NCBI RefSeq assembly: GCF_016464305.1 | Contig: NZ_JAEIOJ010000012.1 | Span: forward strand, 1-64,000 | Source: Umezawaea beigongshangensis | GTDB lineage: Bacteria; Actinomycetota; Actinomycetes; Mycobacteriales; Pseudonocardiaceae | Length of the DNA stretch: 64,000 bases | Direction: 5' to 3' | Part shown: in pieces, positions 1 to 64,000 of the stretch | How positions within the stretch are numbered: position 1 is the stretch's first letter | Layout of the letters: every line of letters starts with the position of its first letter | Program-made: the position numbers and the translations under genes | The notes under the pieces: generated by a model | Database searches by the model: none | What the model saw: the letters and a program-made list of their open reading frames with translations, nothing else | What the model was told of the DNA's origin: nothing

Positions 1-119
<119 letters not shown>

Positions 120-178
120 ACACCTCTCCTGGTATACCACCAGGTCGAGCCGTGACGTCGTGTCCTCCATCTTGGGCA

Positions 179-307
179 AGGCCCACCCCGCGTACGCGGG
201 GACGAGGCCGAGCTGCTCGCGGGAAGACCCCCGCGTACACGGGGACGAGCAGAGTCGAGCGAAATTGAGATGGGCGCCGCTCGTCCCCGCGCACGCGGGG
301 ATCGTCC
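179..307. repeat. Three degenerate type I-E CRISPR-like repeats (relic)
   Basis: Three palindromic cores of 16 bases of the form CCCCGCGNACNCGGGG occur at 186-201, 229-244 and 285-300. Each carries the flanks typical of actinobacterial type I-E repeats (GGACGAG on one side, a GGNCCACC-like or GATCGTCC flank on the other). The first two copies share an orientation and are offset by 43 bases. The third is inverted and 56 bases further on. A working I-E array would have same-orientation repeats every 60-61 bases, so this is a rearranged remnant, not an array. No cas gene is visible in the window. Confidence 0.55.
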
Positions 308-322
308 GGCGACCCAGCGCTA

Positions 323-1347
323 GGCCGTGTTTCAGATGTGGCGTAGCCAGATGTTGATGGCGGCGATGTCGATGGTGGCCTGGTAGCGGACGGCGAGCTT
401 GTCGTAGCGGGTGGCCACCGCGCGGTGTTGTTTGAGCAGGTTGATGCCGCACTCGACGGCATGGCGCTGTGTGTAGACCTGCCGGTCGATCGTGGGTGGC
501 CGCCCGCCTGTGGAGCCTGTGGCCTTGCGGTGGGCGGCTTGGTCGCGGGGTTGGTCGATGGTCGCCTTGATCCCGCGGTGTCGCAGGTAGGCGCGGTTGG
601 CCTGGGAGCTGCAGGCCTTGTCCGCCAGGACCCGGTCCGGCCGGGTCCTGGCGCGGCCGGGACCGAGGCGCGGCACCGAGATCCGCTCGATCACCGGCGC
701 GAACTGCGGGCTGTCACCCCGCTGTCCGGCGGTGAGCAGCAGCGACAACGGACGGCGGCCCTGCTCGCAGGCCAGGTGCAGCTTGCTGGTCCACCCGCCC
801 CGCGACCGCCCCAACCCGTGATCGTCCGGCTCGGTCCCGCCCGCGGCGGTGTCGGGCGGTTCGACCTGCAGATCCCCCTCTTTTCGCGCGCCGGCGGCAT
901 GCTGGTGCGCCCGCATGATCGTGGAATCCACGCTGACGTCCCACACGATCGACCCGGCGGCGTCGGCGCGGGCCTGCAACACGGTTAGGACCTGCTGCCA
1001 GATCCCGGTCCACTGCCAGCGGCGGAACAACCCGTAGACGGTCTGCCGGGGTCCGTAGTCGGGGGACGTCACGCCACGGGGTGCAGACCCGCACCCGCCA
1101 CCGGATGCCGTCGATCAACTGCCGCTTGCTCCACTTCGGCGGACGACCCGGCCTGGCACCCACGGGCAGCAACGGTCGCAACACATCCCACTGCGCGTCG
1201 GTCAGGTCGGCCCTCCCCGCTGCCGCTACGCTGGCCACGAGGTCTCCGGTACTGCAGGTTTGCTTGGTCGCTGACCCACTTACCGGAGACCTCGCCACGT
1301 TCCGGCCGCCGACACGCCGCCGATCACCTCACCTTTGAAACACGCGC
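323..1347 (-). mobile_element. IS5-family insertion sequence (about 1.02 kb)
   Basis: The element is bounded by imperfect terminal inverted repeats of about 18 bp. The left end reads GGCCGTGTTTCA and the right end, read inward, GCGCGTGTTTCA. Flanking bases on both sides read GCGCTAGGCC-like, consistent with a short TA or CTA target duplication, as IS5 elements produce. It carries one transposase gene on the minus strand that is split by a frameshift. It separates the CRISPR-like repeats from the NLR gene. Confidence 0.75.
332..1298 (-). pseudogene. IS5-family DDE transposase, frameshifted
   Basis: The N-terminal part (from about 1298) contains the IS5-type helix-turn-helix region with LTDAQWDVLRPLLP and [18 protein letters not shown]. 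The reading frame changes within a C run near 1063-1070, just after CTPWRDVP. The second frame then gives [15 protein letters not shown] and the catalytic core, including [23 protein letters not shown] and [14 protein letters not shown], ending at 332. Some IS5 relatives use programmed frameshifting. Here the join would need loss of two bases or a slip in a C run, so inactivation, programmed recoding and a sequencing error are all possible. Confidence 0.75.
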
Positions 1348-1388
1348 TAGGCCATACGTGCTGCTTATTTGACCACACTTCTGCGGTT

Positions 1389-1660
1389 TCAGTTCACCTG
1401 GGCGCTGCTGACGACTTCCCACATCAGGTCGATCTCTAGCTTCAATCGCGTCCGTACGATTTCCGCGTCGATGAAGCGAATGCGCAACTGCGACACGCCG
1501 TCCCTCAGATCTGTGAACACTCGCCGATCGTGCGGCTGAACCCCTGCCCCTCAGGAATCTTCGACTGGCCCCTCCAGAACCGGCTGATGTGCAGATTTCC
1601 CGCAGGATCAATCAATGGGCGTAGGTCGGTGGTGCGGCGCCTGCCCGTGAGACTATGCTT
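1389..1660 (-). pseudogene. Possible decayed small gene upstream of the NLR
   Basis: The 336 bases between the IS and the NLR contain two short minus-strand reading frames that look protein-like. One includes DPAGNLHISRFWRGQ, and a second, offset frame reads FTDLRDGVSQLRIRFIDAE and then LKLEIDLMWEVVSSAQVN before a stop at 1389-1391. They could be one gene broken by a frameshift near 1515. I recognise no family. This is weak evidence; the stretch may simply be intergenic and hold the NLR promoter. Confidence 0.25.
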
Positions 1661-1683
1661 CCTACCAACGGGCAGGGGGGCAG

Positions 1684-4600
1684 GTGGAGTCGTCAACCGA
1701 GAACCACTTAAGCGGAGACGTCTCCGGCCACGCCGTCCAAGTAGGCGCCATTCACGGCGACGTGCACCTCTACGCCACCTCGGTCGAAGTCACGACCGTC
1801 TATCCGCCGCTGACCGAGTGGACGGAGCTCCCCGTTCTGCCCGAGCGGGTTCGATCGTTGCTCCGTGCCCAGGTCCAAGCCGCGCAGGAACTGCCCTACC
1901 GGCTGCCGGGCGCGCGTAGGCCGTCATTGGAAACAGTCTACGTACGGCAGGATCTGGGCAGCGGTGGTGAGAAACCACCCTTCGAACACCTCCGGCCCAC
2001 CCCCGTGCTGGATAGCCACGGGCAACCGGTGGACCTTCCCAGCCCTCCAGTAGTCCGGCAGGCGGTGCGCCCGCCGTCACGAACCGTGCGAGAAGCGTTG
2101 GACGCCAACGAACACCTGCTCGTCACTGCCGGACCAGGGCAGGGCAAGTCGACGCTGTCGTTGCGGCTCGCCGCGGACGTCGCCACCCGGTGGACCTCGC
2201 CCGCCGTCACCCCGCTCGCCGAACCGGTCGTGCCACTGCGCCTCACCGCACGCGAACTGGCCTCCCGGCTCGACTTGCCGTTCCCCCAAGCACTGGCAGC
2301 CGCCGTGGCCGTCGAGTATGGCGCGCTCCTGCTGTCTGCGGTGGAGGAGCGGACCCTGGCCGAGCGCGTCGTCGGCTGCCGCTGGCTGCTGCTGGTGGAC
2401 GGCTTGGACGAGGTGGCCGACAGCGCCGAACGCGACCGTCTTATCACCGTGCTCGCCGCTTGGACGTCAGCCGACTCGCCGTATCGCGTCGTGCTCACCA
2501 CGAGACCCATCGAAGGCGCGGCATTGGCGCCGCTGCAACGGATCGGGGCCGCCCGGTACGAGTTGCAGCCGTTCGACGACGAGGCGCTGCGGCGCTTCGC
2601 GGACAACTGGTTCGACGACGGCGATGATGCGGGCCGGTTCATCCGGCAGATTCGCACGGCCCACTTGGACGAGTTGGTGCGGGTGCCCCTGCTGGCCACC
2701 ATCGCGGCGATCATCTTCGAGCAGCACGACGACCGGCCGCTGCCTGACAACCAGTACGAGCTGTACGAGGCCTATCTGAAGTACCTGCGCTGCGGCCACC
2801 AAATCGCGCCGAACCCGCTCGACCAGTCGCGCGAGGCCCTGCTGGAACACCTGGGGCGAACGCAACTGGAGACCGACACGTCCCTGCTCGCCGCCGCGGT
2901 CACCTGGACCGGCGCCACTGGCGAGGAGCTGATCGCCTACCTGACCGCAGTGGGCCCGTTCACCCGGCACGGCTCCGACCTGCGGTTCCTGCACCACAGC
3001 TTCGCCGAACACCTGGCCGCGACCGCCATGGCCCGCCTGCTGCCGGAACGGTTCGATCCGGAACACGAGGACTTCGTCCGCCTGGTGCACGCGGCCCAGC
3101 CGGACGAGCGCGGGCGGCGCGCCCGAGCGGTGCTGCTCCACCACACCCGCCTGCACCCAGCCGAAGCGGACCGGCAGCTGCGGTGGCTGCACACATGTCA
3201 CCACCTGCTTGCCGCACGCTTGCTGGCCCGGCACCTGCCCGCAGGCGCCGAGGCCGTGGACGAGTTCCTCACGACTGTGCGGGCGTGGGCGATGACCACC
3301 CAGTACCCCGGCCGCGAGATCCTGAGCCAGACCAGCCGCGCTGCGCACCACCCTGGCCTGCACAGGTGGCTCGCGGACCTGATGAGGGACAAGCAGGCTC
3401 CGTGGCAGTCGCGGGTGGAAGCGGCCACCGCGCTGGCTACCCGGCTGCGAGGGGCGTACCTGGCCGACGCCGTCGCGGAGCTGCATGCCACCGTGGACGA
3501 CGAGGCGACAACGGTGGACCACCGGCTCGCGGCAGCCGAGGCACTGGCGGAGTGCGGCAGCGCTGACCGGGAGGCTGCGGACCGCGGTCTGCGTTCGGTG
3601 CTGGCGAACCCACTGGCCACCGCATCGAGCTGCCGGACGGCCGCGGTGGTGCTGGCGGGCTTCGGCGGGACTGCCCGCGTCCACGCGGTGGAGGCGTTGA
3701 CGCGGTTCCTGGACGACCCGTGCACACCCGACCACGACCTGATGGAAGCCGCTACTGGTCTGGTCGAGATCGGCGTCGAGTTCCACGAACGCTGTGCCGA
3801 TGTCTTCCACACCCTATTACGACGTCGGGGTGGTTCGGTGAGCCTCCGGGACACGGCGCTCGGGCTGGCCTCGCTGGGGAGTTCACGGTCGGCCGAGGCA
3901 ATCACCGCGCTCACCGGGTTCGTGACCAACCCGCAGCTCGACCACGTTGAACGCGCCGACGCCGCTGAAGTGCTCGCCGAACTGGGACCGCAGCACCGCG
4001 TCGCGGCGGGCGAGCTGCTCTTGGCGATCGCCGCCGAGCCCGGTGTCGAAGTCCACGACCGCTGGAACTACGCGTCCTCCCTCAACCGGTTGGGTGGGGA
4101 GTTCCAGCAGCCTGCCGCAGACCTCCTATGTTCCGTGTTGGCCGATCACACGGTCAGTGCCAACACGCTCCTGTGGACGGCGCGGACACTCGCGGATCTC
4201 GGACCTGCCCACCACGCTGAAGCCGCCCGCGCACTTCACCGTGTGGCCTCACATCCGCGGACGGGCACCTACGACCGCCCAGCCGCGCTGGGGCGGCTGG
4301 CCGACCTGGGCGACCCCCACCGGATCCCAGCGGTGGCGGCGCTCCGCGCTGATCTGGAAGATCGCGGCATAGATCCGGAATGCCGTTACCGAACCGCGGA
4401 CGAACTTGCGCGGTTGGGACCGGATTTCCACCCCGAGGTGCGCGGGCACCTGCTGGAGATCGCTTCGGGACCGTTCGACCGCGCGGTCCGCGTCAGCGCT
4501 TGGCGACAGCTCGCGACCATGGGTGCCGAATTGCGGTGTCGGGCACTGGCCGCTCTGCTCAACCTGATGGGGTGCGACCACGATCCACGCGGCTCGCACA

Positions 4601-6894
4601 CGCTGTACTACCGGACGGACACTGACGTTCCCCATATCGCCGCGGGTGTGCTCGGCGAGGTGCTCGCCGAGCCCTCGCACACCTCCGCCTTTCGGATGCA
4701 CGCGGCTCAAAGCCTCGTCAATCTCGGGCGGCCGTTCCACCGCACCGCCATCGACGGGATGGTCGATCTAATCAGCTCTGGTGCGGTGCCCAGGACCAAG
4801 CTCAGGTTGGCAGTCCGGAACTTCGTCAAGGTGGGGGCAGCTCTACGGTCCGAGCTGGCCTTGGTCTTGCGCGACGTCGCGGTGTGCCCGCAGTCGCTCG
4901 CCGAGCACGTCTGGCAGGCGGCCGAAGCGATGAACGCGCTGGGTCACGGCGATGACCCCGATGTGTTGGCCGCCCTGCATACCATCATGGTCGACGAATC
5001 GGAGAACTGGCGTGTTCGCGGACAGGTGAGCATGACCCTGGCGCGTGCCGATCCGCGGCACCTCTCGGAGGCCACCGCCGTGATACTGCGAATCAGCGCC
5101 GAATATCCGCGTCTGTGGGCGAGTTGGCTGTGTGCCCTAGCGGTCCTCGGAGCCGACCCGGCTCCGGGAATCCGGTCGCTAGTGGAGGACTCCGCCGCTG
5201 AACGGGGGACTCGCGAACAAGCCGCTTCGACGCTCGCCCAACTGCGTCCCGACCTGGTGGGAGAGGCGCTGCGGGAACTCAGACGACAAGCCGCGGACGA
5301 GTACTTGAAGTTCATGTGGCGCACCGACGTGATGCTGGAGGTGACCCGCTTCGACCCGGATACCGTCGACACTGCGGTCGCCGTCCACTTGGCGGTGCTA
5401 AACGACGAGCGCGATCTGATCGACCACCGTTGCGAGGCCGCCTGTCAACTCGTGAAACTGGACCCTTCGCTCGGGCGGGTGGCGGTTGACACGCTGCGGC
5501 GGTTGGCCACGGACTCGGAGTTGATGCCCGCGGAACAGCGGACCGCCGTGTACTGGCTCAAGTACGTCACCTCGATACGGCCTGCGGAGGTCTTCCGGTT
5601 GGCCCTCGCGGTAGTGCATGATCCCGCCGCGGGCCATCTCGTGCGCACCCGACTGGTCGATCGGCTGTCCGGCGCGGCACGGTCGGACCTCGAACGGTCG
5701 TTGCTCGCCGACCGCACGATCCCGATCGGGCGACGAGTCCCCAACACCAACATGTGGGGGCACCATCCTCTTGCGCCGGAAGCGGAACAGGCGGTTCGGG
5801 ACGTGCTCACGGCCCCCGAATCGCGACCTGCCGAACGGGTCGCCGCTGCCGCGACGCTTAGCAGGCTGTCGCACCAGTTCACCTCGGAGGCCGCCGGTCT
5901 GCTGGACGAGCTGAGCCGCGGCCGGTGCGCGGCGCTTAAAGCCCGCCGGGAATTGGCTGAGTTGGGCGGGGTGTGGCGCGGTCGGGTGCTGGCCGACGCC
6001 CAAGACATCCTTAAGGACGAAGCCTGCCCGTGGCGCGAGCGCCTCACAGCAGCCAGGCTCCTCGCCGAATTCCTCGCTGATCCCGGCCGGTCGGTGATCG
6101 ACCACTGGCGAACTCTGGCTCAGGACGAGCGGACGTCGACCCTGGCACGGGTGCACATCAGGTACGTGCTGCGGCGGACGGACGGGCTCGACGCAGTTCG
6201 AGCGATCCTGAACGACGAGCGAGCCGAGCCCGCGATCCGGTGGACGGCTGCGAAGCTGCTCCTCGACCACGACGTGGCAGACCGGGCCGCTGCGGCGCGT
6301 GTGCTCAACGCCATCGCGATCGACGCCACCTGCCGGCCTGCACTGCGGTGGCGTGCGGCCGAAGCCTTGACCGACTTTGGTGTCCGTGGCCGCGAGTTGG
6401 CGGCGCACGCGCTACAGACGATCGTCGACGGCTCCTCTCTGTCGGTGACCGCGCGGGCCAACGCGGCCCGTGTCCTGGGTCGGTCCCGGCCGGATCTCCG
6501 GGTTGAGGTCGTTCAAGTCCTGCGTGGGCTCAAGGACGCTGGGCCACCCTTGCACCGCAAGCTGGTGCTCGAAGCGATCGGCTCGTTCAAATCCACCGAG
6601 GGTGTGCTCGGGTTGCGTGCCATGGCCGAGGACCGCGCGCTGGGGCCGGTGGTGCGGATCCGCTGCGCTGAGGCGATGGCGGAGTTGCGCCGCGACTACC
6701 GGGAAGTCGTCGCGGTTGTCGCACGCGAGATAGCGCACGACAGCGCCGTTCCCGCGCACGTCCGGGTTCGCGCCGCACGGGATCTGGCCCGGTGGAGTGA
6801 CCTTTGCCGTGCCGAGGCCCAGGAGTTGTTGGGCGCCTTGACTGGCCCGGTTCGGCACCATGCCCGCAGTGAGTCCGAAGTGGATCCTATCTGA
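1684..6894 (+). CDS. NACHT-HEAT NLR-like protein with N-terminal RHIM-like amyloid motif
   Basis: This is a 1736-aa STAND NTPase. Residues 7-30 carry the pattern N-x-x-SGDVSG-x-x-VQVG-x-x-x-GDVHLY, which resembles the RHIM-like bacterial amyloid signalling motif (BASS3 class) found at the N-terminus of many actinobacterial NLRs. The NACHT domain follows, with Walker A GPGQGKST at residues 150-157 and Walker B LLLVDGLDEV around D239. From about residue 560 to the end there are many HEAT-like helical repeats with recurrent AAxxLAxLG units, presumably the sensor. The GTG start is preceded by a GGGGGG Shine-Dalgarno-like run. The family acts in anti-phage abortive defence or signalling; ligand and effector are not known here. 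No second protein with the matching motif is visible in the window. Confidence 0.85.
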   Translation: MESSTENHLSGDVSGHAVQVGAIHGDVHLYATSVEVTTVYPPLTEWTELPVLPERVRSLLRAQVQAAQELPYRLPGARRPSLETVYVRQDLGSGGEKPPFEHLRPTPVLDSHGQPVDLPSPPVVRQAVRPPSRTVREALDANEHLLVTAGPGQGKSTLSLRLAADVATRWTSPAVTPLAEPVVPLRLTARELASRLDLPFPQALAAAVAVEYGALLLSAVEERTLAERVVGCRWLLLVDGLDEVADSAERDRLITVLAAWTSADSPYRVVLTTRPIEGAALAPLQRIGAARYELQPFDDEALRRFADNWFDDGDDAGRFIRQIRTAHLDELVRVPLLATIAAIIFEQHDDRPLPDNQYELYEAYLKYLRCGHQIAPNPLDQSREALLEHLGRTQLETDTSLLAAAVTWTGATGEELIAYLTAVGPFTRHGSDLRFLHHSFAEHLAATAMARLLPERFDPEHEDFVRLVHAAQPDERGRRARAVLLHHTRLHPAEADRQLRWLHTCHHLLAARLLARHLPAGAEAVDEFLTTVRAWAMTTQYPGREILSQTSRAAHHPGLHRWLADLMRDKQAPWQSRVEAATALATRLRGAYLADAVAELHATVDDEATTVDHRLAAAEALAECGSADREAADRGLRSVLANPLATASSCRTAAVVLAGFGGTARVHAVEALTRFLDDPCTPDHDLMEAATGLVEIGVEFHERCADVFHTLLRRRGGSVSLRDTALGLASLGSSRSAEAITALTGFVTNPQLDHVERADAAEVLAELGPQHRVAAGELLLAIAAEPGVEVHDRWNYASSLNRLGGEFQQPAADLLCSVLADHTVSANTLLWTARTLADLGPAHHAEAARALHRVASHPRTGTYDRPAALGRLADLGDPHRIPAVAALRADLEDRGIDPECRYRTADELARLGPDFHPEVRGHLLEIASGPFDRAVRVSAWRQLATMGAELRCRALAALLNLMGCDHDPRGSHTLYYRTDTDVPHIAAGVLGEVLAEPSHTSAFRMHAAQSLVNLGRPFHRTAIDGMVDLISSGAVPRTKLRLAVRNFVKVGAALRSELALVLRDVAVCPQSLAEHVWQAAEAMNALGHGDDPDVLAALHTIMVDESENWRVRGQVSMTLARADPRHLSEATAVILRISAEYPRLWASWLCALAVLGADPAPGIRSLVEDSAAERGTREQAASTLAQLRPDLVGEALRELRRQAADEYLKFMWRTDVMLEVTRFDPDTVDTAVAVHLAVLNDERDLIDHRCEAACQLVKLDPSLGRVAVDTLRRLATDSELMPAEQRTAVYWLKYVTSIRPAEVFRLALAVVHDPAAGHLVRTRLVDRLSGAARSDLERSLLADRTIPIGRRVPNTNMWGHHPLAPEAEQAVRDVLTAPESRPAERVAAAATLSRLSHQFTSEAAGLLDELSRGRCAALKARRELAELGGVWRGRVLADAQDILKDEACPWRERLTAARLLAEFLADPGRSVIDHWRTLAQDERTSTLARVHIRYVLRRTDGLDAVRAILNDERAEPAIRWTAAKLLLDHDVADRAAAARVLNAIAIDATCRPALRWRAAEALTDFGVRGRELAAHALQTIVDGSSLSVTARANAARVLGRSRPDLRVEVVQVLRGLKDAGPPLHRKLVLEAIGSFKSTEGVLGLRAMAEDRALGPVVRIRCAEAMAELRRDYREVVAVVAREIAHDSAVPAHVRVRAARDLARWSDLCRAEAQELLGALTGPVRHHARSESEVDPI

Positions 6895-6978
6895 GCGCTC
6901 TACCGCTCGGATAGCCGTTGACGCCACCAGATGTCTGTGTGTCGAGGGCTGAGGTGCTCCGCCAACGGGTCGGAGAGG

Positions 6979-7082
6979 ATGTGTGAGAGGGATCCACTGA
7001 ACCGAGTGATCACCGACCTGCGCAACTTCTTCGAAGAGAACTTTGACGAACGCTGTGCTTGCCGAAAATGTCGTCCGTGCAG
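6979..7082 (+). pseudogene. 5' fragment of an unknown gene cut by an IS end
   Basis: About 85 bases after the NLR stop, an ATG preceded directly by GGAGAGG opens a frame reading MCERDPLNRVITDLRNFF and then EENFDERCACRKC. It runs into IS-derived sequence at 7083. It looks like the first 30-odd codons of a gene that once followed the NLR. The family is not recognisable. Because NLR genes often neighbour their effectors, the identity of the intact version is of interest, but a partner role is only inferred. Confidence 0.35.
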
Positions 7083-7135
7083 GTCAGGCGGCGTGGTGGT
7101 ACTCGTTGAGGATGCCGCCCAGTCGTTGCCGTTGC
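7083..7135. mobile_element. Solo end of the IS3-like element found at 8807-9933
   Basis: About 52 bases starting GTCAGGCGGCG are nearly identical to the left end of the IS at 8807, including GAGGATGCCGCCCAGTCGTT. Only the terminal part, corresponding to the last codons of the transposase, is present. This is a relic of an earlier insertion or the scar of a deletion between copies. It truncates the gene beginning at 6979. Confidence 0.7.
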
Positions 7136-7176
7136 ACCGCCACGGTGCCGATCGCCGCTCGCATAGGCGGTGGTGA

Positions 7177-7375
7177 TGTGCGGCAGTACTTTCACGACGA
7201 TCCGATCACGGGCAGTGCGAACTGGACTCCGGAGAAGCGCATCGCCGTGGGCTGGACCGGGCGGGTGCTGGCCGGGCCGGACGGCCTCGTCTACAACATC
7301 ATGGGCAACGGCGAGTTGCGCAGGTTCCGCTGGAACGGCACCACGTTCGACGTCGCGGCGACGAGCCGTGCGCGC
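7177..7375 (+). pseudogene. Fragment of a tachylectin-like beta-propeller protein
   Basis: One frame reads QYFHDDPITGSANW, RIAVGWTGRVLAGPDGLVY and GELRRFRWNGTTF. This pattern of G-W, a DG-x-Y turn and a charged L-R-x-F/Y strand resembles the repeating blade of tachylectin/PQQ-like propellers. No start, signal peptide or end is present and the frame is lost on both sides among IS relics. It is an orphan piece, too short to name further. Confidence 0.4.
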
Positions 7376-7413
7376 TCCAGATCGCTGCCATGCCGATCGT
7401 CTTACAGCTCGTT

Positions 7414-7503
7414 TCATAATGAGGTGGGTAGCTTGCGGTAGCAGATCAGTGCGCAGGCCAGTTGCATCAGTCCGAGGTGGATGTCGGCTCTGACCCGAGC
7501 CGG
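7414..7503 (-). mobile_element. C-terminal scrap of an IS5-family transposase
   Basis: Read on the minus strand, the last codons are RVRADIHLGLMQLACALICY followed by RKLPTSL and a stop at 7414-7416. This is the characteristic C-terminus of IS5-family DDE transposases from actinomycetes. The rest of the gene is missing and the sequence joins unrelated DNA at about 7504. It is a different IS5 type from the one at 323-1347. Confidence 0.6.
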
Positions 7504-7579
7504 GACTGGTGAACGCCTCACGAGCACGGCTCCATGCGGCTGGCTCCCCTCTTCGACCTGTGTCTTCGTCTGGGACGGC

Positions 7580-8146
7580 TCACTCGGGGATGGTCAGGCC
7601 GTGTCGGTCGTCGTCGGTCCACTCGGGGGAGCGGCCGATCTCGGCGCAGTACTCGGCCCAGGTCTTGCGGCGCTGGATCGACGGCACTGCCCTGGTCCAG
7701 TAGGTGACCTGGCCGTTGTAGCGCCAGGCGCCTGTCGTCGGCCCGTACTGGCTGACCAGGGTGCCGGTGCGTTCCAGTCGGCTGAGGGCGACGCCGAAGC
7801 GGACGCTGGAGGCGGTGTAGGCGCGGGAGCCGAACATAGAGTGTCCCTGCTCGGCGACGTGCGCGGCGAACAGGTCGGGGAAACGTGTGCGCAGGCGGTG
7901 CTCGACGATTCCGTACTCCAGGAAGGGGTCGTCAGGACTGACGCAGTGCTCGAGCGGTTCGAGCAGGTCGTCGGTCACTCCTTCTCGCACCTCGCTCGGC
8001 GGTTGGAGCGCCTTGCTCGTGGTGAGCCACTCACTCTCGTCGTGTGCTTGCCGGTTGATACAGCGGTACTGCAGCAGGCCGTCAGGCAGCCTGCGGGGAG
8101 GCAGCACGTCGTCGGCGCTGAAGCACTTCGGACAGGTGATGATCAC
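7580..8146 (-). CDS. Hypothetical protein with N-terminal zinc-ribbon-like motif
   Basis: This 188-aa protein begins VIITCPKCFSADDVLPP, and a later YRCINRQAHDESEW stretch supplies another cysteine and histidine, resembling a zinc ribbon. The remainder contains a helical segment (DDPFLEYGIVEHRLRTRFP) and a Trp/Tyr-rich end with no recognised family. I chose the GTG at 8146 because it overlaps the TGA of the upstream gene as GTGA and sits behind AAGGA. The two genes are therefore probably translationally coupled and functionally linked. A role in DNA repair or defence is suggested only by the neighbour. Confidence 0.6.
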   Translation of the reverse strand: MIITCPKCFSADDVLPPRRLPDGLLQYRCINRQAHDESEWLTTSKALQPPSEVREGVTDDLLEPLEHCVSPDDPFLEYGIVEHRLRTRFPDLFAAHVAEQGHSMFGSRAYTASSVRFGVALSRLERTGTLVSQYGPTTGAWRYNGQVTYWTRAVPSIQRRKTWAEYCAEIGRSPEWTDDDRHGLTIPE

Positions 8147-8800
8147 AGGTGGTCCTTTGGCGTGCCGGTGAAGAGGCGGAGTTCCAGTTCGTCGGGTACG
8201 CAGTGGTGCTCCCCGGTCCAGCGGGTCAGCAGGTCGCAATAGCGCTGGTAGGTCTGCGCCGTCCACGAACCCGCGGGGTTCAGAGAGGTCCAGCCGCAGT
8301 CATCGCGCAGCGCGGTGGCCACGACCCGGTCCAGGATCAGGCACGGATGTCCTGGAGCGCCGCCTCCCGCGAAGTAGAGGAACTTCGTGAAGAACGACGG
8401 ACCCAAGAACCGGATCGCGCTGCGGTTGTCCGGCCACAGCGTTGCGTACGCGCCGGTGGGGTCATGTCGTGACCTGTCCGCTGCCTCGGCCAGGAGTTTC
8501 TCGGCGCGCGGCACGTCGGCGGCGATGCTGTCCAGCCTGCGGGCGTTCTGTCGAAGGTGGTTGCCCGAACCCCATGCCAGCACCCGCCACAGCAACGTGA
8601 ACACGTCATCGGCCGGAGCCCACCCCTGGGCGCGGGTGAGCGTCGGCCCGACCGGCGGTGTACCGGGGCAGCCTGCGGGCACTCACTGCCTCGCGCCACC
8701 ACTGCTCCGGGATGGCGATCGCGTGGTCGCTGAGGCTCGCCCGATAAGGACGGGAGGGCGCCGCCCAGAGCGGCAACACCACCGTCGTCAGATTGGTCAT
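8143..8800 (-). pseudogene. OGG-fold DNA glycosylase-like protein, probably frameshifted
   Basis: The 3' part (8143 to about 8670) encodes LLWRVLAWGSGNHLRQNARR, SAIRFLGPSFFTKFLYFAGG and APGHPCLILDRVVATALR. This matches actinobacterial proteins described as 8-oxoguanine DNA glycosylase OGG-fold proteins. A second frame starting at 8800 encodes a plausible N-terminus (MTNLTTVVLPLWAAPSRPYR then AIPEQWWREAVSARRLPRY). It would join the first frame after a one-base shift near 8650. The alternative is a shorter intact gene beginning near 8682. No Lys/Asp catalytic pair could be assigned confidently. It is coupled by a four-base overlap to the downstream zinc-ribbon gene. Confidence 0.55.
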
Positions 8801-8806
8801 CGGCAG

Positions 8807-9933
8807 GTCAGGCGGCGCGGTGGCACTGGTTGAGGATGCCGCCCAGTCGTTGTCGTTGGCGGATGCGGAGGCGGGCAGCGGCCGCTCGGTCGGTGAGGGC
8901 TGATGGCGAGGCGCGTAGTGGTCGTGCGTTGTTGATGCCTTGGTGGGGTCGGTGGGTGTTGTAGAACTGCTCGTACTGACGTAGTGCGTGGAGTAGGTGC
9001 CGCTGGTTCCAGATGAGGGTGCGGTCGAGGAGTTCGTGGCGGCAGCTGCGGATCCACCGTTCCATGATCGCGTTCATGCGCGGGAGGCGGACTCCGCTGA
9101 AGGCGACCTGGGTGCCCGCGTCGGCGAGGGCGGAGTCGAACAGGGCGGGGAGCTTGCCGTCTTGGTCGCAGATCAGGAACTGGGCGGTGCTGCCGATGTC
9201 GTCGAGGTCCATGACGAGGTTTCTGGCGGCTTGGGTGGTCCAGGGGGCGGTGGGGTGTGCGGTGGCGCCGAGGACTCTGATTCGGCGGCTGGTGTGTTCG
9301 ACGGCCGCGAGCTCCTACAGGCGGGTGCCGCTCGGGGTGGTGGTCTCGAAGAAGTCGCAGGCCGGTAGAGCGTCGGCTTGCGAGCGGAGGAAGGTCGATC
9401 AGGTCGTCGAGGTGCGCTCGGGAGCAGGGTCGATCCCGACGTCCTGGAGGATGTGCCAGACGGTGGAGGCTGCGACCGTGATGCCGAGCACGAGGAGTTC
9501 TCCGCGGATGCGGCGGTAGCCCCAGGTGGGGTTCTCCCGTGTCAGGCGCAGCACCAGGAGTCGGATCGAGCGGATGGTCGGTGGATGGCCGGGCCGCTTG
9601 GGGCGGAATCTGGGCGTGTGGCGGCGTGCGATGAGGTCGCGGTGCCACCGCGGCACCGTCTCCGGACGGAGCAGTGGCCGAGGCCGATGAAGCGTGGCGG
9701 TCGGGAGTCGGTGCGGCAGCGCCGCGAGGAACGCTCGGTCGGCGGGGGAGAACCGAGGGCGGTCCTTGCCCGGTTGGCGTTCTAGGATCGTAATCTGGTG
9801 CCGTAGTGCCAGGATGTCCGTGTCTTTGTCCCGGCCGGTCATGGGCAACAGGCGCAGCAGCGCAAAGGCGTTGGTGACGCTCAGGTGGGCCAGTTGGAGC
9901 AGCACAGCCGGTCATCATGCTGCGTCACCTGAC
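8807..9933 (-). mobile_element. IS3-like (integrase-type) insertion sequence, degenerate
   Basis: The ends carry short inverted repeats: GTCAGGCGGCGC at 8807 and the inward-read GTCAGGTGACGC at 9933. Between them lies one transposase gene interrupted by two in-frame stops. A second, solo copy of the left end lies at 7083. The whole is about 1.13 kb; exact ends may extend a few bases. Confidence 0.65.
8808..9905 (-). pseudogene. Integrase-type (rve/DDE) transposase with two in-frame stops
   Basis: The N-terminal half contains DILALRHQITILERQ, ENPTWGYRRIRGELLVLG and VWHILQDVGIDPAPER. The C-terminal half contains LICDQDGKLPALFD, RMNAIMERWIRSCRHELLD and FYNTHRPHQGINNARPL, the usual signature of this integrase-core family. 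All parts are in one frame, but a TGA at 9399-9401 and a TAG at 9315-9317 interrupt it on either side of the first catalytic motif (CDFFETTTPSG). Both stops lie in otherwise conserved sequence, so the gene is a young pseudogene. Confidence 0.8.
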
Positions 9934-10006
9934 GAGCCCGTGGAACACAAGCATCCTTGCGGGCTATCCCGAGCCCGTGTCCTGAGCTCGCTTCTGACCT
10001 GCGTGG

Positions 10007-10579
10007 ATGGAGTTATCGGCAGGCACAGGGTTGTGCGGGCGGCGGATGCAGGGGCAGTTCAGCGGGAAGGGCCTGTACTGCCGGTGCCGTTTCGCCCAGG
10101 AGTACGGGCTGGTCAACAAGGTCGAACACCCGCGCAACGTCTACCTGGCCGAGCGGGACCTGCTCGGTCCTCTGGACGACTGGCTGGCGCTGGTGTTCGC
10201 GCCGCACCGGTTGTCCGACGCTGTGGACGCGCTCTACCGCTCGCAACCCGACCTGGAGGAAGATCCGGCGACGCTGGACGCGTGGCGGGTCGTGGCGGAG
10301 TGCGATCAGAAGCTGGAACGGCACCGAGCGGCGTTGGAGGCCGGCACCGATCCGCAGTTGGTGGCGCGGTGGACCGCCGAGGTGTCGGCACGCCGGGCGG
10401 AGGCGCTGTCGTGGTCGCAGGCCGCTGTCGGGCGGGAGCAGATCGCCACGATGGTCGCGGCGCTGGGCGACGTGCGCCAGGTGCTCGGCAACGCCGATCC
10501 CGACGACGAGGCGGAGGTGTACCGGCAGCTGCGGTTGCCGGCGACCTACCACCCCGGAAAACGAACTGTGCGGGTCGAG
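10007..10579 (+). pseudogene. C-terminal relic of a large serine recombinase
   Basis: The frame encodes CGRRMQGQFSGKGLYCRCRF and VNKVEHPRNVYLAERDLLG, then a long charged coiled-coil-like helix (LDAWRVVAECDQKLERHRAA and onward) and RQLRLPATYHPGKRTVRVE. This is the zinc-ribbon and C-terminal helical part of phage/AICE-type large serine integrases. The catalytic resolvase domain is absent, the upstream side being the IS3-like element. The native stop is also lost: the frame runs on through the terminator and into the tRNA. It marks the edge of a former integrated element. Confidence 0.75.
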
Positions 10580-10600
10580 AAAAGTCTCGACCCGCACAGT
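10565..10600. terminator. Perfect 16-bp hairpin between recombinase relic and tRNA-Leu
   Basis: Two 16-base arms (10565-10580 and 10585-10600) are perfectly complementary around a 4-base loop. The hairpin lies 15 bases beyond the 3' end of the minus-strand tRNA, where a tRNA terminator is expected, so it probably ends tRNA transcription. It also overlaps the last codons of the recombinase relic, so it could be part of an attachment region. Confidence 0.65.
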
Positions 10601-10615
10601 TGGGGTTGTGGTGCG

Positions 10616-10698
10616 TGTCCGAGGGGGGACTTGAACCCCCACCCCCTTTCGGGGACTAGCACCTCAAGCTAGCGCGTCTGCCATTCCGCCACCCGGAC
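10616..10698 (-). tRNA. tRNA-Leu (anticodon GAG)
   Basis: Read on the minus strand the gene begins GTCCGGGTGGCGGAATGGCA and ends CCTCGGACA. The acceptor stem pairs (with one G-U). The anticodon stem CTAGC/GCTAG encloses loop TTGAGGT with anticodon GAG. There is a long variable arm (GTCCCCGAAAGGGGG), as expected for a class II tRNA. The T-loop reads GTTCAAG. CCA is not encoded. The 3' end faces the serine recombinase relic. Confidence 0.95.
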
Positions 10699-10764
10699 TC
10701 GGCTCTCGCCGTGGTTCTCACAGCCTAGCCCACCACCCCGGACACCCCGGCATCCGGGTCCTGG

Positions 10765-11343
10765 TCAGGGGACGGGCTGGGGGAGACGGGGTTCTTCTGA
10801 CGTGCGGCGACGCGCGCGGGGCAGGACCAGGACGCCGCCCACCACGGCCGCCAGCGCTGCCGTCCGGAGAGCCTCCAGGCCGCTGCCCTGGGTGAACAGG
10901 ACGCCCGTGTCCAACGACGTGTAGCGCTCGTCCAGGGTCGCGGTGTGGCGGTCGACGATCCACACCGTGCCGCACAGGAAGGCGCTCGCGGCCAGGGTGA
11001 GGGATCTGGCGGCCGCTTTCGCCCGGGTCGACGTCGCGCCGGACGACGCCAGGAGGGGGAGCAGGGACGCCAGGAGCAGTGCTGCGGCGACGACCACCAG
11101 GACGCCGTGCGCGCGTGGCACGTACGGCGTCGTCCCGCTGATCGTCCGCACCTGCCACAGCGTCGCCACCACGCGGTAGGGCTCGCCGGCGGGATCTCGC
11201 TGGGCGTAGGTGTAGATCGTCGCGAACGTGGCCGTCACCGCGAGTGCGACCGCCACGACCAGCGTCGCCAGACCGATCTGCCACGTCGCGGTGAGTCGTG
11301 GTCGGACCTCCGCACGGTCCGGATGATCATCGGATCCGGTCAT
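10765..11343 (-). CDS. Hypothetical membrane protein
   Basis: This 192-aa protein begins MTGSDDHPDRAEVRPRL and has about four predicted transmembrane segments: IGLATLVVAVALAVTATF, GVLVVVAAALLLASLLPLLA, SLTLAASAFLCGTVWIV and a C-terminal ALAAVVGGVLVLP. These are separated by short loops, and the tail is basic and proline-rich. I chose the ATG at 11343 over the upstream GTG because it gives a normal cytosolic N-terminus. I recognise no domain. It is the first gene on the chromosomal side of the tRNA. Confidence 0.7.
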   Translation of the reverse strand: MTGSDDHPDRAEVRPRLTATWQIGLATLVVAVALAVTATFATIYTYAQRDPAGEPYRVVATLWQVRTISGTTPYVPRAHGVLVVVAAALLLASLLPLLASSGATSTRAKAAARSLTLAASAFLCGTVWIVDRHTATLDERYTSLDTGVLFTQGSGLEALRTAALAAVVGGVLVLPRARRRTSEEPRLPQPVP

Positions 11344-11391
11344 GCTGCGAGCCAACCACACCAGTCGATCTTGAAGCAGCCGCCGTCCGCG

Positions 11392-12264
11392 CTACGCGGC
11401 GGCACGCGGGGTCATGACCCACCTCAGGGTGCTCACCAGGCCGTGTCCGGCCAGTCTCACGGCGGTGGCCTCGGTGGCGGGCAGGTAGGGCAGGCGCAGT
11501 GGCAGGCGGGTCCACGCGGGCAGCGTCGAGACGGCGGTCGACGCCAGTACCGCGTACGGCGGGCGGGCGAGCAGGGGCAGCGGGGGGTTCAGCAGCAGGA
11601 ACCTCGCCGCGTCGCGCGCCTGCGGGGTGCCGCGCAGGTCGGGGCGGTGGCGGGCGAGCGTGGCGGCCAGTTCCGCCCTGGTGCGGGGCGGGGCGGGCAC
11701 ACCGAGCGCCTCGGCGACGCGGGCGGCGTCGGCCACGTAGCCGTCGCACTCGTCCTCGGTCAGGGGGTTCGCGCCGTAGCGCTGGTGGCAGCGCAGGAAG
11801 CTGTCGACCTCGGCGGCGTGCACCCAGTCCAGCAGTCGCGGGTCGCTCGCCCGGTACTCCCGGCCGTCGGGCGCGGTGCCGCTCACCGAGTCGTGGACGC
11901 GGCGCACGTGGTCGACGACGCGCTGGGCGTCGGCGGCGGTGCCGAACGTCGTCATCGCGAGGAACGTGCTGGTGCGCTGGAGCCTGCCCCACGGGTCGGC
12001 GCGGTAGCCGGAGTGCCCGGCGACGGCCGCCATCGCCAGCGGGTGCAGCGATTGCAGCAGCAGCGCGCGCAGCCCGCCGACGAACATCGACGCGTCGGCG
12101 TGCACGCGGCGGATCGGCCGGTCGGGGGCGAACCAGCGCGGTCCGGGGGTGTCGTGGATGCGGGCGCGGTTGGCCTCGCCCCGCGGGCCGGCGACCCGTT
12201 CGAACAGGGTGGCGCCGACGCGGCGGCGGATCTCGTCGAGGTCCAGCGTGGTTCTGGTCAGCAC
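11392..12264 (-). CDS. Oxygenase MpaB family protein (DUF2236)
   Basis: This 290-aa protein has the DUF2236 hallmarks: ADASMFVGGLRALLLQSLHP followed by MAAVAGHSGYRADPWGRL, FLAMTTFGTAADAQRVVDHV, RRVHDSVSGTAPDGR and DWVHAAEVDSFLRCHQRYG. The conserved histidines (SLHP, GHS, RVHD, WVHA) are the likely b-type haem ligands and surroundings, as in MpaB and latex-clearing proteins. No signal peptide is visible. The substrate is unknown. It is convergent with nothing nearby and lies downstream of the collapsed ABC-transporter locus. Confidence 0.85.
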   Translation of the reverse strand: MLTRTTLDLDEIRRRVGATLFERVAGPRGEANRARIHDTPGPRWFAPDRPIRRVHADASMFVGGLRALLLQSLHPLAMAAVAGHSGYRADPWGRLQRTSTFLAMTTFGTAADAQRVVDHVRRVHDSVSGTAPDGREYRASDPRLLDWVHAAEVDSFLRCHQRYGANPLTEDECDGYVADAARVAEALGVPAPPRTRAELAATLARHRPDLRGTPQARDAARFLLLNPPLPLLARPPYAVLASTAVSTLPAWTRLPLRLPYLPATEATAVRLAGHGLVSTLRWVMTPRAAA

Positions 12265-12313
12265 TCCTCCAGCATGCGGTGCGCGGCCCGTCGCCGCACA
12301 CCGCCTGCTGGAC

Positions 12314-12790
12314 TCAGGTCCTGGTGCGCCGCCGGAACAGCACGACGGCGGCGGCGAGGGCCAGGAGGAACAGGCCGCTGCGCCAGGCGAGCGCGAGCGG
12401 TCCGCTGCTGCCCACGGGCGTGCCGGTGAGCAGTCCGCGGATCGTCTCGACGACGGGCGTGACGGGCTGGTGCTCGCTGATCCGGCGCAGGGACGACGGC
12501 ATGGTCTCCGTCGGCACGAACGCGCTGCTCAGGTGGGGCAGGAACAGCATGACGAAGCTCAGCCCGCTGGCGGACTCGACGCTCCTCGCGATCACGCCCA
12601 GTCCCGCGGCCGCCCACGACAGGGCGAGCACGTAGAGCAGCAGCAGGCCGATCGCGGCGAGCCGCTCGACGGGGCTGCCGTCGGGGCGGAAGCCCATCGC
12701 GACGGCTGCCGCGAGGACGACCGCGGTGGACAGCTCGTTGCGGGTGACGCTGGCCACGACGTGGCCGACGGTCGTGCCGGGCGGGGACGC
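12314..12790 (-). pseudogene. DrrB-type ABC-2 permease, N-terminally truncated
   Basis: The frame encodes [76 protein letters not shown] and HQPVTPVVETIRGLLTG. This is the C-terminal half of daunorubicin-resistance-type ABC-2 permeases, with about three membrane segments. The first hundred or so residues are missing: the readable part begins immediately after the last codons of the ATPase relic, so the junction is a deletion. It is almost certainly non-functional. Confidence 0.75.
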
Positions 12791-13410
12791 GCGACGATCC
12801 GGTCAGCGCGGTGAACACGTCGTCCGGGGTCGGACGGTGCGAGGAGACCCGCGCCACGCGGACGCCCGCGTCGCGCAGGTCGTCGAGCACCCGGTGCAGG
12901 TGGGTGGCGCTGCCGTCGGACGGGATGCCGAGGAGCAGGCGCTCGTGGTCCACGTGCGCGCCGGGGCGCGCCAGCAGGTGCGCGGCGCGTTCGAGCCCCG
13001 CCCGGTCGGCGAGGCGCAGGTCGAGCCGGTCGCCGCCGACCTGCGCCTTGAGCGCGTCGGCGGTGCCGGAGGCCACGACGACGCCGTGGTCGAGCACGAC
13101 GACCTGGTCGGCCAGCCGGTCGGCCTCGTCGAGGAAGATCACCCGCGGGCTGGAGACCAGGCTCATCGTCAGGTCCAGCCGCCTGCGCATCCCGCCGGAG
13201 TACTCCTTCGCCCGCTGGTCGGCCGCGTCGGCGAGGCCGAAGCGCTCCAGCAGCTCGGTCGCGCGCCGCCGTGCCCCCGTCCGGCCGGGTGAGCGTGGAC
13301 AGGTCCCGCACGATCGTGGTCTTCCCGGCGCCGTTGGGGCCCAGCAGCGCGCACACCGATCCCTCCGGGACCCGCAGGTCCAGGACCCCCGGCGGTTCCC
13401 CGCGCTGAAC
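12785..13410 (-). pseudogene. DrrA-type ABC ATPase with internal deletions and frameshift
   Basis: The Walker A region ([20 protein letters not shown] then [10 protein letters not shown]) is in one frame, while [40 protein letters not shown] and [18 protein letters not shown] lie in another. Between them about 50 expected residues, including the Q-loop region, are missing. A second deletion of about 30 residues has fused the Walker B end (FLDE) to EADRLAD, removing the D-loop and switch histidine. The C-terminal part, ending DDVFTALTG, is readable. This gene cannot encode a working ATPase. Confidence 0.75.
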
Positions 13411-13418
13411 GGGGTGGT

Positions 13419-13572
13419 CGTGTCCGGCGCCTTCACCGGTGAGGCCGAGCAGCCCGAGGCGGCGCCCGGTCAGCACGAGATGGACGCCGACTTCTTCTTC
13501 GGGGTCGACCTCCACCTCGACGGTCTCGCGGCCCTCGTCGCCCGGCGCGCGGCCGAGCCGGTTCCCGGCTGA
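13419..13572 (+). pseudogene. C-terminal relic of a TetR-family regulator
   Basis: On the plus strand a frame ending with TGA at 13572 encodes [20 protein letters not shown] followed by RRAAEPVPG. This is the usual C-terminus of TetR regulators that sit divergently beside drrAB operons. The DNA-binding domain is gone, and the readable frame starts where the ATPase relic begins. Together the three relics suggest the TetR-drrA-drrB locus lost several internal segments. Confidence 0.5.
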
Positions 13573-13593
13573 TCGGCCGCGCTCGGCGAGGGG

Positions 13594-14127
13594 CTACCAG
13601 ACGTCGCCGTCGCGCCAGTCGCAGATCAGGCCGCGCGTCAGGTCCAGCGGCACGGCCAGTCGCAGGACGTGGACGCCGTCGTCGTCGTCCGGGGTGCGCT
13701 GCACGCCCGACGGGGTCATCACACCGGACGGTCCGCGCCACCGCTCCCAGCCCCGCGCCGCGTAGAAGCCCTCGGCCTCCTCCGCGGCGCTGAGCGCGCC
13801 CACGTCGTAGGCGCCGCGCAGCACGCGTTCCACCTCGCGCATCACCGTCGCGCCGTGTCCCAGCCCCCGGTGCTCCGCGTGCACGCCGATCGCCTCGACG
13901 TACCCGGTGCGCAGTGCGCGTCCGGCGTGCAGCAGGCGCCGCTGCACCACGGAGCCGTGCCCGACGAGTTCGGAACCCTCTCGCACCAGGACGTGCACAC
14001 CGCCCAGCGAGTGGTCCCAGTCGTCGTCGCTGAAGTCGCCCTCGAAGACGTCGTCGAGCAGTGCTCGCACCGCCTGGAGCGCGGCTGGGGACAGGTCGGC
14101 GGTGTGAGCGGTGCGCACCTCGGTCAT
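13594..14127 (-). CDS. aac(2'): Aminoglycoside 2'-N-acetyltransferase AAC(2')-I family
   Basis: This 177-aa GNAT protein starts at ATG 14127 (MTEVRTAHTADLS). It shows DVFEGDFSDDDWDHSLGGVH, QRRLLHAGRALRTGYVEAIG, the acetyl-CoA pyrophosphate loop EHRGLGHGATVM, RVLRGAYDVGALSAAEEAEG, FYAARGWERWRGPSGVM and the terminal LICDWRDGDVW. These closely parallel mycobacterial AAC(2')-Ic in order and length. The family acetylates the 2' amino group of aminoglycosides such as gentamicin; in actinomycetes it is usually a chromosomal housekeeping or self-protection gene. No aminoglycoside biosynthesis gene is nearby. Confidence 0.9.
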   Translation of the reverse strand: MTEVRTAHTADLSPAALQAVRALLDDVFEGDFSDDDWDHSLGGVHVLVREGSELVGHGSVVQRRLLHAGRALRTGYVEAIGVHAEHRGLGHGATVMREVERVLRGAYDVGALSAAEEAEGFYAARGWERWRGPSGVMTPSGVQRTPDDDDGVHVLRLAVPLDLTRGLICDWRDGDVW

Positions 14128-14325
14128 GACCCCATCCTCGTCGTGCGGCGGGTCGCCGGACACCCCGTTTCCGCACGACCGGTCGGGCGGTGTGGCGCCA
14201 CCCGTCGTGCGGAGGGCGGGGCACCTGTGGTCGGATCGGGCTCGCGTCGTGAGGCGGACGGCGGCGCGGAGGGACCGACGCGCGCCGGACGCGTGTTCCC
14301 GTCGACCGCGATGAGGAGGAACCTC

Positions 14326-14688
14326 GTGCGACCCGATTCCTCAGCACCCGTCCTGGCGGTGTCCGTCGACGACGAGTCCGGCGTGGTGATCGTCTCGATG
14401 CGCGGCGAGCTCGACCTGGCCACCGAGCACGTGGCCCGGCGTCCGCTGCTGGCGGCGGTGGACCGCGCCGCCGTCGTGGCCGACCTGTCCGGCCTCGCGT
14501 TCTTCAGCTCTGCCGGCATCGGGGTGCTGGTCGTCGCCAGCGAGCGCGCGGCCGCGACGGACACGGCGCTGCACGTGGTGGTCACACCGCGCATCGAGCG
14601 CGTCCTGACCGCCGTGGGTCTTCAGCACCACCTGCACCTGCACCGGACGCGCGAGGACGCGCTCGCCGCCGTGCGCGGCCGGGGCTGA
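14326..14688 (+). CDS. STAS-domain anti-sigma factor antagonist
   Basis: This 120-aa single STAS-domain protein contains MRGELDLATEHVARRPLL, then VVADLSGLAFFSSAGIGVLV, where the FSSAG serine is the expected phosphorylation site, and VLTAVGLQHHLHLHRTREDA. I chose the GTG at 14326 because AGGAGGA lies five bases upstream; an in-frame ATG at 14311 overlaps that site. Such proteins bind anti-sigma kinases of the RsbW type when dephosphorylated. No cognate kinase gene is adjacent; the phosphatase at 22284 is the nearest possible partner. Confidence 0.85.
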   Translation: MRPDSSAPVLAVSVDDESGVVIVSMRGELDLATEHVARRPLLAAVDRAAVVADLSGLAFFSSAGIGVLVVASERAAATDTALHVVVTPRIERVLTAVGLQHHLHLHRTREDALAAVRGRG

Positions 14689-14695
14689 TCGCCGG

Positions 14696-15643
14696 TCACC
14701 CCTCGTGCAGCCGCAGGACCGGCACACGCGTCCGCGGCTCGCGGAGCGGGCCGTCGAGCACGACCAGCCCCACGTCGGGGACCTCGACGGCGGTGTCGGC
14801 ACCGGCCCTGCGGAACAGGAACTCCGGATCGGTCACCCACTCGTCCCTCGTCGCCGCCAGCTCGCGCGGTCCGGCCGGGCGGGCGAGCTTCGGCCGTGCC
14901 GGTGCCGGTGCCTCGTGCGGCGGCGGGGCGTGCGGCGGCGGGTCGTGCGCAGGGGCGGGGGAGACGTCGACCGGCGTGCCCGCGACGACCCACAGCGTGC
15001 GGCCGGGCGTGCACAGCCCGGCGAGCAGCCCGACCAGGCCCGCGCGCTCGGCGGGAGAGCTCAGCCGCGCGGAACGCCCCGCCAGCACCTCCGCCAGGAC
15101 CGCGTGCTCGTCGGGGCTCAGCTCGTCCACGCCGAGCAGGGCGCTCGCCTCGTCCAGCGGCATCGAGTCGGGGTGCCCGCGCCGCACCGGCCAGTGGGGG
15201 AACGCCGGTCGCGGCCACGTGTAGGGCAGGTCGTCCGGCACGTCGGGGAAGAAGCGGCGGTAGTGCTGCGGGTCCTTGCGCACCAGCGAGGAGCGGTGCG
15301 ACAGGTGCACGGCCTCGGTGCCCAGCCACGGCGGCAGGGCGTCGGCGGCGGCCAGTGCGCGCTGGTCGGGAACCTGGTTGCCGCTGAACTCCAGCAGCGA
15401 CTCCAGCGTCGTGTCGGCGTGCCCCCGTGCGGTCCACTCCCGGCAGATCGCCACGCCGTAGCCGACGAGCGCGCGGGTGAAACCGCGCCACATCGTGACG
15501 GCCGGGTGGTGCTTCCAGCCGTACTCCGGCCACACGAGCGCGCGGAGGATCTGCAGCGTCTCCGCTCGCTGCTTGCCGAGCCTGCGGTCGTCGAGCACGG
15601 CGGCAGTCGCGGCGAAGTCGGCGTGGGGGAGGAAGGTCTGCAC
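14696..15643 (-). CDS. MSMEG_6728-type pyrimidine-dimer DNA glycosylase-like protein
   Basis: This 315-aa protein begins MQTFLPHADFAATAAVLDDR RLGKQRAETLQILRAL. It continues with WPEYGWKHHPAVTMWRGF and GYGVAICREWTARGHADTTL, the signature of the actinobacterial MSMEG_6728 family related to T4 endonuclease V. Residues about 125-165 (HRSSLVRKDPQHYRRFFPDV) complete the core. The C-terminal third is a proline- and alanine-rich linker followed by DEWVTDPEFLFRRAG. The start is GTG. It is convergent with the STAS gene, the two stops lying seven bases apart. Confidence 0.8.
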   Translation of the reverse strand: MQTFLPHADFAATAAVLDDRRLGKQRAETLQILRALVWPEYGWKHHPAVTMWRGFTRALVGYGVAICREWTARGHADTTLESLLEFSGNQVPDQRALAAADALPPWLGTEAVHLSHRSSLVRKDPQHYRRFFPDVPDDLPYTWPRPAFPHWPVRRGHPDSMPLDEASALLGVDELSPDEHAVLAEVLAGRSARLSSPAERAGLVGLLAGLCTPGRTLWVVAGTPVDVSPAPAHDPPPHAPPPHEAPAPARPKLARPAGPRELAATRDEWVTDPEFLFRRAGADTAVEVPDVGLVVLDGPLREPRTRVPVLRLHEG

Positions 15644-15773
15644 GCCGCAGGGGGTTCCCCGGCTCGACGGCTCTACTCCACACGGGCGTGTCGCGGTCGC
15701 GCCCGCTCGCCGAACGCTCCACTCGTGGTGCTTGACCGCTCCACTCGCGGTGGGGCGGTCGTAGGCTGCCGGG

Positions 15774-16613
15774 ATGGAGACCGTGGCGGAGGCCCTGGCG
15801 CTGTGGCGGGACGGCGACGCCGACGGGGCGGTGGAGAGGGCGCGGTCGGCGGGGACGCTGCTGGGGGACGAGCTGGTCGCGCACTGGAGGAGCGCCGGTG
15901 AGGGGCGGGTCTACGACCAGCCCGAGGCGTTCCTGCGGTTCGTGCGCGGCGGGGGGAACGTCGAGCTGTACTCGCGACTGAGCGACGCGCTGGCCCGCGG
16001 CTGGGACGCCACCCGGCCGGAGTCGCTGCTCGACGTCGGGTGCGGCGACGGGCTCGCACTGGTCCCCGCGCTGGAGCGCGCGGCGCACGTGCCCCAGCGC
16101 ATCGACCTCGTGGAACCGTCGCGGACCATGCTCGACGCCGCGCGCGCCGCGGTCCCCGGCGCGCGCGCCTGGAACGAGAGGGTGCAGAGCTTCCTCGCCC
16201 GCTCCGCCGAGCCGCGCTGGGACGCCGCGCAGGCGACCTTCTCGCTGCACACCTTCGAGCCGCGGGAGCGCACCTCGGTCCTGCGGGGGCTGCGGGAGCG
16301 GGTGACGCGGCTGAGCGTCGCGGAGTTCGACGTGCCCGAGTTCGCCGAGGGCACGCCCGAGCACCTCGACTCGCTGGCCACCCGCTACGAGCGGGGCGTC
16401 GCCGAGTACGGCAGGGACGCCTCCCTCGTCGCGCGGGGCTTCCTGCTGCCGGTGCTGCTGGGACAGATCTCCCCGAACGCCGCTCGCGAGACGTGGGAGC
16501 AGCCCGTCGCCGCGTGGGCCGCTCAGCTCGCGGACGCCGGGTTCTCCGACGTCGGGGTCGAGCCCCTGGCGGACTACTGGTGGGCGCCCGCCGTGCTGAT
16601 CACGGCTCGCTGA
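15774..16613 (+). CDS. Class I SAM-dependent methyltransferase
   Basis: This 279-aa protein has the Rossmann motif I LLDVGCGDGLALVPALERA near residue 85, an acidic residue after the second strand (RIDLVEPSRTMLDAARAAV) and WDAAQATFSLHTFEPRER as motif IV/post-IV. The C-terminal half (YERGVAEYGRDASLVARGFL) is specific to this subfamily. Substrate unknown. The ATG lies only a few bases after a TAGGCT-like -10 hexamer, so the transcript may be nearly leaderless. It is divergent from the glycosylase gene, sharing a 130-base promoter region. Confidence 0.75.
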   Translation: METVAEALALWRDGDADGAVERARSAGTLLGDELVAHWRSAGEGRVYDQPEAFLRFVRGGGNVELYSRLSDALARGWDATRPESLLDVGCGDGLALVPALERAAHVPQRIDLVEPSRTMLDAARAAVPGARAWNERVQSFLARSAEPRWDAAQATFSLHTFEPRERTSVLRGLRERVTRLSVAEFDVPEFAEGTPEHLDSLATRYERGVAEYGRDASLVARGFLLPVLLGQISPNAARETWEQPVAAWAAQLADAGFSDVGVEPLADYWWAPAVLITAR

Positions 16614-17094
16614 CCGCGTCGCGGGTCCGCAATGTGATCATCGGCACCCGCCGGGGTGATCACTGCTCCGAACGTGGCCGGACTGTGGGTGTGTGCCCGG
16701 TGATTTTCCCGGTCGAGCCCCGTAGAAATGATCTCGGCGCACGAGAGAGTGCGGGGGAGCAGGGCCCCCGGCGGCAGCACGCGGAACGGGACGTTGCAGG
16801 GACGTCCCACCCGCGGTGGCACGCGGAGCGGACGTTGCAGGGGCGTCCCCTCCGAGGTCGCGCTCTCGTGGCCCTCGGGGGTGGCGCGGTGATCCGCGCC
16901 ACCCCTGCGACACGTCGGGGGACGTCGAACGGGAGAACGGCGTGAGTTGATCACCCGAACGGCGGGACGTGGTGGCCGGATGCCGTGCCACTCCATCCGA
17001 TCGGAGCCTGGCGTCGGATGTCCGGTGTGGACAGGCTCTGTCGTCGGCCCGGATTCACGGTGGGCCACGTCGGACGAGCTGGAGGGGAACGATC
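16614..17094. other. Intergenic region with paired direct repeats
   Basis: This 480-base gap separates the methyltransferase from the PAS-LuxR gene. It contains GTGATCA motifs near 16635 and 16657 and the tandem repeat described separately. No frame has convincing codon use. The last 100 bases presumably hold the promoter of the downstream regulator, whose GTG at 17095 has GGAGGGG seven bases upstream. Confidence 0.5.
16777..16849. repeat. Two imperfect 31-32 bp direct repeats
   Basis: Copies at 16777-16808 and 16819-16849 share GCACGCGGARCGG followed by GACGTTGCAGGGRCGTCCC. Each contains the short inverted repeat GACGT/ACGTC. The copies differ at three positions and by one base in length and are spaced by 10 bases. 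They may be regulator binding sites or a small interspersed repeat of this genus; nothing here decides. Confidence 0.55.
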
Positions 17095-18066
17095 GTGCAC
17101 GGCCCGAACGGCATACGCGGAGACGTCCTGGACCTGTTCCTGGAGCAGTGCCCGTCGGCGGCGTTCCTGCGCGACGACGCGGGGGTGTACCTGTGGGTCA
17201 ACCAGGCGTACGCCGAGATCTACGACCTCCCCGAGCCGGCGGCGATGGTGGGACGCGACCTCTTCGAGTTCGACCCGCCGCTGCTGGCGGCGACGTACCT
17301 CGACTCGGACCGGGAGGTCCTGCGCTCGCGCGACGCGCTGCGGCACGCGCTGCCGCTGGCCAAGCACGACGGCGTGGGCGAGGCGGTCGGCCAGCGCTTC
17401 CGCGTCGCTCTGCCGGACGGCGGCTACGGCGTCGGCGGCATCTACACCGACGTGACCGAGCTGCACCGCGCCCGCGCCGAGGTGCGGCGGTTCGAGTCCC
17501 GGTACACGAGCGTGTTCGAGCGCAGCGGCGTGGCCCTGGCGCTGGTCGGGGCCGGTGGGGCGCTGCGCGAGGTCAACCCGGCGTTCGCCGAGCTGCTCGC
17601 CCGTCCAGCCGCCGACCTGACGGGCACGCCGCTGCGGCACGTCCTGGGGGCGGAGGAGGCGGCCACCGTGCTGACCGGCGGCAGCGGCCCGGTCCGGCTC
17701 ACGGTGGGCGTGCGGCTGCCGGGCGGACGCCTCAGACCCGCGACCGCCACGGCGACGGCGGACGTCGACACCCCCGAGGTGGTCCTGGCTCTGCAACCAC
17801 TGCGGACCTCGCTCAGCGACGACCTGTTCGACACCCTGTCCACCGAGGAGGCGGTCCTGCTCGAACTGCTCGCCCTGGGGGAGGACAACTCGACCATCGC
17901 CGACCGGATGAACCTCTCCCGCCAGGGGCTGGACTACCACATCCGCAGACTGCGCCGCCGGATGCACGCCACCACCCGCGTCGACGTCGTGTCCCGCGCC
18001 TACGCCGCCGGACTGCTCGACCCGGCGTCCTGGCCACCGCGGATCTGCCGGGTGGCCCGGCGCTAG
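17095..18066 (+). CDS. PAS-PAS-LuxR-type HTH transcriptional regulator
   Basis: This 323-aa protein has a first PAS domain (residues about 10-125; FLRDDAGVYLWVNQAYAEIY, VGRDLFEFDPPLLAATYL and GIYTDVTELHRARAEV). A second, weaker PAS (about 135-230; YTSVFERSGVALALVGAGG) follows. The C-terminal LuxR-type helix-turn-helix is LSTEEAVLLELLALGEDNST, IADRMNLSRQGLDYHIRRLR. There is no receiver domain. The architecture resembles PimM-like activators and other actinobacterial PAS-LuxR regulators. The target is unknown. The GTG start is supported by GGAGGGG at 17081-17087. Confidence 0.8.
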   Translation: MHGPNGIRGDVLDLFLEQCPSAAFLRDDAGVYLWVNQAYAEIYDLPEPAAMVGRDLFEFDPPLLAATYLDSDREVLRSRDALRHALPLAKHDGVGEAVGQRFRVALPDGGYGVGGIYTDVTELHRARAEVRRFESRYTSVFERSGVALALVGAGGALREVNPAFAELLARPAADLTGTPLRHVLGAEEAATVLTGGSGPVRLTVGVRLPGGRLRPATATATADVDTPEVVLALQPLRTSLSDDLFDTLSTEEAVLLELLALGEDNSTIADRMNLSRQGLDYHIRRLRRRMHATTRVDVVSRAYAAGLLDPASWPPRICRVARR

Positions 18067-18145
18067 CCGCGCCGGACCGTCCACACCGGACGGGTCGGGC
18101 ACGCCCCGGTGCCACCGGCGGCGGCCGGGGACCTACCGTCGTGAC

Positions 18146-19102
18146 ATGACTCCGGTGACCGTGGCCGCCGTGCAGGTGGGCAGCGTCCTGTTCGACACCC
18201 GGCGCACGCTCGACCGTGCCGAGGCGCTCGTCCGCGAGGCGGCGGCGGGCGGCGCGCGCCTGGTGGTGCTGCCCGAGGCGCTGCTCGGCGGATACCCCAA
18301 GGGGCTGGACTTCGGCGTCACCGTCGGCAGCCGCTCCGCCGAGGGTCGCGAGACGTTCCGCCGCTACGCCGAGGCGGCGGTCGACGTGCCGGGTCCGGAG
18401 ACGGCACGCCTGGCCGACCTGGCCGACGAGCTCGACGTCCACCTCGTCGCGGGGGTGGTCGAGCGCGCGGGCGGCACGCTGTACTGCACGGCGGTGTTCC
18501 TCGCTCCGGGCTCCGGTGTCGTCGGCACGCACCGCAAGCTGGTGCCCACCGCCGCCGAGCGGTACCTGTGGGGACGGGGCGACGGGTCCACCATGCCCGC
18601 GGTGCCCAGTCCGCTCGGCGTGCTCGGGGCGGCGATCTGCTGGGAGAACTACATGCCGCTGTTCCGGCAGGCCATGTACTCCAAGGGGGTCCAGCTGTGG
18701 TGCGCCCCCACCGTCGACGACCGCGACCAGTGGCAGGCCACGGTGCGGCACGTCGCGCTGGAGGGCCGCTGCTTCGTGATCAGCGCTTGTCAGCACCTGG
18801 TGCGCGCCGACCTGCCGCCCGACGTGCACCCCGTGCAGGGCGACGCGCCGGACACCGTGCTGATCGACGGCGGCAGCGTGGTCGTGTCACCGCTGGGGGA
18901 GGTGCTCGCCGGTCCGCTGCGCGGTGGTGAGGGCGTGCTGCTCGCCGAGATCGACCTCGACGACCTGGCGCGGGCGAAGTTCGACTTCGACGCCGCAGGC
19001 CACTACGCCAGGCCCGACGTCTTCGGCCTGCACGTGGACGAGACGCCGCGCGCCACCACGCGCGTCACCCCGGCGCCGAGGGCGGACGGGCGCCCGGCGT
19101 GA
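18146..19102 (+). CDS. Nitrilase-branch carbon-nitrogen hydrolase
   Basis: This 318-aa protein carries the full Glu-Lys-Cys triad: E44 in VVLPEALLGGYPKGLDFG, K131 in THRKLVPTAAERYLWGRGD and C165 in GAAICWENYMPLFRQAMYSK. The CWENYMP motif places it with true nitrilases and cyanide hydratases rather than amidases, so hydrolysis of an organic nitrile to the acid is likely. A TACCGT-like -10 lies six bases before the ATG, suggesting a leaderless mRNA. A small ORF overlaps its stop codon by GTGA. Confidence 0.85.
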   Translation: MTPVTVAAVQVGSVLFDTRRTLDRAEALVREAAAGGARLVVLPEALLGGYPKGLDFGVTVGSRSAEGRETFRRYAEAAVDVPGPETARLADLADELDVHLVAGVVERAGGTLYCTAVFLAPGSGVVGTHRKLVPTAAERYLWGRGDGSTMPAVPSPLGVLGAAICWENYMPLFRQAMYSKGVQLWCAPTVDDRDQWQATVRHVALEGRCFVISACQHLVRADLPPDVHPVQGDAPDTVLIDGGSVVVSPLGEVLAGPLRGGEGVLLAEIDLDDLARAKFDFDAAGHYARPDVFGLHVDETPRATTRVTPAPRADGRPA

Positions 19103-19266
19103 TCGTCGTGGAGCGGGAGCGGGAGCGCCGCCGCCCCGACGTGCGGGACGCGACGAGCGAGGAGTTCACCAGCTCGCCGGAGCGCCGCGCGGTCCTGGTG
19201 ACCACCTTCGACCGCCTCGTCGCCCTCGCCGAGCGGGAGCGCCGGCCGGAGCACGTCCGCACCTGA
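19099..19266 (+). CDS. Small highly charged hypothetical protein coupled to the nitrilase
   Basis: This ORF of 55 codons starts with the GTG of the GTGA overlap at the nitrilase stop and ends with TGA at 19264-19266. Every codon ends in G or C, the pattern of real genes in this genome. The product begins VIVVERERERRRPDVRD, contains EEFTSSPERRAVLVTTF and DRLVALAERERRPEHVRT, and is rich in Arg and Glu. It is probably an alpha-helical small protein translated with the nitrilase. I recognise no family. Confidence 0.55.
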   Translation: MIVVERERERRRPDVRDATSEEFTSSPERRAVLVTTFDRLVALAERERRPEHVRT

Positions 19267-19518
19267 TCGTGTGAATTCTCGACAGGAAGCGGGAGCTGTT
19301 CGTCACCTGTTGACCGCAGCGCTCCCGGTCGGCCCTGGTGCGGGCCGACCTGCGGCGCGCGTGCGCGCTGGCGATCACGGCGGCCGGTGGCGACGCGGCC
19401 CGATCGGTCGTGGACACCCGGTTCACCGCGCGGCGCGACGGTGGCGACCTCCGGCGATCGTGGCGATCCTGGACCGGCCGGGCACACGGCGTGCCGGCGG
19501 GAGTCCGAGGAGGAACCC

Positions 19519-21114
19519 GTGCGTGTCCTCGTCTCGTGGCGCAGCTCGCTCGTCGGAACCGCGACCGCCGTCGTGATGGTCCTACCGGCGTCGACCGGAC
19601 TCGTGCGGGCCGCACCGGGGACCGGGGACGTGCACGTTCCCGTCGGCGCGGAGGTCGTCGAGGGCAGCTACCTCGTGTCGCTGGAACTGGCGCCGGGCCG
19701 GTCGGTCGAGGCGACCGCGCGGGCGCTCACCGTCGAGCACGGCGGCACCGTGGAGCGGGTCTACCGCCGCGTCGTCGACGGGTTCGTGCTCGGGGCCTCC
19801 GAGGAGGAGGCCCGGCGGCTCGCTCGTGATCCGCAGGTCGCGGCGGTCGAGGCGGACACGGTCGTCACCAGCCACGCGCGCAGGCCGGACCCGGTGTGGA
19901 ACCTCGACCGGGTCGACCAGCGGTCGGCCGTGCTGGACAGCGCGTACACCTACCCGGAGGAGGCCGGTGCCGGGGTGACGGCCTACGTCGTGGACACCGG
20001 GATGCGGACCGGCCACGACGAGTTCGGCGGCCGAGCGTCGCTGGGCGTCGACCTCGTCGGGGACGGCCGGACGGGTCAGGACTGCGCGGCGGAGGGGCAC
20101 GGCACGCACGTCGCCGGAACGGTCGGCGGCAGCGTCCACGGGCTGGCCGACCGCACGGACCTGGTCGCCGTGCGGGTGCTGGACTGCGGAGGCAGGGGGA
20201 CGGTCAGCCGGGTCGTCGCGGGCGTCGACTGGATCACCCGGCACGCGCGGCGCCCTGCCGTGGTGAACATGAGCCTCGGCGGAGCCAGGTCGGCGATCGA
20301 GGAGGAGGCGGTCACCTCGTCGATCGGCACCGGCCTCACCTACGTCGTGTCCGCCGGCAACTCCGAGCGCGACGCCTGCGACCACAGCCCGGCGGGCACC
20401 CCCGAGGCGATCACCGTGGGGGCGAGCAACGCGCTCGACGAGCGCGCCAGCGGCTGGAGCAGCCAGAGCCCCGGCTCCAACTACGGGTCCTGCGTGGACG
20501 TCTTCGCGCCCGGCGACGAGATCCGGTCGGCGCACAACGCCTCCGACACCGCGAGCGCGACGCTCAACGGCACGTCGATGGCCGCCCCGCACGTGACCGG
20601 AGCCGCGGCGCTGGTGCTGTCGAAGTACCCCGACGCCACCCCGGCCGAGGTCACCGACATCCTGCTGGGCCGCGCCACGAGCGGCGCCCTGGACGCGGCC
20701 ACCCTCGGCGAGGGCTCGCCGGACAGGCTGCTGCACGTCGGAGGCGCGCTGGAGGCGCCGCTGCGCGACTTCGGCGTCGACGTGGACGACGAGGAGGTCG
20801 AGGTCGCGCCCGGTGCGAGCGCGACGGTCGCGGTGACGACCACGAACCTCGCCGCGCTGCCGCAGGAGCTCGCCCTGGAGGTGAGCGGCGCCCCGGAGGG
20901 CCTGACCGCCGTGCTGGACCGCACGACGGTTCCGGCGGGCGAAGACGCCGAGCTCACCGTGTCCGTCGCCGCCGACGCCGACCTGCCGGGGGACGCCACC
21001 CTCGTGGTGACCGGCACCGGCCCGTACGGCACGACCCGCACGGTGACGGTGGTCGTGTCGGTGTCGGTGCCGGAACCCGACCCGGACCCCGATCCCGACC
21101 CCGGCACGCCGTGA
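19519..21114 (+). CDS. Secreted subtilisin-like serine protease (S8)
   Basis: This 531-aa preproprotein has a signal peptide (MRVLVSWRSSLVGTATAVVM), then an I9 inhibitor-like propeptide (YLVSLELAPGRSVEATARAL). The catalytic triad is D159 (YVVDTGMRTGHDEF), H194 (GHGTHVAGTVGG) and S353 (LNGTSMAAPHVTGAAALVLS). The catalytic domain ends near residue 410. A beta-sandwich-like segment (VEVAPGASATVAVTTTNLAA) and a repetitive Pro-Asp tail follow. GTG at 19519 follows GAGGAGGAA. It is convergent with the SGNH hydrolase and is presumably extracellular. Confidence 0.9.
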   Translation: MRVLVSWRSSLVGTATAVVMVLPASTGLVRAAPGTGDVHVPVGAEVVEGSYLVSLELAPGRSVEATARALTVEHGGTVERVYRRVVDGFVLGASEEEARRLARDPQVAAVEADTVVTSHARRPDPVWNLDRVDQRSAVLDSAYTYPEEAGAGVTAYVVDTGMRTGHDEFGGRASLGVDLVGDGRTGQDCAAEGHGTHVAGTVGGSVHGLADRTDLVAVRVLDCGGRGTVSRVVAGVDWITRHARRPAVVNMSLGGARSAIEEEAVTSSIGTGLTYVVSAGNSERDACDHSPAGTPEAITVGASNALDERASGWSSQSPGSNYGSCVDVFAPGDEIRSAHNASDTASATLNGTSMAAPHVTGAAALVLSKYPDATPAEVTDILLGRATSGALDAATLGEGSPDRLLHVGGALEAPLRDFGVDVDDEEVEVAPGASATVAVTTTNLAALPQELALEVSGAPEGLTAVLDRTTVPAGEDAELTVSVAADADLPGDATLVVTGTGPYGTTRTVTVVVSVSVPEPDPDPDPDPGTP

Positions 21115-21123
21115 CGTCGTGAC

Positions 21124-21167
21124 GGCGGGACGCGCGGTCGCCCGCTCAGGCGGCCGCGCGTCCCGCC
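21124..21167. terminator. Bidirectional terminator hairpin between S8 protease and SGNH hydrolase
   Basis: Fourteen-base arms at 21124-21137 and 21154-21167 are perfectly complementary around a 16-base loop that has further short pairing. The right arm overlaps the final codons of the minus-strand SGNH gene. The position between two converging stops fits a shared terminator. Confidence 0.6.
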
Positions 21168-21769
21168 GCGGCGTCCAGCACGGGCGCGAGCGCGTCCACC
21201 ACCAGCGCGTACCCGGCGGCGGAGGGGTGGAAGCGGTCGCCGGAGAACAACCGGGGATCGGCGGCGAAGCGCGCGGCGAGGTCGCGCCCCACGGGAGCCA
21301 CGACACCGCCCGCACCGGTCACCGCCTCGGCCTGCGCGCGAGCGTAGAAGCCGCTGACCTGCGAGACCAGCGTGCGGTAGGCCGGTGGCACGGGAGACGC
21401 GACGCTCAGGTCCGGCGCCGTTGCGACGACCACCTCCGCCCCGGCGGCCCGCAGCCGGGCCACGGCGTCGCGCAGGAGTCGCGCGCCGACCTCGGGCGCG
21501 GTGAAGCGGATCAGGTCGTTGGCGCCGACCACGATCAGCGCCAGGTCGACGCCGGTCGCCACGGCGGTGCGGACCTGCGCGGCCAGGTCGGCCGACCGCG
21601 CCCCCGACACCGCGAGCACGGACAGGTCCACCTCCCGGCCGCTCGCGCGCAGTCGTGCGGCGAGCCGGGGGCCGGGTGTCTCGTCGGCGCGGGCGCAGCC
21701 CACGCCCGCGGCGAGCGAGTCGCCGAGAACCCGGAAGCGCAGTGCGGTGGAGGTGCTGGAGTTCGTCAT
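21146..21769 (-). CDS. SGNH/GDSL-family hydrolase
   Basis: This 207-aa protein has block I FRVLGDSLAAGVGCARADET (catalytic Ser), block III IVVGANDLIRFTAPEVG (oxyanion Asn) and block V GDRFHPSAAGYALVVDALA (Asp/His). It has the size of a single-domain SGNH esterase, with no signal peptide, so it is probably cytoplasmic. ATG 21769 is preferred over the upstream TTG. The substrate (an acyl or acetyl ester) is unknown. Confidence 0.85.
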   Translation of the reverse strand: MTNSSTSTALRFRVLGDSLAAGVGCARADETPGPRLAARLRASGREVDLSVLAVSGARSADLAAQVRTAVATGVDLALIVVGANDLIRFTAPEVGARLLRDAVARLRAAGAEVVVATAPDLSVASPVPPAYRTLVSQVSGFYARAQAEAVTGAGGVVAPVGRDLAARFAADPRLFSGDRFHPSAAGYALVVDALAPVLDAAAGRAAA

Positions 21770-21971
21770 CACCCGGTTCAACGCTCGCGCGTCCGCACCG
21801 TGTTCCGGTTCGCTCCGCCTCCGGGACGGATCACATCACCGTGTCCGGTGGTGCCGAAGGACCTGCCGGACAGGGACTCCGGGTGGGCCGTTCGGCCCTG
21901 GTGCTGCTGGTCCGGACGGCGGACGCTGATCGCCGACCGTCACCGATCGTCGCCGACCGTGGAGAATCGCT

Positions 21972-22283
21972 GTGACCACTCGCCCGACCGCCGCTCCGCT
22001 CACGCCCATCGCCGTCGCGAAGTACTTCGACGACGTGGTCGACGAACTCGGCAGGCGCGGGATCTCCGTCGCCACGGTCACGATCGACATCGTGCCGCGC
22101 GAACCCGTGCGCGGGCAGCTGGTCACCGGCTCGGGGCCGGTTCTGCGGTGGCGCGAGGACATGGGGTGGAGCACCGGTCCGCAGGGCGCCGGACCGGGCG
22201 CGCACCCCGCGGAGGTGGCCCGGCTGCTGGTGACGGGGCCCGACCCGTCGCGCGGCGTGCCGACCGCGGACCCGCTTCGCTGA
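21972..22283 (+). CDS. Small protein, possibly DUF6292 family
   Basis: This 103-aa product starts at GTG 21972 (MTTRPTAAPLTPIAVAKYFD). It contains DDVVDELGRRGISVATVTID, PVLRWREDMGWSTGPQ and ARLLVTGPDPSRGVP. The arrangement of a leading helix and an LRW-x-x-x-x-GW strand pair resembles small Pseudonocardiaceae proteins classed as DUF6292, but identity is not certain. Its stop codon ends one base before that of the converging phosphatase gene. Function unknown. Confidence 0.5.
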   Translation: MTTRPTAAPLTPIAVAKYFDDVVDELGRRGISVATVTIDIVPREPVRGQLVTGSGPVLRWREDMGWSTGPQGAGPGAHPAEVARLLVTGPDPSRGVPTADPLR

Positions 22284-25200
22284 TCAGCTCTCCGGCCGGC
22301 GGGTGAGGATGCGCACCGCGAGGTCGTCGACCGCGGACATGCCGTGCAGGCCGGACAGGGTGAGGATTCTGGCCGGTGGAGTGCCTTCCGCGGCGATCAC
22401 CGTGGTGGTCGCGCCGGCACGGGCGGCCGTCGCCGCGGCCTCCAGCAGCAGCGCGATGCCCGAACTGCTCAGGTAGTCGAGGTTCGTGAGGTCGACGTCG
22501 ACGCGGCAGCCCCCGGCGGCACGGACCCGCTCCAGCAGCGTGCCGCGCAGGTCCTCCGCGCCGGTGACGTCCAGGTCGCCGGTGAGGCGGAAGACGCGGA
22601 CCGAGGCGTCGGTCTCGTCCACCGCGAGCCCGGCCGGGGTGGACGGCTCCGCGGGCGCGGGCGCGACGGGAACCCGCTCGTCGACGGGTGGGGCGGGGAG
22701 GTGGAAGTCGACGGTGGTCCCGTCGTCGTCGTGGTGGAAGGTGACGTTCTCGCCGAGCGCCCTGATGATCTGCATCCCGCGGCCCCGGTAGCCCTTGTCC
22801 GCCGGTTCGGGACGCCAGCGCCCCCGATCGCGGACCCGGACGTCGACACCGCCGCTCGCGCTGCGGCCCACCTCGTAGTCGAACTCGCCGGGACCGCGGG
22901 GGTAGGCGTGCTCCACGGCGTTGGCGGCGGCCTCGCCCAGCGTCAGGTGCAGATCGCCGAGCAGGTCCGGTGACAGACCAGCCGCCTCGGCCCACGCCGC
23001 GACGTGGCGGCGCAGGACGGCGAGCTCGGCACCCTGCGCGGGAGCGCGGCGACGCAGCCGTTCCGGCACGTGGCGCACGACCACGAGGGCGACGTCGTCG
23101 TCCTGGCCCCCCTCCAGGAGCGCACCGGTGATGGTGCCCACGAGCACCTCCGGCTCCTGCTGGTGGGCGTCGCGGACGACGGCGAGGAGACGGTCCAGGC
23201 CCTCGTCGATCAGCGCCCCCCGCCGCTCGACGAGACCGTCGGTGTAGAGCACGATCGACGCGCCAGGCGTCAGGACGTCGCCGTGCTCGACGTAGGGCTT
23301 GCGGCCCGCCGTGCCCAGGACGGGGCCGGTGGCGTCGGACAGGAACCGGGGCGTCCGCGCCTCGACCACCAGCGGCGGCGGGTGCCCGGCGGCGGCCCAG
23401 CACAGCTCGCCGGTGCTCCAGTCGAACGTCAGGCAGGCGCAGGTGCTGCCCGTGGCGCCGTTGGTCCGGCGGGCGAACGCGTCGAGCCGCTCCAGCGCGG
23501 CGGCGGGGGAGTGGCCGTCGAGCAGGTAGCTCGCCAGGGCGCTGCGCAGCTGTCCCATCACGGCCGCGGCGGTCGGGCCCTTGCCCACGACGTCGCCCAC
23601 CGACAGGGCGACGACCGTGTCGGTGACCGGCAGCGCCTCGTACCAGTCGCCGCCGGTCCGGGCGTGCGCGGATGCCGGCAGGTAGCGGGCGGCCGCCGCC
23701 AGCCGCTCCAGGGCGGGCAGCTCGCGCGGGAGGAGGCTGCGCTGCAACGTCTCGGCGATCTCGTGCTCGCGTTGCAGCAGCAGCTCCCGCTCGGCCTCGA
23801 CCCGCTGCCGGGCGGTGACGTCCCGCCCGATCGCCTGCACGCCGGCGGGCGTCGTCTGGATGCTCAGGTCCAGCGCCACGGTGCTGCCGTCGGCCCGGCG
23901 CACCTGCCGGACCTCGGTCACCACCGCCTCCGACGGCTCGGCGAGGAGTTCCCGGAGCCTGTTCTCGTGCTCGGCCCCGAGGAGGTCGGCGACCCTCCTG
24001 CCCAGCACCCGGTCGCGCTCGTGACCCAGCAGCACGCACGCCGCCGGGTTCACCTCGACGAAGCGCAGGTCCCGGTCGGCCATCCAGATGGCGTCGGTGG
24101 CCCGCTCGACCAGCAGGCGGTAGCGCTTCTCGCTGTCCCGCAGCTCGCGAGTGGTGTGCGTGCGCTGCAACGACTCCCAGCAGCGGTTGACGACCACGCC
24201 GACGAGGTCGACCTCCGCCGCCGTCCACCGCCGCACGGTGGCCTGGTGGACCGCCATCGCCGCGACGAACCGCCCCGCCTTGAGCAGGGGCAGGCAGATC
24301 ACCGCGCGGATGCCCGTCGTCTCGTAGGCCGCCAGGTCGGCGGGGCTCAGCCGGTCGTCGGCCCGGCTGTCGGCCACCACCCACGGCCGACCGGCGCGCA
24401 TCGCCTCCAGCGCGCCGGCGCCGAACGCCGACATGGCGAAGCGGCCCGGCAGGTGCGGCAGGCCGGTGGCGTGGTCGCCGCTCATGGTGAAGTGGTTCTC
24501 GTCGGCCTCGGCCTGCGCGTAGGCGCACCGGTCCGCCCCGACGTGCTCGCCGAGCAGCTGGGACGCGAGGGCCATGATCTCCTCGGGGTCCTCCAGCGGC
24601 TGGAGCCGCTGTTCCAGCCGGGTGAGGAAGTGCTCGCGCTCCTCGCTCGCCCTGCGCTCGGTGGTGTCCACCGTGAACCCGCGCAGCCGCCGGGGCGCGC
24701 CGTCGGCGTCGCGCTCGACGTGCACCACCTCGTGCAGCCGCAGCACCCGTCCGCTCGCGGTGATCGCGCGGTAGCCCAGGTCGTAGTCGTCCCGCGTCCG
24801 GGTGCTCGCCGCGCGTTCGCGCAGGACCTCGGCGCGGTCGTCCGGGTGCACGACCGAGGTGAGGAAGGCGGGGTCGCCGAGCCAACGGGCGGTCGGGTAC
24901 CCCAGCAGCGCCTCGGCGTGCGCGGAGACGAAGGTGAACTCGCCGGTCCGCGCGTCGGCCTCCCACACGACCAGGGCGACGTCGTCCACGAGACCGCGCA
25001 GCCGGGTGGCCTCCGCCTCCGCGCTCCGCGGCACCGCCTCGTGGGCGACCAGTGCGAACCCGGACGGGTGGCCGTCCTGGCCGAGTCCGGGCGCGCAGGC
25101 GAGGACGACGTCGAGCGGTGCGCCGCGGACGGTCAGGGTGAGCGCGCCCGTCCACGCCAGGTCGCGCGCCGCCGCGTCCAGCACCTCGGCGAACGCGGCG

Positions 25201-25409
25201 GGGTCGGCGGTGAACTCCTGGAAGCGCACGTGCGTGACGTCGGCCTCCGCGGTGAGGCCGAGCAGTGCGCGGCCCGCCGGGTTGAGGTGGACGAGGCGCT
25301 GATCGGCGCCGACGAGGGCGACCAGGTCCGAGGACGGTCCAGCCGGCACGTCCGGACCCGGCATCCTGCTCGTCACCCGCTCCACATCACCCTTCGGTGC
25401 GACGCTCAT
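22284..25409 (-). CDS. PAS-PAS-GAF-PAS-PP2C-HATPase-STAS phosphatase/sigma-factor regulator
   Basis: This 1041-aa protein begins at ATG 25409 with GGAAGGG eight bases upstream. Approximate domains are: PAS 20-125, PAS 130-255 (ALVVWEADARTGEFTFVSAH), GAF 258-420 (VICLPLLKAGRFVAAMAVHQ), PAS 425-540, SpoIIE-type PP2C 560-785 (RTGGDWYEALPV, VGDVVGKGPTAAAVMGQLRS, VLYTDGLVERRG, GQDDDVALVVV), RsbW-like HATPase 790-920 (LTLGEAAANAVEHAYPRGPG, GRGMQIIRALGENVTFH) and STAS 940-1040 (DLTNLDYLSSSGIALLLEAA). It combines phosphatase, anti-sigma kinase and antagonist modules of a partner-switching pathway in one chain, with three or four sensory domains upstream. Confidence 0.9.
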   Translation of the reverse strand: MSVAPKGDVERVTSRMPGPDVPAGPSSDLVALVGADQRLVHLNPAGRALLGLTAEADVTHVRFQEFTADPAAFAEVLDAAARDLAWTGALTLTVRGAPLDVVLACAPGLGQDGHPSGFALVAHEAVPRSAEAEATRLRGLVDDVALVVWEADARTGEFTFVSAHAEALLGYPTARWLGDPAFLTSVVHPDDRAEVLRERAASTRTRDDYDLGYRAITASGRVLRLHEVVHVERDADGAPRRLRGFTVDTTERRASEEREHFLTRLEQRLQPLEDPEEIMALASQLLGEHVGADRCAYAQAEADENHFTMSGDHATGLPHLPGRFAMSAFGAGALEAMRAGRPWVVADSRADDRLSPADLAAYETTGIRAVICLPLLKAGRFVAAMAVHQATVRRWTAAEVDLVGVVVNRCWESLQRTHTTRELRDSEKRYRLLVERATDAIWMADRDLRFVEVNPAACVLLGHERDRVLGRRVADLLGAEHENRLRELLAEPSEAVVTEVRQVRRADGSTVALDLSIQTTPAGVQAIGRDVTARQRVEAERELLLQREHEIAETLQRSLLPRELPALERLAAAARYLPASAHARTGGDWYEALPVTDTVVALSVGDVVGKGPTAAAVMGQLRSALASYLLDGHSPAAALERLDAFARRTNGATGSTCACLTFDWSTGELCWAAAGHPPPLVVEARTPRFLSDATGPVLGTAGRKPYVEHGDVLTPGASIVLYTDGLVERRGALIDEGLDRLLAVVRDAHQQEPEVLVGTITGALLEGGQDDDVALVVVRHVPERLRRRAPAQGAELAVLRRHVAAWAEAAGLSPDLLGDLHLTLGEAAANAVEHAYPRGPGEFDYEVGRSASGGVDVRVRDRGRWRPEPADKGYRGRGMQIIRALGENVTFHHDDDGTTVDFHLPAPPVDERVPVAPAPAEPSTPAGLAVDETDASVRVFRLTGDLDVTGAEDLRGTLLERVRAAGGCRVDVDLTNLDYLSSSGIALLLEAAATAARAGATTTVIAAEGTPPARILTLSGLHGMSAVDDLAVRILTRRPES

Positions 25410-25672
25410 CCGATGAGCCCTTCCGGTACCGCCGGACGGCGCGAGCAGCGGCATCCGGCTCCGCCACCTGCGAGGGTATCCGCCACCGGCCCCGCGAGAG
25501 CGGTGAGGTGGCGCAGCGGTGCGTCCGTGCAGGGGACCGCGTCGGGGAAGTCCCCTACACCTCGGGGGGCGCGCGGCGACGGAAGTCGCGGCCGGAAGAC
25601 CGCTGGAGGGCGATGTGCCGCGCGCCGCGCCGCGCGACGATGCGATGCACACAGCGAGCAGGGGAGGACGAC

Positions 25673-26767
25673 GTGAGACGGACGACGAGAGCCACCGCAC
25701 TGGTGAGCGCGGTCCTGGCGGCGGTGGTGTGCGCGGCGCCGGCGGCGCAGGCCGACACCGGAGGGGGGATCGACCGGGCCGCGGTGCAGAAGCTGCTGGA
25801 CGAGCTGGTCGACGGGGGCGCGGCCGGGGTGCAGGTGCGGATCACCGACGGGCGCGACGTGCTGGTGGCGCGCAGCGGCGTCGCCGAGCTCGGCAGCGAC
25901 CGGCCCGTGCCGCGCGACGGGCGGTTCCGCGCGGGCAGCATCACCAAGACCTTCGTCGCCTCCGTCGTGCTGCAACTGGTCGCCGACGGCCGTGTGAGCC
26001 TCGACGCGCCGGTGTCGCGCCACCTGCCCGGCCTGCTGCCCGACGGGGACGCGATCACCGTCCGGATGCTGTTGCAGCACACCAGCGGCCTGTTCAACTA
26101 CACCAACGTCTTCCCCGAGGACGACCTGGCACCGCTCCAGCGGCACTGGGACCCGGAGGAGCTCGTGGCGCTGGCCACCGCGCGCCCGCTGGACTTCCCG
26201 CCCGGCACCGCGTGGAACTACTCCAACACCAACTACGTGGTCGCCGGGATGCTCGTGGAGCGGGTCACCGGCCGGCCGTACGGCGAGGTCGTGCGGCAGC
26301 GCGTGCTGCGACCGCTGGGAATGCGCTCGACGCTGTTCCCCGGCGACCGCACCACGCTGCCCGAGCCCCACGCGCACGGTTACGTCACGGTCGGCGGCGC
26401 CGTCGTCGACGCCACCGAGATCAACCCCTCGGGTGCGTGGGCGGCGGGCGAGGTCGTGACGACCACCGCCGACCTCGACCGGTTCACCGCGGCACTGCTG
26501 TCGGGCCGCGTCGTGCCGCCCGCGCAGCTCGCCGAGATGACGAGGACCACGGAGGTCAGCCCCGACTACGGCCTCGGGCTGCAGCGCGAGACCAGCTCCT
26601 GCGGCGTGCAGGCGTGGGGCCACGCCGGTGGCATCCCCGGCTACCTCAGCCTGATGCTGAGCACCCGCGACAGCGGCACCCGGATGGAGCTGTCCATGAC
26701 CACCGACGGCGGCGACGGGAGCGTGGAGAGCTACCTCGCGCTGGCCGAGGAGGTCTTCTGCGGCTGA
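25673..26767 (+). CDS. Secreted serine hydrolase, D-Ala-D-Ala carboxypeptidase/class C beta-lactamase fold
   Basis: This 364-aa protein has a signal peptide (MRRTTRATALVSAVLAAVVC, cleaved after AAQA). The penicillin-recognising motifs are SITK (FRAGSITKTFVASVVLQLVA), YSN (WNYSNTNYVVAGMLVERVTG) and HAG (WGHAGGIPGYLSLM). This is the set found in Streptomyces R61 DD-peptidase and related enzymes. It acts outside the membrane, probably on cell-wall peptides or ester substrates. GTG 25673 follows GGGGAGG by five bases. A strong hairpin closes the gene. Confidence 0.85.
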   Translation: MRRTTRATALVSAVLAAVVCAAPAAQADTGGGIDRAAVQKLLDELVDGGAAGVQVRITDGRDVLVARSGVAELGSDRPVPRDGRFRAGSITKTFVASVVLQLVADGRVSLDAPVSRHLPGLLPDGDAITVRMLLQHTSGLFNYTNVFPEDDLAPLQRHWDPEELVALATARPLDFPPGTAWNYSNTNYVVAGMLVERVTGRPYGEVVRQRVLRPLGMRSTLFPGDRTTLPEPHAHGYVTVGGAVVDATEINPSGAWAAGEVVTTTADLDRFTAALLSGRVVPPAQLAEMTRTTEVSPDYGLGLQRETSSCGVQAWGHAGGIPGYLSLMLSTRDSGTRMELSMTTDGGDGSVESYLALAEEVFCG

Positions 26768-26775
26768 CCCCGCGA

Positions 26776-26805
26776 CGGTGTGCGGCACGCGAGTGCCGCA
26801 CACCG
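26776..26805 (+). terminator. Terminator hairpin after the serine hydrolase
   Basis: Perfect 13-base arms (26776-26788 and 26793-26805) enclose a GCGA loop, starting nine bases after the stop codon. There is no U tract, as is usual for actinomycete hairpin terminators. Confidence 0.75.
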
Positions 26806-26898
26806 CCGTTCCCGTCCGGTCGGCCGGTCCGCAGCCCGACCTCCCGGCACGGCGAGACGTCACCGCTGCTCGCACTGTCTCCACCAGGGCCTTCACCT

Positions 26899-26940
26899 CT
26901 TCAACACCCTTCCCTGGTTGTCCAGGGAAGGGTGTTGAAG
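26899..26940. terminator. Perfect 19-bp hairpin with TTGT loop
   Basis: The arms at 26899-26917 and 26922-26940 are exact complements around a four-base loop. It lies downstream of the serine hydrolase's own terminator and directly before an ABC-ATPase relic. It may be the terminator of a lost gene, or mark the boundary of the IS-rich region that begins here. Confidence 0.6.
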
Positions 26941-26947
26941 TGATCTC

Positions 26948-27270
26948 ATGACGTACGAACAGCTACCGGTGCTGGCTGACGCACCGGGGAAGAAGTGCTC
27001 GCGCGGCTGGGCCCTGAGCGAGTGCTCGCTGGAGGTTCCGGCGGGCCGGATCGAGGTGGTCGGCGACGCGCCGGACGGGCGTGGCACGCACCCGTCGGTG
27101 TCGTACCTGACGCAGCAGAAGCCGCTGTACCCGCAGTTCACGGTGGCCGAGACGCTCAAGTTCGGCCGGAACGCGAATCCGGGAGGGGAGCAGGCGTACG
27201 CCGAGGAGCTCGTCGCCAGAGCGACCGTGCCGCTCACCGCCGGGGTGGGCACGCTCTCCGGCGGGCAGCG
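26948..27270 (+). pseudogene. ABC-transporter ATPase with internal deletion, truncated by an IS
   Basis: The frame starts with ATG 26948 and shows ALSECSLEVPAGRIEVVGDA where a Walker A should follow. It jumps directly to VSYLTQQKPLYPQFTVAETL, KFGRNANPGGEQAYAEELVA and GVGTLSGGQRT (ABC signature). The Walker A region and roughly 40 residues are missing, and the Walker B half is replaced by transposase sequence from about 27271. It is related to ABC-2 multidrug ATPases but clearly dead. Confidence 0.75.
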
Positions 27271-27556
27271 CACAGCGAACATCCCATGCCGGGTGGACGG
27301 ACCTGCCGAGGCGCCGGCAGTGCGATCGGCGTCCCCCACCGCGGCAGGTGGCACACACTCTCACCAGGACAGCAGGCGGTCAACCGCTCTCACGCCCGCA
27401 TCCGCGCACTGGGCGAACGTGTCGTCTCGATCCTCGAAGCTTGGCGACCACCGCGCAGACTCCGCTGCTCCACCACCCGCATCACCGACCTGACCTGAGC
27501 CGTCCTCGCACTCCACCTCGCTGCCGGACGAGGTTGGAAAGGCTCGTTCTGAACTG
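27271..27556 (+). mobile_element. 3' end of an IS5-like (DDE_Tnp_4) element with right inverted repeat
   Basis: Plus-strand codons include GRWHTLSPGQQAVNRSHARI, RALGERVVSILEAW and LRCSTTRITDLT. This is the C-terminus of the same transposase family as the inverted pair at 28775-29336 and 30620-31042. The sequence GGAAAGGCTC near 27537 matches, in inverse, the GAGCCCTTTCC seen at the opposite terminus of those copies, so it is the right terminal repeat. Confidence 0.65.
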
Positions 27557-27690
27557 ATCTCCTGGCCCGTCGACGACGAGCGCGCCGCGCTGATCCCGCT
27601 GCTCGGGGTACTGACCGGCATCGGTGCCGGCGTGCTCACTGCCGTCGCGGGCAGCCACCCGGCCCTGTGGGGTGCCAGAACCCTGCACAG
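27557..27690 (+). pseudogene. Fragment of a membrane protein
   Basis: Beyond the IS end a frame reads LISWPVDDERAALIPLLGVL, TGIGAGVLTAVAGSHPALWG. This is one hydrophobic helix followed by a short basic tail. It looks like the C-terminus of an integral membrane protein, plausibly the permease partner of the ABC ATPase relic upstream, but the family cannot be proven. The remaining bases to 27819 hold nothing recognisable. Confidence 0.3.
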
Positions 27691-27819
27691 GTCCGCCGAT
27701 CTGCGGGATCGCCCACCACGGGTCGCAGCCGGAACTCGGTGTGCCGACCACGAACGTCACCGGGTTGGCCAGGCTGCGCATGGACGGCGCCAACCCGGTG
27801 AACGCTCACAGTCGGCGCA

Positions 27820-28644
27820 TCAAGGTGTGCCCGTCAGCCGGGTGGTGCGGGGCTTCGCGCTCCGCAGGTAGCGCGCCAGCCCGCTGAGCTTCTGGTCGGC
27901 GATGAACGTCGACCGCTCGTTGATGATGGCGTCCTCGGCGTGCTGGATGCAGGCCCACGCGGAGTCGCCCCACGGGTCGGCGACCTTGACCTCCACGGGC
28001 TCGTCGCACGAGCCCGACAGGCCGAGCTCGCACACCTGGGGGTGCTCGCCGTCGAGGTGGTCGGCCGCGAGGTGCCGCAACTGGCCCGCCAACTTCGCCG
28101 ACGCGGTGGCACGCACGCCTGGAACCTCTTCCAGGCCGCGTTCCGCGCGCACCGCTTGAATGGCCGCCAGGCGCAGCTCCAACTGGTCGGCGACGATCCC
28201 GGCCAGCGCGGTGAGTGTCCCGATCTGGTTGTCGGTGACCTCGCGCGGTTCGCGGTCGATCACGTTGACCGTGCCCAGCCGGTGCCCGTCGCCGGTGGTG
28301 ATGGGAGCGGCGGTGTAGAAGCGCAGGCCCAGCTCGCCGCGCACCAGCGGGTGGTCCAGGGTGCGGGGATCCACCGCACCGTCGTTCACCACGTACACCC
28401 CGTCCTGCAACACGGCCGAGGCGCACAGGCCGGGCTCGGTGCCGATCTGGGTCACGCCCTGCAGACCGTGGCAGGCCGCGAACCACACGCGGTCGACATC
28501 GACGATCGTCACGGTCGCGATCGGCGTGTCGAAAACCTGCGCGGCCACGCGGGCGACGCTGTCGAAACTGCCGTCGGCGGGCGAGTCCAGGATGTGGTAA
28601 CGCCGGACCGCTGACAGGCGCTCTGGATCGGTGTGGGTGAGCAC
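27820..28644 (-). CDS. GAF-domain sensor protein
   Basis: This 274-aa protein starts at GTG 28644 (MLTHTDPERLSAVRRYHILD). A GAF domain spans about residues 15-160, with SVARVAAQVFDTPIATVTIV, VWFAACHGLQGVTQIGTEPG, PLVRGELGLRFYTAAPITTG and RLGTVNVIDREPREVTDNQI. The C-terminal 100 residues are unassigned and contain a cysteine pair (VCELGLSGSCDEPVEVKVAD). There is no output domain. TATCCT lies six bases before the GTG, so translation may be leaderless. It survives intact within IS debris. Confidence 0.7.
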   Translation of the reverse strand: MLTHTDPERLSAVRRYHILDSPADGSFDSVARVAAQVFDTPIATVTIVDVDRVWFAACHGLQGVTQIGTEPGLCASAVLQDGVYVVNDGAVDPRTLDHPLVRGELGLRFYTAAPITTGDGHRLGTVNVIDREPREVTDNQIGTLTALAGIVADQLELRLAAIQAVRAERGLEEVPGVRATASAKLAGQLRHLAADHLDGEHPQVCELGLSGSCDEPVEVKVADPWGDSAWACIQHAEDAIINERSTFIADQKLSGLARYLRSAKPRTTRLTGTP

Positions 28645-28774
28645 GCGAGGAGGATAGCCGAAGACCACCGCAGGTCCGAGCCGCCCAGGAGTGCGAAGTC
28701 GTCGACCTCGAGCACCAGCGGGGTAACCATCGACGGCTCGGGCGAGACCCGGACCACTGAGCCGTTTCCAAAGG

Positions 28775-29336
28775 TCTTCATGATGGAGCCCGCCCGTTCG
28801 CCAGGGGCGTGGATGCGGGCGTGGGAGCGGTTGACCGCCTGTTGGCCGGGTGAGAGGTTGTGCGACGTGCCGGGGTGGGGCACGTGGGCCGAGTCGCCCG
28901 CTCCTCGGTAGGCCTCGTCGGCCCGGCACGGGATGTCGGCTTCGGTGAGGGCGTCGACGGTGCCGCGGGTGCGGGCGGCGGTCAGGAGTTGGACGGCTCC
29001 GTGGGTGTAGCGGCGGACGGTGGCCGGGGGCGATGCCGATGCCGGCGGCGAGGCGGGTGCGGGTGTCGCCGCAGCGCAGGTGGGCCAGGACCAGCAGTGC
29101 CTGGCGTCCGGGGTCGAGCCCGCGCCACCTGCTGCCGATCCGCCGTCGATGCGCGGTCAGCTCCCGGGCGAGGAACTGAAGGTGCGAACCGGACAGGTCG
29201 ATCGCGGACGGGCAGACAAGCACACGAAGCTCCTGGCGATGGCCCTGCTCCTGGTCGACAAGTCATCTACCAGGAGCTCCACCACGTCTCCACCACGACC
29301 ACAGCCCACGCCACCAGAGTGGAAAGGGCTCACTGT
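28775..29336 (-). mobile_element. Truncated IS5-like element, copy A
   Basis: Read on the minus strand from 29336, the copy starts with the terminal sequence CAGTGAGCCCTTTCCA. The transposase N-terminus follows (MLVCPSAIDLSGSHLQFLAR, then HRRRIGSRWRGLDPGRQALL). A one-base frameshift in GIGIAPATVRRYTHG follows, then the C-terminal part LSPGQQAVNRSHARIHAPGE. It stops near 28775, and most of the catalytic middle is missing. It is inverted relative to copy B. Confidence 0.75.
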
Positions 29337-29461
29337 CGTCGAGCGGCTTGCGAAGATCGCGCGTCGTTCTTCGATTCTTTCACCGTTCTGGCTGTTAACG
29401 GAGGCGTGATCAGGTGGCTAGGTTCGCATTGATCAGGTGATTGCTCTACGAGAGGATGTTC

Positions 29462-30526
29462 ATGCCTATTCCGACCGAGCCGATCGGCAGCATCCCCCGC
29501 CCGCAGTACCTGCTGGACGGGATGGCCGGCTTGGCGGCGGGAACGATCGACCAGGCCGAGCTGGACGTGTTGGTGGATCGGGCGTTGACGGAGACCGTCG
29601 AGCGGTTGGAGGTCACCGGGTCACCGGTGCTCACCGACGGGGAGCAGGGCAAGCCGAGCTTCGTCACCTACCCGTTGAGCGGCGTGGACGGGCTCGTCCC
29701 AGACGGGGCGGTCATCCCGTTCGCAGACGGGCACACCCGTCAACTGCCCCGGTTGACCGGTAGACCGTTCCGCTACGGCGCGTTCGCGAGCTCCTACCTG
29801 ACCAGAGCCCAGCAGCTGACCACCCGGCCGGTCAAACAGTCGGTGATCGCCCCGTCTGCGCTGAGCCTGCTCTACCCGGCCGACGGGATCACCGACTACT
29901 CGCAGGAGGAGTTCCTGGCAGAGCTGGCCGACCAGGCCGAAACCGACATCCGGCAGTGTCTCGACGCCGGTGCGGCGTCGGTGCAGTTGGACTTCACCGA
30001 GGGCCGGCTCTCCCTCAAGCTCGACCCGTCCGGCGGTGTGCTGAGCCAGTTCATCGCGTTGAACAACACCGTGCTGGACCGGTTCACCCCAGAGGAACGG
30101 GCCCGGTTGGGGGTGCACACCTGCCCCGGCGGCGACCAGGACTCGGCGCACAGTCTGGATGTCGACTACGCCGGGCTGCTCCCCGAGTTGTTCCGGTTGC
30201 ACGCCGGCACCTTCTACCTCCAACTCGCCAGCGAACCCGACCCGGCCAGGGTGCTGCAGATCGTCCGGGACCACTCGCGGGACGACCAGCGGATCTTCGT
30301 CGGTGTCATCGACCCCATCGATCCCCGGGTGGAGACCGCCGAGGAAGTACGTGACCGCGTGCTGGAGGCGGCCAGCTACATCCCCGTCGAGCGGCTGGGT
30401 ACCTGCGACGACTGCGGGTTCTCCCCGTTCGCCGACGACACCTCCACCTCCCGCGACACCGCCTTCGCCAAGATCCAAGCCCGCGTGCGGGGCACTCTGC
30501 TGGCCGCCGAGAAACTCGGCGTCTGA
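29462..30526 (+). CDS. MetE-like cobalamin-independent methionine synthase family protein
   Basis: This 354-aa protein corresponds to the C-terminal catalytic barrel of MetE, without the N-terminal half. It begins MPIPTEPIGSIPRPQYLLDG. It keeps the zinc-site residues: HTCPGGDQDS (His, Cys), LQLASEPDPARVLQ (Glu) and GTCDDCGFSPF (Cys). Such short MetE homologues transfer methyl groups to thiols from varied donors; the real substrate is unknown. ATG 29462 has GAGAGG seven bases upstream. Two direct TGATCAGGTG repeats (29407 and 29430) lie in its promoter region. It sits alone between two IS fragments. Confidence 0.75.
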   Translation: MPIPTEPIGSIPRPQYLLDGMAGLAAGTIDQAELDVLVDRALTETVERLEVTGSPVLTDGEQGKPSFVTYPLSGVDGLVPDGAVIPFADGHTRQLPRLTGRPFRYGAFASSYLTRAQQLTTRPVKQSVIAPSALSLLYPADGITDYSQEEFLAELADQAETDIRQCLDAGAASVQLDFTEGRLSLKLDPSGGVLSQFIALNNTVLDRFTPEERARLGVHTCPGGDQDSAHSLDVDYAGLLPELFRLHAGTFYLQLASEPDPARVLQIVRDHSRDDQRIFVGVIDPIDPRVETAEEVRDRVLEAASYIPVERLGTCDDCGFSPFADDTSTSRDTAFAKIQARVRGTLLAAEKLGV

Positions 30527-30619
30527 CCGGCCGGCAGCGGGTCGGGCAACCCGCCGGCCCGAAAAGCCGATCTCCTGCCCCGCTGTCGATCACCGCCCCG
30601 GTCACCGGGCAACAAGCCT

Positions 30620-31042
30620 CAGTGAGACCTTTTCACCCTGGTGGCGTGGGCTGTGGTCGTGGTGGAGACGTGGTGGAGCTCCTGGTAGATGACTTGTCGA
30701 CCAGGAGCAGGGCCATCGCCAGGAGCTTCGTGTGCTTGTCTGCCCGTCCGCGATCGACCTGTCCGGTTCGCACCTTCAGTTCCTCGCCCGGGAGCTGACC
30801 GCGCATCGACGGCGGATCGGCAGCAGGTGGCGCGGGCTCGACCCCGGACGCCAGGCACTGCTGGTCCTGGCCCACCTGCGCTGCGGCGACACCCGCACCC
30901 GCCTCGCCGCCGGCATCGGCATCGCCCCCGGCCACCGTCCGCCGCTACACCCACGGAGCCGTCCAACTCCTGACCGCCGCCCACACCCACGGCACCGTCG
31001 ACGCCCTCACCGAAGCCGACATCCCGTGCCGGGCCGACGAGG
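30620..31042 (+). mobile_element. Truncated IS5-like element, copy B
   Basis: This plus-strand copy begins CAGTGAGACC and encodes the same transposase N-terminus (MLVCPSAIDLSGSHLQFLAR). It has the same frameshift after GIGIAP and ends abruptly after the codons for DIPCRADE at 31042. The catalytic and C-terminal portions are absent. The following 60 bases before the TetR gene show no feature. Confidence 0.75.
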
Positions 31043-31105
31043 AGCGATTTTCGTCGTGACGGTGCAGGTCGCGACGAGTTTGAGGAACCCGTGTCGACGT
31101 GGCGG

Positions 31106-31702
31106 TTATGCCTGGTCGAGGCCGGCCGCCTCGAGGGCGGTGTCGGCGGCGTCGCGCAGGACCGACTCGTCCATGCCGGCCTCGGTCAGTGCTTCCATGC
31201 CGCGTAGCACTGCCAGGAGATGGTGGGCCGTCCGCCGAGGATCACGGTCGCCGGGGACGTCGCCAGCGGCTTGGGCGCTTTCCACCTCGGCCTGCAGGAG
31301 GTCGGCGAACGTGGTGAACGTCTGCCGCGCCCGGACGGCGACCTCGGCGTTCGACGCGGCCAGCTCCGCGGTCGACTTCGCGAGCAGGCAGGCGCGCTGC
31401 GGGCCGGGCGAAGCGCCGGCGGCGACCGCCGCGTCGAACAGGGCCCGCAGGCGTGAGGCCGCCGACGAGTCCGGGCCACTCAAGTGCTCGCGCAGACCCG
31501 CCGTGACGTTCGCGCAATAGCCGTCGAGGACCCGCTGGAACAACGCCTGCTTGTCGCCGAAGGCGCCGTACAGGCTGCCCTTGCCCAGGCTCGTCGCCCT
31601 CATCAGGTCGCCCAGCGACGTCCCCGCGAAGCCGGATGTCCAGAACGTCTCGGTCGCGGAGCGCAGCACTTGGTGCTCGTCGAACTTCCGGGGCCTGCCC
31701 AT
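31106..31702 (-). CDS. TetR-family transcriptional repressor
   Basis: This 198-aa protein starts at ATG 31702 (MGRPRKFDEHQVLRSATETF). The helix-turn-helix is TSLGDLMRATSLGKGSLYGA FGDKQALFQRVLDGY. The C-terminal ligand domain includes QRACLLAKSTAELAASNAEV, typical of the AcrR/NemR-like subgroup that controls adjacent SDR or oxidoreductase genes. It is divergent from an SDR gene, with two palindromic operators in the 87-base gap, so it very probably represses itself and that gene. The SDR is now broken. Confidence 0.85.
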   Translation of the reverse strand: MGRPRKFDEHQVLRSATETFWTSGFAGTSLGDLMRATSLGKGSLYGAFGDKQALFQRVLDGYCANVTAGLREHLSGPDSSAASRLRALFDAAVAAGASPGPQRACLLAKSTAELAASNAEVAVRARQTFTTFADLLQAEVESAQAAGDVPGDRDPRRTAHHLLAVLRGMEALTEAGMDESVLRDAADTALEAAGLDQA

Positions 31703-31719
31703 GCGGCAACCGTATTCTG

Positions 31720-31770
31720 TTCTGGACCGCACGGTCAACATGTGGTTGCATTTGACCGTACGGTCCAGAA
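31720..31770. promoter_or_regulatory. Paired TetR operators
   Basis: TTCTGGACCGCACGGTCAA (31720-31738) and TTGACCGTACGGTCCAGAA (31752-31770) are inverse copies differing at one base. Each contains the self-palindrome GACCGNACGGTC. They occupy the whole divergent promoter between the TetR and SDR genes and are the likely binding sites of the TetR protein. Confidence 0.8.
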
Positions 31771-31789
31771 CTGCAGAGGAGTGCGACCC

Positions 31790-32481
31790 GTGACCGAACT
31801 CGACGGCAAAGTGGCCCTGGTGACCGGCGGCACGTCCGGCATCGGCCTGGCGGCGGCCACTCTTTTCGCGGCCGAGGGTGCCCGGGTCTTCATCACCGGT
31901 CGCCGGCGGGCCGAGCTCGACGCGGCCGCCGAGACGATCGGCGCCACCGGCATCCGCGCGGACATCGCGGACCTGGACGATCTCGACACGGTCGCGGCCC
32001 ACATCGCAGACAGCACCGGACGGCTGGACGTGCTGTTCGCCAACGCGGGCGGCGGCGACGTGCTCGCCCCGATCACCGTGTTGCCGCCAGAGAGCTTCGA
32101 CTACGTCTTCGGCACCAACGTGCCTCGGCCAGCCGCGGAAACCCCGGATTCGGCACCTGCTCGGCCTCCAAGGCGGCGATCCGGCAGTACGCCAGGGTCT
32201 GGGCCGCCGAACTGGGCCCCCGCCGCATCCGGGTCAACGTCCTGGTCCCCGGCCCGACTGACACTCCCGGCCTGCGCGGCATCGCCGGAGACGACCAGAC
32301 GCAGGTCGCCGCCCTCCTGGCGCAGATGGCCGCCACCACGCCCCTGCACCGGATCGCCGATCCCGCCGAGATCGCGCAGGCGGCGCTGTTCCTCGCGAGC
32401 GACCGATCCAGCTTCACGACCGGCAGCGAACTGTTCGCCGACGGCGGCGAGGTCCAGGTGTTCCCCGCCGCCGTCCGGTGA
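31790..32481 (+). pseudogene. SDR oxidoreductase with internal deletion
   Basis: From GTG 31790 the first part encodes a normal Rossmann N-terminus (KVALVTGGTSGIGLAAATLF, DVLFANAGGGDVLAPITVLP and FDYVFGTNV). About 45 residues, including the catalytic serine segment, are then missing. The sequence resumes in another frame with NPGFGTCSASKAAIRQYARV, PRRIRVNVLVPGPTDTPGLR and LFLASDRSSFTTGSELFADG. In the YxxxK motif the tyrosine position reads Cys (CSASK). Deletion, frameshift and lost catalytic residues make it a clear pseudogene of the TetR-controlled target. Confidence 0.8.
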
Positions 32482-32488
32482 GATGCTT

Positions 32489-32790
32489 CTACGACTGTCG
32501 AGTGGTGCTCCGCCGCGGCTGGGTGGCGGTGAGGAGCCGGAGGAGTTCGCGGCTGGTGCGGCGCTGGGGGATGCGGACGATGTCGCGTCGGGTGCGGCCT
32601 TCGGCGGTGCGGCGGGCCAGGTAGGCGCGAGTGCGCGGGTCGTGTCCGAACCGGGTCAGGGCGACGGTGCAGAGGGCCCGGTCGAGGCGTCGGTCCCCGC
32701 CGCGGTGGAGGCGGTGCCGCTGGGTGTTGCCCGACGAGGCCGGCAATGGGACGACACCGGCCAGGGCGGCGAACCCGTGCGGTCGGAGCG
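32489..32790 (-). mobile_element. C-terminal fragment of an IS110-family transposase
   Basis: On the minus strand the codons read GFAALAGVVPLPASSGNTQR, HRLHRGGDRRLDRALCTVAL and DPRTRAYLARRTAEGRTRRD, ending near 32489. This is the Transposase_20 domain of IS110-type elements. The N-terminal DEDD part is missing. Its upstream side joins the 3' end of the sirtuin gene without a stop codon between them. Confidence 0.75.
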
Positions 32791-33687
32791 CTGGCCGTGG
32801 TCCGGGACCGGGTGGCCGAGGCGGGCGGCCAGGTCGGTCAGCGCCTCGCCGAGCGGCAGGGCGACGCGGACGGTCGCGCAGGAGTCGCCGCGGGTCTGCC
32901 CGCGGTTGACCAGGAGCACGGGCTTGCCCGCCTTGGCGGCGTGCCGGACGAAGCGCAGGCCCGACATGACGGCCAGCGAGGACCCCAGGACGAGCAGCGC
33001 GTCGGCCTCGTCGACGAGCTGGTAGCACCGCTGCACCCGTGGGCGCGGCACGCTCTCGCCGAAGAACACGACGTCCGGCTTGAGGATGCCGGACCCGCAG
33101 TCGCGGCAGTCGACCAGCTGGAAGTCGCGCACGTCCTCGTCGGCCAGCTCGACGTCGCCGTCCGGGTTGATCCGGTCGGCGGTGCCGCCGAACGCGGGGT
33201 TCGCCGCCCGCAGCCGGTGGTCCAGCTCCTCGCGGTCGCCGGTCCGCCCGCAGTCCAGGCAGATCACGCGGTCCAGGCTCCCGTGCAGCTCCACCACGTC
33301 GGGTGTGCCCGCGGCCTGGTGCAGCCCGTCGACGTTCTGCGTGATCACCCCGGACAGGTGGCCCGCCGCCCGCAGCACGGCCACCGCCCGGTGCCCGTCG
33401 TTCGGGGCGGCGCGGGCGATCGTGCGCCAGCCCAGGTGACTGCGCGCCCAGTACCGGCGGCGGCCCTCCACGCTCCCGACGAACTCCTGGTAGGTCATGG
33501 GGGTGTGCCGCCGCAGGCTGCCGGTGGCGCCGCGGTAGTCCGGAATCCCGGACTCGGTGGACAACCCGGCGCCGCTGAGCACGACGACCCGACGCCGGGC
33601 GACGACCCGGACGACGTCGTCCAGACTGGTCGTCCTGGGCAGTGGATCACCCGTGGGCGTCCAGCTCGGTGCCGGTCGTGTGCGCAC
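32656..33687 (-). CDS. SIR2-family NAD-dependent deacylase with IS-derived C-terminal tail
   Basis: This sirtuin has the NAD motif VVVLSGAGLSTESGIPDYRG, TQNVDGLHQAAG (catalytic His nearby in VELHGSLD), two zinc Cys pairs (CLDCGRTG, CRDCGSG) and KPDVVFFGESVP and VLGSSLAV. The native protein should end near LTDLAARLG. Instead the frame runs about 50 residues into IS110 sequence read out of frame, stopping at 32656. GTG 33687, seven bases after a TACGCT hexamer, gives a sensible start. The core is intact, so activity is possible despite the foreign tail. Confidence 0.8.
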   Translation of the reverse strand: MRTRPAPSWTPTGDPLPRTTSLDDVVRVVARRRVVVLSGAGLSTESGIPDYRGATGSLRRHTPMTYQEFVGSVEGRRRYWARSHLGWRTIARAAPNDGHRAVAVLRAAGHLSGVITQNVDGLHQAAGTPDVVELHGSLDRVICLDCGRTGDREELDHRLRAANPAFGGTADRINPDGDVELADEDVRDFQLVDCRDCGSGILKPDVVFFGESVPRPRVQRCYQLVDEADALLVLGSSLAVMSGLRFVRHAAKAGKPVLLVNRGQTRGDSCATVRVALPLGEALTDLAARLGHPVPDHGQRSDRTGSPPWPVSSHCRPRRATPSGTASTAAGTDASTGPSAPSP

Positions 33688-33994
33688 GGCAACCAGCGTA
33701 CGTCGTACCCGCGCGCGGCGGCCCGGACCGGCCGATCGGTGCACGGAGGACCGGGTCCGGTTCGGCTGTCCCGCGCACCCCGTCCGGGAGGGGGCAGGCC
33801 GCGCGCGAACCGTGTCAGGACGGCCTGCGGTCAGCGGAACCTCCTGCGCCACGTCACGCCCACCGTGCTGCGGAGACGCGGGCTGTGCGCGGTGACCGGG
33901 CAGGTGGAGCTCCGGGTGAACGGTCGTGACGACCCCGCCGACGTGGGGGTGCCCGACGTGGGGGCTCCGCGCGGTGGCCCCGGACCCGCCGTGC
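33688..33994. other. Intergenic region between sirtuin and XRE regulator
   Basis: A 307-base gap. It should contain the minus-strand sirtuin promoter next to 33690 and the end of the XRE gene. No convincing reading frame, hairpin or repeat was found. Confidence 0.4.
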
Positions 33995-34861
33995 TCACCG
34001 GTCCGTCTCGACCCGTCCGGTCCTGGTGGGCGCGGTGGCGGAGAGACTGCCCAGCAGGGACAGCGCCTGCTCGGACGAGCTGCCCGGCTCGGCCTGGTAG
34101 ACGACCAGCTGCTGACCCGGCGCGCTGTTCACGGTCAGCGACTCGTAGTCCAGCGTCAGCTCGCCGACCAGGCGGTGCTGGAAGCGCTTGGTCTCACGGG
34201 TCTTCTGCCGGATGTCGTGGCGTGCCCACAGCCTGCGGAACTCCTCGCTCTTGAGCGTCAGCTCGCCGACGACGTCGATCAGCTGAGGATCGTCGTGGTC
34301 CAGACCGGCCGACGCGCGCAGCCCGGCCACGGTGTTGACCGCCACGCGCTCCCAGTCCGGGTAGAACTCCCGCGCGCTCGGATCGAGGAACACCAGCCGC
34401 ACCAGGTCCCCGCTGTGGGCGTGACCGTCGAACAGGGCCCTGCCCAGCGCGTTGTGCGCCAGCACGGTCAGGCAGTGCCCGAGGACGACGGCCGGGGTCC
34501 GCTCCCAGCCCTCCATCATCCGCACCAGGGCCGGGCTGACCCGCTCGCGCCGCGCGGCCGGACGGCGCCGCGCGGCCACCGGGTGCGCCAGCCGGTGCAG
34601 GTGGGCGGTCTCCTCCTCGCCCAGACCCAGTGCTCTGGACAGCGCGTCGATCACCTGCGCGGACGGGTTGCGCTCGCGTCCCTGCTCCAGCCGCACGTAG
34701 TAGTCGGTGCTGACCCCCGCCAGCATCGCGACCTCCTCCCGGCGCAGCCCGGAGACCCTGCGCGGGCCCGAGAACGGCACGTTCACGTCCTCGGGCCGCA
34801 CGAGAGCGCGGCGGGCTCGCAGGAACTGTCCGATCGGGTTCTCGTCGACCACGAGCTCCAC
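33995..34861 (-). CDS. XRE-family regulator with MmyB-like ligand domain
   Basis: This 288-aa protein has an N-terminal helix-turn-helix (LRREEVAMLAGVSTDYYVRL followed by EQGRERNPSAQVIDALSRAL). A C-terminal MmyB-like domain contains RMMEGWERTPAVVLGHCLTV, LVRLVFLDPSAREFYPDWER and RRLWARHDIRQKTRETKRFQ. This family commonly controls a neighbouring short-chain oxidoreductase and binds a fatty-acid-like ligand. Here it lies 66 bases downstream of the NmrA-like gene on the same strand and probably belongs to the same transcript. Confidence 0.85.
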   Translation of the reverse strand: MELVVDENPIGQFLRARRALVRPEDVNVPFSGPRRVSGLRREEVAMLAGVSTDYYVRLEQGRERNPSAQVIDALSRALGLGEEETAHLHRLAHPVAARRRPAARRERVSPALVRMMEGWERTPAVVLGHCLTVLAHNALGRALFDGHAHSGDLVRLVFLDPSAREFYPDWERVAVNTVAGLRASAGLDHDDPQLIDVVGELTLKSEEFRRLWARHDIRQKTRETKRFQHRLVGELTLDYESLTVNSAPGQQLVVYQAEPGSSSEQALSLLGSLSATAPTRTGRVETDR

Positions 34862-34927
34862 AGTAGGGCCGGGGGAGGCGCGCAGGGTGGCCGTGCTGCT
34901 CCCACCCTGCGCGCCTCCCGTGCGGCG

Positions 34928-35764
34928 TCAACCGGTGAACGCCTCCCGGTGGGCGGTGACGAACTCGGCGAACGACCGGGCCGGACGACCGGTGACGTCC
35001 GGCACGACGGAGGTGACGCGGTCCTCGGCGCCGGCGCCGATGGCCTCGTCCAGCCCGGCGAGCAGGGCGGCGAACTCCGGCGGGTAGCCGGCGGCGACGT
35101 GCCGGGCGGCGAGGTCGTCGGTGCTGACCGAGCGGTGGCGCACGGGCAGACCCGTGACCTCGGTGACGACCGCCGCGGCGTCGGCGTAGCCGAGCGCCTC
35201 CGGCCCGGTGATCACGTGCGCCGTGTCGTGCGGCACCTCGTCGAGCAGCGCGCGGACGGCGACCGCTGCGATGTCGGCCGCGTCCACGAACGCCACCCGG
35301 CCCGACCCCGTGGCGGTGACGATCTCCCCGCTGGTGCGGACGCTCCGCGCGACCGGGTGGTCGGCGAGGAAGTTCTGCATGAACCAGGACGGGCGCAGCA
35401 CCGTCCACTCCGGCACCGTCGTGCGGACCAGGTGGTGCAGCGCGCCCAGACCGGGGGCGCCCTCCGGCACGGCGGACGAGCTCAGCAGCACGACTCGCCG
35501 CACCCCGGCCCGCAGCGCCCGCGCGAGGAACGGCTCGACCACCGGTACCGCGTCCACGACGCCGATCGGGGCGATCAGGTAGACGCGGTCCACCCCGCTC
35601 AGCGCCGCGTCGTGCGTGCCGGGGTCGGCCCAGTCGAACCGCACGTGCTCGCCGTCGACCGGCGTCCTGGTGGCGATCCGCGCGACGGCCCCCTGCTCGC
35701 GCAGCGCCGCGGCGAGCAGGCTGCCGGTGGTGCCGGTGCCGCCGGTGACCAGCACGGCGCTCAC
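34928..35764 (-). CDS. NmrA-like NAD(P)-binding protein
   Basis: This 278-aa atypical SDR begins MSAVLVTGGTGTTGSLLAAA with the GGTGTTG dinucleotide loop. Further motifs are RVYLIAPIGVVDAVPVVEPF, RRVVLLSSSAVPEGAPG, EWTVLRPSWFMQNFLADHPV and GRVAFVDAADIAAVAVRALL, typical of NmrA/QOR2-type proteins. Its GTG start overlaps the stop of the SnoaL-like gene as GTGA, so the pair is co-translated. It is probably a redox sensor or quinone/ketone reductase under the divergent TetR. Confidence 0.85.
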   Translation of the reverse strand: MSAVLVTGGTGTTGSLLAAALREQGAVARIATRTPVDGEHVRFDWADPGTHDAALSGVDRVYLIAPIGVVDAVPVVEPFLARALRAGVRRVVLLSSSAVPEGAPGLGALHHLVRTTVPEWTVLRPSWFMQNFLADHPVARSVRTSGEIVTATGSGRVAFVDAADIAAVAVRALLDEVPHDTAHVITGPEALGYADAAAVVTEVTGLPVRHRSVSTDDLAARHVAAGYPPEFAALLAGLDEAIGAGAEDRVTSVVPDVTGRPARSFAEFVTAHREAFTG

Positions 35765-36216
35765 GCGGTCGACCCCCCGCCGGTGAAGGACGCGGTCAGC
35801 GCGTCGAGTCCGCCGGTCAGCTCGGCGGCGGCCAGCGGGCTCCAGTAGTCCCGGTAGCGCAGGATCTCGCCGTCGCGGGTGGTGATGACCGCGATGTAGC
35901 GCATCCGGTACGGCTGGCCGGTGCTCACGACCGTGCCCTCCACCTCGAACTCCACGACGACCGCTCCGGGGTCTGCCGTGTCGTGCACCGTCTTCTCCAC
36001 GACCGCGCGCGGCGTGACGAGGTCGGGGTAGCCGCGCATGTACTCGCGCACGGCCTCGCGGCCCTCCAGGCGCTGCGGGTACCCGGCTGCCGCGAACGGG
36101 AACTCCAGCACCCCGTCCACCGCCCACAGGTCGGCGAACCCCGACACGTCCTCGGCCAGCAGCAGGCGCAGCGCCTCGTCGACGACGTCGCGGGCGGTGC
36201 GGCTCGATTCGGACAT
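35761..36216 (-). CDS. SnoaL-like / NTF2-fold protein
   Basis: This 151-aa protein (MSESSRTARDVVDEALRLLL) has the cone-shaped NTF2 fold pattern FADLWAVDGVLEFPFAAAGY, LEGREAVREYMRGYPDL and RYIAVITTRDGEILRYRDYW. The family includes polyketide cyclases and ketosteroid-isomerase-like enzymes as well as non-catalytic binders. AGGAG precedes the ATG. It is first in the operon with the NmrA-like and probably XRE genes, and is divergent from a TetR gene across an operator-containing gap. Confidence 0.8.
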   Translation of the reverse strand: MSESSRTARDVVDEALRLLLAEDVSGFADLWAVDGVLEFPFAAAGYPQRLEGREAVREYMRGYPDLVTPRAVVEKTVHDTADPGAVVVEFEVEGTVVSTGQPYRMRYIAVITTRDGEILRYRDYWSPLAAAELTGGLDALTASFTGGGSTA

Positions 36217-36235
36217 CAGAACTCCTCGAAGGAAT

Positions 36236-36291
36236 GGACGGAACGGCTCCGTCCCGACGTCAACAATACGCCGGACGGGTCCGTACCGTCC
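36236..36291. promoter_or_regulatory. Two TetR-like operators in a divergent promoter
   Basis: GGACGGAACGGCTCCGTCC (36236-36254) and GGACGGGTCCGTACCGTCC (36273-36291) are both 19-base imperfect palindromes with GGACGG/CCGTCC arms, 37 bases apart. They lie between the SnoaL-like gene and the TetR gene and are the natural targets of that regulator. Confidence 0.7.
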
Positions 36292-36308
36292 ACCCGTATG
36301 CTGCGGCC

Positions 36309-36908
36309 ATGACCGACCACCCCCGGCGCACCCCGACCGGTGCCGCCGTCCTGCAACCGCAGATCACCTCCGCCATCACCGAGGCCGTCCTCGACGAGCT
36401 GGCCGAGCACGGCTACGGGCGGCTGTCGATGGAGGCGGTCGCCAAGCGCGCGGGCGTCGGCAAGAGCGCCTTGTACCGGCGCTGGCCGTCCAAGCAGGAC
36501 ATGGTGATCGCGGTCCTGTCGGAGTTCAGCGTCCCGCTCGCCGAGGTCCCCGACACGGGCTCGCTGCGGGGCGACCTGCTCGCGACCCTGCACGCGGTCC
36601 ACGGGTGGCTGACCCACCCCCGGTTCTCCAAGATCCTGCCGGACCTCAGCGCGGAGGCCGGGCGCAACGAGGTGCTGGCCGCCGCCGTCGAGCGCGCCAT
36701 CGGCGAACCGCGCCGCACGCAGGGCGCGGCGACCCTGCGCCGCGCCGTCGAGCGCGGCGAACTGCCCGCCGACCTGGACCTCGACCTGGCCCTCGACCTG
36801 GTGGCCGCCCCCGTCTACTGGCGGGTGAGCGTCCGGCACGTCACCGCGACGCCGGAGCACCTCGACCGGCTCGCCGACCACCTCCTGCGCGCGCTCGGCG
36901 CGCGCTGA
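36309..36908 (+). CDS. TetR/AcrR-family regulator
   Basis: This 199-aa protein begins MTDHPRRTPTGAAVLQPQIT. The HTH is YGRLSMEAVAKRAGVGKSAL YRRWPSKQDMVIAVLSEFS. The C-terminal domain includes WLTHPRFSKILPDLSAEAGR and YWRVSVRHVTATPEHLDRLA, as in TetR_C_11-like members. ATG 36309 is used; an upstream in-frame ATG would lie inside the operators. It is divergent from the SnoaL/NmrA/XRE genes, which it probably represses. Confidence 0.85.
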   Translation: MTDHPRRTPTGAAVLQPQITSAITEAVLDELAEHGYGRLSMEAVAKRAGVGKSALYRRWPSKQDMVIAVLSEFSVPLAEVPDTGSLRGDLLATLHAVHGWLTHPRFSKILPDLSAEAGRNEVLAAAVERAIGEPRRTQGAATLRRAVERGELPADLDLDLALDLVAAPVYWRVSVRHVTATPEHLDRLADHLLRALGAR

Positions 36909-37023
36909 CAGCTCGACCGCCGCGGGCCACCGCGCGGCGCGGTGATCTGGAAGTGTGGGCGGCGCGGCGGCGGATCACCCGCCACGACCGCGCGTCCTGT
37001 CACCCGGCGAGAGGATCGGCACA

Positions 37024-37773
37024 GTGGCACCACGAAACGCCTGGCTGCGGCAGTTCGAGCCGAACCCCGAAAGCCCCGTGCAGCTCGTGTGCCTGCCGCA
37101 CGCGGGCGGAGCCGCCAGCTTCTACGTGCCGTTCTGCCGTGCCCTGGCCCCCGTGGCCGACGTGGTCGCCGTGCAGTACCCCGGACGGCAGGAGCGCAGG
37201 CTGGAGCCCTGCGTGACCGACCTCGCGGAGCTGGCGGACCTCGTGGCCGAGGCGCTGGCCGATCGGCTGGACCGCCCGACGGCGCTGTTCGGGCACAGCA
37301 TGGGCGCGACCCTGGCCTTCGAACTGGCGCGTCGCCTCCCCGTGGCGCACGTCTTCGCCTCCGCCCGCAGGGCGCCGTCGCGCTGGCGGGACGAGCCGGT
37401 GCGCGTGCGCGACGACGCCCAGCTGATCGCCGAGGTGGTGGCGCTGGGCGGGTCCAGCGCCGAACTGATGGCGGACGAGGACGTGGTCAGCATGGTGCTG
37501 CCCGCGCTGCGCGGGGACTACCACGCGGTCGAGACCTACCGGTGGACGCCGGAACCTCCGCTGACCGTGCCGCTGACGGTCCTCGTCGGGGACGACGACC
37601 CGAAGGTCTCCCCCGAGGAGGCGCGGGCCTGGGAGGAGCACACGACGGGCGAGGTGGACCTGCGCGTGTTCTCCGGCGGTCACTTCTACCTCGTGGACCA
37701 CCAGCCGGAGGTCGTCGACCTGGTCGGCGACCGGCTGCGCGCGCTGGCGGCCGCCGCGGCCTCCACGACCTGA
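37024..37773 (+). CDS. Type II thioesterase (alpha/beta hydrolase)
   Basis: This 249-aa protein has the type II thioesterase pattern: VQLVCLPHAGGAASFYVPFC, VQYPGRQERRLEPCVTDLAE, nucleophile elbow ALFGHSMGATLAFELARRLP and terminal His in FSGGHFYLVDHQPEVVDLV. The Asp lies in VLVGDDDPKVSPEEA. Such enzymes remove misprimed acyl groups from PKS or NRPS carrier proteins. No PKS or NRPS gene lies in this window, though siderophore genes are 2 kb away. The start is GTG 37024 with GAGAGGA upstream. Confidence 0.85.
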   Translation: MAPRNAWLRQFEPNPESPVQLVCLPHAGGAASFYVPFCRALAPVADVVAVQYPGRQERRLEPCVTDLAELADLVAEALADRLDRPTALFGHSMGATLAFELARRLPVAHVFASARRAPSRWRDEPVRVRDDAQLIAEVVALGGSSAELMADEDVVSMVLPALRGDYHAVETYRWTPEPPLTVPLTVLVGDDDPKVSPEEARAWEEHTTGEVDLRVFSGGHFYLVDHQPEVVDLVGDRLRALAAAAASTT

Positions 37774-37894
37774 TCGACCCCGGCGGCGCCCGGTGCCCGT
37801 GGCGCGGAAACGAACGTGCCGCGATCCGCGAGGAACGAGCTGAACGCCGTCCCGCCGCGCGGTGTTCGGGAGAGGTCGGGGGAGGAGAGGCCGG

Positions 37895-38467
37895 ATGTGC
37901 TCGCGGAGATCACGGGCGGCTCGCCCGTGCGTGGACCTGGTGCGCGACGTGGTCGAGCGGTACCACCCGGCCGAGACGCAGCTGCTCGACGACCTGCTGC
38001 ACGAGTTCCGGGCCGATCCCGAGCGGCTGCTGGCCGCGAAGCCCCTGCGCGCACCGGCGCGCACCGGCGTCCAGCCCGAACTGGTCGTGCCGCACGTGCT
38101 GGCGGCGGCGTCGTTCCTCGACGCGCTCGCGGTGGACGGGACGGCGGGCACCGCGCTCGACGCGGTGCGCGACCGGGTCTCTCGGGGGTGGGCGGCCCGC
38201 CGGATGCGACGCGGCGTCCCGACCGCGGTGTGCGGGGCCGGCGGTGCCGCCGGGACGCCCGAGGTCGTGGCGGTCGTGCGCGCCCACCTGGAGAACCGCG
38301 GTGTCGACGCCGCCACGGCGCGGCGGGTGGCCGAACAGGTCGTGGGCGAACTCCTGCCCGCCGCCCGAGTCGTCCGGACGACGGACCCCGTCCGCGGCAC
38401 TTCCTCCGCCGGACACCCCGTGTCACCCGACCGGGTCGGAACGGCGGGCCCGTCCGCGGACGGGTGA
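37895..38467 (+). CDS. Hypothetical protein
   Basis: This 190-aa product starts at ATG 37895, preceded by GGAGGAGAGG. The sequence is largely helical: CVDLVRDVVERYHPAETQLL, HEFRADPERLLAAKPLRAPA, VPHVLAAASFLDALAVDGTA and EVVAVVRAHLENRGVDAATA, with a disordered C-terminus. I recognise no domain and no signal peptide. Codon use is normal for the genome. It lies 120 bases after the thioesterase on the same strand and could share its transcript. Confidence 0.6.
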   Translation: MCSRRSRAARPCVDLVRDVVERYHPAETQLLDDLLHEFRADPERLLAAKPLRAPARTGVQPELVVPHVLAAASFLDALAVDGTAGTALDAVRDRVSRGWAARRMRRGVPTAVCGAGGAAGTPEVVAVVRAHLENRGVDAATARRVAEQVVGELLPAARVVRTTDPVRGTSSAGHPVSPDRVGTAGPSADG

Positions 38468-38540
38468 GCTGCACAATGCGTGCATCCGGGGCCGGGCGAC
38501 GCACGTGCGGCCCGTGACGCGTCGACGAGGAGTGCAGTTC

Positions 38541-38813
38541 ATGGGGTTCGCAACCAGGGCAGTCGGGATCGCAGCCGGGATCGCCCTCACCACCGGTCTG
38601 GCGGGCACGGCCGCGGCGGCCACCGAGCCGGGGTCCGACGCCGCGTCCGACCTCGCCGCGTCGCTGGGGGCTCCGCTCAGCGTGCCGAACGCCGCGGCGC
38701 ACCCGCTGGCCGACGGAGTGGTGCAGAGCGTGGGGGGCGGCGTGCGGGCGGCGTCGGCTCCCGTTCAGGTCCTGTCCGGCCTGTCGGCCGGTGCCGCCGA
38801 AGCGATCGGCTGA
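38541..38813 (+). CDS. Small secreted alanine/glycine-rich protein
   Basis: This 90-aa product has a clear signal peptide (MGFATRAVGIAAGIALTTGL, cleavage likely after AGTAAAA). A short mature part of about 60 residues follows, rich in Ala, Ser and Gly (LAASLGAPLSVPNAAAHPLA and VQSVGGGVRAASAPVQVLSG). There are no cysteines. It resembles small surface or exported actinobacterial proteins but not chaplins by motif. Function unknown. A terminator-like hairpin follows at 38873. Confidence 0.65.
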   Translation: MGFATRAVGIAAGIALTTGLAGTAAAATEPGSDAASDLAASLGAPLSVPNAAAHPLADGVVQSVGGGVRAASAPVQVLSGLSAGAAEAIG

Positions 38814-39243
38814 CCCGACCCGCCGTCCACCACGCCGTTCTGCGAGGCGGTCCCGCGCGCAGGCGTGCGTGCGGGCGGTGGTGGGACCGACTCGCTCCCG
38901 CCACCGCCCGGCGGTGACCCCTGACAGGGACGGTCCGGGCCGTGCACCGCTCCGCGCCCCCGGCGCCGTCGCCCACCTCGTCGACGGTGACGACCGCACC
39001 CCGCGCTCCGGGGACGCGCCGGAACGGAAGTCGCACCGCACGAGCTGTGCGGCTCCGCGCAGCGGACCGGCGGTGCGACGTCGGTGGAGCGGCGATCCTC
39101 CACCGCTCACAGTCCACTGTGGGGCTCCGCGCGCCGACGCCGGGGCGCGGAAACCGCGTCGTGCAACGGATTCGGCCGATCCGGTCGTGATCGGCATGAC
39201 CCAGATCACCCGGATCGAGCACTCCGTCCCCCGGTCGTGTCCG
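38814..39243. other. Intergenic region before the dhb genes, with terminator
   Basis: This gap of about 430 bases contains the hairpin at 38873-38909 and a second GC-rich inverted stretch near 39082-39105 (GTGGAG/CTCCAC). No reading frame has the codon pattern of its neighbours. The end at 39244 is the iron-box-like site. Confidence 0.45.
38873..38909 (+). terminator. GC-rich hairpin terminator
   Basis: GGGCGGTGG (38873-38881) pairs with CCACCGCCC (38901-38909); after one mismatch a further four bases (GGGA/TCCC) pair inside. It lies 60 bases after the small secreted protein gene. Confidence 0.6.
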
Positions 39244-39262
39244 ATAGCTTGGGCAAGCCTGA
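39244..39262. promoter_or_regulatory. Iron-box-like (IdeR/DmdR) operator
   Basis: ATAGCTTGGGCAAGCCTGA matches 13 of 19 positions of the actinobacterial iron-box consensus TTAGGTTAGGCTAACCTAA and has palindromic GCTTG/CAAGC arms. It ends 28 bases before the dhbA start codon, where a repressor site would act. This fits catechol-siderophore genes, but no other iron box was found for comparison. Confidence 0.5.
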
Positions 39263-39290
39263 ACAGCTTTCGGACGGCAGGAGGGCGTCG

Positions 39291-40082
39291 GTGGCCTCGT
39301 CAGGACATTCGGACCCGGGGATCGAGGGTGCGGTCGCGCTGGTGACCGGAGCCGCCGGCGGCATCGGTGCCGCGGTGGTGGACGCGCTGGTCCGCGCCGG
39401 TGCGGCGGTCGCGGCGCTGGACGTCGACGCCGCCGGGCTGGACGAGGTCGCGGCGCGCTCCGGCGGCCGGGTCACGCCCTTCGCCGTCGACGTGGGGAAC
39501 TCCGCGGCGGTCGCCGGTGTCGTGGACGAGGTCGAGCGCGAGATCGGCCCGATCGGCATCGGGGTGCCGGTGGCGGGAATCCTGCGGCCGGGCTCGGTGT
39601 GCGACACGACCGACGAGGACTGGGCGGCCACGTTCGCCGTCAACGCGACGGGCGTGTTCGCCGTGCTGCGGGAGGTGTCGCGGCGGATGGTGCCGCGCGG
39701 CAGGGGAGCACTGGTCACCGTCGGGTCCAACGCGGCCGGGGTGCCGCGCACGGGGATGGCCGCCTACGCGGCGTCCAAGGCGGCGGCCACGATGCTCACC
39801 CGTTGTCTCGGCCTGGAACTGGCGGGCAGCGGCATCCGGTGCAACGTCGTGTCGCCGGGATCGACCGACACGTCGATGCAGCGTCTGCTGTGGACGGACG
39901 ACTCGGGCGCGGACCGGGTGATCGCGGGCGTTCCCGAGGAGTTCCGGGTCGGCATCCCCCTGGGGCGCATCGCCGATCCCGCCGACGTCGCCGAAGCCGT
40001 GCTCTTCCTGGTGTCCGACCGCGCGCGGCACATCACCATGCAGAACCTGTACGTCGACGGCGGAGCGACCCTGCAGGCCTGA
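39291..40082 (+). CDS. dhbA: 2,3-dihydro-2,3-dihydroxybenzoate dehydrogenase
   Basis: This 263-aa classical SDR has the NAD loop [50 protein letters not shown] (Ser-Tyr-Lys) and the C-terminus [20 protein letters not shown]. The ITM-x-N/D-L-x-VDGGATL ending is characteristic of EntA/DhbA. The usual NxAG motif reads PVAG here, an unusual change. The enzyme oxidises 2,3-dihydro-DHB to 2,3-dihydroxybenzoate. GTG 39291 follows AGGAGGG. It precedes the isochorismate synthase gene by 220 bases; an isochorismatase (EntB) and DHB-AMP ligase (EntE) are not in the window. Confidence 0.8.
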
Positions 40083-40302
40083 GCGATCAGAACTCCTCGT
40101 CTCGCAGGGGATGCGCCATCGGCGTCCTCTGTGGACAGACCGCGCCCGGAGCCGTGCGGCTGACGCCGGTGCTGGTCGGAAGCGGACTTCCAGGACGACC
40201 GCGTCGAGGTCCGCCTCACCTCGTTCGCGAGGCCGGGGGCGCGCGGAACTCGCGTCCTGCCGCGCACCCGCTGTCACCGTCCCGCCGAAGGGGAACCCGA
40301 CC

Positions 40303-41502
40303 GTGTCCTCACCTGCACTGGCGCGTCCCCGGCCCGTCCACCGGGCGGCCGACCTGCTGGCCGCCTACCTGCCGGGGTCGTTCTACTACTCCTCGGGGCG
40401 CGGATCGCTGCTGGCCGACGGTGTGCACTCGACCGTCGGGGCCGGGCACGGGAGCCGGGCGCGGGCGGCGGCGGAGGCCCTGGACGCGGCGGTGGTGGCC
40501 GGGATCGCCGACCCCGTGGTGGCCGGGGCGATCGGGTTCCGCCCGGACTCCGAGAGCAGCCTGGTCGTGCCCGCCGTGGTGCGCAGGGCCGCCGCGCCGA
40601 ACGCCGCCGCCGCGACACTGCCGGCCTCCGGCGGCGCGATCTGGTCGATCACCGCGCGGCCCGAGCCGGACGGGTACGCCGAGGGAGTGCGCCGGGCGCT
40701 CGCGCTCATCGACGACGGCGAGCTGAGCAAGGTCGTCCTCGCCCGCTGCCTGGAACTGGTCGCGGACTCCCCGGTGTCCGTGCCGTCGCTGCTGGCCCGC
40801 CTGGTGCGGGCCGACCCCGCCGCGCACGCCTTCGCGGTCGACGTCAGCGCGCCGGGCGACTCCGCGCCGCGCACGCTGGTCGGCGCGAGCCCCGAACTGC
40901 TGGTCGCGAGGCGCGGCACGGAGGTGACGGCCAACCCCCTCGCCGGGTCGCTGCCGCGCGTCGCCGACGACGCCGAGAACCAGCGGCGGATCGCCGCCCT
41001 GCTGGTCTCGGCCAAGGACCGGGCCGAGCACGCGCACGTCTCGGCACAGGTCGCCGAGGTGCTGGGACGGTTCTGCGTCGACCTGGACGCGCCCGCCGAA
41101 CCCGCGGTGATCGGCACGCCGACGATGTGGCACCTGTCGACGCGGATCACCGGGCGGCTCGCGGACCCGGCCGACCCCGGCTCCTCGTCGCTGGGGCTGG
41201 CCGAGGCGCTGCACCCGACACCCGCCGTGTGCGGGGTGCCCGTGAGCCGCGCGCGGGCCGTGATCTCCGAGCTGGAGCCGGAGGACCGCGGCTACTACTC
41301 CGGGCTGGTCGGCTGGACCGGCCCGGACGGCGACGGCGAGTGGGTCGTCACGATCCGCAGCGCGGAGGTGTGCGACCGGACGGTGCGGCTGTTCGCCGGA
41401 GCCGGGATCGTCGCGGGCTCGGACCCCGCCGCGGAGCTGGCCGAGACCAGCGCGAAGTTCCGCACGCTGCTGCGCGCGCTCGGGCTGGAGGGTGCCGCGT
41501 GA
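40303..41502 (+). CDS. dhbC: Isochorismate synthase
   Basis: This 399-aa chorismate-binding enzyme starts at GTG 40303 (MSSPALARPRPVHRAADLLA). It contains GELSKVVLARCLELVADSP, LVGASPELLVARRGTEVTAN, PLAGSLPR, AKDRAEHAHVSAQVAEVLGR, WHLSTRITGRLADP, HPTPAVCGVPVSRARAVISE and FAGAGIVAGSDPAAELAETS. These are the conserved blocks of EntC/DhbC. It converts chorismate to isochorismate, the first step to 2,3-dihydroxybenzoate. It lies downstream of dhbA on the same strand, the 220-base gap having no obvious terminator. Confidence 0.85.
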   Translation: MSSPALARPRPVHRAADLLAAYLPGSFYYSSGRGSLLADGVHSTVGAGHGSRARAAAEALDAAVVAGIADPVVAGAIGFRPDSESSLVVPAVVRRAAAPNAAAATLPASGGAIWSITARPEPDGYAEGVRRALALIDDGELSKVVLARCLELVADSPVSVPSLLARLVRADPAAHAFAVDVSAPGDSAPRTLVGASPELLVARRGTEVTANPLAGSLPRVADDAENQRRIAALLVSAKDRAEHAHVSAQVAEVLGRFCVDLDAPAEPAVIGTPTMWHLSTRITGRLADPADPGSSSLGLAEALHPTPAVCGVPVSRARAVISELEPEDRGYYSGLVGWTGPDGDGEWVVTIRSAEVCDRTVRLFAGAGIVAGSDPAAELAETSAKFRTLLRALGLEGAA

Positions 41503-41519
41503 GCGCGGGCCGAGCCCGC

Positions 41520-41720
41520 CCACCCGCCGAGCGCGGCCGGTGCGCTGAACCTGCTCAACACGGTCGGCGGCTCGATCGGCACCGCCGTCCTCGCGGTGGT
41601 CCTCCAGCAGCGGCTCGCGCTCGCCCTCCTCGCGACGGCCGCGCTGCCCGCGGCGGTGGCTCGGAACCGGGAGACCGTCGCCGCGATCCCCGGCTGCCGC
41701 GTTCCCCGGCGTGGCGGACG
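41520..41720 (+). pseudogene. C-terminal relic of a DHA2-type MFS exporter
   Basis: Just after dhbC a frame encodes SAAGALNLLNTVGGSIGTAV, LAVVLQQRLALALLATAALP and AAVARNRETVA. This matches the last conserved motif and final helix of EmrB/QacA-type drug exporters. The preceding 400 or more residues are missing and the last helices are compressed. It may be what is left of a siderophore exporter. The rest of the gap to 41992 holds no clear feature. Confidence 0.55.
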
Positions 41721-41992
41721 ACGGGCGGCCGACGACCCCGCGCAGCACCGGAAACCCCGACGCTCACCTGGTACTGCGCGGCGGCCGCGTGCCGGACGGC
41801 CGAGCCGCCCGGAGCCGCGTCACAAAGCTGTAACCGGTCGTCGTCGTTTCGCGCAGACGAGTCCAGAATGGTTCACCGAACACCTCGTCAACGTCGAAAG
41901 GTGATTCCGGTGAACTCCCTGCGCGACAGAACCACGGATCAGCTCACCTCCTGCGCGAATGTGACAAGTCCTGTTTCCGGGTTGGTGCGGAC

Positions 41993-43270
41993 ATGAGCAA
42001 GAAGTTCGTCCTGAAGGGAAGGAGGAACGGTCGCAGCACCCGTCTGCTCGGCCTCCTCGCCACCTGCCTGCTGATCACCGCCGCCACTCCCGCGGCAGCC
42101 GACCCCCGGCAGGGGGCCGCCGCGCTGCGCGAGGTGATGTTCGTCGGCAACAACTGGGAGGGCACCGCCGACGTCATCGCCTCCAGCGGGAACTTCGCCC
42201 GCATCGGCCGGGTGAACGTCATCCCCGACCGGGACGAGCGGCTGCGCGAGATCTACCTCAACCCGATCAAGCTGGCCTACTTCCTCGGCATCCGCAACGG
42301 CCCCGGCGAGGGGCACGACCAGTTCGTCGACGACATGTACACCACGCCGGACGGCAGCGCCGTGGTCGTCTCCCGCCCCAGCTTCGCCGACGTGGTCTCC
42401 CTCGACCTGGTCACCGGCCGCGTGAAGTGGCGCTTCCCGGTCTCGGGGTACCGCTCCGACCACATGGCGGTGTCGCCGGACGGGCGCAGGGTCGCGGTGT
42501 CGGCCTCCACGTCCAACACCGTGCACGTGCTCGACGTCCTCACCGGCCGCCAGGTCGGTTCGTTCGCCACCGGGGACAAGCCGCACGAGAACGTGTTCAC
42601 CGACGGTGGCCGGTACCTGTGGAACATGTCGATCGGCGAGGTCAACACCGATCTGGACGACCCGTTCTGGGACTTCACCAAGGGCGACCGCCGCATCACC
42701 GTCGTCGACACGACCACCTTCCAGCAGGTGAGGGTGATCGACATGAGGCAGCGCCTGGACGCCTTCGGCCGTTCGGACCTGTCGGACTCGGTCCGGCCCG
42801 TGGCGTTCACCCCCGACGAGTCGACGCTCTACTTCCAGGTGTCGTTCTTCAACGGGTTCGTGGAGTACGACGTCGCCGCCGACCGGATCACCCGGGTGAA
42901 GGAGCTGCCCGAGAACCCGGACACCAGCGAGGACCGCAGGACCTGGGTCAACGACTCCCGCCACCACGGCATGTCGGTGAGTCCGGCCGGCGACAAGCTG
43001 TGCGTCGCCGGGACGATGGACGACTACGCCGTGGTCGTCGACCGGGCGACCCTGCGAGAGGGTGCCGCGGTGCCCGCCTCCAAGCCCTACTGGGCGACCG
43101 TCAGCGGTGACGGCCGCAGCTGCGTCGTCTCCGAGAGCGGCGCCGACCAGGTCACCGCGATCGACTTCGCCACCGGCCGCAAGGTGGTCTCCGTGCCGGT
43201 GGGCGACCACCCGCAGCGGGTCCGCACCGGCCACGTCCCCGCCGGGTGGACCGGCCCGGCCACGGGCTGA
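41993..43270 (+). CDS. Secreted YncE-like beta-propeller protein
   Basis: This 425-aa protein has an N-terminal signal peptide (basic RRNGRSTR, hydrophobic LLGLLATCLLITAATPAAA). At least five propeller blades follow with the YVTN/YncE pattern: MYTTPDGSAVVVSRPSFADV, MAVSPDGRRVAVSASTSNTV, HVLDVLTGRQVGSFATGDKP, VAFTPDESTLYFQVSFFNGF, MSVSPAGDKLCVAGTMDDYA and VTAIDFATGRKVVSVPVGDH. No catalytic motif is evident. It is probably an extracytoplasmic binding or scaffold protein. ATG 41993 is the only start giving the full signal peptide. Confidence 0.75.
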   Translation: MSKKFVLKGRRNGRSTRLLGLLATCLLITAATPAAADPRQGAAALREVMFVGNNWEGTADVIASSGNFARIGRVNVIPDRDERLREIYLNPIKLAYFLGIRNGPGEGHDQFVDDMYTTPDGSAVVVSRPSFADVVSLDLVTGRVKWRFPVSGYRSDHMAVSPDGRRVAVSASTSNTVHVLDVLTGRQVGSFATGDKPHENVFTDGGRYLWNMSIGEVNTDLDDPFWDFTKGDRRITVVDTTTFQQVRVIDMRQRLDAFGRSDLSDSVRPVAFTPDESTLYFQVSFFNGFVEYDVAADRITRVKELPENPDTSEDRRTWVNDSRHHGMSVSPAGDKLCVAGTMDDYAVVVDRATLREGAAVPASKPYWATVSGDGRSCVVSESGADQVTAIDFATGRKVVSVPVGDHPQRVRTGHVPAGWTGPATG

Positions 43271-43618
43271 CCGGTCGGCACGGCTCGACACGGGTCCGGT
43301 GGGTGCCAAGCGGTGCGCGCCCACCGGACGCGCGTCGGGACCGCTCGCGGACCGGAGGCCGCGCAGCGGTCGAGCGGCGCACGTCGCGCAGCGGAATTCG
43401 ATCGGCGCGGGAATCGTCCACTTCTCGCGGAATGGTCCGATCGGTGCGGGTCGCCTGTGTCGGCCACCGGTGAAGTGGGCTGTGCGGCGGAGCGCGGTGG
43501 ACGACGATCGGACTGTTGTGACGGCACAGCTGCGACAATCGGGTCGTCCGGTGAAGAACGTCTCGGAATCGATGATCCCGGTGGCACGATGAGGCTTCGC
43601 GACAACACGGGGGAGACG
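43271..43618. other. Intergenic region upstream of trypsin-like protease
   Basis: The 348-base gap contains several GATCGG/GGTCCGATCGG-like words (near 43399, 43436 and 43508) but no long repeat or convincing frame. An in-frame ATG at 43589 could lengthen the next protein by 10 residues but lacks a ribosome binding site. Confidence 0.4.
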
Positions 43619-44653
43619 ATGGTGTCACGTACGAGAATCGCCCGAAGAATTCTGGCCGGCGCGTTGCTGACAGCGGGGCTGGTCGCCGTGCCGACGACGG
43701 CCGGGGCGGCGCCCGCGGTGCCCGCCGCGGCCACTCCGCAGTCGGCGGCCACGTCGCTCAGCCCGGAGGCCGCGGCGCTGTCGGCCGATCCGAACACCGC
43801 GCTGGAGCGGTTCTGGACCCCGGAGCGGATCGCGGCGGCCAAGCCCGCCGACCGGGGCGTCACGCCGGAGGAGGTGCGGAGCACCGCGCAGACGTCCGTG
43901 CTGGGCGCGCTCGACGTGCCGGGCGAGAGTCCGGTCGTGGGCGGACCGGGGGAGGCGACCACGTTCGCTGGCGCGACCGGGACGTCCTGGCCCGCCCGGC
44001 ACGACTGGGTGTCGCTGACCAACGGCAAGGTGCTCTTCGAGGACAACGGACTGTGGCACTGCTCCGGGGTCGTCGTCAGCACCGAGGCGCGCAACACCGT
44101 CTTCACCGCGGGCCACTGCGTCCACGGCGGCAAGGGCGGCACCTGGCACGACCAGAACTGGACCTTCATCCCGGACTACTACTACGGCGACCGTCCGCGG
44201 GGCACCTGGAGCGCACGGCAGCTGTGGGCTCTCAACGGGTGGATCAACGACAGCGACAACGGCTACGACGTGGGCGCCGCCGTGATGCACCCGCTCAACG
44301 GCCAGCAGCTGATGGACGTCACCGGCAGTCAGGGCATCCGGTTGAACGGGCCCGCCACGCCGTCGGTGTGGCACTTCGGCTTCCCGCTGAACTCGCCCTT
44401 CGACGGTGAGGACCTCATCACCTGCGACGGGGCCACCTCGCGGCGGTTCGTGATCACCGGAGACCTCAAGCTCGCCTGTACGATGCAGGGCGGCGCGAGC
44501 GGTGGCGCGTGGCTCGCCGACTTCAACCAGAGCTCGGGCTACACGGTCAGCGTGAACAGCTACCACGTCGGCGACGACCTGACGCAGATCTACGGCCCGT
44601 ACTTCGGTGACGGTGCGAAGAACCTCTACGACTCGGTGAGGAACCTGACGTGA
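43619..44653 (+). CDS. Secreted trypsin-like serine peptidase (S1 fold)
   Basis: This 344-aa preproprotein has the signal peptide MVSRTRIARRILAGALLTAG (cleavage after TAGAA). A pro-region of about 90 residues is followed by the protease domain with H166 (VFTAGHCVHGGKG), D217 (NGYDVGAAVMHPL) and S294 (MQGGASGGAWLADF). The arrangement resembles actinobacterial V8/glutamyl-type trypsin-fold peptidases. The stop overlaps the next gene's GTG (GTGA), so protease and lipoprotein are co-translated. Confidence 0.85.
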   Translation: MVSRTRIARRILAGALLTAGLVAVPTTAGAAPAVPAAATPQSAATSLSPEAAALSADPNTALERFWTPERIAAAKPADRGVTPEEVRSTAQTSVLGALDVPGESPVVGGPGEATTFAGATGTSWPARHDWVSLTNGKVLFEDNGLWHCSGVVVSTEARNTVFTAGHCVHGGKGGTWHDQNWTFIPDYYYGDRPRGTWSARQLWALNGWINDSDNGYDVGAAVMHPLNGQQLMDVTGSQGIRLNGPATPSVWHFGFPLNSPFDGEDLITCDGATSRRFVITGDLKLACTMQGGASGGAWLADFNQSSGYTVSVNSYHVGDDLTQIYGPYFGDGAKNLYDSVRNLT

Positions 44654-45069
44654 GGCGTGGCACGGCTCGCCTGATCGCGGCCGGACTGGCCGTGCTGGCG
44701 GCCGTGCCCGCCGGATGTTCGGACGGCGGGCACGACGGCGGGCAGAGCACCCGCGTCGTGCCCGCTCCGAGCGTGGTGCTCGAACGCGCTCCCGCGCCGA
44801 CCGACCGGGAACTCGTCCTCCGCATCGGCTTCTCGGCCCTGTCGAGCGGCCCCGACGCCCTCGCGGACGTCGAGGTGCGCCAGTCGGCGGACAGCGTCGG
44901 CATCCGGATCACGGTGCGCGAGCGCGTGCCGGGCGACGACGAAGCGGTGTCGAACAGCGCCTTCACCGCCACCGAGACCGTTCGGCTGGACCAGCCGGTC
45001 GGCGACGCGACCGTGGTCGACCTCAACCGCGATCCACCGGCCGAGATCCGAGCGCTGTCCGGCGGCTGA
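44650..45069 (+). CDS. Small lipoprotein coupled to the trypsin-like protease
   Basis: This 139-aa protein starts in the GTGA overlap. The signal peptide ends in a lipobox (VLAAVPAGCSDGG), so Cys23 is likely lipidated. The mature part contains RELVLRIGFSALSSGPDALA and VGIRITVRERVPGDDEAVSN, probably a beta-rich domain. I recognise no family. Because it is translationally coupled to a secreted protease it may anchor, inhibit or assist that enzyme; this is inferred from context alone. Confidence 0.65.
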   Translation: MRRGTARLIAAGLAVLAAVPAGCSDGGHDGGQSTRVVPAPSVVLERAPAPTDRELVLRIGFSALSSGPDALADVEVRQSADSVGIRITVRERVPGDDEAVSNSAFTATETVRLDQPVGDATVVDLNRDPPAEIRALSGG

Positions 45070-45555
45070 ACCGGATGCGCCACGGCACGGGGACGTGTCG
45101 AGACGGCAGCGTGACTCCGATCCGAAAGGGCGATGCCGCGCAGGTCTCCGGGCGCTGTCCGCGCCGACCTCCCGCGGGTCCGCCGACCGGGCTGAAGTGC
45201 GTCGCTCGTCCACCTCCCTCCGCCGCAGGGCGGCCGACTCGTCGCTCCCCTCGCCGAGGATCTCTGACGACGGAGCCCGCCCAGTCCGTTCGCGTGCGTC
45301 CTGGATCTCTGGTGCGCTGGACGGCGGTGGAAGCTGCTCGGCATCGCACCACTCGTGCCACAGGAAGATCCGACGCCCGTCACGACGGTCGCACGGGTGG
45401 CGTCTCGGGACGACAGCATCAACCACGGTGGACAGTTCACTCCGGAGTGGACCGAGGTGGCGTGAACGCCGGTTTCCGTGCTGCGCGTTGCGAGCGACGC
45501 TCGACGGGGGTGTGACCTCTGTGGAGCGGAGGAATCGCGGTGAGGCCCCGCGGGC
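45070..45555. other. Intergenic region between lipoprotein and HxlR genes
   Basis: A 486-base gap between two converging genes. Reading frames here have mixed third-position composition unlike real genes of this genome. No strong hairpin, repeat or RNA motif was seen. It may be decayed DNA. Confidence 0.4.
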
Positions 45556-45924
45556 TCAGCGCGGCGAGGTGCCGTGGGCGTCCTGGAAGTCGGCGACGGC
45601 GCCGCCGTGCTGCTCCGCCCACGCGGTGAGGGCGGCGACGGGTTCCACGAGCGTGCGGCCCAGCTCGGTCAACCGGTACTCGACGCGCGGCGGAGCCTCC
45701 CGGTAGGCGTGCCGCTCCACCAGGCCGTACCCCTGGAGACGGCGCAGGGTCTGGGTGAGGACCTTGCGCGAGACGCCGCCGATCTGGCCGACCAGTTCGC
45801 CGTGCCTGCGCGGCCCGTCGCTCAGGCCGAACACGACGAGCGCCGCCCACTTGTCGGCGATGATCTCGATCGTCAGCCGGGCCGGGCAGTCGGCGAGGAA
45901 GCCGTAGCGGGTCGCGCAGGTCAC
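45556..45924 (-). CDS. HxlR-family winged-helix regulator
   Basis: This 122-aa protein begins MTCATRYGFLADCPARLTIE. It shows the HxlR domain: ADKWAALVVFGLSDGPRRHG, LVGQIGGVSRKVLTQTLRRL, YGLVERHAYREAPPRVEYRL and TELGRTLVEPVAALTAWAEQ. The conserved N-terminal Cys (DCP) is a possible redox or electrophile sensor. It is divergent from an NmrA-like oxidoreductase, with a perfect palindrome between them, so it probably controls that gene and itself. Confidence 0.9.
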   Translation of the reverse strand: MTCATRYGFLADCPARLTIEIIADKWAALVVFGLSDGPRRHGELVGQIGGVSRKVLTQTLRRLQGYGLVERHAYREAPPRVEYRLTELGRTLVEPVAALTAWAEQHGGAVADFQDAHGTSPR

Positions 45925-45942
45925 GAGCGGAAGCTACCAGCG

Positions 45943-45970
45943 CCGACGGGTACCGCCCGGTACCCGTCGG
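45943..45970. promoter_or_regulatory. Perfect palindrome, probable HxlR operator
   Basis: CCGACGGGTACC (45943-45954) and GGTACCCGTCGG (45959-45970) are exact inverse repeats separated by four bases. They lie between the divergent HxlR and NmrA-like genes, just upstream of the TAGCGT -10-like hexamer of the latter. Confidence 0.75.
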
Positions 45971-45988
45971 ACTCCTAGCGTTGATCAC

Positions 45989-46972
45989 GTGAAACCCCAG
46001 ATCAACACCCTCGTGGTGGGCGGCACCGGCGCGATGGGCGGCCGGGTCGTGCACCGGCTGCTGGCGCACCCCGCCAACGCGATCACCGTCCTCACCCGCG
46101 ACCCGGCCTCGGTCAGGGCCGTCGCCCTGCTGGAACGCGGCGGCGGCCGGGTCCGCCTCGTGCGCGGCGACGTGGACGACCCCGCAGCTCTGCGACGGGC
46201 CGTGTCCGGCGCGGACCGCGTCTTCTGCAACACGGACTTCTTCTCCACCGGCAGCGCGCTGGAGGAGCACCGGCAGGGCGTGGCGGTGCTCGAAGCGGCC
46301 AGGGTCGCCGGCGTGGACCGGTTCGTGTGGTCCTCGCTGGACGCCGTCGCGGCCCTGACGCACGGCCGGACCGTCGTGCCGCACTACGACGCCAAGGCGG
46401 CCGTCGCCGCGCACGTGCACCTCCAGCGGTCGGAGGAGGTGGTGCGCCGCGAGCAGGACGGCTGGTACACCCACCACGTCTCGATCCTCACCACCGCCCC
46501 GTACTTCGAGAACCTGTCCACCCGTCTGGCGCCGACGCCGGGCCGGCTGCCGGACGGCCGGCAGGGCCTCGTCCTGCACGCCCCGCTCGGCACCGGCCGG
46601 TACCCGATGATCGGCCTGGACGACATCGCCCGGTTCGCGGACCTGCTGTTCGAGCGCTGGCAGTCCTGGGGCGGCCGGGACCTCGCCGTCGTCGCCGAGG
46701 GCCTGACGGGCGAGCAGATCGCCGGAGCCTTCGAGCGGACGACGGGCGTCCCCACCGCCTACGTCCCGGTGCCGCTGGACGTGCTGCGGGACTCGGACCC
46801 GGACCACGGCCACGACTTCGCCGCGATGTTCCAGTTCTTCCAGGAGCGCGACCTGACCGCACGGGACCGCGACGTCTCCCTGCTGCGCGCCCTGCTCCCG
46901 GACCTGACGACCCTGGAGGAGTGGTTGCGCGCGACCGGTCCCGATCCGGAGCGGCGAATTCTACCGGGATGA
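45989..46972 (+). CDS. NmrA-like NAD(P)-binding oxidoreductase
   Basis: This 327-aa protein begins MKPQINTLVVGGTGAMGGRV with the GGTGAMGG nucleotide loop. Later blocks are FCNTDFFSTGSALEEHRQGV, AVLEAARVAGVDRFVWSSLD, GWYTHHVSILTTAPYFENLS and YPMIGLDDIARFADLLFERW. It belongs to the NmrA/HSCARG-type atypical SDRs. GTG 45989 lies seven bases after TAGCGT, so the mRNA may be leaderless. It is expected to be induced through the HxlR palindrome. Confidence 0.8.
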   Translation: MKPQINTLVVGGTGAMGGRVVHRLLAHPANAITVLTRDPASVRAVALLERGGGRVRLVRGDVDDPAALRRAVSGADRVFCNTDFFSTGSALEEHRQGVAVLEAARVAGVDRFVWSSLDAVAALTHGRTVVPHYDAKAAVAAHVHLQRSEEVVRREQDGWYTHHVSILTTAPYFENLSTRLAPTPGRLPDGRQGLVLHAPLGTGRYPMIGLDDIARFADLLFERWQSWGGRDLAVVAEGLTGEQIAGAFERTTGVPTAYVPVPLDVLRDSDPDHGHDFAAMFQFFQERDLTARDRDVSLLRALLPDLTTLEEWLRATGPDPERRILPG

Positions 46973-47159
46973 ACAATCCGGCGGTCAACCGCTGATGTGG
47001 TGAATGCGGAGATCGTCCCAGTCCGGTCGGGAGCGGTCGGAGTTCTCATCGAGATGACGGTCTTGACGTGATCTGACGGCGATCGTTAGCCTTGCGTCGA
47101 AGTTGCGGTGCAAAAGAGTGGCGGAATGTGGTCCACCTCCCTCGGGAAAGGTCGGTCTC

Positions 47160-47435
47160 TTGCCCCGAATCCTTCACCAGCTCTCCCTCGACGGGAATTA
47201 TTCTCCACCGTTGCCGGGTGTGCGCGAGGCGTTGCGGGGTTCGCTGGACCAGGTCCACCTCACCCTCGACCCGCTGGTCGACGGTCTCGTGTCCGACCTG
47301 GCCGTCCTCCGAGACGTACCCCCTGCTGATCCGCACGCGCCGGCGGAACCGGTCGCCGTGCCGCGGGCCGCCGCCAGCTCCGCCGCGGGGGCCACGCCAC
47401 CGGAAGCGGTGCTCGCCGGGAGGGACGACCGGTGA
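47160..47435 (+). pseudogene. N-terminal relic of a HisC-like aminotransferase
   Basis: The frame reads LPRILHQLSLDGNYSPPLPG, VREALRGSLDQVHLTLDPLV and DGLVSDLAVL. It then degenerates into alanine-rich sequence before a stop at 47435. The first 50 residues align without gaps to the start of the fusion protein at 54910-56910 (IVHQLSLNENFAPPLPGVRD, DRSHLTLDALSDGLT). No PLP-binding half or catalytic lysine remains. It lies just upstream of the terpene cyclase gene, showing that a paralogous aminotransferase was once part of this cluster. Confidence 0.7.
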
Positions 47436-47556
47436 CCGGGGCGCCACCGCTCCCGGCGCGTTGACGCTCCTCGCCCGCGGTCCTCGCTCCACCGGTGCCG
47501 CGCCATCGCTCCCGCCACGAGTTCCCGGTCGCCGCGACCGGGCGAGAGGACTCCGC

Positions 47557-49233
47557 ATGACGTCGGTGCACGACGACCTCGACCCGTTCCCCGACGTGCT
47601 CTCGAAGGCGATCACCGGGGGCGCCGAGGCGCTGTTCCTCGCGCAGCGCCCCGACGGGGTGTTCGACTACAGCGAGGACAACCTGACCTCCACGCTGGGC
47701 ACGGTCGGCGCGCTGTCGGCGCTGCACTTCGCCGATCCGGACGGCAGCGCCGACCTCGTCGCGGCGGGCGTCGGGTGGCTGCGGCGCACCCAGAACGACG
47801 ACGGCGGCTGGGCGATGGTCCCCGGCCTGTCCAGCGAGGCCGGACCGACGGCCGTCGCCTCCGCCGTGCTCCACCTGGTCGACCGGGCGGGGAGCGCGGA
47901 GTCCGTGCGGGCCGGGCAGCGCTGGATGGACGACTTCGGCGGCCTGGACGCGATCCCGCACCCCGAGGTCGTCTCCTGGTGCCGGCAGTACTACGGCTTC
48001 GCCGGCTGGCTGGCCCCGGAGGACATGCGCCGCTTCCCGCTGGAGCTGGCGCTGTGGCCGGGGCTGTACCGGAGGGTGTTCGACCTGCGCGTGCCGATGG
48101 CCTTCGCGCTCGGCCTCGCGCAGGCCAGGCACAAGCCGCTCACCGCGGTGCAGCGCGCGCTGGCCCGCCTGGCGGAGCCGAACGCGCTGAAGGCGATCCG
48201 GCAGGTCTACGAGCACGAGGGCTCGACCGGGGCCTGGTGCGAGAACGCGTGGGTCACCGGTCTGGTCTGCACCGGCCTGGCCCGCGCCGGGCTGGCCCCG
48301 GACATGGTCGCCGCCGCCGTGGGGTGGTTCCGCCGGACGATGCACCCCGACGGCTGGTGGCAGACCGGTCCGCTCGACTCGGCCTGGACGATGTACGCCG
48401 TGCGCGGTCTCACCGAGGCGGGCTACGCCGACGACCCGCGGCTGACCGCGTCGACCCGGTTCTTCGTGCGCGTGCAGCAGCACCGTCCGTTCCTCGCGTT
48501 CGGCTGCCCGCCGGGCTACTGGGGCTGGGCGGGCACCGAGGGCTGGCCCTCGACCCTGGAGACGGGGGAGATCCTGTCCGTGCTGTCCAGGACGCCCGGC
48601 GACGAGCAGGCGAACGCCGTCGAGCGGGGCGTCGACTGGCTGACCCGCATGCAGGACACCCGCGGGTCCTGGGGGCTCTGCGTGCGCAACACCAGGGTGG
48701 CCAACAGCGGCCCCTGCCCGATGACGACCGTGCAGGCCGTCGACGCGCTGCTCGACGCGGGCGTTCCGGCCGACGACCGCCGCGTGCGCCGCGCGCTGAG
48801 CTGGCTCGCCGGGGCCCAGCTCCCCGACGGCGCCTTCGAGTCCGTGTGGTACCGGCACCACACCATGGGCACCGCCGCCGTGCTGGAGACCTTCTCCAGG
48901 GTCGGCAGGGCGGACGGGGAACCGGCCCGCCGGGCGGCGGCGTGGCTGGAGCGGACCCGGCTGCCCGACGGTTCGTGGGGCGACGGGGCCGGTGCGCCCG
49001 GCACGGTGGAGGAGACCGGCTGGGCGATCTCGGCCCTGCTGGCCGCCGGCACCGACCCGGCCGGGGTGCGGCCGGGGGTGGACTGGCTGCTGGAGCACCG
49101 CGACTCCGGCGGCGGGTGGCCGTCGGAGGCCGTCAACGAGTACGTGCGCCACGTCAGCCGGTACACCAACCCCGCTCTCGCGCAGGGGATGGCCCTGCGC
49201 GCGCTGGGCCGCTACCGGGAGGCGATCCGCTGA
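47557..49233 (+). CDS. Squalene-cyclase-like protein (class II terpene cyclase superfamily)
   Basis: This 558-aa protein begins MTSVHDDLDPFPDVLSKAIT. It contains repeated alpha-helical QW-like motifs: FLAQRPDGVFDYSEDN, TQNDDGGWAMVPG, MHPDGWWQTG, MQDTRGSWGLC, AQLPDGAFESVW and TRLPDGSWGDG. Each is followed by a helix of T-x-x-T-x-x-AL type (PGTVEETGWAISALLAA). This is the fold of squalene-hopene cyclases and prenyltransferase/squalene-oxidase repeat proteins. The canonical DXDD acid motif is not visible; the equivalent region reads GPLDSAWTMYAV. It is shorter than hopene cyclases. A cyclase acting on a small prenylated or epoxidised substrate is the best guess. Confidence 0.7.
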   Translation: MTSVHDDLDPFPDVLSKAITGGAEALFLAQRPDGVFDYSEDNLTSTLGTVGALSALHFADPDGSADLVAAGVGWLRRTQNDDGGWAMVPGLSSEAGPTAVASAVLHLVDRAGSAESVRAGQRWMDDFGGLDAIPHPEVVSWCRQYYGFAGWLAPEDMRRFPLELALWPGLYRRVFDLRVPMAFALGLAQARHKPLTAVQRALARLAEPNALKAIRQVYEHEGSTGAWCENAWVTGLVCTGLARAGLAPDMVAAAVGWFRRTMHPDGWWQTGPLDSAWTMYAVRGLTEAGYADDPRLTASTRFFVRVQQHRPFLAFGCPPGYWGWAGTEGWPSTLETGEILSVLSRTPGDEQANAVERGVDWLTRMQDTRGSWGLCVRNTRVANSGPCPMTTVQAVDALLDAGVPADDRRVRRALSWLAGAQLPDGAFESVWYRHHTMGTAAVLETFSRVGRADGEPARRAAAWLERTRLPDGSWGDGAGAPGTVEETGWAISALLAAGTDPAGVRPGVDWLLEHRDSGGGWPSEAVNEYVRHVSRYTNPALAQGMALRALGRYREAIR

Positions 49234-49288
49234 CCGGGTGCCAGGAGTCGACGAGTTCTGACCGGACGTCCCAGGAACGGAGAACCTC

Positions 49289-50497
49289 ATGACGGGTGCG
49301 ACACGGGAGGATTCCTTCACCGAGGACTACTGGCGCGATCCGCACGGAACCCTCGCCAGGACGCGGGAGACCTGCCCGGTCCGCCAGGTCGACTTCGAGA
49401 GCGGCCCGACCTGGCTGGTCACCCGCTACGCCGACGTGCGCGCGGGGCTCACCGACGCACGACTGGCCAAGGACTGGCGGTCCACCCTGCCCGCGGAGGA
49501 ACGAGCCGCGGCGCCTCCCGGACTGCCCGCCCCGATGTCGCACATGCTGACCTCGCTCGACCCGCCGGAGCACACCCGGCTGCGGAGCCTGGTCGCCCAG
49601 GCGTTCACCGCTCGCCGGGTGGCCGCGCTGCGCCCGCGCGTGGAAGCCGTCGCCGCCGAGCTGCTCGACGCGCTGCCCGAGGACGAGCCGATCGACCTCG
49701 TGGCGCGCTTCGCGATCGTCCTCCCCATGGTGGTGATCTCCGAGCTGCTCGGCGTTCCCGAGATCGAGCGCGACGAGTTCGCCCGCCTGTCCACGGTGCT
49801 CATCGACGAGTGCCCCGAGGCCGAGCTCGTGCGGGCCTCCACGGAGATGGCCACCTACCTGGAGGGACTGGTCGCGGCCAAGCGCGCGGCGCCCGACGAC
49901 GCGCTGCTCTCCGCACTGATCACCGCGTCCGACGAGGGGGACCGGCTCTCCGACCTGGAGATCGTGGCGATGGCCATGCTGCTGCTCATGGCGGGGCACG
50001 AGACCACCGCCGTCTTCATCACCAACAGCGTCCGGGCGCTGCTGGACGACCCGTCGTCGCGCGAGCGCCTGGCGTCGCCGCAGTCGGTCCCGCCGCTGAT
50101 CGAGGAGCTGCTGCGCTGGCTCTCCCCGGCCATCAACGCCTCGCTGCGCTTCGCCGCGGAGGACCTGGAGATCGGCGGGGTCGCCATCGCCAGGGGCGAG
50201 TCGGTGATGCTGTCGACGGGAGCCGCGAACCGCGACCCCGCGCGGTACGACGCACCGGCCGAGCTGGACCCCGACCGCAACACCGCCGGTCACCTGGCCT
50301 TCGGCCACGGCATCCACCGGTGCCTGGGCGCGGCCCTGGTCCGCCTGGAGGGCGAGGTCGCGCTGGCCGCCCTGTTCACCCGCTTCCCGCGACTGCGAGC
50401 GGCGGCCGATCCCGCCGAGCTGACGTTCCGCCACAGCGTCCACGTGCACGCCCCGCGCACGTTCCCGGTCGTGCTCGGGCCCCGTGCGGGAACCTGA
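49289..50497 (+). CDS. Cytochrome P450
   Basis: This 402-aa class I bacterial P450 has I-helix MLLLMAGHETTAVFITNSVR, ExxR in LIEELLRWLSPAINASLRFA, the C-helix WxxxR equivalent HTRLRSLVAQAFTARRV and haem loop LAFGHGIHRCLGAALVRLEG (Cys ligand). There is no membrane anchor, as expected for soluble actinobacterial P450s. It follows the cyclase by 55 bases with GGAGAA before ATG 49289, so the two form an operon. A tailoring oxidation of the cyclised product is likely. Redox partners are not in the window. Confidence 0.9.
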   Translation: MTGATREDSFTEDYWRDPHGTLARTRETCPVRQVDFESGPTWLVTRYADVRAGLTDARLAKDWRSTLPAEERAAAPPGLPAPMSHMLTSLDPPEHTRLRSLVAQAFTARRVAALRPRVEAVAAELLDALPEDEPIDLVARFAIVLPMVVISELLGVPEIERDEFARLSTVLIDECPEAELVRASTEMATYLEGLVAAKRAAPDDALLSALITASDEGDRLSDLEIVAMAMLLLMAGHETTAVFITNSVRALLDDPSSRERLASPQSVPPLIEELLRWLSPAINASLRFAAEDLEIGGVAIARGESVMLSTGAANRDPARYDAPAELDPDRNTAGHLAFGHGIHRCLGAALVRLEGEVALAALFTRFPRLRAAADPAELTFRHSVHVHAPRTFPVVLGPRAGT

Positions 50498-50520
50498 CGC
50501 GAACGCCGCGCGCGCACCTC

Positions 50521-50566
50521 GGCCGGGCCCCGCCACCTCCTCGTCGAGGGGTGGCGGGGCCCGGCC
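50521..50566. terminator. Bidirectional terminator between P450 and dioxygenase
   Basis: Seventeen-base perfect arms (50521-50537 and 50550-50566) with extra pairing (CCTC/GAGG) in the 12-base centre form a very stable hairpin between the converging stop codons of the P450 and TauD-like genes. Confidence 0.8.
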
Positions 50567-50581
50567 CGCACGTGCCGCGCC

Positions 50582-51415
50582 TCAGTCCTTCACGGCCGTC
50601 GCGGACATTCCCGGCTCCTGGTACTTCGCCCAGCGCGGCTCCGCGCCGCGCGGCTCGTCGCCCATCACCGTCACGCGCTGGCCCACGCGGCGCCCCACGT
50701 AGTCGTTCACCGCGTAGTGTTGGGTCGCCCGGTTGTCCCACATCGCCACCGCGCCGGGAACCCAGCGGTAGCGGCAGGTGCGCTGGGGGCTCTCCGACAC
50801 GGTGAACAGGTGCTCCAGCAGCGCGTCGCTCTCGCCCTTGCTGAGCTGGAGGATGCGCCGGGTGAACATGCGGTTCACGTACAGGCTCTTGCGGCCGGTC
50901 ACCGGGTGCGTCCGGATCACCGGGTGCTCCACCTCGCCGCGGAACGAGCCGTTCGGGTGGACGAACAGGTGCTGCGCCGTGGTGCCCTCCAGCATGTCGC
51001 GCACCGGCTCCGACAGCGCCTCGCAGGCGAGGTACTGGTTGCTCCACATCGTGTCGCCGCCCGCCTCTGGCGTCACCGTGATCTGCAGGACGGAGGCGAT
51101 CGGCGGACTCTGGACGAAGGTCACGTCGGTGTGCCACACGTCGGCGCGCGCGCCCTGGTCCGAGTCCAGCACGACGATCTTGTCGTGGCCGTCGAGCTTC
51201 GGCAGGAAGGGGTGGACCTCCAGCTCCCCGAAGCGGCTGCCGAACGCCTCGTGCGCCTCCGGGGTCAGGCCGCCGGCGTCCGGGAAGAACAGCACCAGGT
51301 GGCGCATCAGCAGGTCGTGGATCTCCGTGAACCGTTCGTCGTCGATCGCGCCGAGATCGACGCCACGCACCTCCGCGCCGAGCGAACCGGAGATCGGGCG
51401 AACCTGGAAGGTCAT
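50582..51415 (-). CDS. TauD/TfdA-family Fe(II)/2-oxoglutarate dioxygenase
   Basis: This 277-aa protein begins MTFQVRPISGSLGAEVRGVD. It holds the metal facial triad in WHTDVTFVQSPPIASVLQIT (His, Asp) and WDNRATQHYAVNDY (distal His), with a following conserved Arg region (RRVGQRVTVMGDEPRG) for 2-oxoglutarate. The family hydroxylates, desaturates or rearranges small molecules. It is divergent from the methyltransferase gene across 171 bases. Its place among terpenoid genes suggests a tailoring role; a sulfonate or aryloxyalkanoate substrate is less likely here. Confidence 0.85.
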   Translation of the reverse strand: MTFQVRPISGSLGAEVRGVDLGAIDDERFTEIHDLLMRHLVLFFPDAGGLTPEAHEAFGSRFGELEVHPFLPKLDGHDKIVVLDSDQGARADVWHTDVTFVQSPPIASVLQITVTPEAGGDTMWSNQYLACEALSEPVRDMLEGTTAQHLFVHPNGSFRGEVEHPVIRTHPVTGRKSLYVNRMFTRRILQLSKGESDALLEHLFTVSESPQRTCRYRWVPGAVAMWDNRATQHYAVNDYVGRRVGQRVTVMGDEPRGAEPRWAKYQEPGMSATAVKD

Positions 51416-51586
51416 GTTTTCCCTGCTTTCTTTCGATACGCGTCGTTCAATTCCGCGCGCGTGTTCCACGGCGCGGTACTGATGATTCTCAGGGCGCTGT
51501 TCGGTGCTCTTGACCCCGCTCGCCCGCCGGTGTCAGGATCGTGGTGGACGAATTTTTTCTCCCGCTGACGAGGGGAATTCATCGGA

Positions 51587-52579
51587 ATGACCGCACAGGA
51601 CGAGCTGGCCAAGATGATCGACCTCGCGACGCCGTTCGCGGTCAGGGCGGCCGTCACCCTGCACCTGCCCGAACTGATCGACGGCGGCACCGCCCGGCTC
51701 GACGCCCTGGCCGGCGCCGCGGGTGCCGATCCCGACTCGCTGCGCAGGCTGCTGAACCACCTCACCTCCATCGGGTTCCTGGCCGAGCCGCAGCCCGGCA
51801 CCTACGCGCTGACCGACGTGTCGCGCGTCCTGCTCGGCGACGACCACGGCGCAGCCCGCCGCTGGCTCGACATCGAGGGCCCCGGCACGAAGATGGACCT
51901 CGCCTACGCGGGCATGGCCCACTCGGTGCGCACCGGCGAGTCCGCCTACGCCACCGTGCACGGCGTCCCGTTCTGGGACGACTACGGAGCCGACGAGGAG
52001 CTGCGGCTGTTCTTCGGCCGGGTCATGGCCGTCCACGCGTGGCAGACCGGACCGGTCGTGGCCACCGAGTGCGACTGGTCGTCCACCCGGCGGGTGCTCG
52101 ACGTCGGCGGCGGCACCGGCGCGCTGCTGATCGAGGTGCTCGGGGCCAACCCGCACCTGACCGGCGCCGTGCTGGACCTGCCCCCGGTCGAGCCGGAGGC
52201 CACCACCGCGCTGAAGGAGGCCGGGCTGGAGGACCGCGCCGCCTTCGTGCCCGGCAGCTTCTTCGACCCGCTGCCCACCGGCTACGACACCTACGTGATC
52301 TCCCGCGTCCTCACCGACTGGAGCGACGAGGACGCGCTGCGGATCATGACCCGCGCCGCCGAGGTCGTCGGCACCGGCCGCCTGCTGGTCGTGGAGGTGC
52401 TGGCGGGTCGGGAGCACGCGAAGAACAACTCGTCGTTCGACCTCCAGTCGCTGACCCTGCTCGGCGGCCGGGAGCGCACGGAGGAGGACTTCACGGCCCT
52501 GGCGCGACGCGCCGGGTTCTCCACCGCCACCACACGCCGCTGGGACGGCGGCCTGCTCGTCGTGGAGTGCGGGCTCTAG
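51587..52579 (+). CDS. SAM-dependent O-methyltransferase (acetylserotonin OMT-like)
   Basis: This 330-aa protein has the N-terminal winged-helix dimerisation domain (ATPFAVRAAVTLHLPELIDG, DSLRRLLNHLTSIGFLAE) found in plant and actinobacterial small-molecule O-methyltransferases. The catalytic domain follows, with RRVLDVGGGTGALLIEVLG, AVLDLPPVEPEATTALKEAG, VISRVLTDWSDEDALRIMTR and RLLVVEVLAGREHAKNNSSF. The usual catalytic HDW is TDW here. It probably methylates a phenolic or enolic hydroxyl of the cluster product. It is convergent with the flavoprotein gene, the stops eight bases apart. Confidence 0.85.
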   Translation: MTAQDELAKMIDLATPFAVRAAVTLHLPELIDGGTARLDALAGAAGADPDSLRRLLNHLTSIGFLAEPQPGTYALTDVSRVLLGDDHGAARRWLDIEGPGTKMDLAYAGMAHSVRTGESAYATVHGVPFWDDYGADEELRLFFGRVMAVHAWQTGPVVATECDWSSTRRVLDVGGGTGALLIEVLGANPHLTGAVLDLPPVEPEATTALKEAGLEDRAAFVPGSFFDPLPTGYDTYVISRVLTDWSDEDALRIMTRAAEVVGTGRLLVVEVLAGREHAKNNSSFDLQSLTLLGGRERTEEDFTALARRAGFSTATTRRWDGGLLVVECGL

Positions 52580-52587
52580 CGACCGGG

Positions 52588-53853
52588 TCACCGGGACCGC
52601 GCCCAGCTCGGCAGCTGCCCGCCTCTCGGGTCGGGCAGCACGCCGAGCTGGTGCAGGCGGTCCAGCGGACTCAGCGAGTGCTGTCCCAGTCCGGCCATGT
52701 TGTGCATGATCGTGTGGCGCAGCCGCCGGTTGCGTCCGGTCTTGCGCAGCGCGCGACGGCCCAGCACCCGGCCGAACGGCGACAGGTCGCTGATCATGCG
52801 GGTCGCGTTGTGGCTGGTCGTCCCGACGGCGATCAGCTCGGGACGGCGCCCGGTGCTCCACGCGCGCAGCAGCGGTGCCAGCAGTTCGGGCGCCAGGTCG
52901 CCGTCGAGCTCGCGCACCCGCGCGGCGAGGCTCGCCGCGTCCAGGATCGAGCTGTTCATGCCCTGACCGGCGGCCGGGTGCACGGAGTGCGCGCTCTCCC
53001 CGATCAGCGCCAGCCCGTCAGCGGCCAGCGACGTGGTCAGCGACCGCCCCACCGGCAGGACCTGCCGCGCCGACCAGGCGCGCGCGACGTCCTCGCGCAG
53101 CGGGGCGAGCGCCGGCACGTCGCGCACCAGGCCGTCGATCCACCCCCCGGCGGCGCTCGCGTCCACGCCCCGCAGCTCGTCCGGCTCGACCTGCACGTAC
53201 AGCCGCGCCCGCTCGCCGGGCAGCGAGTACCGCATCGCCAGACCGCGCGAGGTGACGTAGGTGGACACGTCGTCGCCCAGCGGCTGGCCGGTCAGCTCGA
53301 AGGCGGCCAGCCTGTGCGGGTAGTCGGCGCGCTCGACCTCGATCCCGGCGTTGCGCCGCAACCGCGACGACAGCCCGTCGGCCGCCACGACCAGTCCCGC
53401 CGTCAGGTCACCGCCGTCCGTGCGCACACCGGTCGTCCGGCCGTGCTCGTCGCGCACCAGTTCCCGCACCAGCACCCCGCGCCGCAGCTCCACCGATGCG
53501 GGCAGGGTGCGGGCCAGCGCCGCCAGGATCACGTGGTAGTCGTGCACCAGCAACCACGGCCGCCCGGTGTCCAGCGTCCGGTAGTCCAGCGCCAGCAGCG
53601 CCGCGCCGTGCGGGTCGCGCACCGTCAGCCCCGACAGGCGCAACGCGCCGTCCGCGGCCAGCTCGTCGGCCACGCCCCAGTCCGCGAGCACGTCCGTCGC
53701 GCCGGGTTGCAGCAGCTCGCCCTTGGGAACGGGCCTGATCTCGCGCTGCTTGTCCAGCACCAGCACGCGCAGGCCGAGTCCGCCCAGCGCGTGCGCCGCG
53801 GCGAGTCCGGCGACCCCGGCCCCGCTCACCAGCACGTCCACGTCGGTGCTCAC
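52588..53853 (-). CDS. FAD-dependent monooxygenase (UbiH/PHBH type)
   Basis: This 421-aa protein has the dinucleotide-binding motif VDVLVSGAGVAGLAAAHALG, the DG motif LVVAADGLSSRLRRNAG and the GD-type motif DGLALIGESAHSVHPAAGQG MNSSILDAASLAAR. In the last, GE replaces the common GD. The C-terminal 70 residues (MISDLSPFGRVLGRRAL, RHTIMHNMAGLGQHSLSPLD) resemble UbiH/Coq6 and squalene-epoxidase-like enzymes. In meroterpenoid pathways such enzymes epoxidise the prenyl chain to trigger cyclisation, or hydroxylate the aromatic ring. GTG 53853 is preceded by GGAGGTG. It follows UbiA by 70 bases. Confidence 0.85.
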   Translation of the reverse strand: MSTDVDVLVSGAGVAGLAAAHALGGLGLRVLVLDKQREIRPVPKGELLQPGATDVLADWGVADELAADGALRLSGLTVRDPHGAALLALDYRTLDTGRPWLLVHDYHVILAALARTLPASVELRRGVLVRELVRDEHGRTTGVRTDGGDLTAGLVVAADGLSSRLRRNAGIEVERADYPHRLAAFELTGQPLGDDVSTYVTSRGLAMRYSLPGERARLYVQVEPDELRGVDASAAGGWIDGLVRDVPALAPLREDVARAWSARQVLPVGRSLTTSLAADGLALIGESAHSVHPAAGQGMNSSILDAASLAARVRELDGDLAPELLAPLLRAWSTGRRPELIAVGTTSHNATRMISDLSPFGRVLGRRALRKTGRNRRLRHTIMHNMAGLGQHSLSPLDRLHQLGVLPDPRGGQLPSWARSR

Positions 53854-53923
53854 GCGCCACCTCCACTTCGGACGGAGACACGCGGTGGCGGTGGGACGGT
53901 TCCGTCCGGGGTGGACACCGGGG

Positions 53924-54907
53924 TCATGAGGCGGTCGCCTTCCGCAGTTCGGCCGGGGGGATCTCGTGGCGGGTGCGCATGGCGTTCTGGGTGATCACGC
54001 TGAACGCGAGGACCGGCAGGAGCACCGCCACCGCGAACGGGGCGCCCGCACCGGCCGCCGTCACCGCGCCCGCCAGCACGAGCCGTTCCGCCACCAGCAC
54101 CTCGTGGGCGCGCAGCGCCGACTCGCGGGTGATGTCGTCGCCCTGGGTCAGCAGACCGCCGAACACCCACGCGCCGATCGCGGTGGCCGCCAGCAGCAGC
54201 ACCAGGTAGGACGTGCGGTCGGGCAGCGGCGCCAGCGCGGACGCCACGGCCACGAGCAGGGCCAGGCCGTAGAGGGTCTGCGCGAGGCGCGCGCCGTAGG
54301 CGACGCCCCGCTGCACCGGCACCGACCGGTACCCGCCCGCCTCGTCGCCCTCCACGTCCCGCACCGCGCCGACGAGGTTGGACGCCGCGTCGTGCAGCAG
54401 GAACACCACCGCGAACGGCAGGGCCGTCCACGGATCGCCACCGGGCACGCAGGTGGCGCCGGCCAGCACGGCCAGCGACGTCAGCGCGCCGCGCACCAGG
54501 TTGCCGGAGATGCCGCGCCCCTTGTACAGGCGGCTGTAGGCGGCGATCCCGACCACGCCGAGCACCAGCAGCACCAGCACCCGCCAGTCCACGGCCAGCG
54601 CCAGCGCCGCCGCACCGACCTCGCTCACCACCGCCGAGAGCAGCGCGGCGCGCGGGCTGAGCCGACCGGACGGGATGGGCCGCTGAGGTTTGTCGATCGC
54701 GTCCAGCTCGCGGTCGAACCAGTCGCCCAGGTAGTGCCCTCCCAGCCAGACCAGCACCGGGATCAGCACGGCGGCGGCCAGGTGCAGCGGGCCGGGGTCG
54801 CCACCGGCGACGGACGCACCGGCCAGGCCGACGACACCGGGATAGGTCAACGTGTACGGGCGCCACGTCTGGACGTGCGCCTCGGCGGTGCGCCGCCAGT
54901 TCGCCAC
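53924..54907 (-). CDS. UbiA-family membrane prenyltransferase
   Basis: This 327-aa polytopic protein has both aspartate motifs: GDWFDRELDAIDKPQRPIPS (NDxxDxxxD type with Gly in place of Asn) and VRDVEGDEAGGYRSVPVQRG (DxxxD). It has about eight hydrophobic helices, for example LHLAAAVLIPVLVWLGGHYL and VLVLLVLGVVGIAAY. It transfers a prenyl group from the diphosphate to an acceptor, aromatic in most homologues. GTG 54907 begins two bases after the stop of the prenyl-diphosphate synthase fusion, strongly implying substrate hand-over. The acceptor is unknown. Confidence 0.9.
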   Translation of the reverse strand: MANWRRTAEAHVQTWRPYTLTYPGVVGLAGASVAGGDPGPLHLAAAVLIPVLVWLGGHYLGDWFDRELDAIDKPQRPIPSGRLSPRAALLSAVVSEVGAAALALAVDWRVLVLLVLGVVGIAAYSRLYKGRGISGNLVRGALTSLAVLAGATCVPGGDPWTALPFAVVFLLHDAASNLVGAVRDVEGDEAGGYRSVPVQRGVAYGARLAQTLYGLALLVAVASALAPLPDRTSYLVLLLAATAIGAWVFGGLLTQGDDITRESALRAHEVLVAERLVLAGAVTAAGAGAPFAVAVLLPVLAFSVITQNAMRTRHEIPPAELRKATAS

Positions 54908-54909
54908 GG

Positions 54910-56910
54910 CTACCGGCTCCGGTCGATCGACGTGTTCGCGACCTCGGCGAGCATCGCGGTGTGCTCGTTGGGCGGCAGCCCGGCCAGGCATGCCTTCGCG
55001 GCGGTCACCTCGGCCTCCGCGTGCTCCACCGCCCGCTTCAGCGCGCCCGTCTCGTCGAGCACGTCCCGCAGGGCCGTGAACGCCTCCTCCGGCGGCAGCT
55101 CACCGCTCAGCGCGCTCACCACCCGTGCGCGCTGCTCCGGCGTGCCCGTCTCGTGCGCCAGCAGCACCGGGTAGGTGGGCCGCAGGTTGCGCAGGTCGCT
55201 CAGCCCGGACTTGCCGGTGATCGCCGGATCGGACAGGTAGGGCAGCAGGTCGTCGTACATCTGGAAAGCGAGGCCCAGGTGCTCGGCGTACCGGCTCACC
55301 GCGTCGACCACGGCCGGTTCCGCGCCACCGAGCACCGCACCGGCCCGGCAGGCGCCGCGGAACAGCGCGCCGGTCTTGAGCGCCATCACCGTCAGGTAGT
55401 CCGCCAGCGGGTGCGCGGGGTCGGAGGCCATCGCGCCCTCCAGCGCCTGGCCGCGGCACACGTCCACGCCCGCGTCGGAGATCGCCCGCACCGCCTCCAG
55501 CGCCGCCGCTTCCGGCACACCGCGCTCGACGCAGGCCGCCACCGAGCCGAACGTCCGCATCATCAGCGCGTCACCGGTGGCGATGGCGTCGGACGTGCCG
55601 TAGCGGTGCTGCACCGACGGCTGGCCGCGGCGCATCTCGTCGCCGTCGATCACGTCGTCGTGCACCAGCGACCCGACGTGCAGGTACTCCACCGCGAGCG
55701 CGGCGGGCACGACCTGCTCCACGTCGCCGCCCACCGCGCCCGCCGCCGCGGCGAGCAGCAGCGGACGCAGCAGCTTGCCCGGTGTGAGCAGCGCGTAGCG
55801 GGAGATGCCGAGCACGGGGTCGGTGTGCTCGGGCCACTCGGCGTGCAGCGCCGCGCGCAGCCGGGTCACGAGTGCCTCGGCCGCGGGGGAGAAGCCCGTG
55901 CGGGTGTACTCGGTGACCAGCGCGATCACCGCGTCGTTGGCCTCCCGCGTGCCCACGGTCACCCGCACGCCCAGCCCGCCCACGTCGCGGACCTCGACCC
56001 CGTGCTCGGCCAGGAACTCCACCAGCGGCGGACCGTCGGCGCCCAGCGGGAGCCACAGGTAGTTGCCCGCGCTCGGCGGCACCTCCAGCCCGCGGTTCAC
56101 CAGCGCGGCCCGCAGCCGGTCCCGCTCCACGCAGACCGCCTCGCACTGCGCGCGCATCTGCTCCTCGGCGGCCAGCGCGGCGGTGGCCGCGGCCTGCGCG
56201 ACGGTGCTGACGCGGAAGAACGGCGTGGTGCCGCGCAGCGGCGTGACGACGGACGCCGCCGCCACCAGGTAGCCCACGCGCAGGCCCAGCAGCCCGTGCG
56301 ACTTGGAGAACGTGCGGACCACCACGACACGGGGGTCCTCGCGGTAGAGGGCCAGCGCGTCGGCGATCTCGGCCCGGTCGGCGAACTCGCGGTACGCCTC
56401 GTCCACGACCACCAGCACGTCCGGCGGCAGCGCGTCGAGGAACCCCCGCACCTCGGCGTGGCCAAGCACCGCGCCGGTGGGGTTGTTCGGGTTGCACAGC
56501 AGGACGGCCCTGGTGCGCGGCGTCACCGCGGCGGCCATCGCCTCCAGGTCCGTGCCGTAGCCGTCGACCAGCGGCACCGCGACCGGCGTGGCGCCGCTGT
56601 TGCGCGCGAGCGGTCCGTACCCCCAGAACGACAGCGCGGCGTGCACGACCTCGGTGCCCGGTCCGGCGATGCCGTGGAGCAGCTGCTGGAGCACCGCGCC
56701 GGACCCGGCCCCGACCAGCACGTCGGAGGCCGGCACCCCGAGGCGCTCCGCGATCGTGGCGGTGAGCCCGTCGGAGAGGGCGTCCAGGGTCAGGTGGGAC
56801 CGATCGGCGGTGCTGATCACCGCGTCCCGGACTCCGGGCAGCGGTGGGGCGAAGTTCTCGTTGAGAGAAAGCTGGTGGACGATGTTCGGCACGCTGAGGT
56901 CCCCGTTCAC
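54910..56910 (-). CDS. Fusion of HisC-like aminotransferase and polyprenyl diphosphate synthase
   Basis: This is a 666-aa chain. Residues 8-338 form a class I/II PLP aminotransferase: LLCNPNNPTGAVLG, VVVDEAYREFADRAEIADAL and the lysine K203 in RTFSKSHGLLGLRVGYLVAA, closest to histidinol-phosphate/aromatic aminotransferases. Residues about 343-666 form a trans-polyprenyl synthase: GKLLRPLLLAAAAGAVGG, first Asp motif VHDDVIDGDEMRRGQPSVQH (418-422) and second FQMYDDLLPYLSDPAITGKS. Both halves keep their catalytic residues and full length. The join has no stop or frameshift. The protein heads the minus-strand operon with UbiA and the flavoprotein. Joining amino transfer and chain elongation in one polypeptide is unusual. 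Confidence 0.85.
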   Translation of the reverse strand: MNGDLSVPNIVHQLSLNENFAPPLPGVRDAVISTADRSHLTLDALSDGLTATIAERLGVPASDVLVGAGSGAVLQQLLHGIAGPGTEVVHAALSFWGYGPLARNSGATPVAVPLVDGYGTDLEAMAAAVTPRTRAVLLCNPNNPTGAVLGHAEVRGFLDALPPDVLVVVDEAYREFADRAEIADALALYREDPRVVVVRTFSKSHGLLGLRVGYLVAAASVVTPLRGTTPFFRVSTVAQAAATAALAAEEQMRAQCEAVCVERDRLRAALVNRGLEVPPSAGNYLWLPLGADGPPLVEFLAEHGVEVRDVGGLGVRVTVGTREANDAVIALVTEYTRTGFSPAAEALVTRLRAALHAEWPEHTDPVLGISRYALLTPGKLLRPLLLAAAAGAVGGDVEQVVPAALAVEYLHVGSLVHDDVIDGDEMRRGQPSVQHRYGTSDAIATGDALMMRTFGSVAACVERGVPEAAALEAVRAISDAGVDVCRGQALEGAMASDPAHPLADYLTVMALKTGALFRGACRAGAVLGGAEPAVVDAVSRYAEHLGLAFQMYDDLLPYLSDPAITGKSGLSDLRNLRPTYPVLLAHETGTPEQRARVVSALSGELPPEEAFTALRDVLDETGALKRAVEHAEAEVTAAKACLAGLPPNEHTAMLAEVANTSIDRSR

Positions 56911-57444
56911 CGGTCGAGCCTGTCAGGAATCGCTGAATCTGCTCCGAGCAAGCTTTACCGAATCAGCGACGTTCAGGGAAGGGGGGTGCCAAAAGATTGC
57001 CGGAAACATGTCCAGAACGGGCAAGCTTCGGGCATCGTTGCTGGTAGGAACGGTTTACCTGTCGTCAACTCCGCGTCTCGGGCGCGTAACGGCTGTCGTG
57101 CTACCGCGATCGGTCCTCGGTCACACGTCCGGAGCAGCGTTCACCTGGACGGCTGACGGCCATTCGTGTGAAACCATTTTCGAGAAGATTTTGACGTCGC
57201 GAATAAATACTGTGAAGCATTTCATGTCACTGCTCTGGGAATCTGGTGTAGAACCTGCGCTCGCGCGCTCGTCCCGCACTCGGACGGACCAGCGCGGCCG
57301 TCGCGCCGAACGAGACGGCGTCGTCACCGCGCGTGTTCGGGGCAGGGGTGCGCGCCACCCGAACGCACCCCGACCACAACCCGTCCGCCCCGCTAGAAAA
57401 GGTGTGGACCACCTGCGGTCCGGAGCATCGCGGAGGAGTACCGG
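56911..57444. other. Divergent promoter region of the cluster
   Basis: This 534-base gap lies between the fusion gene (minus) and the MFS gene (plus). It is markedly richer in A/T than its surroundings, especially 57155-57240 (CGAATAAATACTG, GTGAAGCATTTCATG). A TTGACG hexamer at about 57191 could serve as a -35. No regulator gene or clear palindrome is present. No reading frame here has genome-like codon use. Confidence 0.45.
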
Positions 57445-58752
57445 ATGAGCGTCGCCGCCCCGCCCGCCGACCCCACCACCACGCCGACGCCGGTCGGCAG
57501 GCTGTCCGCCGCGCTGCTGGCGTCGCAGACCGGCCTGTACATCGCCCTGCTGACCCCGCTGCAACTGCTCCTCGCCCTCCAGTTGACCAGGATCTCCGGC
57601 GGCACGGCCGCCACCTCCGCGTTCAGCCTCGTCACCGGGGTCGGGGCGATCGTGGCCCTGGTGTTCACGCCGATCGCCGGGCGGATCAGCGACCTCACCA
57701 CGTTCCGCCTCGGCCGCCGCCGCACCGGAATCCTCGTCGGCTCGGTCACCGGCGCGGTGGTGCTCGTCCTGCTCGGCTCGGCCACCACCGTGTGGCAGGT
57801 CGTCCTGCTGTGGTGCGTCGCCAAGGCCGCCCTGAGCTTCCAGCACGCGTCCACGACCGCCACCGTCGCGGACCAGGTCCCGCCGCACCGCCGCGGCATC
57901 GTCTCCGGAACGCTCGGTCTCGGCATCGCGCTCAGTCCGCTGCTCGGCATCGCGCTCGTCAACGCCCTTCCCGCCGGGTCCGCGACGCAGTGGTACGCCA
58001 TCGCGGGCACGACCGTCGTCGGCGGCGGTCTCGCGGTGCTGCTGATCCGGGAGGGACGACCGGTCCGCCGGGAGCGGCCCGCGCTCGGTCTCGGCGGCGT
58101 GCTGCGCACGTTCTGGCTGGACCCGCGCCGCCACCCCGCCTTCGGCTGGGCGTGGCTGGTGCGCTTCCTCATCACCGCTGCCTACGCCAGCGGCACCTAC
58201 CTCGCGTTCTTCCTCATCCAGCGCTTCGGCGCCGGTCCCGCCGAGGTCGGCGGGCTGGTGTTCGCGATGACGGTGGTGAACACCGTCTGCCTGGTCACCG
58301 CGAGCCTCGCCGCTGGCCACTTCTCCGACCGGCTCGCGCGGCAGAAGCCGTTCGTGGTCGCCGCCGGACTGCTCGCCGCCGCGTCGATGTGCACGATGGC
58401 GTTCGCGCCGTCGATCCTCGCGGTGTTCGTGATCCACGGCGTCGTGGGCATCGGCATCGGGGTGTTCTTGTCGGTGGACCTCGCGATGTGCGTGCGGGTG
58501 CTGCCCCACGACGAGGACGCGGCCAAGGACCTCGCCATCGTCAACATCGCCAACACCCTGCCGCAGTCGCTGGTGCCGCTGGTGGCGCCACTGCTGCTCG
58601 GGATCGGCGGGTTCACCGCGCTGTTCGGCTTCCTCGGGCTGCTCGGCGTCGTCGGCGCGATCGCCGTGCGCCGGGTGCCGGAGATCGGCCAGGAGGGAGG
58701 AGCGCCCGGCGTCGCACCGCTCACGCGCCTCCCCGCCGAACCGTCGAGCTGA
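57445..58752 (+). CDS. MFS transporter
   Basis: This 435-aa protein with about 12 membrane segments begins MSVAAPPADPTTTPTPVGRL. It shows the MFS motif A-like loops GRISDLTTFRLGRRRTGILV and AAGHFSDRLARQKPFVVAAG, and helices such as LVTGVGAIVALVFTPIAG and VIHGVVGIGIGVFLSVDLAM. It resembles sugar/glycoside or drug MFS members of actinomycetes; the substrate cannot be read from sequence. GGAGGAG lies seven bases before the ATG. As the outer gene of the terpenoid cluster it is the likely exporter. Confidence 0.8.
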   Translation: MSVAAPPADPTTTPTPVGRLSAALLASQTGLYIALLTPLQLLLALQLTRISGGTAATSAFSLVTGVGAIVALVFTPIAGRISDLTTFRLGRRRTGILVGSVTGAVVLVLLGSATTVWQVVLLWCVAKAALSFQHASTTATVADQVPPHRRGIVSGTLGLGIALSPLLGIALVNALPAGSATQWYAIAGTTVVGGGLAVLLIREGRPVRRERPALGLGGVLRTFWLDPRRHPAFGWAWLVRFLITAAYASGTYLAFFLIQRFGAGPAEVGGLVFAMTVVNTVCLVTASLAAGHFSDRLARQKPFVVAAGLLAAASMCTMAFAPSILAVFVIHGVVGIGIGVFLSVDLAMCVRVLPHDEDAAKDLAIVNIANTLPQSLVPLVAPLLLGIGGFTALFGFLGLLGVVGAIAVRRVPEIGQEGGAPGVAPLTRLPAEPSS

Positions 58753-58865
58753 CCTCGGGGCGCTCGCTCGGCGTGCTGAGGAGCGGCGACGATCTTTGCG
58801 TCAAAACAGCCATCTCATCGACCGACTTACGCGTTGACTAGACAAAAGTGTGGTCAGGATCGACT

Positions 58866-58880
58866 AAAGTCCTGGACTTT
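58866..58880. promoter_or_regulatory. 15-bp palindrome, candidate operator
   Basis: AAAGTCC-T-GGACTTT is a perfect palindrome in the 283-base gap before the large secreted protein gene. It sits 27 bases after a TTGACT -35-like hexamer (58834-58839), in an otherwise A/T-richer stretch. It is a plausible repressor site for the gene starting at 59036. The gap contains no other recognised feature. Confidence 0.5.
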
Positions 58881-59035
58881 GTGATCCGAGTCACTTAATC
58901 TTCGTCACGTTTGGGTGAACTTGTAACTACTCAGAGTTCCCGCTTCTGTTTCCGCCACCGCGTGCACAACCTCCAACCGTGCGACGACGACGTCGGACAC
59001 GCGCGATCGTCGCGGCCCTCCCCGGGAGTGTGGAC

Positions 59036-62032
59036 ATGAGATGGACTACGCGACGACCACGTGCGTCCGCGTTCGGTCTGCTGGCAGCGGCACTGCTGCT
59101 GAGCGGCGTACCGGGCCCCGCGCTCGCCGATCCGAGGAGTGATGCCCCGCCGCCCCAGGAGCCGGGCGTCACGCTGCGGGTGTTCGACGTGCAGGTGTCG
59201 CTGGACCGGCTGTGCGTGCTCAAGCCGGCTCAGACGCCCAACGTCGACAAGCTCATGCCGACCGTGGACTGGACGTCGGCCGACGACTTCGGCTTCGCCG
59301 ACCGCTTCGTGGCCGAGGTCTCCGGCAACGTCGGCATCACCCTGGCGGGCAGCTACGCGTTCCGGCTGCTCAGCGACGACGGTTCGCGGCTGTCGATCGA
59401 CGGCACCGTGGTCGTCGACCACGACGGCGTGCACGGCACGCAGCCGAAGGACGGCACGGTCACCCTGTCCGCCGGTCCCCACGCCCTGCTGATCGAGCAC
59501 TTCGAGCGCGACGGCGGGCAGCAGCTGACCCTCCAGTGGAAGCCGCCGGGCGCGGCGGACTTCTCGGTCGTGCCGAACTCCGCGCTCAGCACGGACAGCG
59601 GGGTCGTCCGGGTCACCGCTCCCGGCCGCAAGGAGTGCGCGACGGGTGCCGACTCACCCGGCGACGGCCTGCCCCTGAACGCCGTCCACCCCGACTTCAC
59701 CCTGACCGACCTGCGTCCCGCGGGCTTCCAGCCCAGGGTCAGCGCGATGGACTGGTTCCCCGACGGCCGCCTGGCCATCGCCACCTGGGACGGCAAGAGC
59801 ACCGATACCGGTGAGCTCTGGGTGCTGGGCAACGTCACCGGAGCCACCTCGCCGAGTCGGGTCACCACCAAGCGGATCGCGACGAACCTGCGCGAGCCGA
59901 TGGGCCTGAAGGTGCTCGACGGCATGATCTACGTGTCGCAGAAGCACGAGTTGACCGAACTGGCCGACACGAACGGCGACGACGTGATCGACCGGTCCCG
60001 CACGGTCGCGACGTGGCCCTACGGCGGCAACTTCCACGAGTTCGCGTTCGGCCTGCTGTACCGGGACGGGTTCTTCTACCTCAACCTGTCCGTCTCGATC
60101 AACCTCGGCGGTGCGACCACCGACCCGCAGCCCGCCGCCAACCGCGGCACGACCGTGAAGGTCGACCGCGCCACCGGACGGGTCAGCTACGTGGCTGGCG
60201 GCCTGCGCACGCCGAACGGGATCGGCTGGGGTCCGGAGGGGGGCGTGTTCGTCAACGACAACCAGGGCGGCTGGCTCCCCGCGTCGAAGCTGGTGCACGT
60301 CAAGCAGGACCGGTTCTTCAACCACTACACCAATCCGGCCGGTCCGTTCGACGCGAACCCGATCGCACAACCCGTGCTGTGGTTGCCGCAGAACGAGATC
60401 GCGAACTCGCCGAGCACGCCGGTGCAGCTCACCCAGGGCCTCTACGCCGGACAGATGATCTTCGGCGACGTCACCTACGGCGGTCTCCAGCGCGCGTTCC
60501 TGGAGAAGGTGAACGGCGAGTACCAGGGCGCGGTGTTCCGCATGACCCAGGGGCTCGAAGCGGGCGTCAACCGCACGACCGTCGGCCCGGACGGCGCCAT
60601 CTACATCGGCGGCATCGGGGACGACGGCAACTGGGGCCAGGACGGCAAGCTCAAGCACGGCCTGCAGAAGCTCGCGCCCAACGGCGGCCGGACGTTCGAC
60701 CTGCTGGCCGTGCGCGCGGTCGCGGGCGGGTTCGAGCTCGAGTACACGCAGCCGGTCTCGGCGGAGACCGCGGCGGGGCTCGCCGGCCGCTACCGGGCCG
60801 AGCAGTGGCGGTACGCGCCCACGCCCGCGTACGGCGGGCCCAAGGTCGACCAGGAGAACCTGCGGGTCGCCTCGGCGACGCCCTCCGCGGACGGCCGGAA
60901 GGTCACGCTCAAGCTCGACGGCCTGAAGGCCGGCCGGGTGGTGCACCTGCGCTCGCCGCGCCCGTTCACGTCGAGCGCCGGTGTGCCGCTGTGGAACACC
61001 GAGGCCTGGTACACGCTCAACAACCTCGTCGGCAGCGCCCCGTCGGCCACCCAGTCCTTCGAGGCGGAGAGCGCGGCGCTGTCCGGCGGCGCGCGCGTCA
61101 ACACCGACCACCTCGGCTACTCCGGCGCGGGTTTCGTCGACAACTACGGCGCTCAGGGGGCGAGCACCGCCTTCGCCGTGCACGCGGCGAAGGCGGGCTC
61201 GCACGACGTCGGTCTGCGCTACAGCAACGGACCGAACCCGTCCGCCGGGACCAAGACCGTCAGCGTCCACGTCAACGGGGCGAAGGTCAGACAGGTCGCC
61301 CTGGCCGACACCGGCAACTGGGACACCTGGGCCACGCACACCGAGGCGCTGACGCTGCGGGCCGGGGCGAACACCATCGCCTACCGGGTGGACAGCGGGG
61401 ACGTCGGGCACGTCAACCTGGACCAGTTGACCGTCACCCCCGCCTCGCGCATCACGCTCTACAGCGGTGGCGGAACGGAGAACTGGCGCAACGCCGACGG
61501 CAGCGCGCCCTCCTGGCCGGTGGCGAACGGGTCGATGGAGGCGCTGGGCGGCGACATCCGCAGCAGGAGGGGGTTCGGAGACTTCAGGCTGCACCTGGAG
61601 TTCTGGCTGCCGAACCTGCCGTCCTCCGTCACCGGGCAGCAGCGCGCCAACAGCGGCGTGTACCTCCAGGACCGCTACGAGCTCCAGATCCTGGACAGCT
61701 ACGGCAAACAACCGCTCGCAGCCGACGACGCCGCGAGCATCTACCTGAAGAGAGCCGCCTCGCCCAACGCGGCCACCGCGCCGCAGACGTGGCAGACCTA
61801 CGACGTCACGTTCCGGGCGGCCCGCTTCGACAGCGCGGGCGTGAAGACCGAGAACGCCCGCGTCACCGTGGTGTGGAACGGGGTCACGGTCCACCGGGAC
61901 CTCGCGATCGACGGACCGACCGGCAACGGCGCTCCCGAGACGCCGACGGCGGGGCCGTTCCGCCTCCAGGACCACGGAGATCCCGGTGAGAACGTGAGGT
62001 TCCGCAACATCTGGGTCGAACCACTGGGATAG
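59036..62032 (+). CDS. Large secreted multidomain protein (PA14, propeller, CBM, DUF1080-like)
   Basis: This 998-aa protein has the signal peptide MRWTTRRPRASAFGLLAAAL, cleaved near PALADP. Residues about 50-180 resemble a PA14 domain (GSYAFRLLSDDGSRLSIDGT, SAGPHALLIEHFERDGGQQL). Residues about 220-560 form a sorbosone/glucose-dehydrogenase-like propeller (SAMDWFPDGRLAIATWDGKS, GLRTPNGIGWGPEGGVFVND, TTVGPDGAIYIGGIGDDGNW). Residues about 675-800 form a CBM6/35-like module (SFEAESAALSGGARVNTDHL, GHVNLDQLTVTP). The last 190 residues resemble DUF1080/3-keto-glycoside hydrolase (FGDFRLHLEFWLPN, GVYLQDRYELQILDSYGKQP). It probably binds and processes polysaccharide outside the cell. Confidence 0.8.
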   Translation: MRWTTRRPRASAFGLLAAALLLSGVPGPALADPRSDAPPPQEPGVTLRVFDVQVSLDRLCVLKPAQTPNVDKLMPTVDWTSADDFGFADRFVAEVSGNVGITLAGSYAFRLLSDDGSRLSIDGTVVVDHDGVHGTQPKDGTVTLSAGPHALLIEHFERDGGQQLTLQWKPPGAADFSVVPNSALSTDSGVVRVTAPGRKECATGADSPGDGLPLNAVHPDFTLTDLRPAGFQPRVSAMDWFPDGRLAIATWDGKSTDTGELWVLGNVTGATSPSRVTTKRIATNLREPMGLKVLDGMIYVSQKHELTELADTNGDDVIDRSRTVATWPYGGNFHEFAFGLLYRDGFFYLNLSVSINLGGATTDPQPAANRGTTVKVDRATGRVSYVAGGLRTPNGIGWGPEGGVFVNDNQGGWLPASKLVHVKQDRFFNHYTNPAGPFDANPIAQPVLWLPQNEIANSPSTPVQLTQGLYAGQMIFGDVTYGGLQRAFLEKVNGEYQGAVFRMTQGLEAGVNRTTVGPDGAIYIGGIGDDGNWGQDGKLKHGLQKLAPNGGRTFDLLAVRAVAGGFELEYTQPVSAETAAGLAGRYRAEQWRYAPTPAYGGPKVDQENLRVASATPSADGRKVTLKLDGLKAGRVVHLRSPRPFTSSAGVPLWNTEAWYTLNNLVGSAPSATQSFEAESAALSGGARVNTDHLGYSGAGFVDNYGAQGASTAFAVHAAKAGSHDVGLRYSNGPNPSAGTKTVSVHVNGAKVRQVALADTGNWDTWATHTEALTLRAGANTIAYRVDSGDVGHVNLDQLTVTPASRITLYSGGGTENWRNADGSAPSWPVANGSMEALGGDIRSRRGFGDFRLHLEFWLPNLPSSVTGQQRANSGVYLQDRYELQILDSYGKQPLAADDAASIYLKRAASPNAATAPQTWQTYDVTFRAARFDSAGVKTENARVTVVWNGVTVHRDLAIDGPTGNGAPETPTAGPFRLQDHGDPGENVRFRNIWVEPLG

Positions 62033-62054
62033 CCCGGACGTCCGTCGCACCACC

Positions 62055-62094
62055 CGTCCCGTGCCGCTCGCCGCCCGGCGAGCGACACGGGACG
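62055..62094. terminator. Terminator hairpin between secreted protein and SDR genes
   Basis: Eighteen-base arms (62055-62072 and 62077-62094) pair with a single mismatch around GCCC. It lies 23 bases after the stop of the plus-strand gene, and the minus-strand SDR gene ends 87 bases further on, so it may serve both. Confidence 0.75.
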
Positions 62095-62180
62095 GACGCG
62101 TCGGGCGGTCGGGGCCGGACCGTCGAAGGGCCGGCAGGGGCTCTTCCCGGACGTCCACCGGTCGTGCGGTGGGGAGCGGG

Positions 62181-62927
62181 CTACCGGCGACGCGGCCGCA
62201 GGCCGTGCATTCCGCCGTCGACGGCCAGGGAGGTCCCGGTCGTGGACGAGGAAGCGGGACTCGCGAGGTGGGCGATGGCGGCCGCCACCTCGTCGGCGCT
62301 GACCAGGCGGCCCGTCGGCTGGCGGGCGCGCAGGGCGGCCAGTTCGGCGTCCGGGTCGTCGGCGCTGTCGAGCAGTCTGCGGACCCAGGGGGTGTCGACG
62401 GTGCCGGGGTTGACGCAGTTGACCCGGACACCCTCGGCGACGTGGTCGGCGGCCATGGCCAGGGTCAGCGACAGGACGGCGCCCTTGGTGGCGCTGTAGA
62501 GGGCCCTGTTCGGCAGGCCGGCCGTGGCGGCGATCGAGCACGTGTTGACGATCGACGCCCGGTCCGAGCGGCGCAGGTGCGGCAGCGCGGCGCGGGTGGT
62601 GCGGACGATGCCGACCACGTTGACGTCGAACACCCGGTGCCACTCGTCGTCCGCGTTGGCCTCGACCGTGCCCTGCGCGCCGATGCCCGCGTTGTTCACC
62701 AGGACGTCCAGGCCGCCGAACAGCTCCACGACCTCCTCGACGGCCGCGGTGACCGAGTCCGCGTCGCTGACGTCGGCGGCGAAGCCCAGCACGGGCGCCG
62801 TGGCGGACGGGACCAGGTCCAGCGAGGCGACCCGCGCCCCGCGCGCCGCCAGCAGGGTGGCGGTGGCCAGGCCGATGCCCGACGCGCCACCGGTGACGAT
62901 CGCGCGCAGTCCGGCGAAGTCGTTCAC
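62181..62927 (-). CDS. Short-chain dehydrogenase/reductase
   Basis: This 248-aa classical SDR has TGxxxGIG (RAIVTGGASGIGLATATLLA), DVLVNNAGIGAQGTVEANAD, the catalytic SIVNTCSIAATAGLPNRALY SATKGAVLSL (Ser, Tyr-x-x-x-Lys) and VNCVNPGTVDTPWVRRLLDS. The last block resembles L-fucose/sugar dehydrogenase-type SDRs that use NAD. GTG 62927 overlaps the stop of the upstream small gene (GTGA) and follows GAGGAG. The substrate is probably a sugar or hydroxy acid, inferred only from subfamily resemblance and the polysaccharide-related neighbour. Confidence 0.85.
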   Translation of the reverse strand: MNDFAGLRAIVTGGASGIGLATATLLAARGARVASLDLVPSATAPVLGFAADVSDADSVTAAVEEVVELFGGLDVLVNNAGIGAQGTVEANADDEWHRVFDVNVVGIVRTTRAALPHLRRSDRASIVNTCSIAATAGLPNRALYSATKGAVLSLTLAMAADHVAEGVRVNCVNPGTVDTPWVRRLLDSADDPDAELAALRARQPTGRLVSADEVAAAIAHLASPASSSTTGTSLAVDGGMHGLRPRRR

Positions 62928-63304
62928 GACACGCTCCTCTCGGCCGCGGACGCCCACGCCGGGTCCGTCGGGTGGGTGCGGAGGGTGGTGCTCGCCGGGT
63001 GCGTGGTGCGGCGGTCCCCGGTGACGCGCGCGGGGCCGGTGACGTGCTCGTGCGGGTGGTCCACGTGGTCGACGACCCGGTCCCCGGTCGTTCCGGAGAC
63101 GGCGACGTGGTCGACCACCGCCAGGTGCTGCACCGGTGCGCACGGCACCACCCCGCTCGCGCCGGCCCCGGCCGCCGGGGTCGCGTCCAGGCGCGGCCGG
63201 GACGGTGAACCGGTTCGGAGCACCTGCTCGAACACGACGCGGTCGCGGACGTGCTCGCCGTCGACCTCGTCGGCGACGCGCACGACCACGCGCAGCAGTT
63301 CCAC
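62924..63304 (-). CDS. Hypothetical protein coupled to the SDR
   Basis: This 126-aa product starts at GTG 63304 and ends inside the SDR start codon (GTGA overlap). Codons end in G or C almost throughout, supporting a real gene. The first 30 residues (VELLRVVVRVADEVDGEHVR, DRVVFEQVLRTGS) look like a beta-alpha-beta fold. The rest is rich in His, Asp, Thr and Pro (VVDHVDHPHEHVTGPARVTG) and may bind metal or be disordered. No family recognised. An upstream ATG would add about 23 residues but lacks a binding site. Confidence 0.5.
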   Translation of the reverse strand: MELLRVVVRVADEVDGEHVRDRVVFEQVLRTGSPSRPRLDATPAAGAGASGVVPCAPVQHLAVVDHVAVSGTTGDRVVDHVDHPHEHVTGPARVTGDRRTTHPASTTLRTHPTDPAWASAAERSVS

Positions 63305-63532
63305 CCGGCACCGCCCCGTCGCACATCGGATCCGCCCCTCCCAGGTATACCGGCGGTGTGCTCCGGATCGCAACGGTCGCCTCGCACGGGTCCGACGTGC
63401 CGGAGGCGTGCTTCCGGACCGGCGCGACGCGCCCGACGTGGAGCTGGGACACTGTGCTGACCAGCTCGCACGACACGTGCGCCCGGATCGGCCTGCCGGT
63501 CCTCACGACCGCACGACGTAAGGATTGACACC

Positions 63533-64000
63533 GTGGCACTGCCCTACGGCCCCGACGACGACCACGCCGCGGACCGGTTCGTCAACAACGCGCTGCGCAG
63601 CCGGGAGCCCGAGGTGTGGCGGGAACTGGCCTCGGACGCCTACGTGGAGCAGACCGACCGGGTGCTGCTGGCGATGCTGGACCGCATCGCCGCCGACCGC
63701 GCGCACCGCAGGGCCGAACGCGACGCCGCGCGCGTCCGGCTCGCGGAGGGGGAGATCACCAGGGCCGAGCTCGACCGCGACGCCGCCGAGGACGGTGATC
63801 GGGCCAAGAAGACCGCGCACTTCGAGACGATGGTGCGGGAGCAGCACCGGCTGATCGCCGCCGCCGTGCGCCGGTTGCGCGGGGACGACGTCCGCGACGA
63901 GCTGATGAACCTGGTGGTCACCCTGGGCGCCGCGATCGACACCCACCGCGCCGCCGTGCTGGGTGGCGGGAGCGAGCCGACCGGGGCCGACCGGGCGCTG
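63533..64000 (+). CDS. Hypothetical helical protein, cut by window end
   Basis: The frame opens with GTG 63533 after AAGGATT and remains open to the last base (156 codons, no stop). It begins MALPYGPDDDHAADRFVNNA and has long charged helices (SDAYVEQTDRVLLAMLDRIA, AERDAARVRLAEGEITRAEL) suggesting a coiled coil, then DELMNLVVTLGAAIDTHRAA. Third-position GC is very high, so it is a real gene. I recognise no family; the missing C-terminus might identify it. Confidence 0.6.
   Translation, partial: MALPYGPDDDHAADRFVNNALRSREPEVWRELASDAYVEQTDRVLLAMLDRIAADRAHRRAERDAARVRLAEGEITRAELDRDAAEDGDRAKKTAHFETMVREQHRLIAAAVRRLRGDDVRDELMNLVVTLGAAIDTHRAAVLGGGSEPTGADRAL

Follow-up and report, generated by a model that had tools for sequence, protein, structure and literature searches.

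A probable sugar-free brasilicardin-type terpenoid gene cluster in Umezawaea beigongshangensis

A 64,000-nucleotide stretch of DNA from Umezawaea beigongshangensis (the whole of which is referred to here as the window) contains a group of terpenoid genes that includes an aminotransferase fused to a prenyl synthase, which raises the question of what type of pathway these genes encode. The initial annotation proposed a terpenoid cluster for prenylation, epoxidation, cyclisation, oxidation, methylation, and export, with a gene combination that was not recognized from a known pathway. The results described below support the proposed functions. The combination, on the other hand, can be placed: its core shares both homology and gene order with the core of a phenalinolactone-type cluster, and the full set agrees with published descriptions of the brasilicardin core and its methoxylation genes. 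The window is likely to contain an unglycosylated brasilicardin-type aglycone cluster, the predicted product of which is a methoxylated terpenyl amino acid.

Gene content and conservation of the cluster

Genes were called by codon position, and the proteins were scanned against Pfam and NCBIfam. The region 47,557-58,752 was found to encode a cyclase, a P450, a TauD dioxygenase, an O-methyltransferase, a UbiH-like flavoprotein, a UbiA protein, the aminotransferase-prenyl-synthase fusion, and an MFS exporter; thus, codon-position bias and curated Pfam/NCBIfam matches bore out all eight enzyme and exporter genes that had been named previously. The features are as follows.

47160..47387, plus strand: remnant of a second, stand-alone aminotransferase, ∼76 codons followed by frame decay (three-frame translation)
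47557..49233, plus strand: atypical squalene-hopene-cyclase (SHC)-like type II terpene cyclase (CYC), 558 aa (Pfam SQHop_cyclase, PDB alignment, 13-sequence alignment)
49289..50497, plus strand: cytochrome P450, 402 aa (Pfam/NCBIfam)
50582..51469, minus strand: TauD-type Fe(II)/2-oxoglutarate dioxygenase, PlaO1-like (best solved relative, PlaO1)
51470..51586, no strand: divergent intergenic region between TauD (minus) and OMT (plus) (orientation kept in relatives)
51587..52579, plus strand: O-methyltransferase (OMT), Methyltransf_2 (Pfam)
52588..53853, minus strand: UbiH-like FAD monooxygenase (FMO) (Pfam/NCBIfam, solved relatives)
53924..54907, minus strand: UbiA prenyltransferase (Pfam; motifs GDxxDRxLD and RDVxGD)
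54910..56910, minus strand: fusion of an N-terminal HisC/aromatic-type aminotransferase (AT) and a C-terminal trans-polyprenyl diphosphate synthase (PS) (Pfam/NCBIfam, motifs)
57445..58752, plus strand: MFS exporter, divergent from the fusion (Pfam)

The cyclase gene had been taken to begin near 47160. Its open reading frame opens at 47092, and the start was placed instead at ATG 47557, on the basis of the conserved part of the protein and a ribosome-binding site (GAGAGG). The segment 47160-47387 is a decayed fragment of a free-standing aminotransferase that aligns to residues 7-82 of the fusion with 45% identity; the loci of the nearest clade (L028-L034) carry a full-length, intact free aminotransferase at this place. 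The MFS proteins in the clusters of that clade are 60-65% identical to the exporter and are located on the opposite flank. The TauD protein probably starts at the ATG near 51415. A longer UbiA reading frame opens at 54991, and the start is probably GTG 54907, which has a ribosome-binding site (GGAG) and is 2 nt past the TAG of the fusion; because of this spacing, the two proteins are probably translated together.

The cyclase lacks the DXDD motif of canonical type II and squalene-hopene cyclases and has S-T-L-E335-T at the aligned place (alignment to squalene-hopene cyclase 3sqc). E335, T336, and E338 were invariant in the 13-sequence alignment, and E/D followed by T/S occupied the DXDD place in all relatives, with the exception of the long-branched G1160. 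UbiA keeps both Asp motifs, and its nearest solved protein is an archaeal DGGGP synthase. The FMO is a probable prenyl-chain epoxidase. The PLP site of the fused aminotransferase is intact (NPNNPTG, DEAY, SKSHG with the PLP Lys, LRVGY, and GVRV), and the synthase half of the fusion carries DDVID and DDLLP.

When 249 genomes from the family Pseudonocardiaceae, to which the window belongs, were queried with the fusion protein, 33 matched at E≤1e-80, and the loci of 20 of these were fetched. AT, PS, UbiA, cyclase, FMO, TauD, and OMT were close together in every one of the 20 loci, and a P450 with 74-87% identity was present as well in 14. The association is therefore not due to chance. Named matches include Umezawaea, Saccharothrix, Actinokineospora, Saccharopolyspora spinosa, two Streptomyces species, and one unclassified actinobacterium; the fusion itself was also found in the Umezawaea, Saccharothrix, and Actinokineospora loci. 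The divergent TauD-OMT pair was kept in 24 of 25 relatives, with 117-288 bp between matches. Two neighbors, an NmrA protein (45989-46972) and a PA14/CBM protein (58979-62032), were not common to the fetched family loci. Searches of plasmids returned distant matches only.

The UbiA, UbiH-like, and SHC-like labels resemble those of quinone and hopanoid enzymes, as would be expected if these genes were chance neighbors or served primary metabolism. This explanation is highly improbable, given the sporadic yet collinear conservation in 20/20 fetched family loci and in Streptomyces, and given that further prenyl synthase paralogues are present elsewhere in the genome. As judged from its recurrence in relatives and its match to known core layouts, the gene set is not new.

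Ancestry of the core and the proposed pathway

The best solved relative of the TauD protein is PlaO1 (7qtd) of phenalinolactone biosynthesis (E 2e-98; 55% identity). A search with the PlaO1 sequence as the query led to a Streptomyces cluster whose dioxygenase is 98.9% identical to it. The order of its genes, TauD-FMO-CYC-UbiA, is that of the window, and the proteins are 56, 50, 39, and 49% identical, respectively, to those of the window. The same contig also carries deoxysugar, pyrrole-acyl, MEP-pathway, prenyl synthase, and FAA-hydrolase genes; all of these labels except FAA hydrolase come from our reading of the sequences. The deoxysugar, pyrrole-acyl, MEP, and prenyl synthase genes are as expected for phenalinolactone, and the cluster is referred to here as phenalinolactone-type. 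Sequence similarity and gene order indicate that the core of the window shares ancestry with this TauD-FMO-CYC-UbiA core.

A pathway of the phenalinolactone or tiancilactone type, in which the side chain would end as a gamma-lactone (butenolide) and the aminotransferase would act elsewhere or in a side branch, is consistent with the PlaO1-like dioxygenase and the collinear core. However, no aminotransferase and no O-methyltransferase of the kind present in the window were found in the Streptomyces phenalinolactone-type cluster, and the clusters without AT and OMT were consistently the lactone-type ones. Furthermore, all window-type clusters examined have retained an aminotransferase, with copies lost reciprocally (see below). 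A lactone product is thus quite improbable. Gene content was strongly clustered on the cyclase tree (3 changes versus a shuffled mean of 11.2), and clusters of intermediate content, with AT present and OMT absent, exist. Whether a cluster carries AT and OMT may predict whether its side chain is of the methoxy-amino-acid or the lactone kind.

Several features of the brasilicardin type were found together in the window: UbiA, prenyl synthase, atypical cyclase, and FAD epoxidase; an aminotransferase with an intact PLP site; and a dioxygenase-methyltransferase pair. The catalytic steps, along with their order, the chain length, the product, and the C3 acceptor, are inferred. The synthase half would form an all-trans prenyl diphosphate of C20 or longer, which UbiA would couple, at carbon, to a small C3 alpha-keto acid (a pyruvate-like enol). 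The FAD enzyme would epoxidize the distal double bond, and the DXDD-less cyclase would protonate the epoxide to yield a fused polycyclic skeleton that the P450 could then oxidize. The PlaO1/Bra0-like dioxygenase would hydroxylate the side-chain carbon adjoining the C3 unit, and the O-methyltransferase would cap the hydroxyl to give a methoxy group. The aminotransferase would turn the alpha-keto acid into an alpha-amino acid, and the MFS protein would export the methoxylated terpenyl amino acid.

The cluster has no gene for an aromatic acceptor, as would be expected of phenalinolactone- and brasilicardin-type pathways, in which, judging from product structures, the prenyl acceptor appears to be a C3 keto or amino acid unit and not an aromatic ring. 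A 2,3-dihydroxybenzoate module at 39-41.5 kb was considered as a source of the acceptor and rejected, because unrelated genes lie in between and its isochorismate synthase matched no relative's cluster locus.

The order of transamination and prenylation might also be reversed. In a route of the zigralone type, the aminotransferase would act first on Trp, Phe, or Tyr, and UbiA would prenylate the resulting aryl-pyruvate to give an aromatic meroterpenoid. The closest match to the aminotransferase half of the fusion is 4r2n, a putative phenylalanine aminotransferase, and the OMT resembles aromatic O-methyltransferases; the aromatic-amino-acid-like family of the aminotransferase fits such a route and to that extent weighs against the aglycone reading. 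However, clusters without any aminotransferase also use the homologous UbiA-CYC-FMO-TauD core, so the acceptor need not be derived from this enzyme. No other zig gene (TPP enzyme, Pyr4-like cyclase, or DUF6875) was annotated in the window cluster, and its cyclase is SHC-like. We regard the aryl-pyruvate route as unlikely.

Because UbiA, cyclase, FMO, and TauD serve in clusters without an aminotransferase too, the acceptor is probably not supplied by the aminotransferase. A C3 keto acid is the simplest common acceptor; after prenylation it would be aminated by the aminotransferase, in keeping with the amino acid found in brasilicardin. At least one intact aminotransferase was present in every locus examined, though either copy may decay, and amination therefore seems to be needed. 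Two further observations count against a brasilicardin-type aglycone. The P450 has only ∼36% identity to that of the probable brasilicardin-type cluster G1043 (described below), and the residue at FARM -5 of the synthase is Gly in the window and Ala in G1043. C20 is not fixed by this position, and a product chain of C20 or longer is possible.

Probable merger, pruning, and cassette exchange

The fused aminotransferases formed one clade in the aminotransferase tree, and the free aminotransferase of the nearest relatives came from a different lineage and was not a local duplicate. The genes for the free aminotransferase, cyclase, and P450 adjoin each other, and L040/045/046/047 formed the sister group in the trees of all three proteins. 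In the PS-UbiA-FMO-TauD-OMT tree, the window clade was apart from four Saccharopolyspora loci (L039/041/042/054), whereas in the cyclase tree these loci were nested inside the window clade (12-row set, 100/98). The Saccharopolyspora rows fell within the same 12 rows in the P450 tree, in which the inner order was not resolved, so that nesting is clear for the cyclase alone. The cyclase and P450 of these loci are 80-86% identical to those of the window, compared to 47-69% for the remaining proteins. Given the tree conflicts and the contrast in identity, the cluster seems to have formed when two lineages merged and to have undergone cassette exchange afterwards. The fusion clade appears to have arisen by merger of two cluster lineages, which left it with two aminotransferases, and the cyclase, with the P450, appears to have been exchanged with Saccharopolyspora. 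Each of these findings appears to be new.

The two aminotransferases have been pruned reciprocally. The free copy is intact in L031, in which the PLP lysine of the fused domain is lost (SK to SQ); in L033-L034, in which the fused domain is wrecked; and in L032, in which only the first part of the fused domain is recognizable. In the window, the fused aminotransferase was kept and the free one decayed to the remnant described above. Three loci, those of Umezawaea and its closest kin (L028-L030), keep both. This reciprocal loss of duplicated enzymes shows the pruning of two merged clusters and provides a natural experiment on pathway evolution.

A broader and more speculative possibility is that Pseudonocardiaceae harbor a widespread family of unglycosylated terpenyl amino acids, possibly with skeletons larger than C20, encoded by mosaic clusters in which exchange of the cyclase-P450 cassette alters the skeleton, the amino-acid module is retained, and the donor synthase and the aminotransferase form one polypeptide.

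Comparison with known systems

The phenalinolactone (pla) and tiancilactone clusters of Streptomyces are like the window in TauD (PlaO1), FMO, SHC-like atypical type II cyclase, and UbiA and in the order of these genes. Unlike the window, pla-type clusters are without an aminotransferase and O-methyltransferase of this kind and end in a gamma-lactone, whereas the window has both of these genes and lacks the deoxysugar, pyrrole, and FAA-hydrolase genes of the phenalinolactone-type cluster. The zigralone (zig) cluster of Micromonospora zingiberis shares the trio of aminotransferase, polyprenyl synthase, and UbiA. It differs in its Pyr4-like membrane cyclase, TPP enzyme, P450 epoxidase, DUF6875 protein, and indole acceptor, in place of which the window has an SHC-like cyclase, FMO, and TauD. 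No description of the composition of the atolypene cluster was found in the literature search for comparison.

A terpene cluster that is weakly brasilicardin-like has been reported in Pseudonocardia ant symbionts (PMC5183585). This cluster (cluster Q of Pseudonocardia Ps2) comes from the same family as the window; the brasilicardin-like type had therefore been glimpsed earlier in Pseudonocardiaceae.

In brasilicardin biosynthesis, bra1-bra6 build the core, a tricyclic diterpene linked directly to an amino acid side chain; the methoxy group comes from bra0 (a dioxygenase gene divergent from bra1) and bra11; and 3-hydroxybenzoate and rhamnose are presumably added via bra7-bra10 (PMC7837296, PMC12185567). 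Nocardia arthritidis keeps 9/13 bra genes without rearrangement (PMC12153302). In G1043, one genome in a 150-member genus, TauD is divergent from AT-PS-UbiA-CYC-FMO-P450, which is followed by a PapA-like acyltransferase, a glycosyltransferase, and OMT. The block from AT to P450 has six genes, the same number as bra1-bra6, and this order fits the retention reported for N. arthritidis (PMC12153302). The host of G1043 is probably Nocardia, and its cluster is probably brasilicardin-type, a link made by gene order and published description, not by alignment of Bra proteins. The window proteins have only 36-59% identity to those of G1043.

Neither the window cluster nor the adjacent DNA was found to contain a rhamnosyl transferase, genes for formation or attachment of 3-hydroxybenzoate, or a SARP regulator. 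The immunosuppressive activity of brasilicardin seems to depend critically on its methoxy group (PMC12185567). Brasilicardin is hard to supply, and related sugar-free clusters in non-Nocardia hosts offer new scaffolds and enzymes.

Compared by description with the brasilicardin A cluster (bra0-bra12; Nocardia terpenica, MIBiG BGC0000632), the window has eight enzyme types that would fill the bra0-bra6 and bra11 roles. Layout and published description make TauD the probable counterpart of Bra0 and OMT that of Bra11. The window differs from the brasilicardin cluster in that aminotransferase and synthase are fused, the cyclase-P450 arm is apart from the synthase-UbiA arm, and it has its own MFS exporter. 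The cluster very probably makes a cyclic terpene joined to an amino acid by a known type of pathway, of which this sugar-free version is new.

Degenerate aminotransferase domains in related clusters

In three relatives of the window cluster, the prenyl synthase still carries a degenerate aminotransferase domain as an in-frame fusion:

L031:14612-15616, degenerate fused aminotransferase domain
L033:3800-4800, degenerate fused aminotransferase domain
L034:3800-4820, degenerate fused aminotransferase domain

Within these domains the PLP lysine has been lost or the domain shortened, and an intact free aminotransferase is kept beside each of them in the same cluster.

Divergent and reduced clusters

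A very divergent UbiA-prenyl synthase-cyclase-FMO cluster (FMO, UbiH-like FAD monooxygenase) in relative G1160 (L129-L130), which forms a long branch in the cyclase tree, lacks TauD, aminotransferase, and O-methyltransferase. The Streptomyces griseoaurantiacus cluster (L089) retains aminotransferase, prenyl synthase, UbiA, FMO, and TauD, with the cyclase displaced and no O-methyltransferase within the stretch; it is possibly a natural demethyl variant.

Other features of the window

1684-6894, NACHT-domain protein (1,736 aa)
10615-10698, tRNA-Leu(gag)
22284-25700, PAS-GAF-SpoIIE-HATPase-STAS protein (1,138 aa)
36234-41502, TetR regulator, thioesterase, 2,3-dihydro-2,3-dihydroxybenzoate dehydrogenase, and DhbC-like isochorismate synthase
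58979-62032, multidomain protein (1,017 aa) adjoining the cluster: PA14, CBM35/CBM6, 3-keto-disaccharide hydrolase

The 1,017-aa protein is not common to the window and the relatives examined. Positions 36234-41502 are a catechol siderophore module, whose dehydrogenase scores above the NCBIfam cut-off; no NRPS for it was identified among the genes examined. The 1,138-aa chain combines phosphatase, anti-sigma kinase, and antagonist domains. Positions 1-10700, which have lower G+C (0.67-0.71 versus about 0.75) and hold the NACHT-domain protein and the tRNA-Leu gene, may be an integrated element adjoining that tRNA.

Follow-up and report, generated by a model that had tools for sequence, protein, structure and literature searches.

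The closest described systems to the gene cluster considered here are the epoxidase-cyclase meroterpenoid pathways of the xiamycin and merosterolic acid type, in which prenylation is followed by FAD-dependent epoxidation and class II cyclisation. In the window, i.e. the whole 64,000-nucleotide stretch of Umezawaea beigongshangensis DNA analysed, the enzyme types are found in matching order, whereas the family to which the cluster belongs departs from those pathways in its ever-present aminotransferase and in a soluble squalene-hopene-cyclase-like (SHC-like) cyclase without the DxDD motif. At the level of single enzymes, the closest relative of the aminotransferase is Rv3772 (HisC2, PatA-type; PDB 4r2n), deposited as a putative phenylalanine aminotransferase, with which it has in common the fold, all the PLP residues and 40% identity over the entire aminotransferase half, although it carries SFW in place of the SFE loop and is fused to a prenyl synthase. 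With HisC (histidinol-phosphate aminotransferase, TIGR01141) it shares the superfamily and the motifs, but it scores well under the cut-off of that family and is clustered with terpenoid genes. The prenyl synthase has the fold and the first motif, DDVID, of the bacterial trans-prenyl diphosphate synthases (PF00348; nearest solved chain 9v4g, 'prenyltransferase'), while nearly the whole cluster family shows DDLLP for the second DDxxD and the window protein bears the fused N-terminal aminotransferase. In turn, the neighbouring cyclase shares its fold with the class II terpene cyclases (squalene-hopene cyclase, the drimenyl diphosphate synthase SsDMS and MstE), but has TLET instead of DxDD. A literature search, mostly of open-access coverage and hence weak evidence of absence, returned no paper on the fusion or on the gene set and no characterised matching cluster. 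Gromomycin was tried as a related system and set aside, since neither an aminotransferase nor UbiA figures in its text. The features of the locus are the following:

54910-56910, minus strand: fused gene, HisC/PatA-like PLP aminotransferase plus trans-prenyl diphosphate synthase (open reading frame, Pfam, AlphaFold model)
53924-54907, minus strand: UbiA-family prenyltransferase, separated by 2 bp from the fused gene upstream of it; the curated families closest to it are DGGGP synthases
52588-53853, minus strand: FAD-dependent (UbiH/PHBH-type) monooxygenase, putative epoxidase (profile matches)
51587-52579, plus strand: O-methyltransferase, COMT-like with dimerisation domain (profile matches)
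50582-51415, minus strand: TauD-type 2-oxoglutarate dioxygenase (profile matches)
49289-50497, plus strand: cytochrome P450; nearest curated family pentalenolactone synthase, below cut-off
47557-49233, plus strand: SHC-like protein, 558 aa, without DxDD (profile, alignment, structure comparison)
47160-47433, plus strand: pseudogene of a second, stand-alone aminotransferase (alignment to intact genes)
57445-58752, plus strand: MFS transporter, with a homologue flanking the cluster in fusion-lineage genomes

The original prediction, made from the letters of the DNA, had described the first of these genes as a single-chain fusion heading an operon with UbiA, and both statements are borne out. In fact, positions 54910-56910 of the minus strand form a single unbroken reading frame of 666 codons, in which residues 1-335 correspond to the aminotransferase and residues ~345-666 to the prenyl synthase. 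The Pfam matches to Aminotran_1_2 (residues 13-329, 154 bits) and polyprenyl_synt (residues 369-602, 187 bits) are both far over the cut-off, and the coding signal is uniform, with GC3 values of 0.970 and 0.957 for the first and second halves. The AlphaFold model of the chain (mean pLDDT 92.8) consists of two folded domains with hardly any linker, the placement of one domain relative to the other being uncertain at a pTM of 0.68. UbiA, which passes the PF01040 cut-off (119.9 against 34.2 bits), starts 2 bp past the fused stop. Translation of the fused gene probably begins at the GTG of codon 7 (56892) and not at codon 1, since a GGGGA stretch lies ~8 nt upstream of that codon and the gene caller chose the same position in two relatives.

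Proteins spanning both domains were sought in a family-level search of 200 genomes, and 4 further genomes were found to hold a full-length fusion, with homologues 78–87% identical over residues 1-666 (one of them starting at residue 6); Umezawaea, Saccharothrix coeruleofusca and Actinokineospora bangkokensis share the fusion at the equivalent place. An artefact of sequencing or assembly which joined two genes might be suspected, as split relatives often have no more than a 4-bp overlap at this point and one false indel would mimic a fusion. Nevertheless, the in-frame junction is identical in independently sequenced genomes, which refutes such an origin and leaves it a negligible probability, and a stop or frameshift near the junction is likewise ruled out by these full-length proteins. 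No further fusions were seen in samples of the order and of the class, and the full-length fusion was not found on plasmids.

In many of the 200 genomes searched, the two halves occur as two adjacent genes. Within a named collection of 32 loci, the prenyl synthase, UbiA, the SHC-like protein, the FAD monooxygenase and the O-methyltransferase are present in every one and TauD in 31; together with the aminotransferase, and often a P450, they make up the conserved module, close homologues of the window's P450 being found in part of the cluster family only. Across ~30 named genomes from four actinomycete families, the aminotransferase gene is conserved in the neighbourhood of those for the prenyl synthase and UbiA. 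The aminotransferase is a separate gene in 26 of the 32 clusters, directly adjoining the prenyl synthase in 22 of them and lying elsewhere in the cluster in Pseudonocardia and three Micromonospora. The fusion is present in four loci (Umezawaea tangerina, U. endophytica, Saccharothrix coeruleofusca and Actinokineospora bangkokensis) and an eroded fusion in one (Actinosynnema pretiosum), while in the last the contig ends ahead of the aminotransferase position. An MFS transporter homologue (59–66%) stands beside the cluster in all fusion-lineage genomes. The window also encodes, at 58979-62032 on the plus strand, a protein of ~950–1017 aa with PA14, CBM35 and 3-keto-disaccharide hydrolase domains, which adjoins the cluster and is not conserved with it.

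The three Micromonospora loci carry a diverged module, with 43–59% identity in the shared genes, and in addition EryCIII-like glycosyltransferases, a KAS III-like gene and P450-like genes which may be glycosyltransferase activators; the product of this version may be glycosylated. The genes found beside the Micromonospora and Saccharopolyspora versions (EryCIII-like glycosyltransferases, KAS III, an ABC transporter and an acyl-CoA ligase) gave no clue to the acceptor.

As regards catalysis, neither half was expected to have lost its key residues, an expectation that holds for the PLP residues and the first Asp motif, but not for the second, which reads DDLLP-Y and not DDxxD. All the marks of a fold-type I PLP aminotransferase (NPxNPTG, Asp-x-x-Tyr, Schiff-base Lys and phosphate Arg) are found in the fused half as NPNNPTG (140), DEAY (170), K203 in SKSHGLLGLR and the Arg after K203, and NPNNPTG, SKSHGLLGLR and DDVID (418-422) are present as predicted. 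The top-scoring family is NF002878 (PRK03321, HisC2-PatA), yet the score is under the curated cut-off (337.7 against 374 bits), and the half also fails the equivalog threshold of TIGR01141 (221.5 against 276.55 bits). In the fused clade the active-site loop SFExYP is altered to SFWGYG or SFEGYG, a change that may reflect a shifted substrate or early drift and by which the fused and stand-alone aminotransferases may not be interchangeable.

The prenyl synthase half matches PF00348 with 187 bits against a cut-off of 27 and keeps its first DDxxD. At residues 553-557 (55240-55254, minus strand), where the second would be expected, the last Asp is replaced by Pro; since nearly all the prenyl synthases of the cluster family, separate homologues included, have the same DDLLP, the alignments mark it as a family trait and not as a loss specific to the fusion. 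Small residues (Gly/Ala-Ser) ahead of the first Asp motif would allow a prenyl chain of C20 or longer.

The arrangement in split relatives suggests how the fusion could have come about. Of the 22 adjacent pairs, 12 show a 4-bp overlap (ATGA or GTGA) between the stop of the aminotransferase gene and the start called for the prenyl synthase, and 6 more have a spacing of 1 bp; in these 18 pairs, a one-base indel could fuse the two genes. Moreover, the fused aminotransferases are monophyletic (support 100/100) and the prenyl synthases of all fused genes, eroded fusions included, form one clade, which argues for a single fusion event, from two adjacent genes of the conserved module.

At the other side of the cluster, adjoining the SHC-like gene, the genomes of the fusion lineage have a second aminotransferase gene, which stands alone. 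These copies group with enzymes of Lentzea, Amycolatopsis and Crossiella (100/98) and not with the fused copy, and the SHC-like and P450 genes near them have a like affinity, for which reason the stand-alone aminotransferase probably arrived as part of a cassette derived from a different version of the cluster. In the window, the SHC-like and P450 genes (47557-50497, plus strand) have 80–86% identity with their counterparts in the Saccharopolyspora indica group, while the prenyl synthase is only ~50% identical, a difference that we read as a sign of cassette exchange between clusters; the SHC-P450 part seems, with moderate support (81–88), to be common to that group and the window's own lineage. 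To judge from these affinities, the cluster is a mosaic.

The two aminotransferases have had different fates among the members of the lineage. The stand-alone gene is intact in Umezawaea, Saccharothrix coeruleofusca, Actinokineospora and Actinosynnema, while in the window only a pseudogene is left, in which the N-terminal 45 codons are retained and two internal deletions remove the PLP lysine region; this remnant still aligns, in its flanks and at its two ends, with the intact counterpart in S. coeruleofusca and U. tangerina. In Actinosynnema it is the fused half that has lost NPNNPTG and the PLP lysine by deletion, and A. bangkokensis has Gln in place of the fused PLP lysine, with an intact stand-alone copy. 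Dn/dS values were obtained by the Nei-Gojobori method on very GC-rich genes, for which only the contrast between halves is to be trusted: within Actinosynnema they are 0.73–1.01 for the fused aminotransferase half, 0.18–0.35 for the prenyl synthase half and 0.22–0.45 for the stand-alone copy, and for the window 0.33–0.62 for the HisC half and 0.27–0.47 for the IDS half, the window's figures being compatible, on their own, with functional constraint and with recent loss alike. In the intact fusions (window, Umezawaea and Saccharothrix) constraint on the two halves is equal, while the Actinosynnema fused aminotransferase half evolves neutrally (dN/dS ~1), yet stays in frame.

In fact, three Actinosynnema loci have an eroded N-terminal domain of ~230 residues in frame before an intact prenyl synthase. 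This domain contains no stop and keeps its frame across 8–10 indel blocks (approximate, from the protein alignment); in simulations, substitutions alone left it stop-free in 13–32% of cases, and indels cut the odds much further. Persistence of the frame suggests that, in Actinosynnema, translation of the prenyl synthase still begins at the former start of the aminotransferase. By extension, the fused aminotransferase of the window could already be a passive N-terminal domain, kept for a prenyl synthase without a start of its own while another transaminase does the step, a reading to which the neutral, in-frame Actinosynnema domain, the changed active-site loop and the other, distinct HisC/PatA homologues elsewhere in the window's genome lend some weight. 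Nevertheless, we regard it as unlikely: the catalytic residues of the window are all intact, the dN/dS of its HisC half equals that of the IDS half, and, its other cluster copy being a pseudogene, total loss would leave none, unlike every other cluster complete on its contig. Indeed, every cluster whose aminotransferase position is visible keeps at least one catalytically complete enzyme, which points to transamination (or a related PLP reaction) as part of the pathway. The proposal that both halves serve one pathway is thus upheld, by this retention and by the conserved neighbourhood with UbiA.

A further claim, that the two products are formed in step by virtue of the fusion, fares worse. 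True functional coupling would mean that the fusion was selected to fix the ratio of the aminotransferase product and the prenyl diphosphate, or to channel them to the membrane UbiA; the directly downstream position of UbiA, the open frame in all genomes of the lineage and the constraint on both halves in the window, Umezawaea and Saccharothrix are in keeping with it. However, the genes are separate in most relatives, and Actinosynnema and A. bangkokensis have eroded or mutated the fused aminotransferase half, with the separate copy intact in the former, and yet keep the cluster. These observations argue that the covalent link is dispensable for the pathway, and make selection for coupling improbable.

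The explanation that we favour, and consider likely, starts from a lineage-specific fusion, with a single origin, of neighbouring terpenoid-module genes whose translation was coupled, and continues with the alternate loss of redundant aminotransferases. Two coupled genes would have fused once, possibly via a one-base indel; a second hisC-like gene of a different branch, beside the cyclase, would have made the aminotransferases redundant, and these would then have been lost alternately, the window's genome keeping the constrained fused copy and losing the stand-alone one, Actinosynnema keeping the stand-alone copy with a fused half eroding in frame, and A. bangkokensis losing the fused PLP lysine. 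Accepting this history of fusion and alternate loss, the window's fused protein is most likely still bifunctional, with halves working as they did when separate and a link that has no necessary function.

As for the pathway, the aminotransferase would make or consume a small-molecule acceptor, the prenyl synthase would supply the prenyl diphosphate and UbiA would join the two, after which the FAD monooxygenase would epoxidise and the SHC-like protein cyclise the intermediate, with tailoring by the O-methyltransferase, TauD and the P450; the best inference for the product is a meroterpenoid. The SHC-like protein has the double alpha-toroid fold (Foldseek TM 0.70–0.73 to SHC, with 0.73 to 1sqc, and 0.65–0.67 to SsDMS). 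Where DxDD would align, the residues are TLET, and an alignment of 17 homologues shows no variation at Glu335 or Glu338; as a guess, the opening of an epoxide by a weaker acid would fit such a cyclase. More tentatively, and with rather less confidence than we place in the history of the fusion, the window enzyme may be a bifunctional member of an undescribed actinomycete terpenoid family, in which the cyclase uses Glu for the DxDD acid and the aminotransferase makes the acceptor.

The fusion is, then, a lineage quirk inside a pathway worth studying. One fusion, a redundant second enzyme and alternate loss constitute a clean natural experiment: they indicate that two domains of a biosynthetic cluster can be joined without functional consequence, and caution against taking such fusions for channelling. 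The interest of the locus rests as much on the conserved module itself, seven core genes in ~30 actinomycete species, which stands out by the unusual motif of its prenyl synthase and by the lack of DxDD in its cyclase, and whose product is apparently undescribed.
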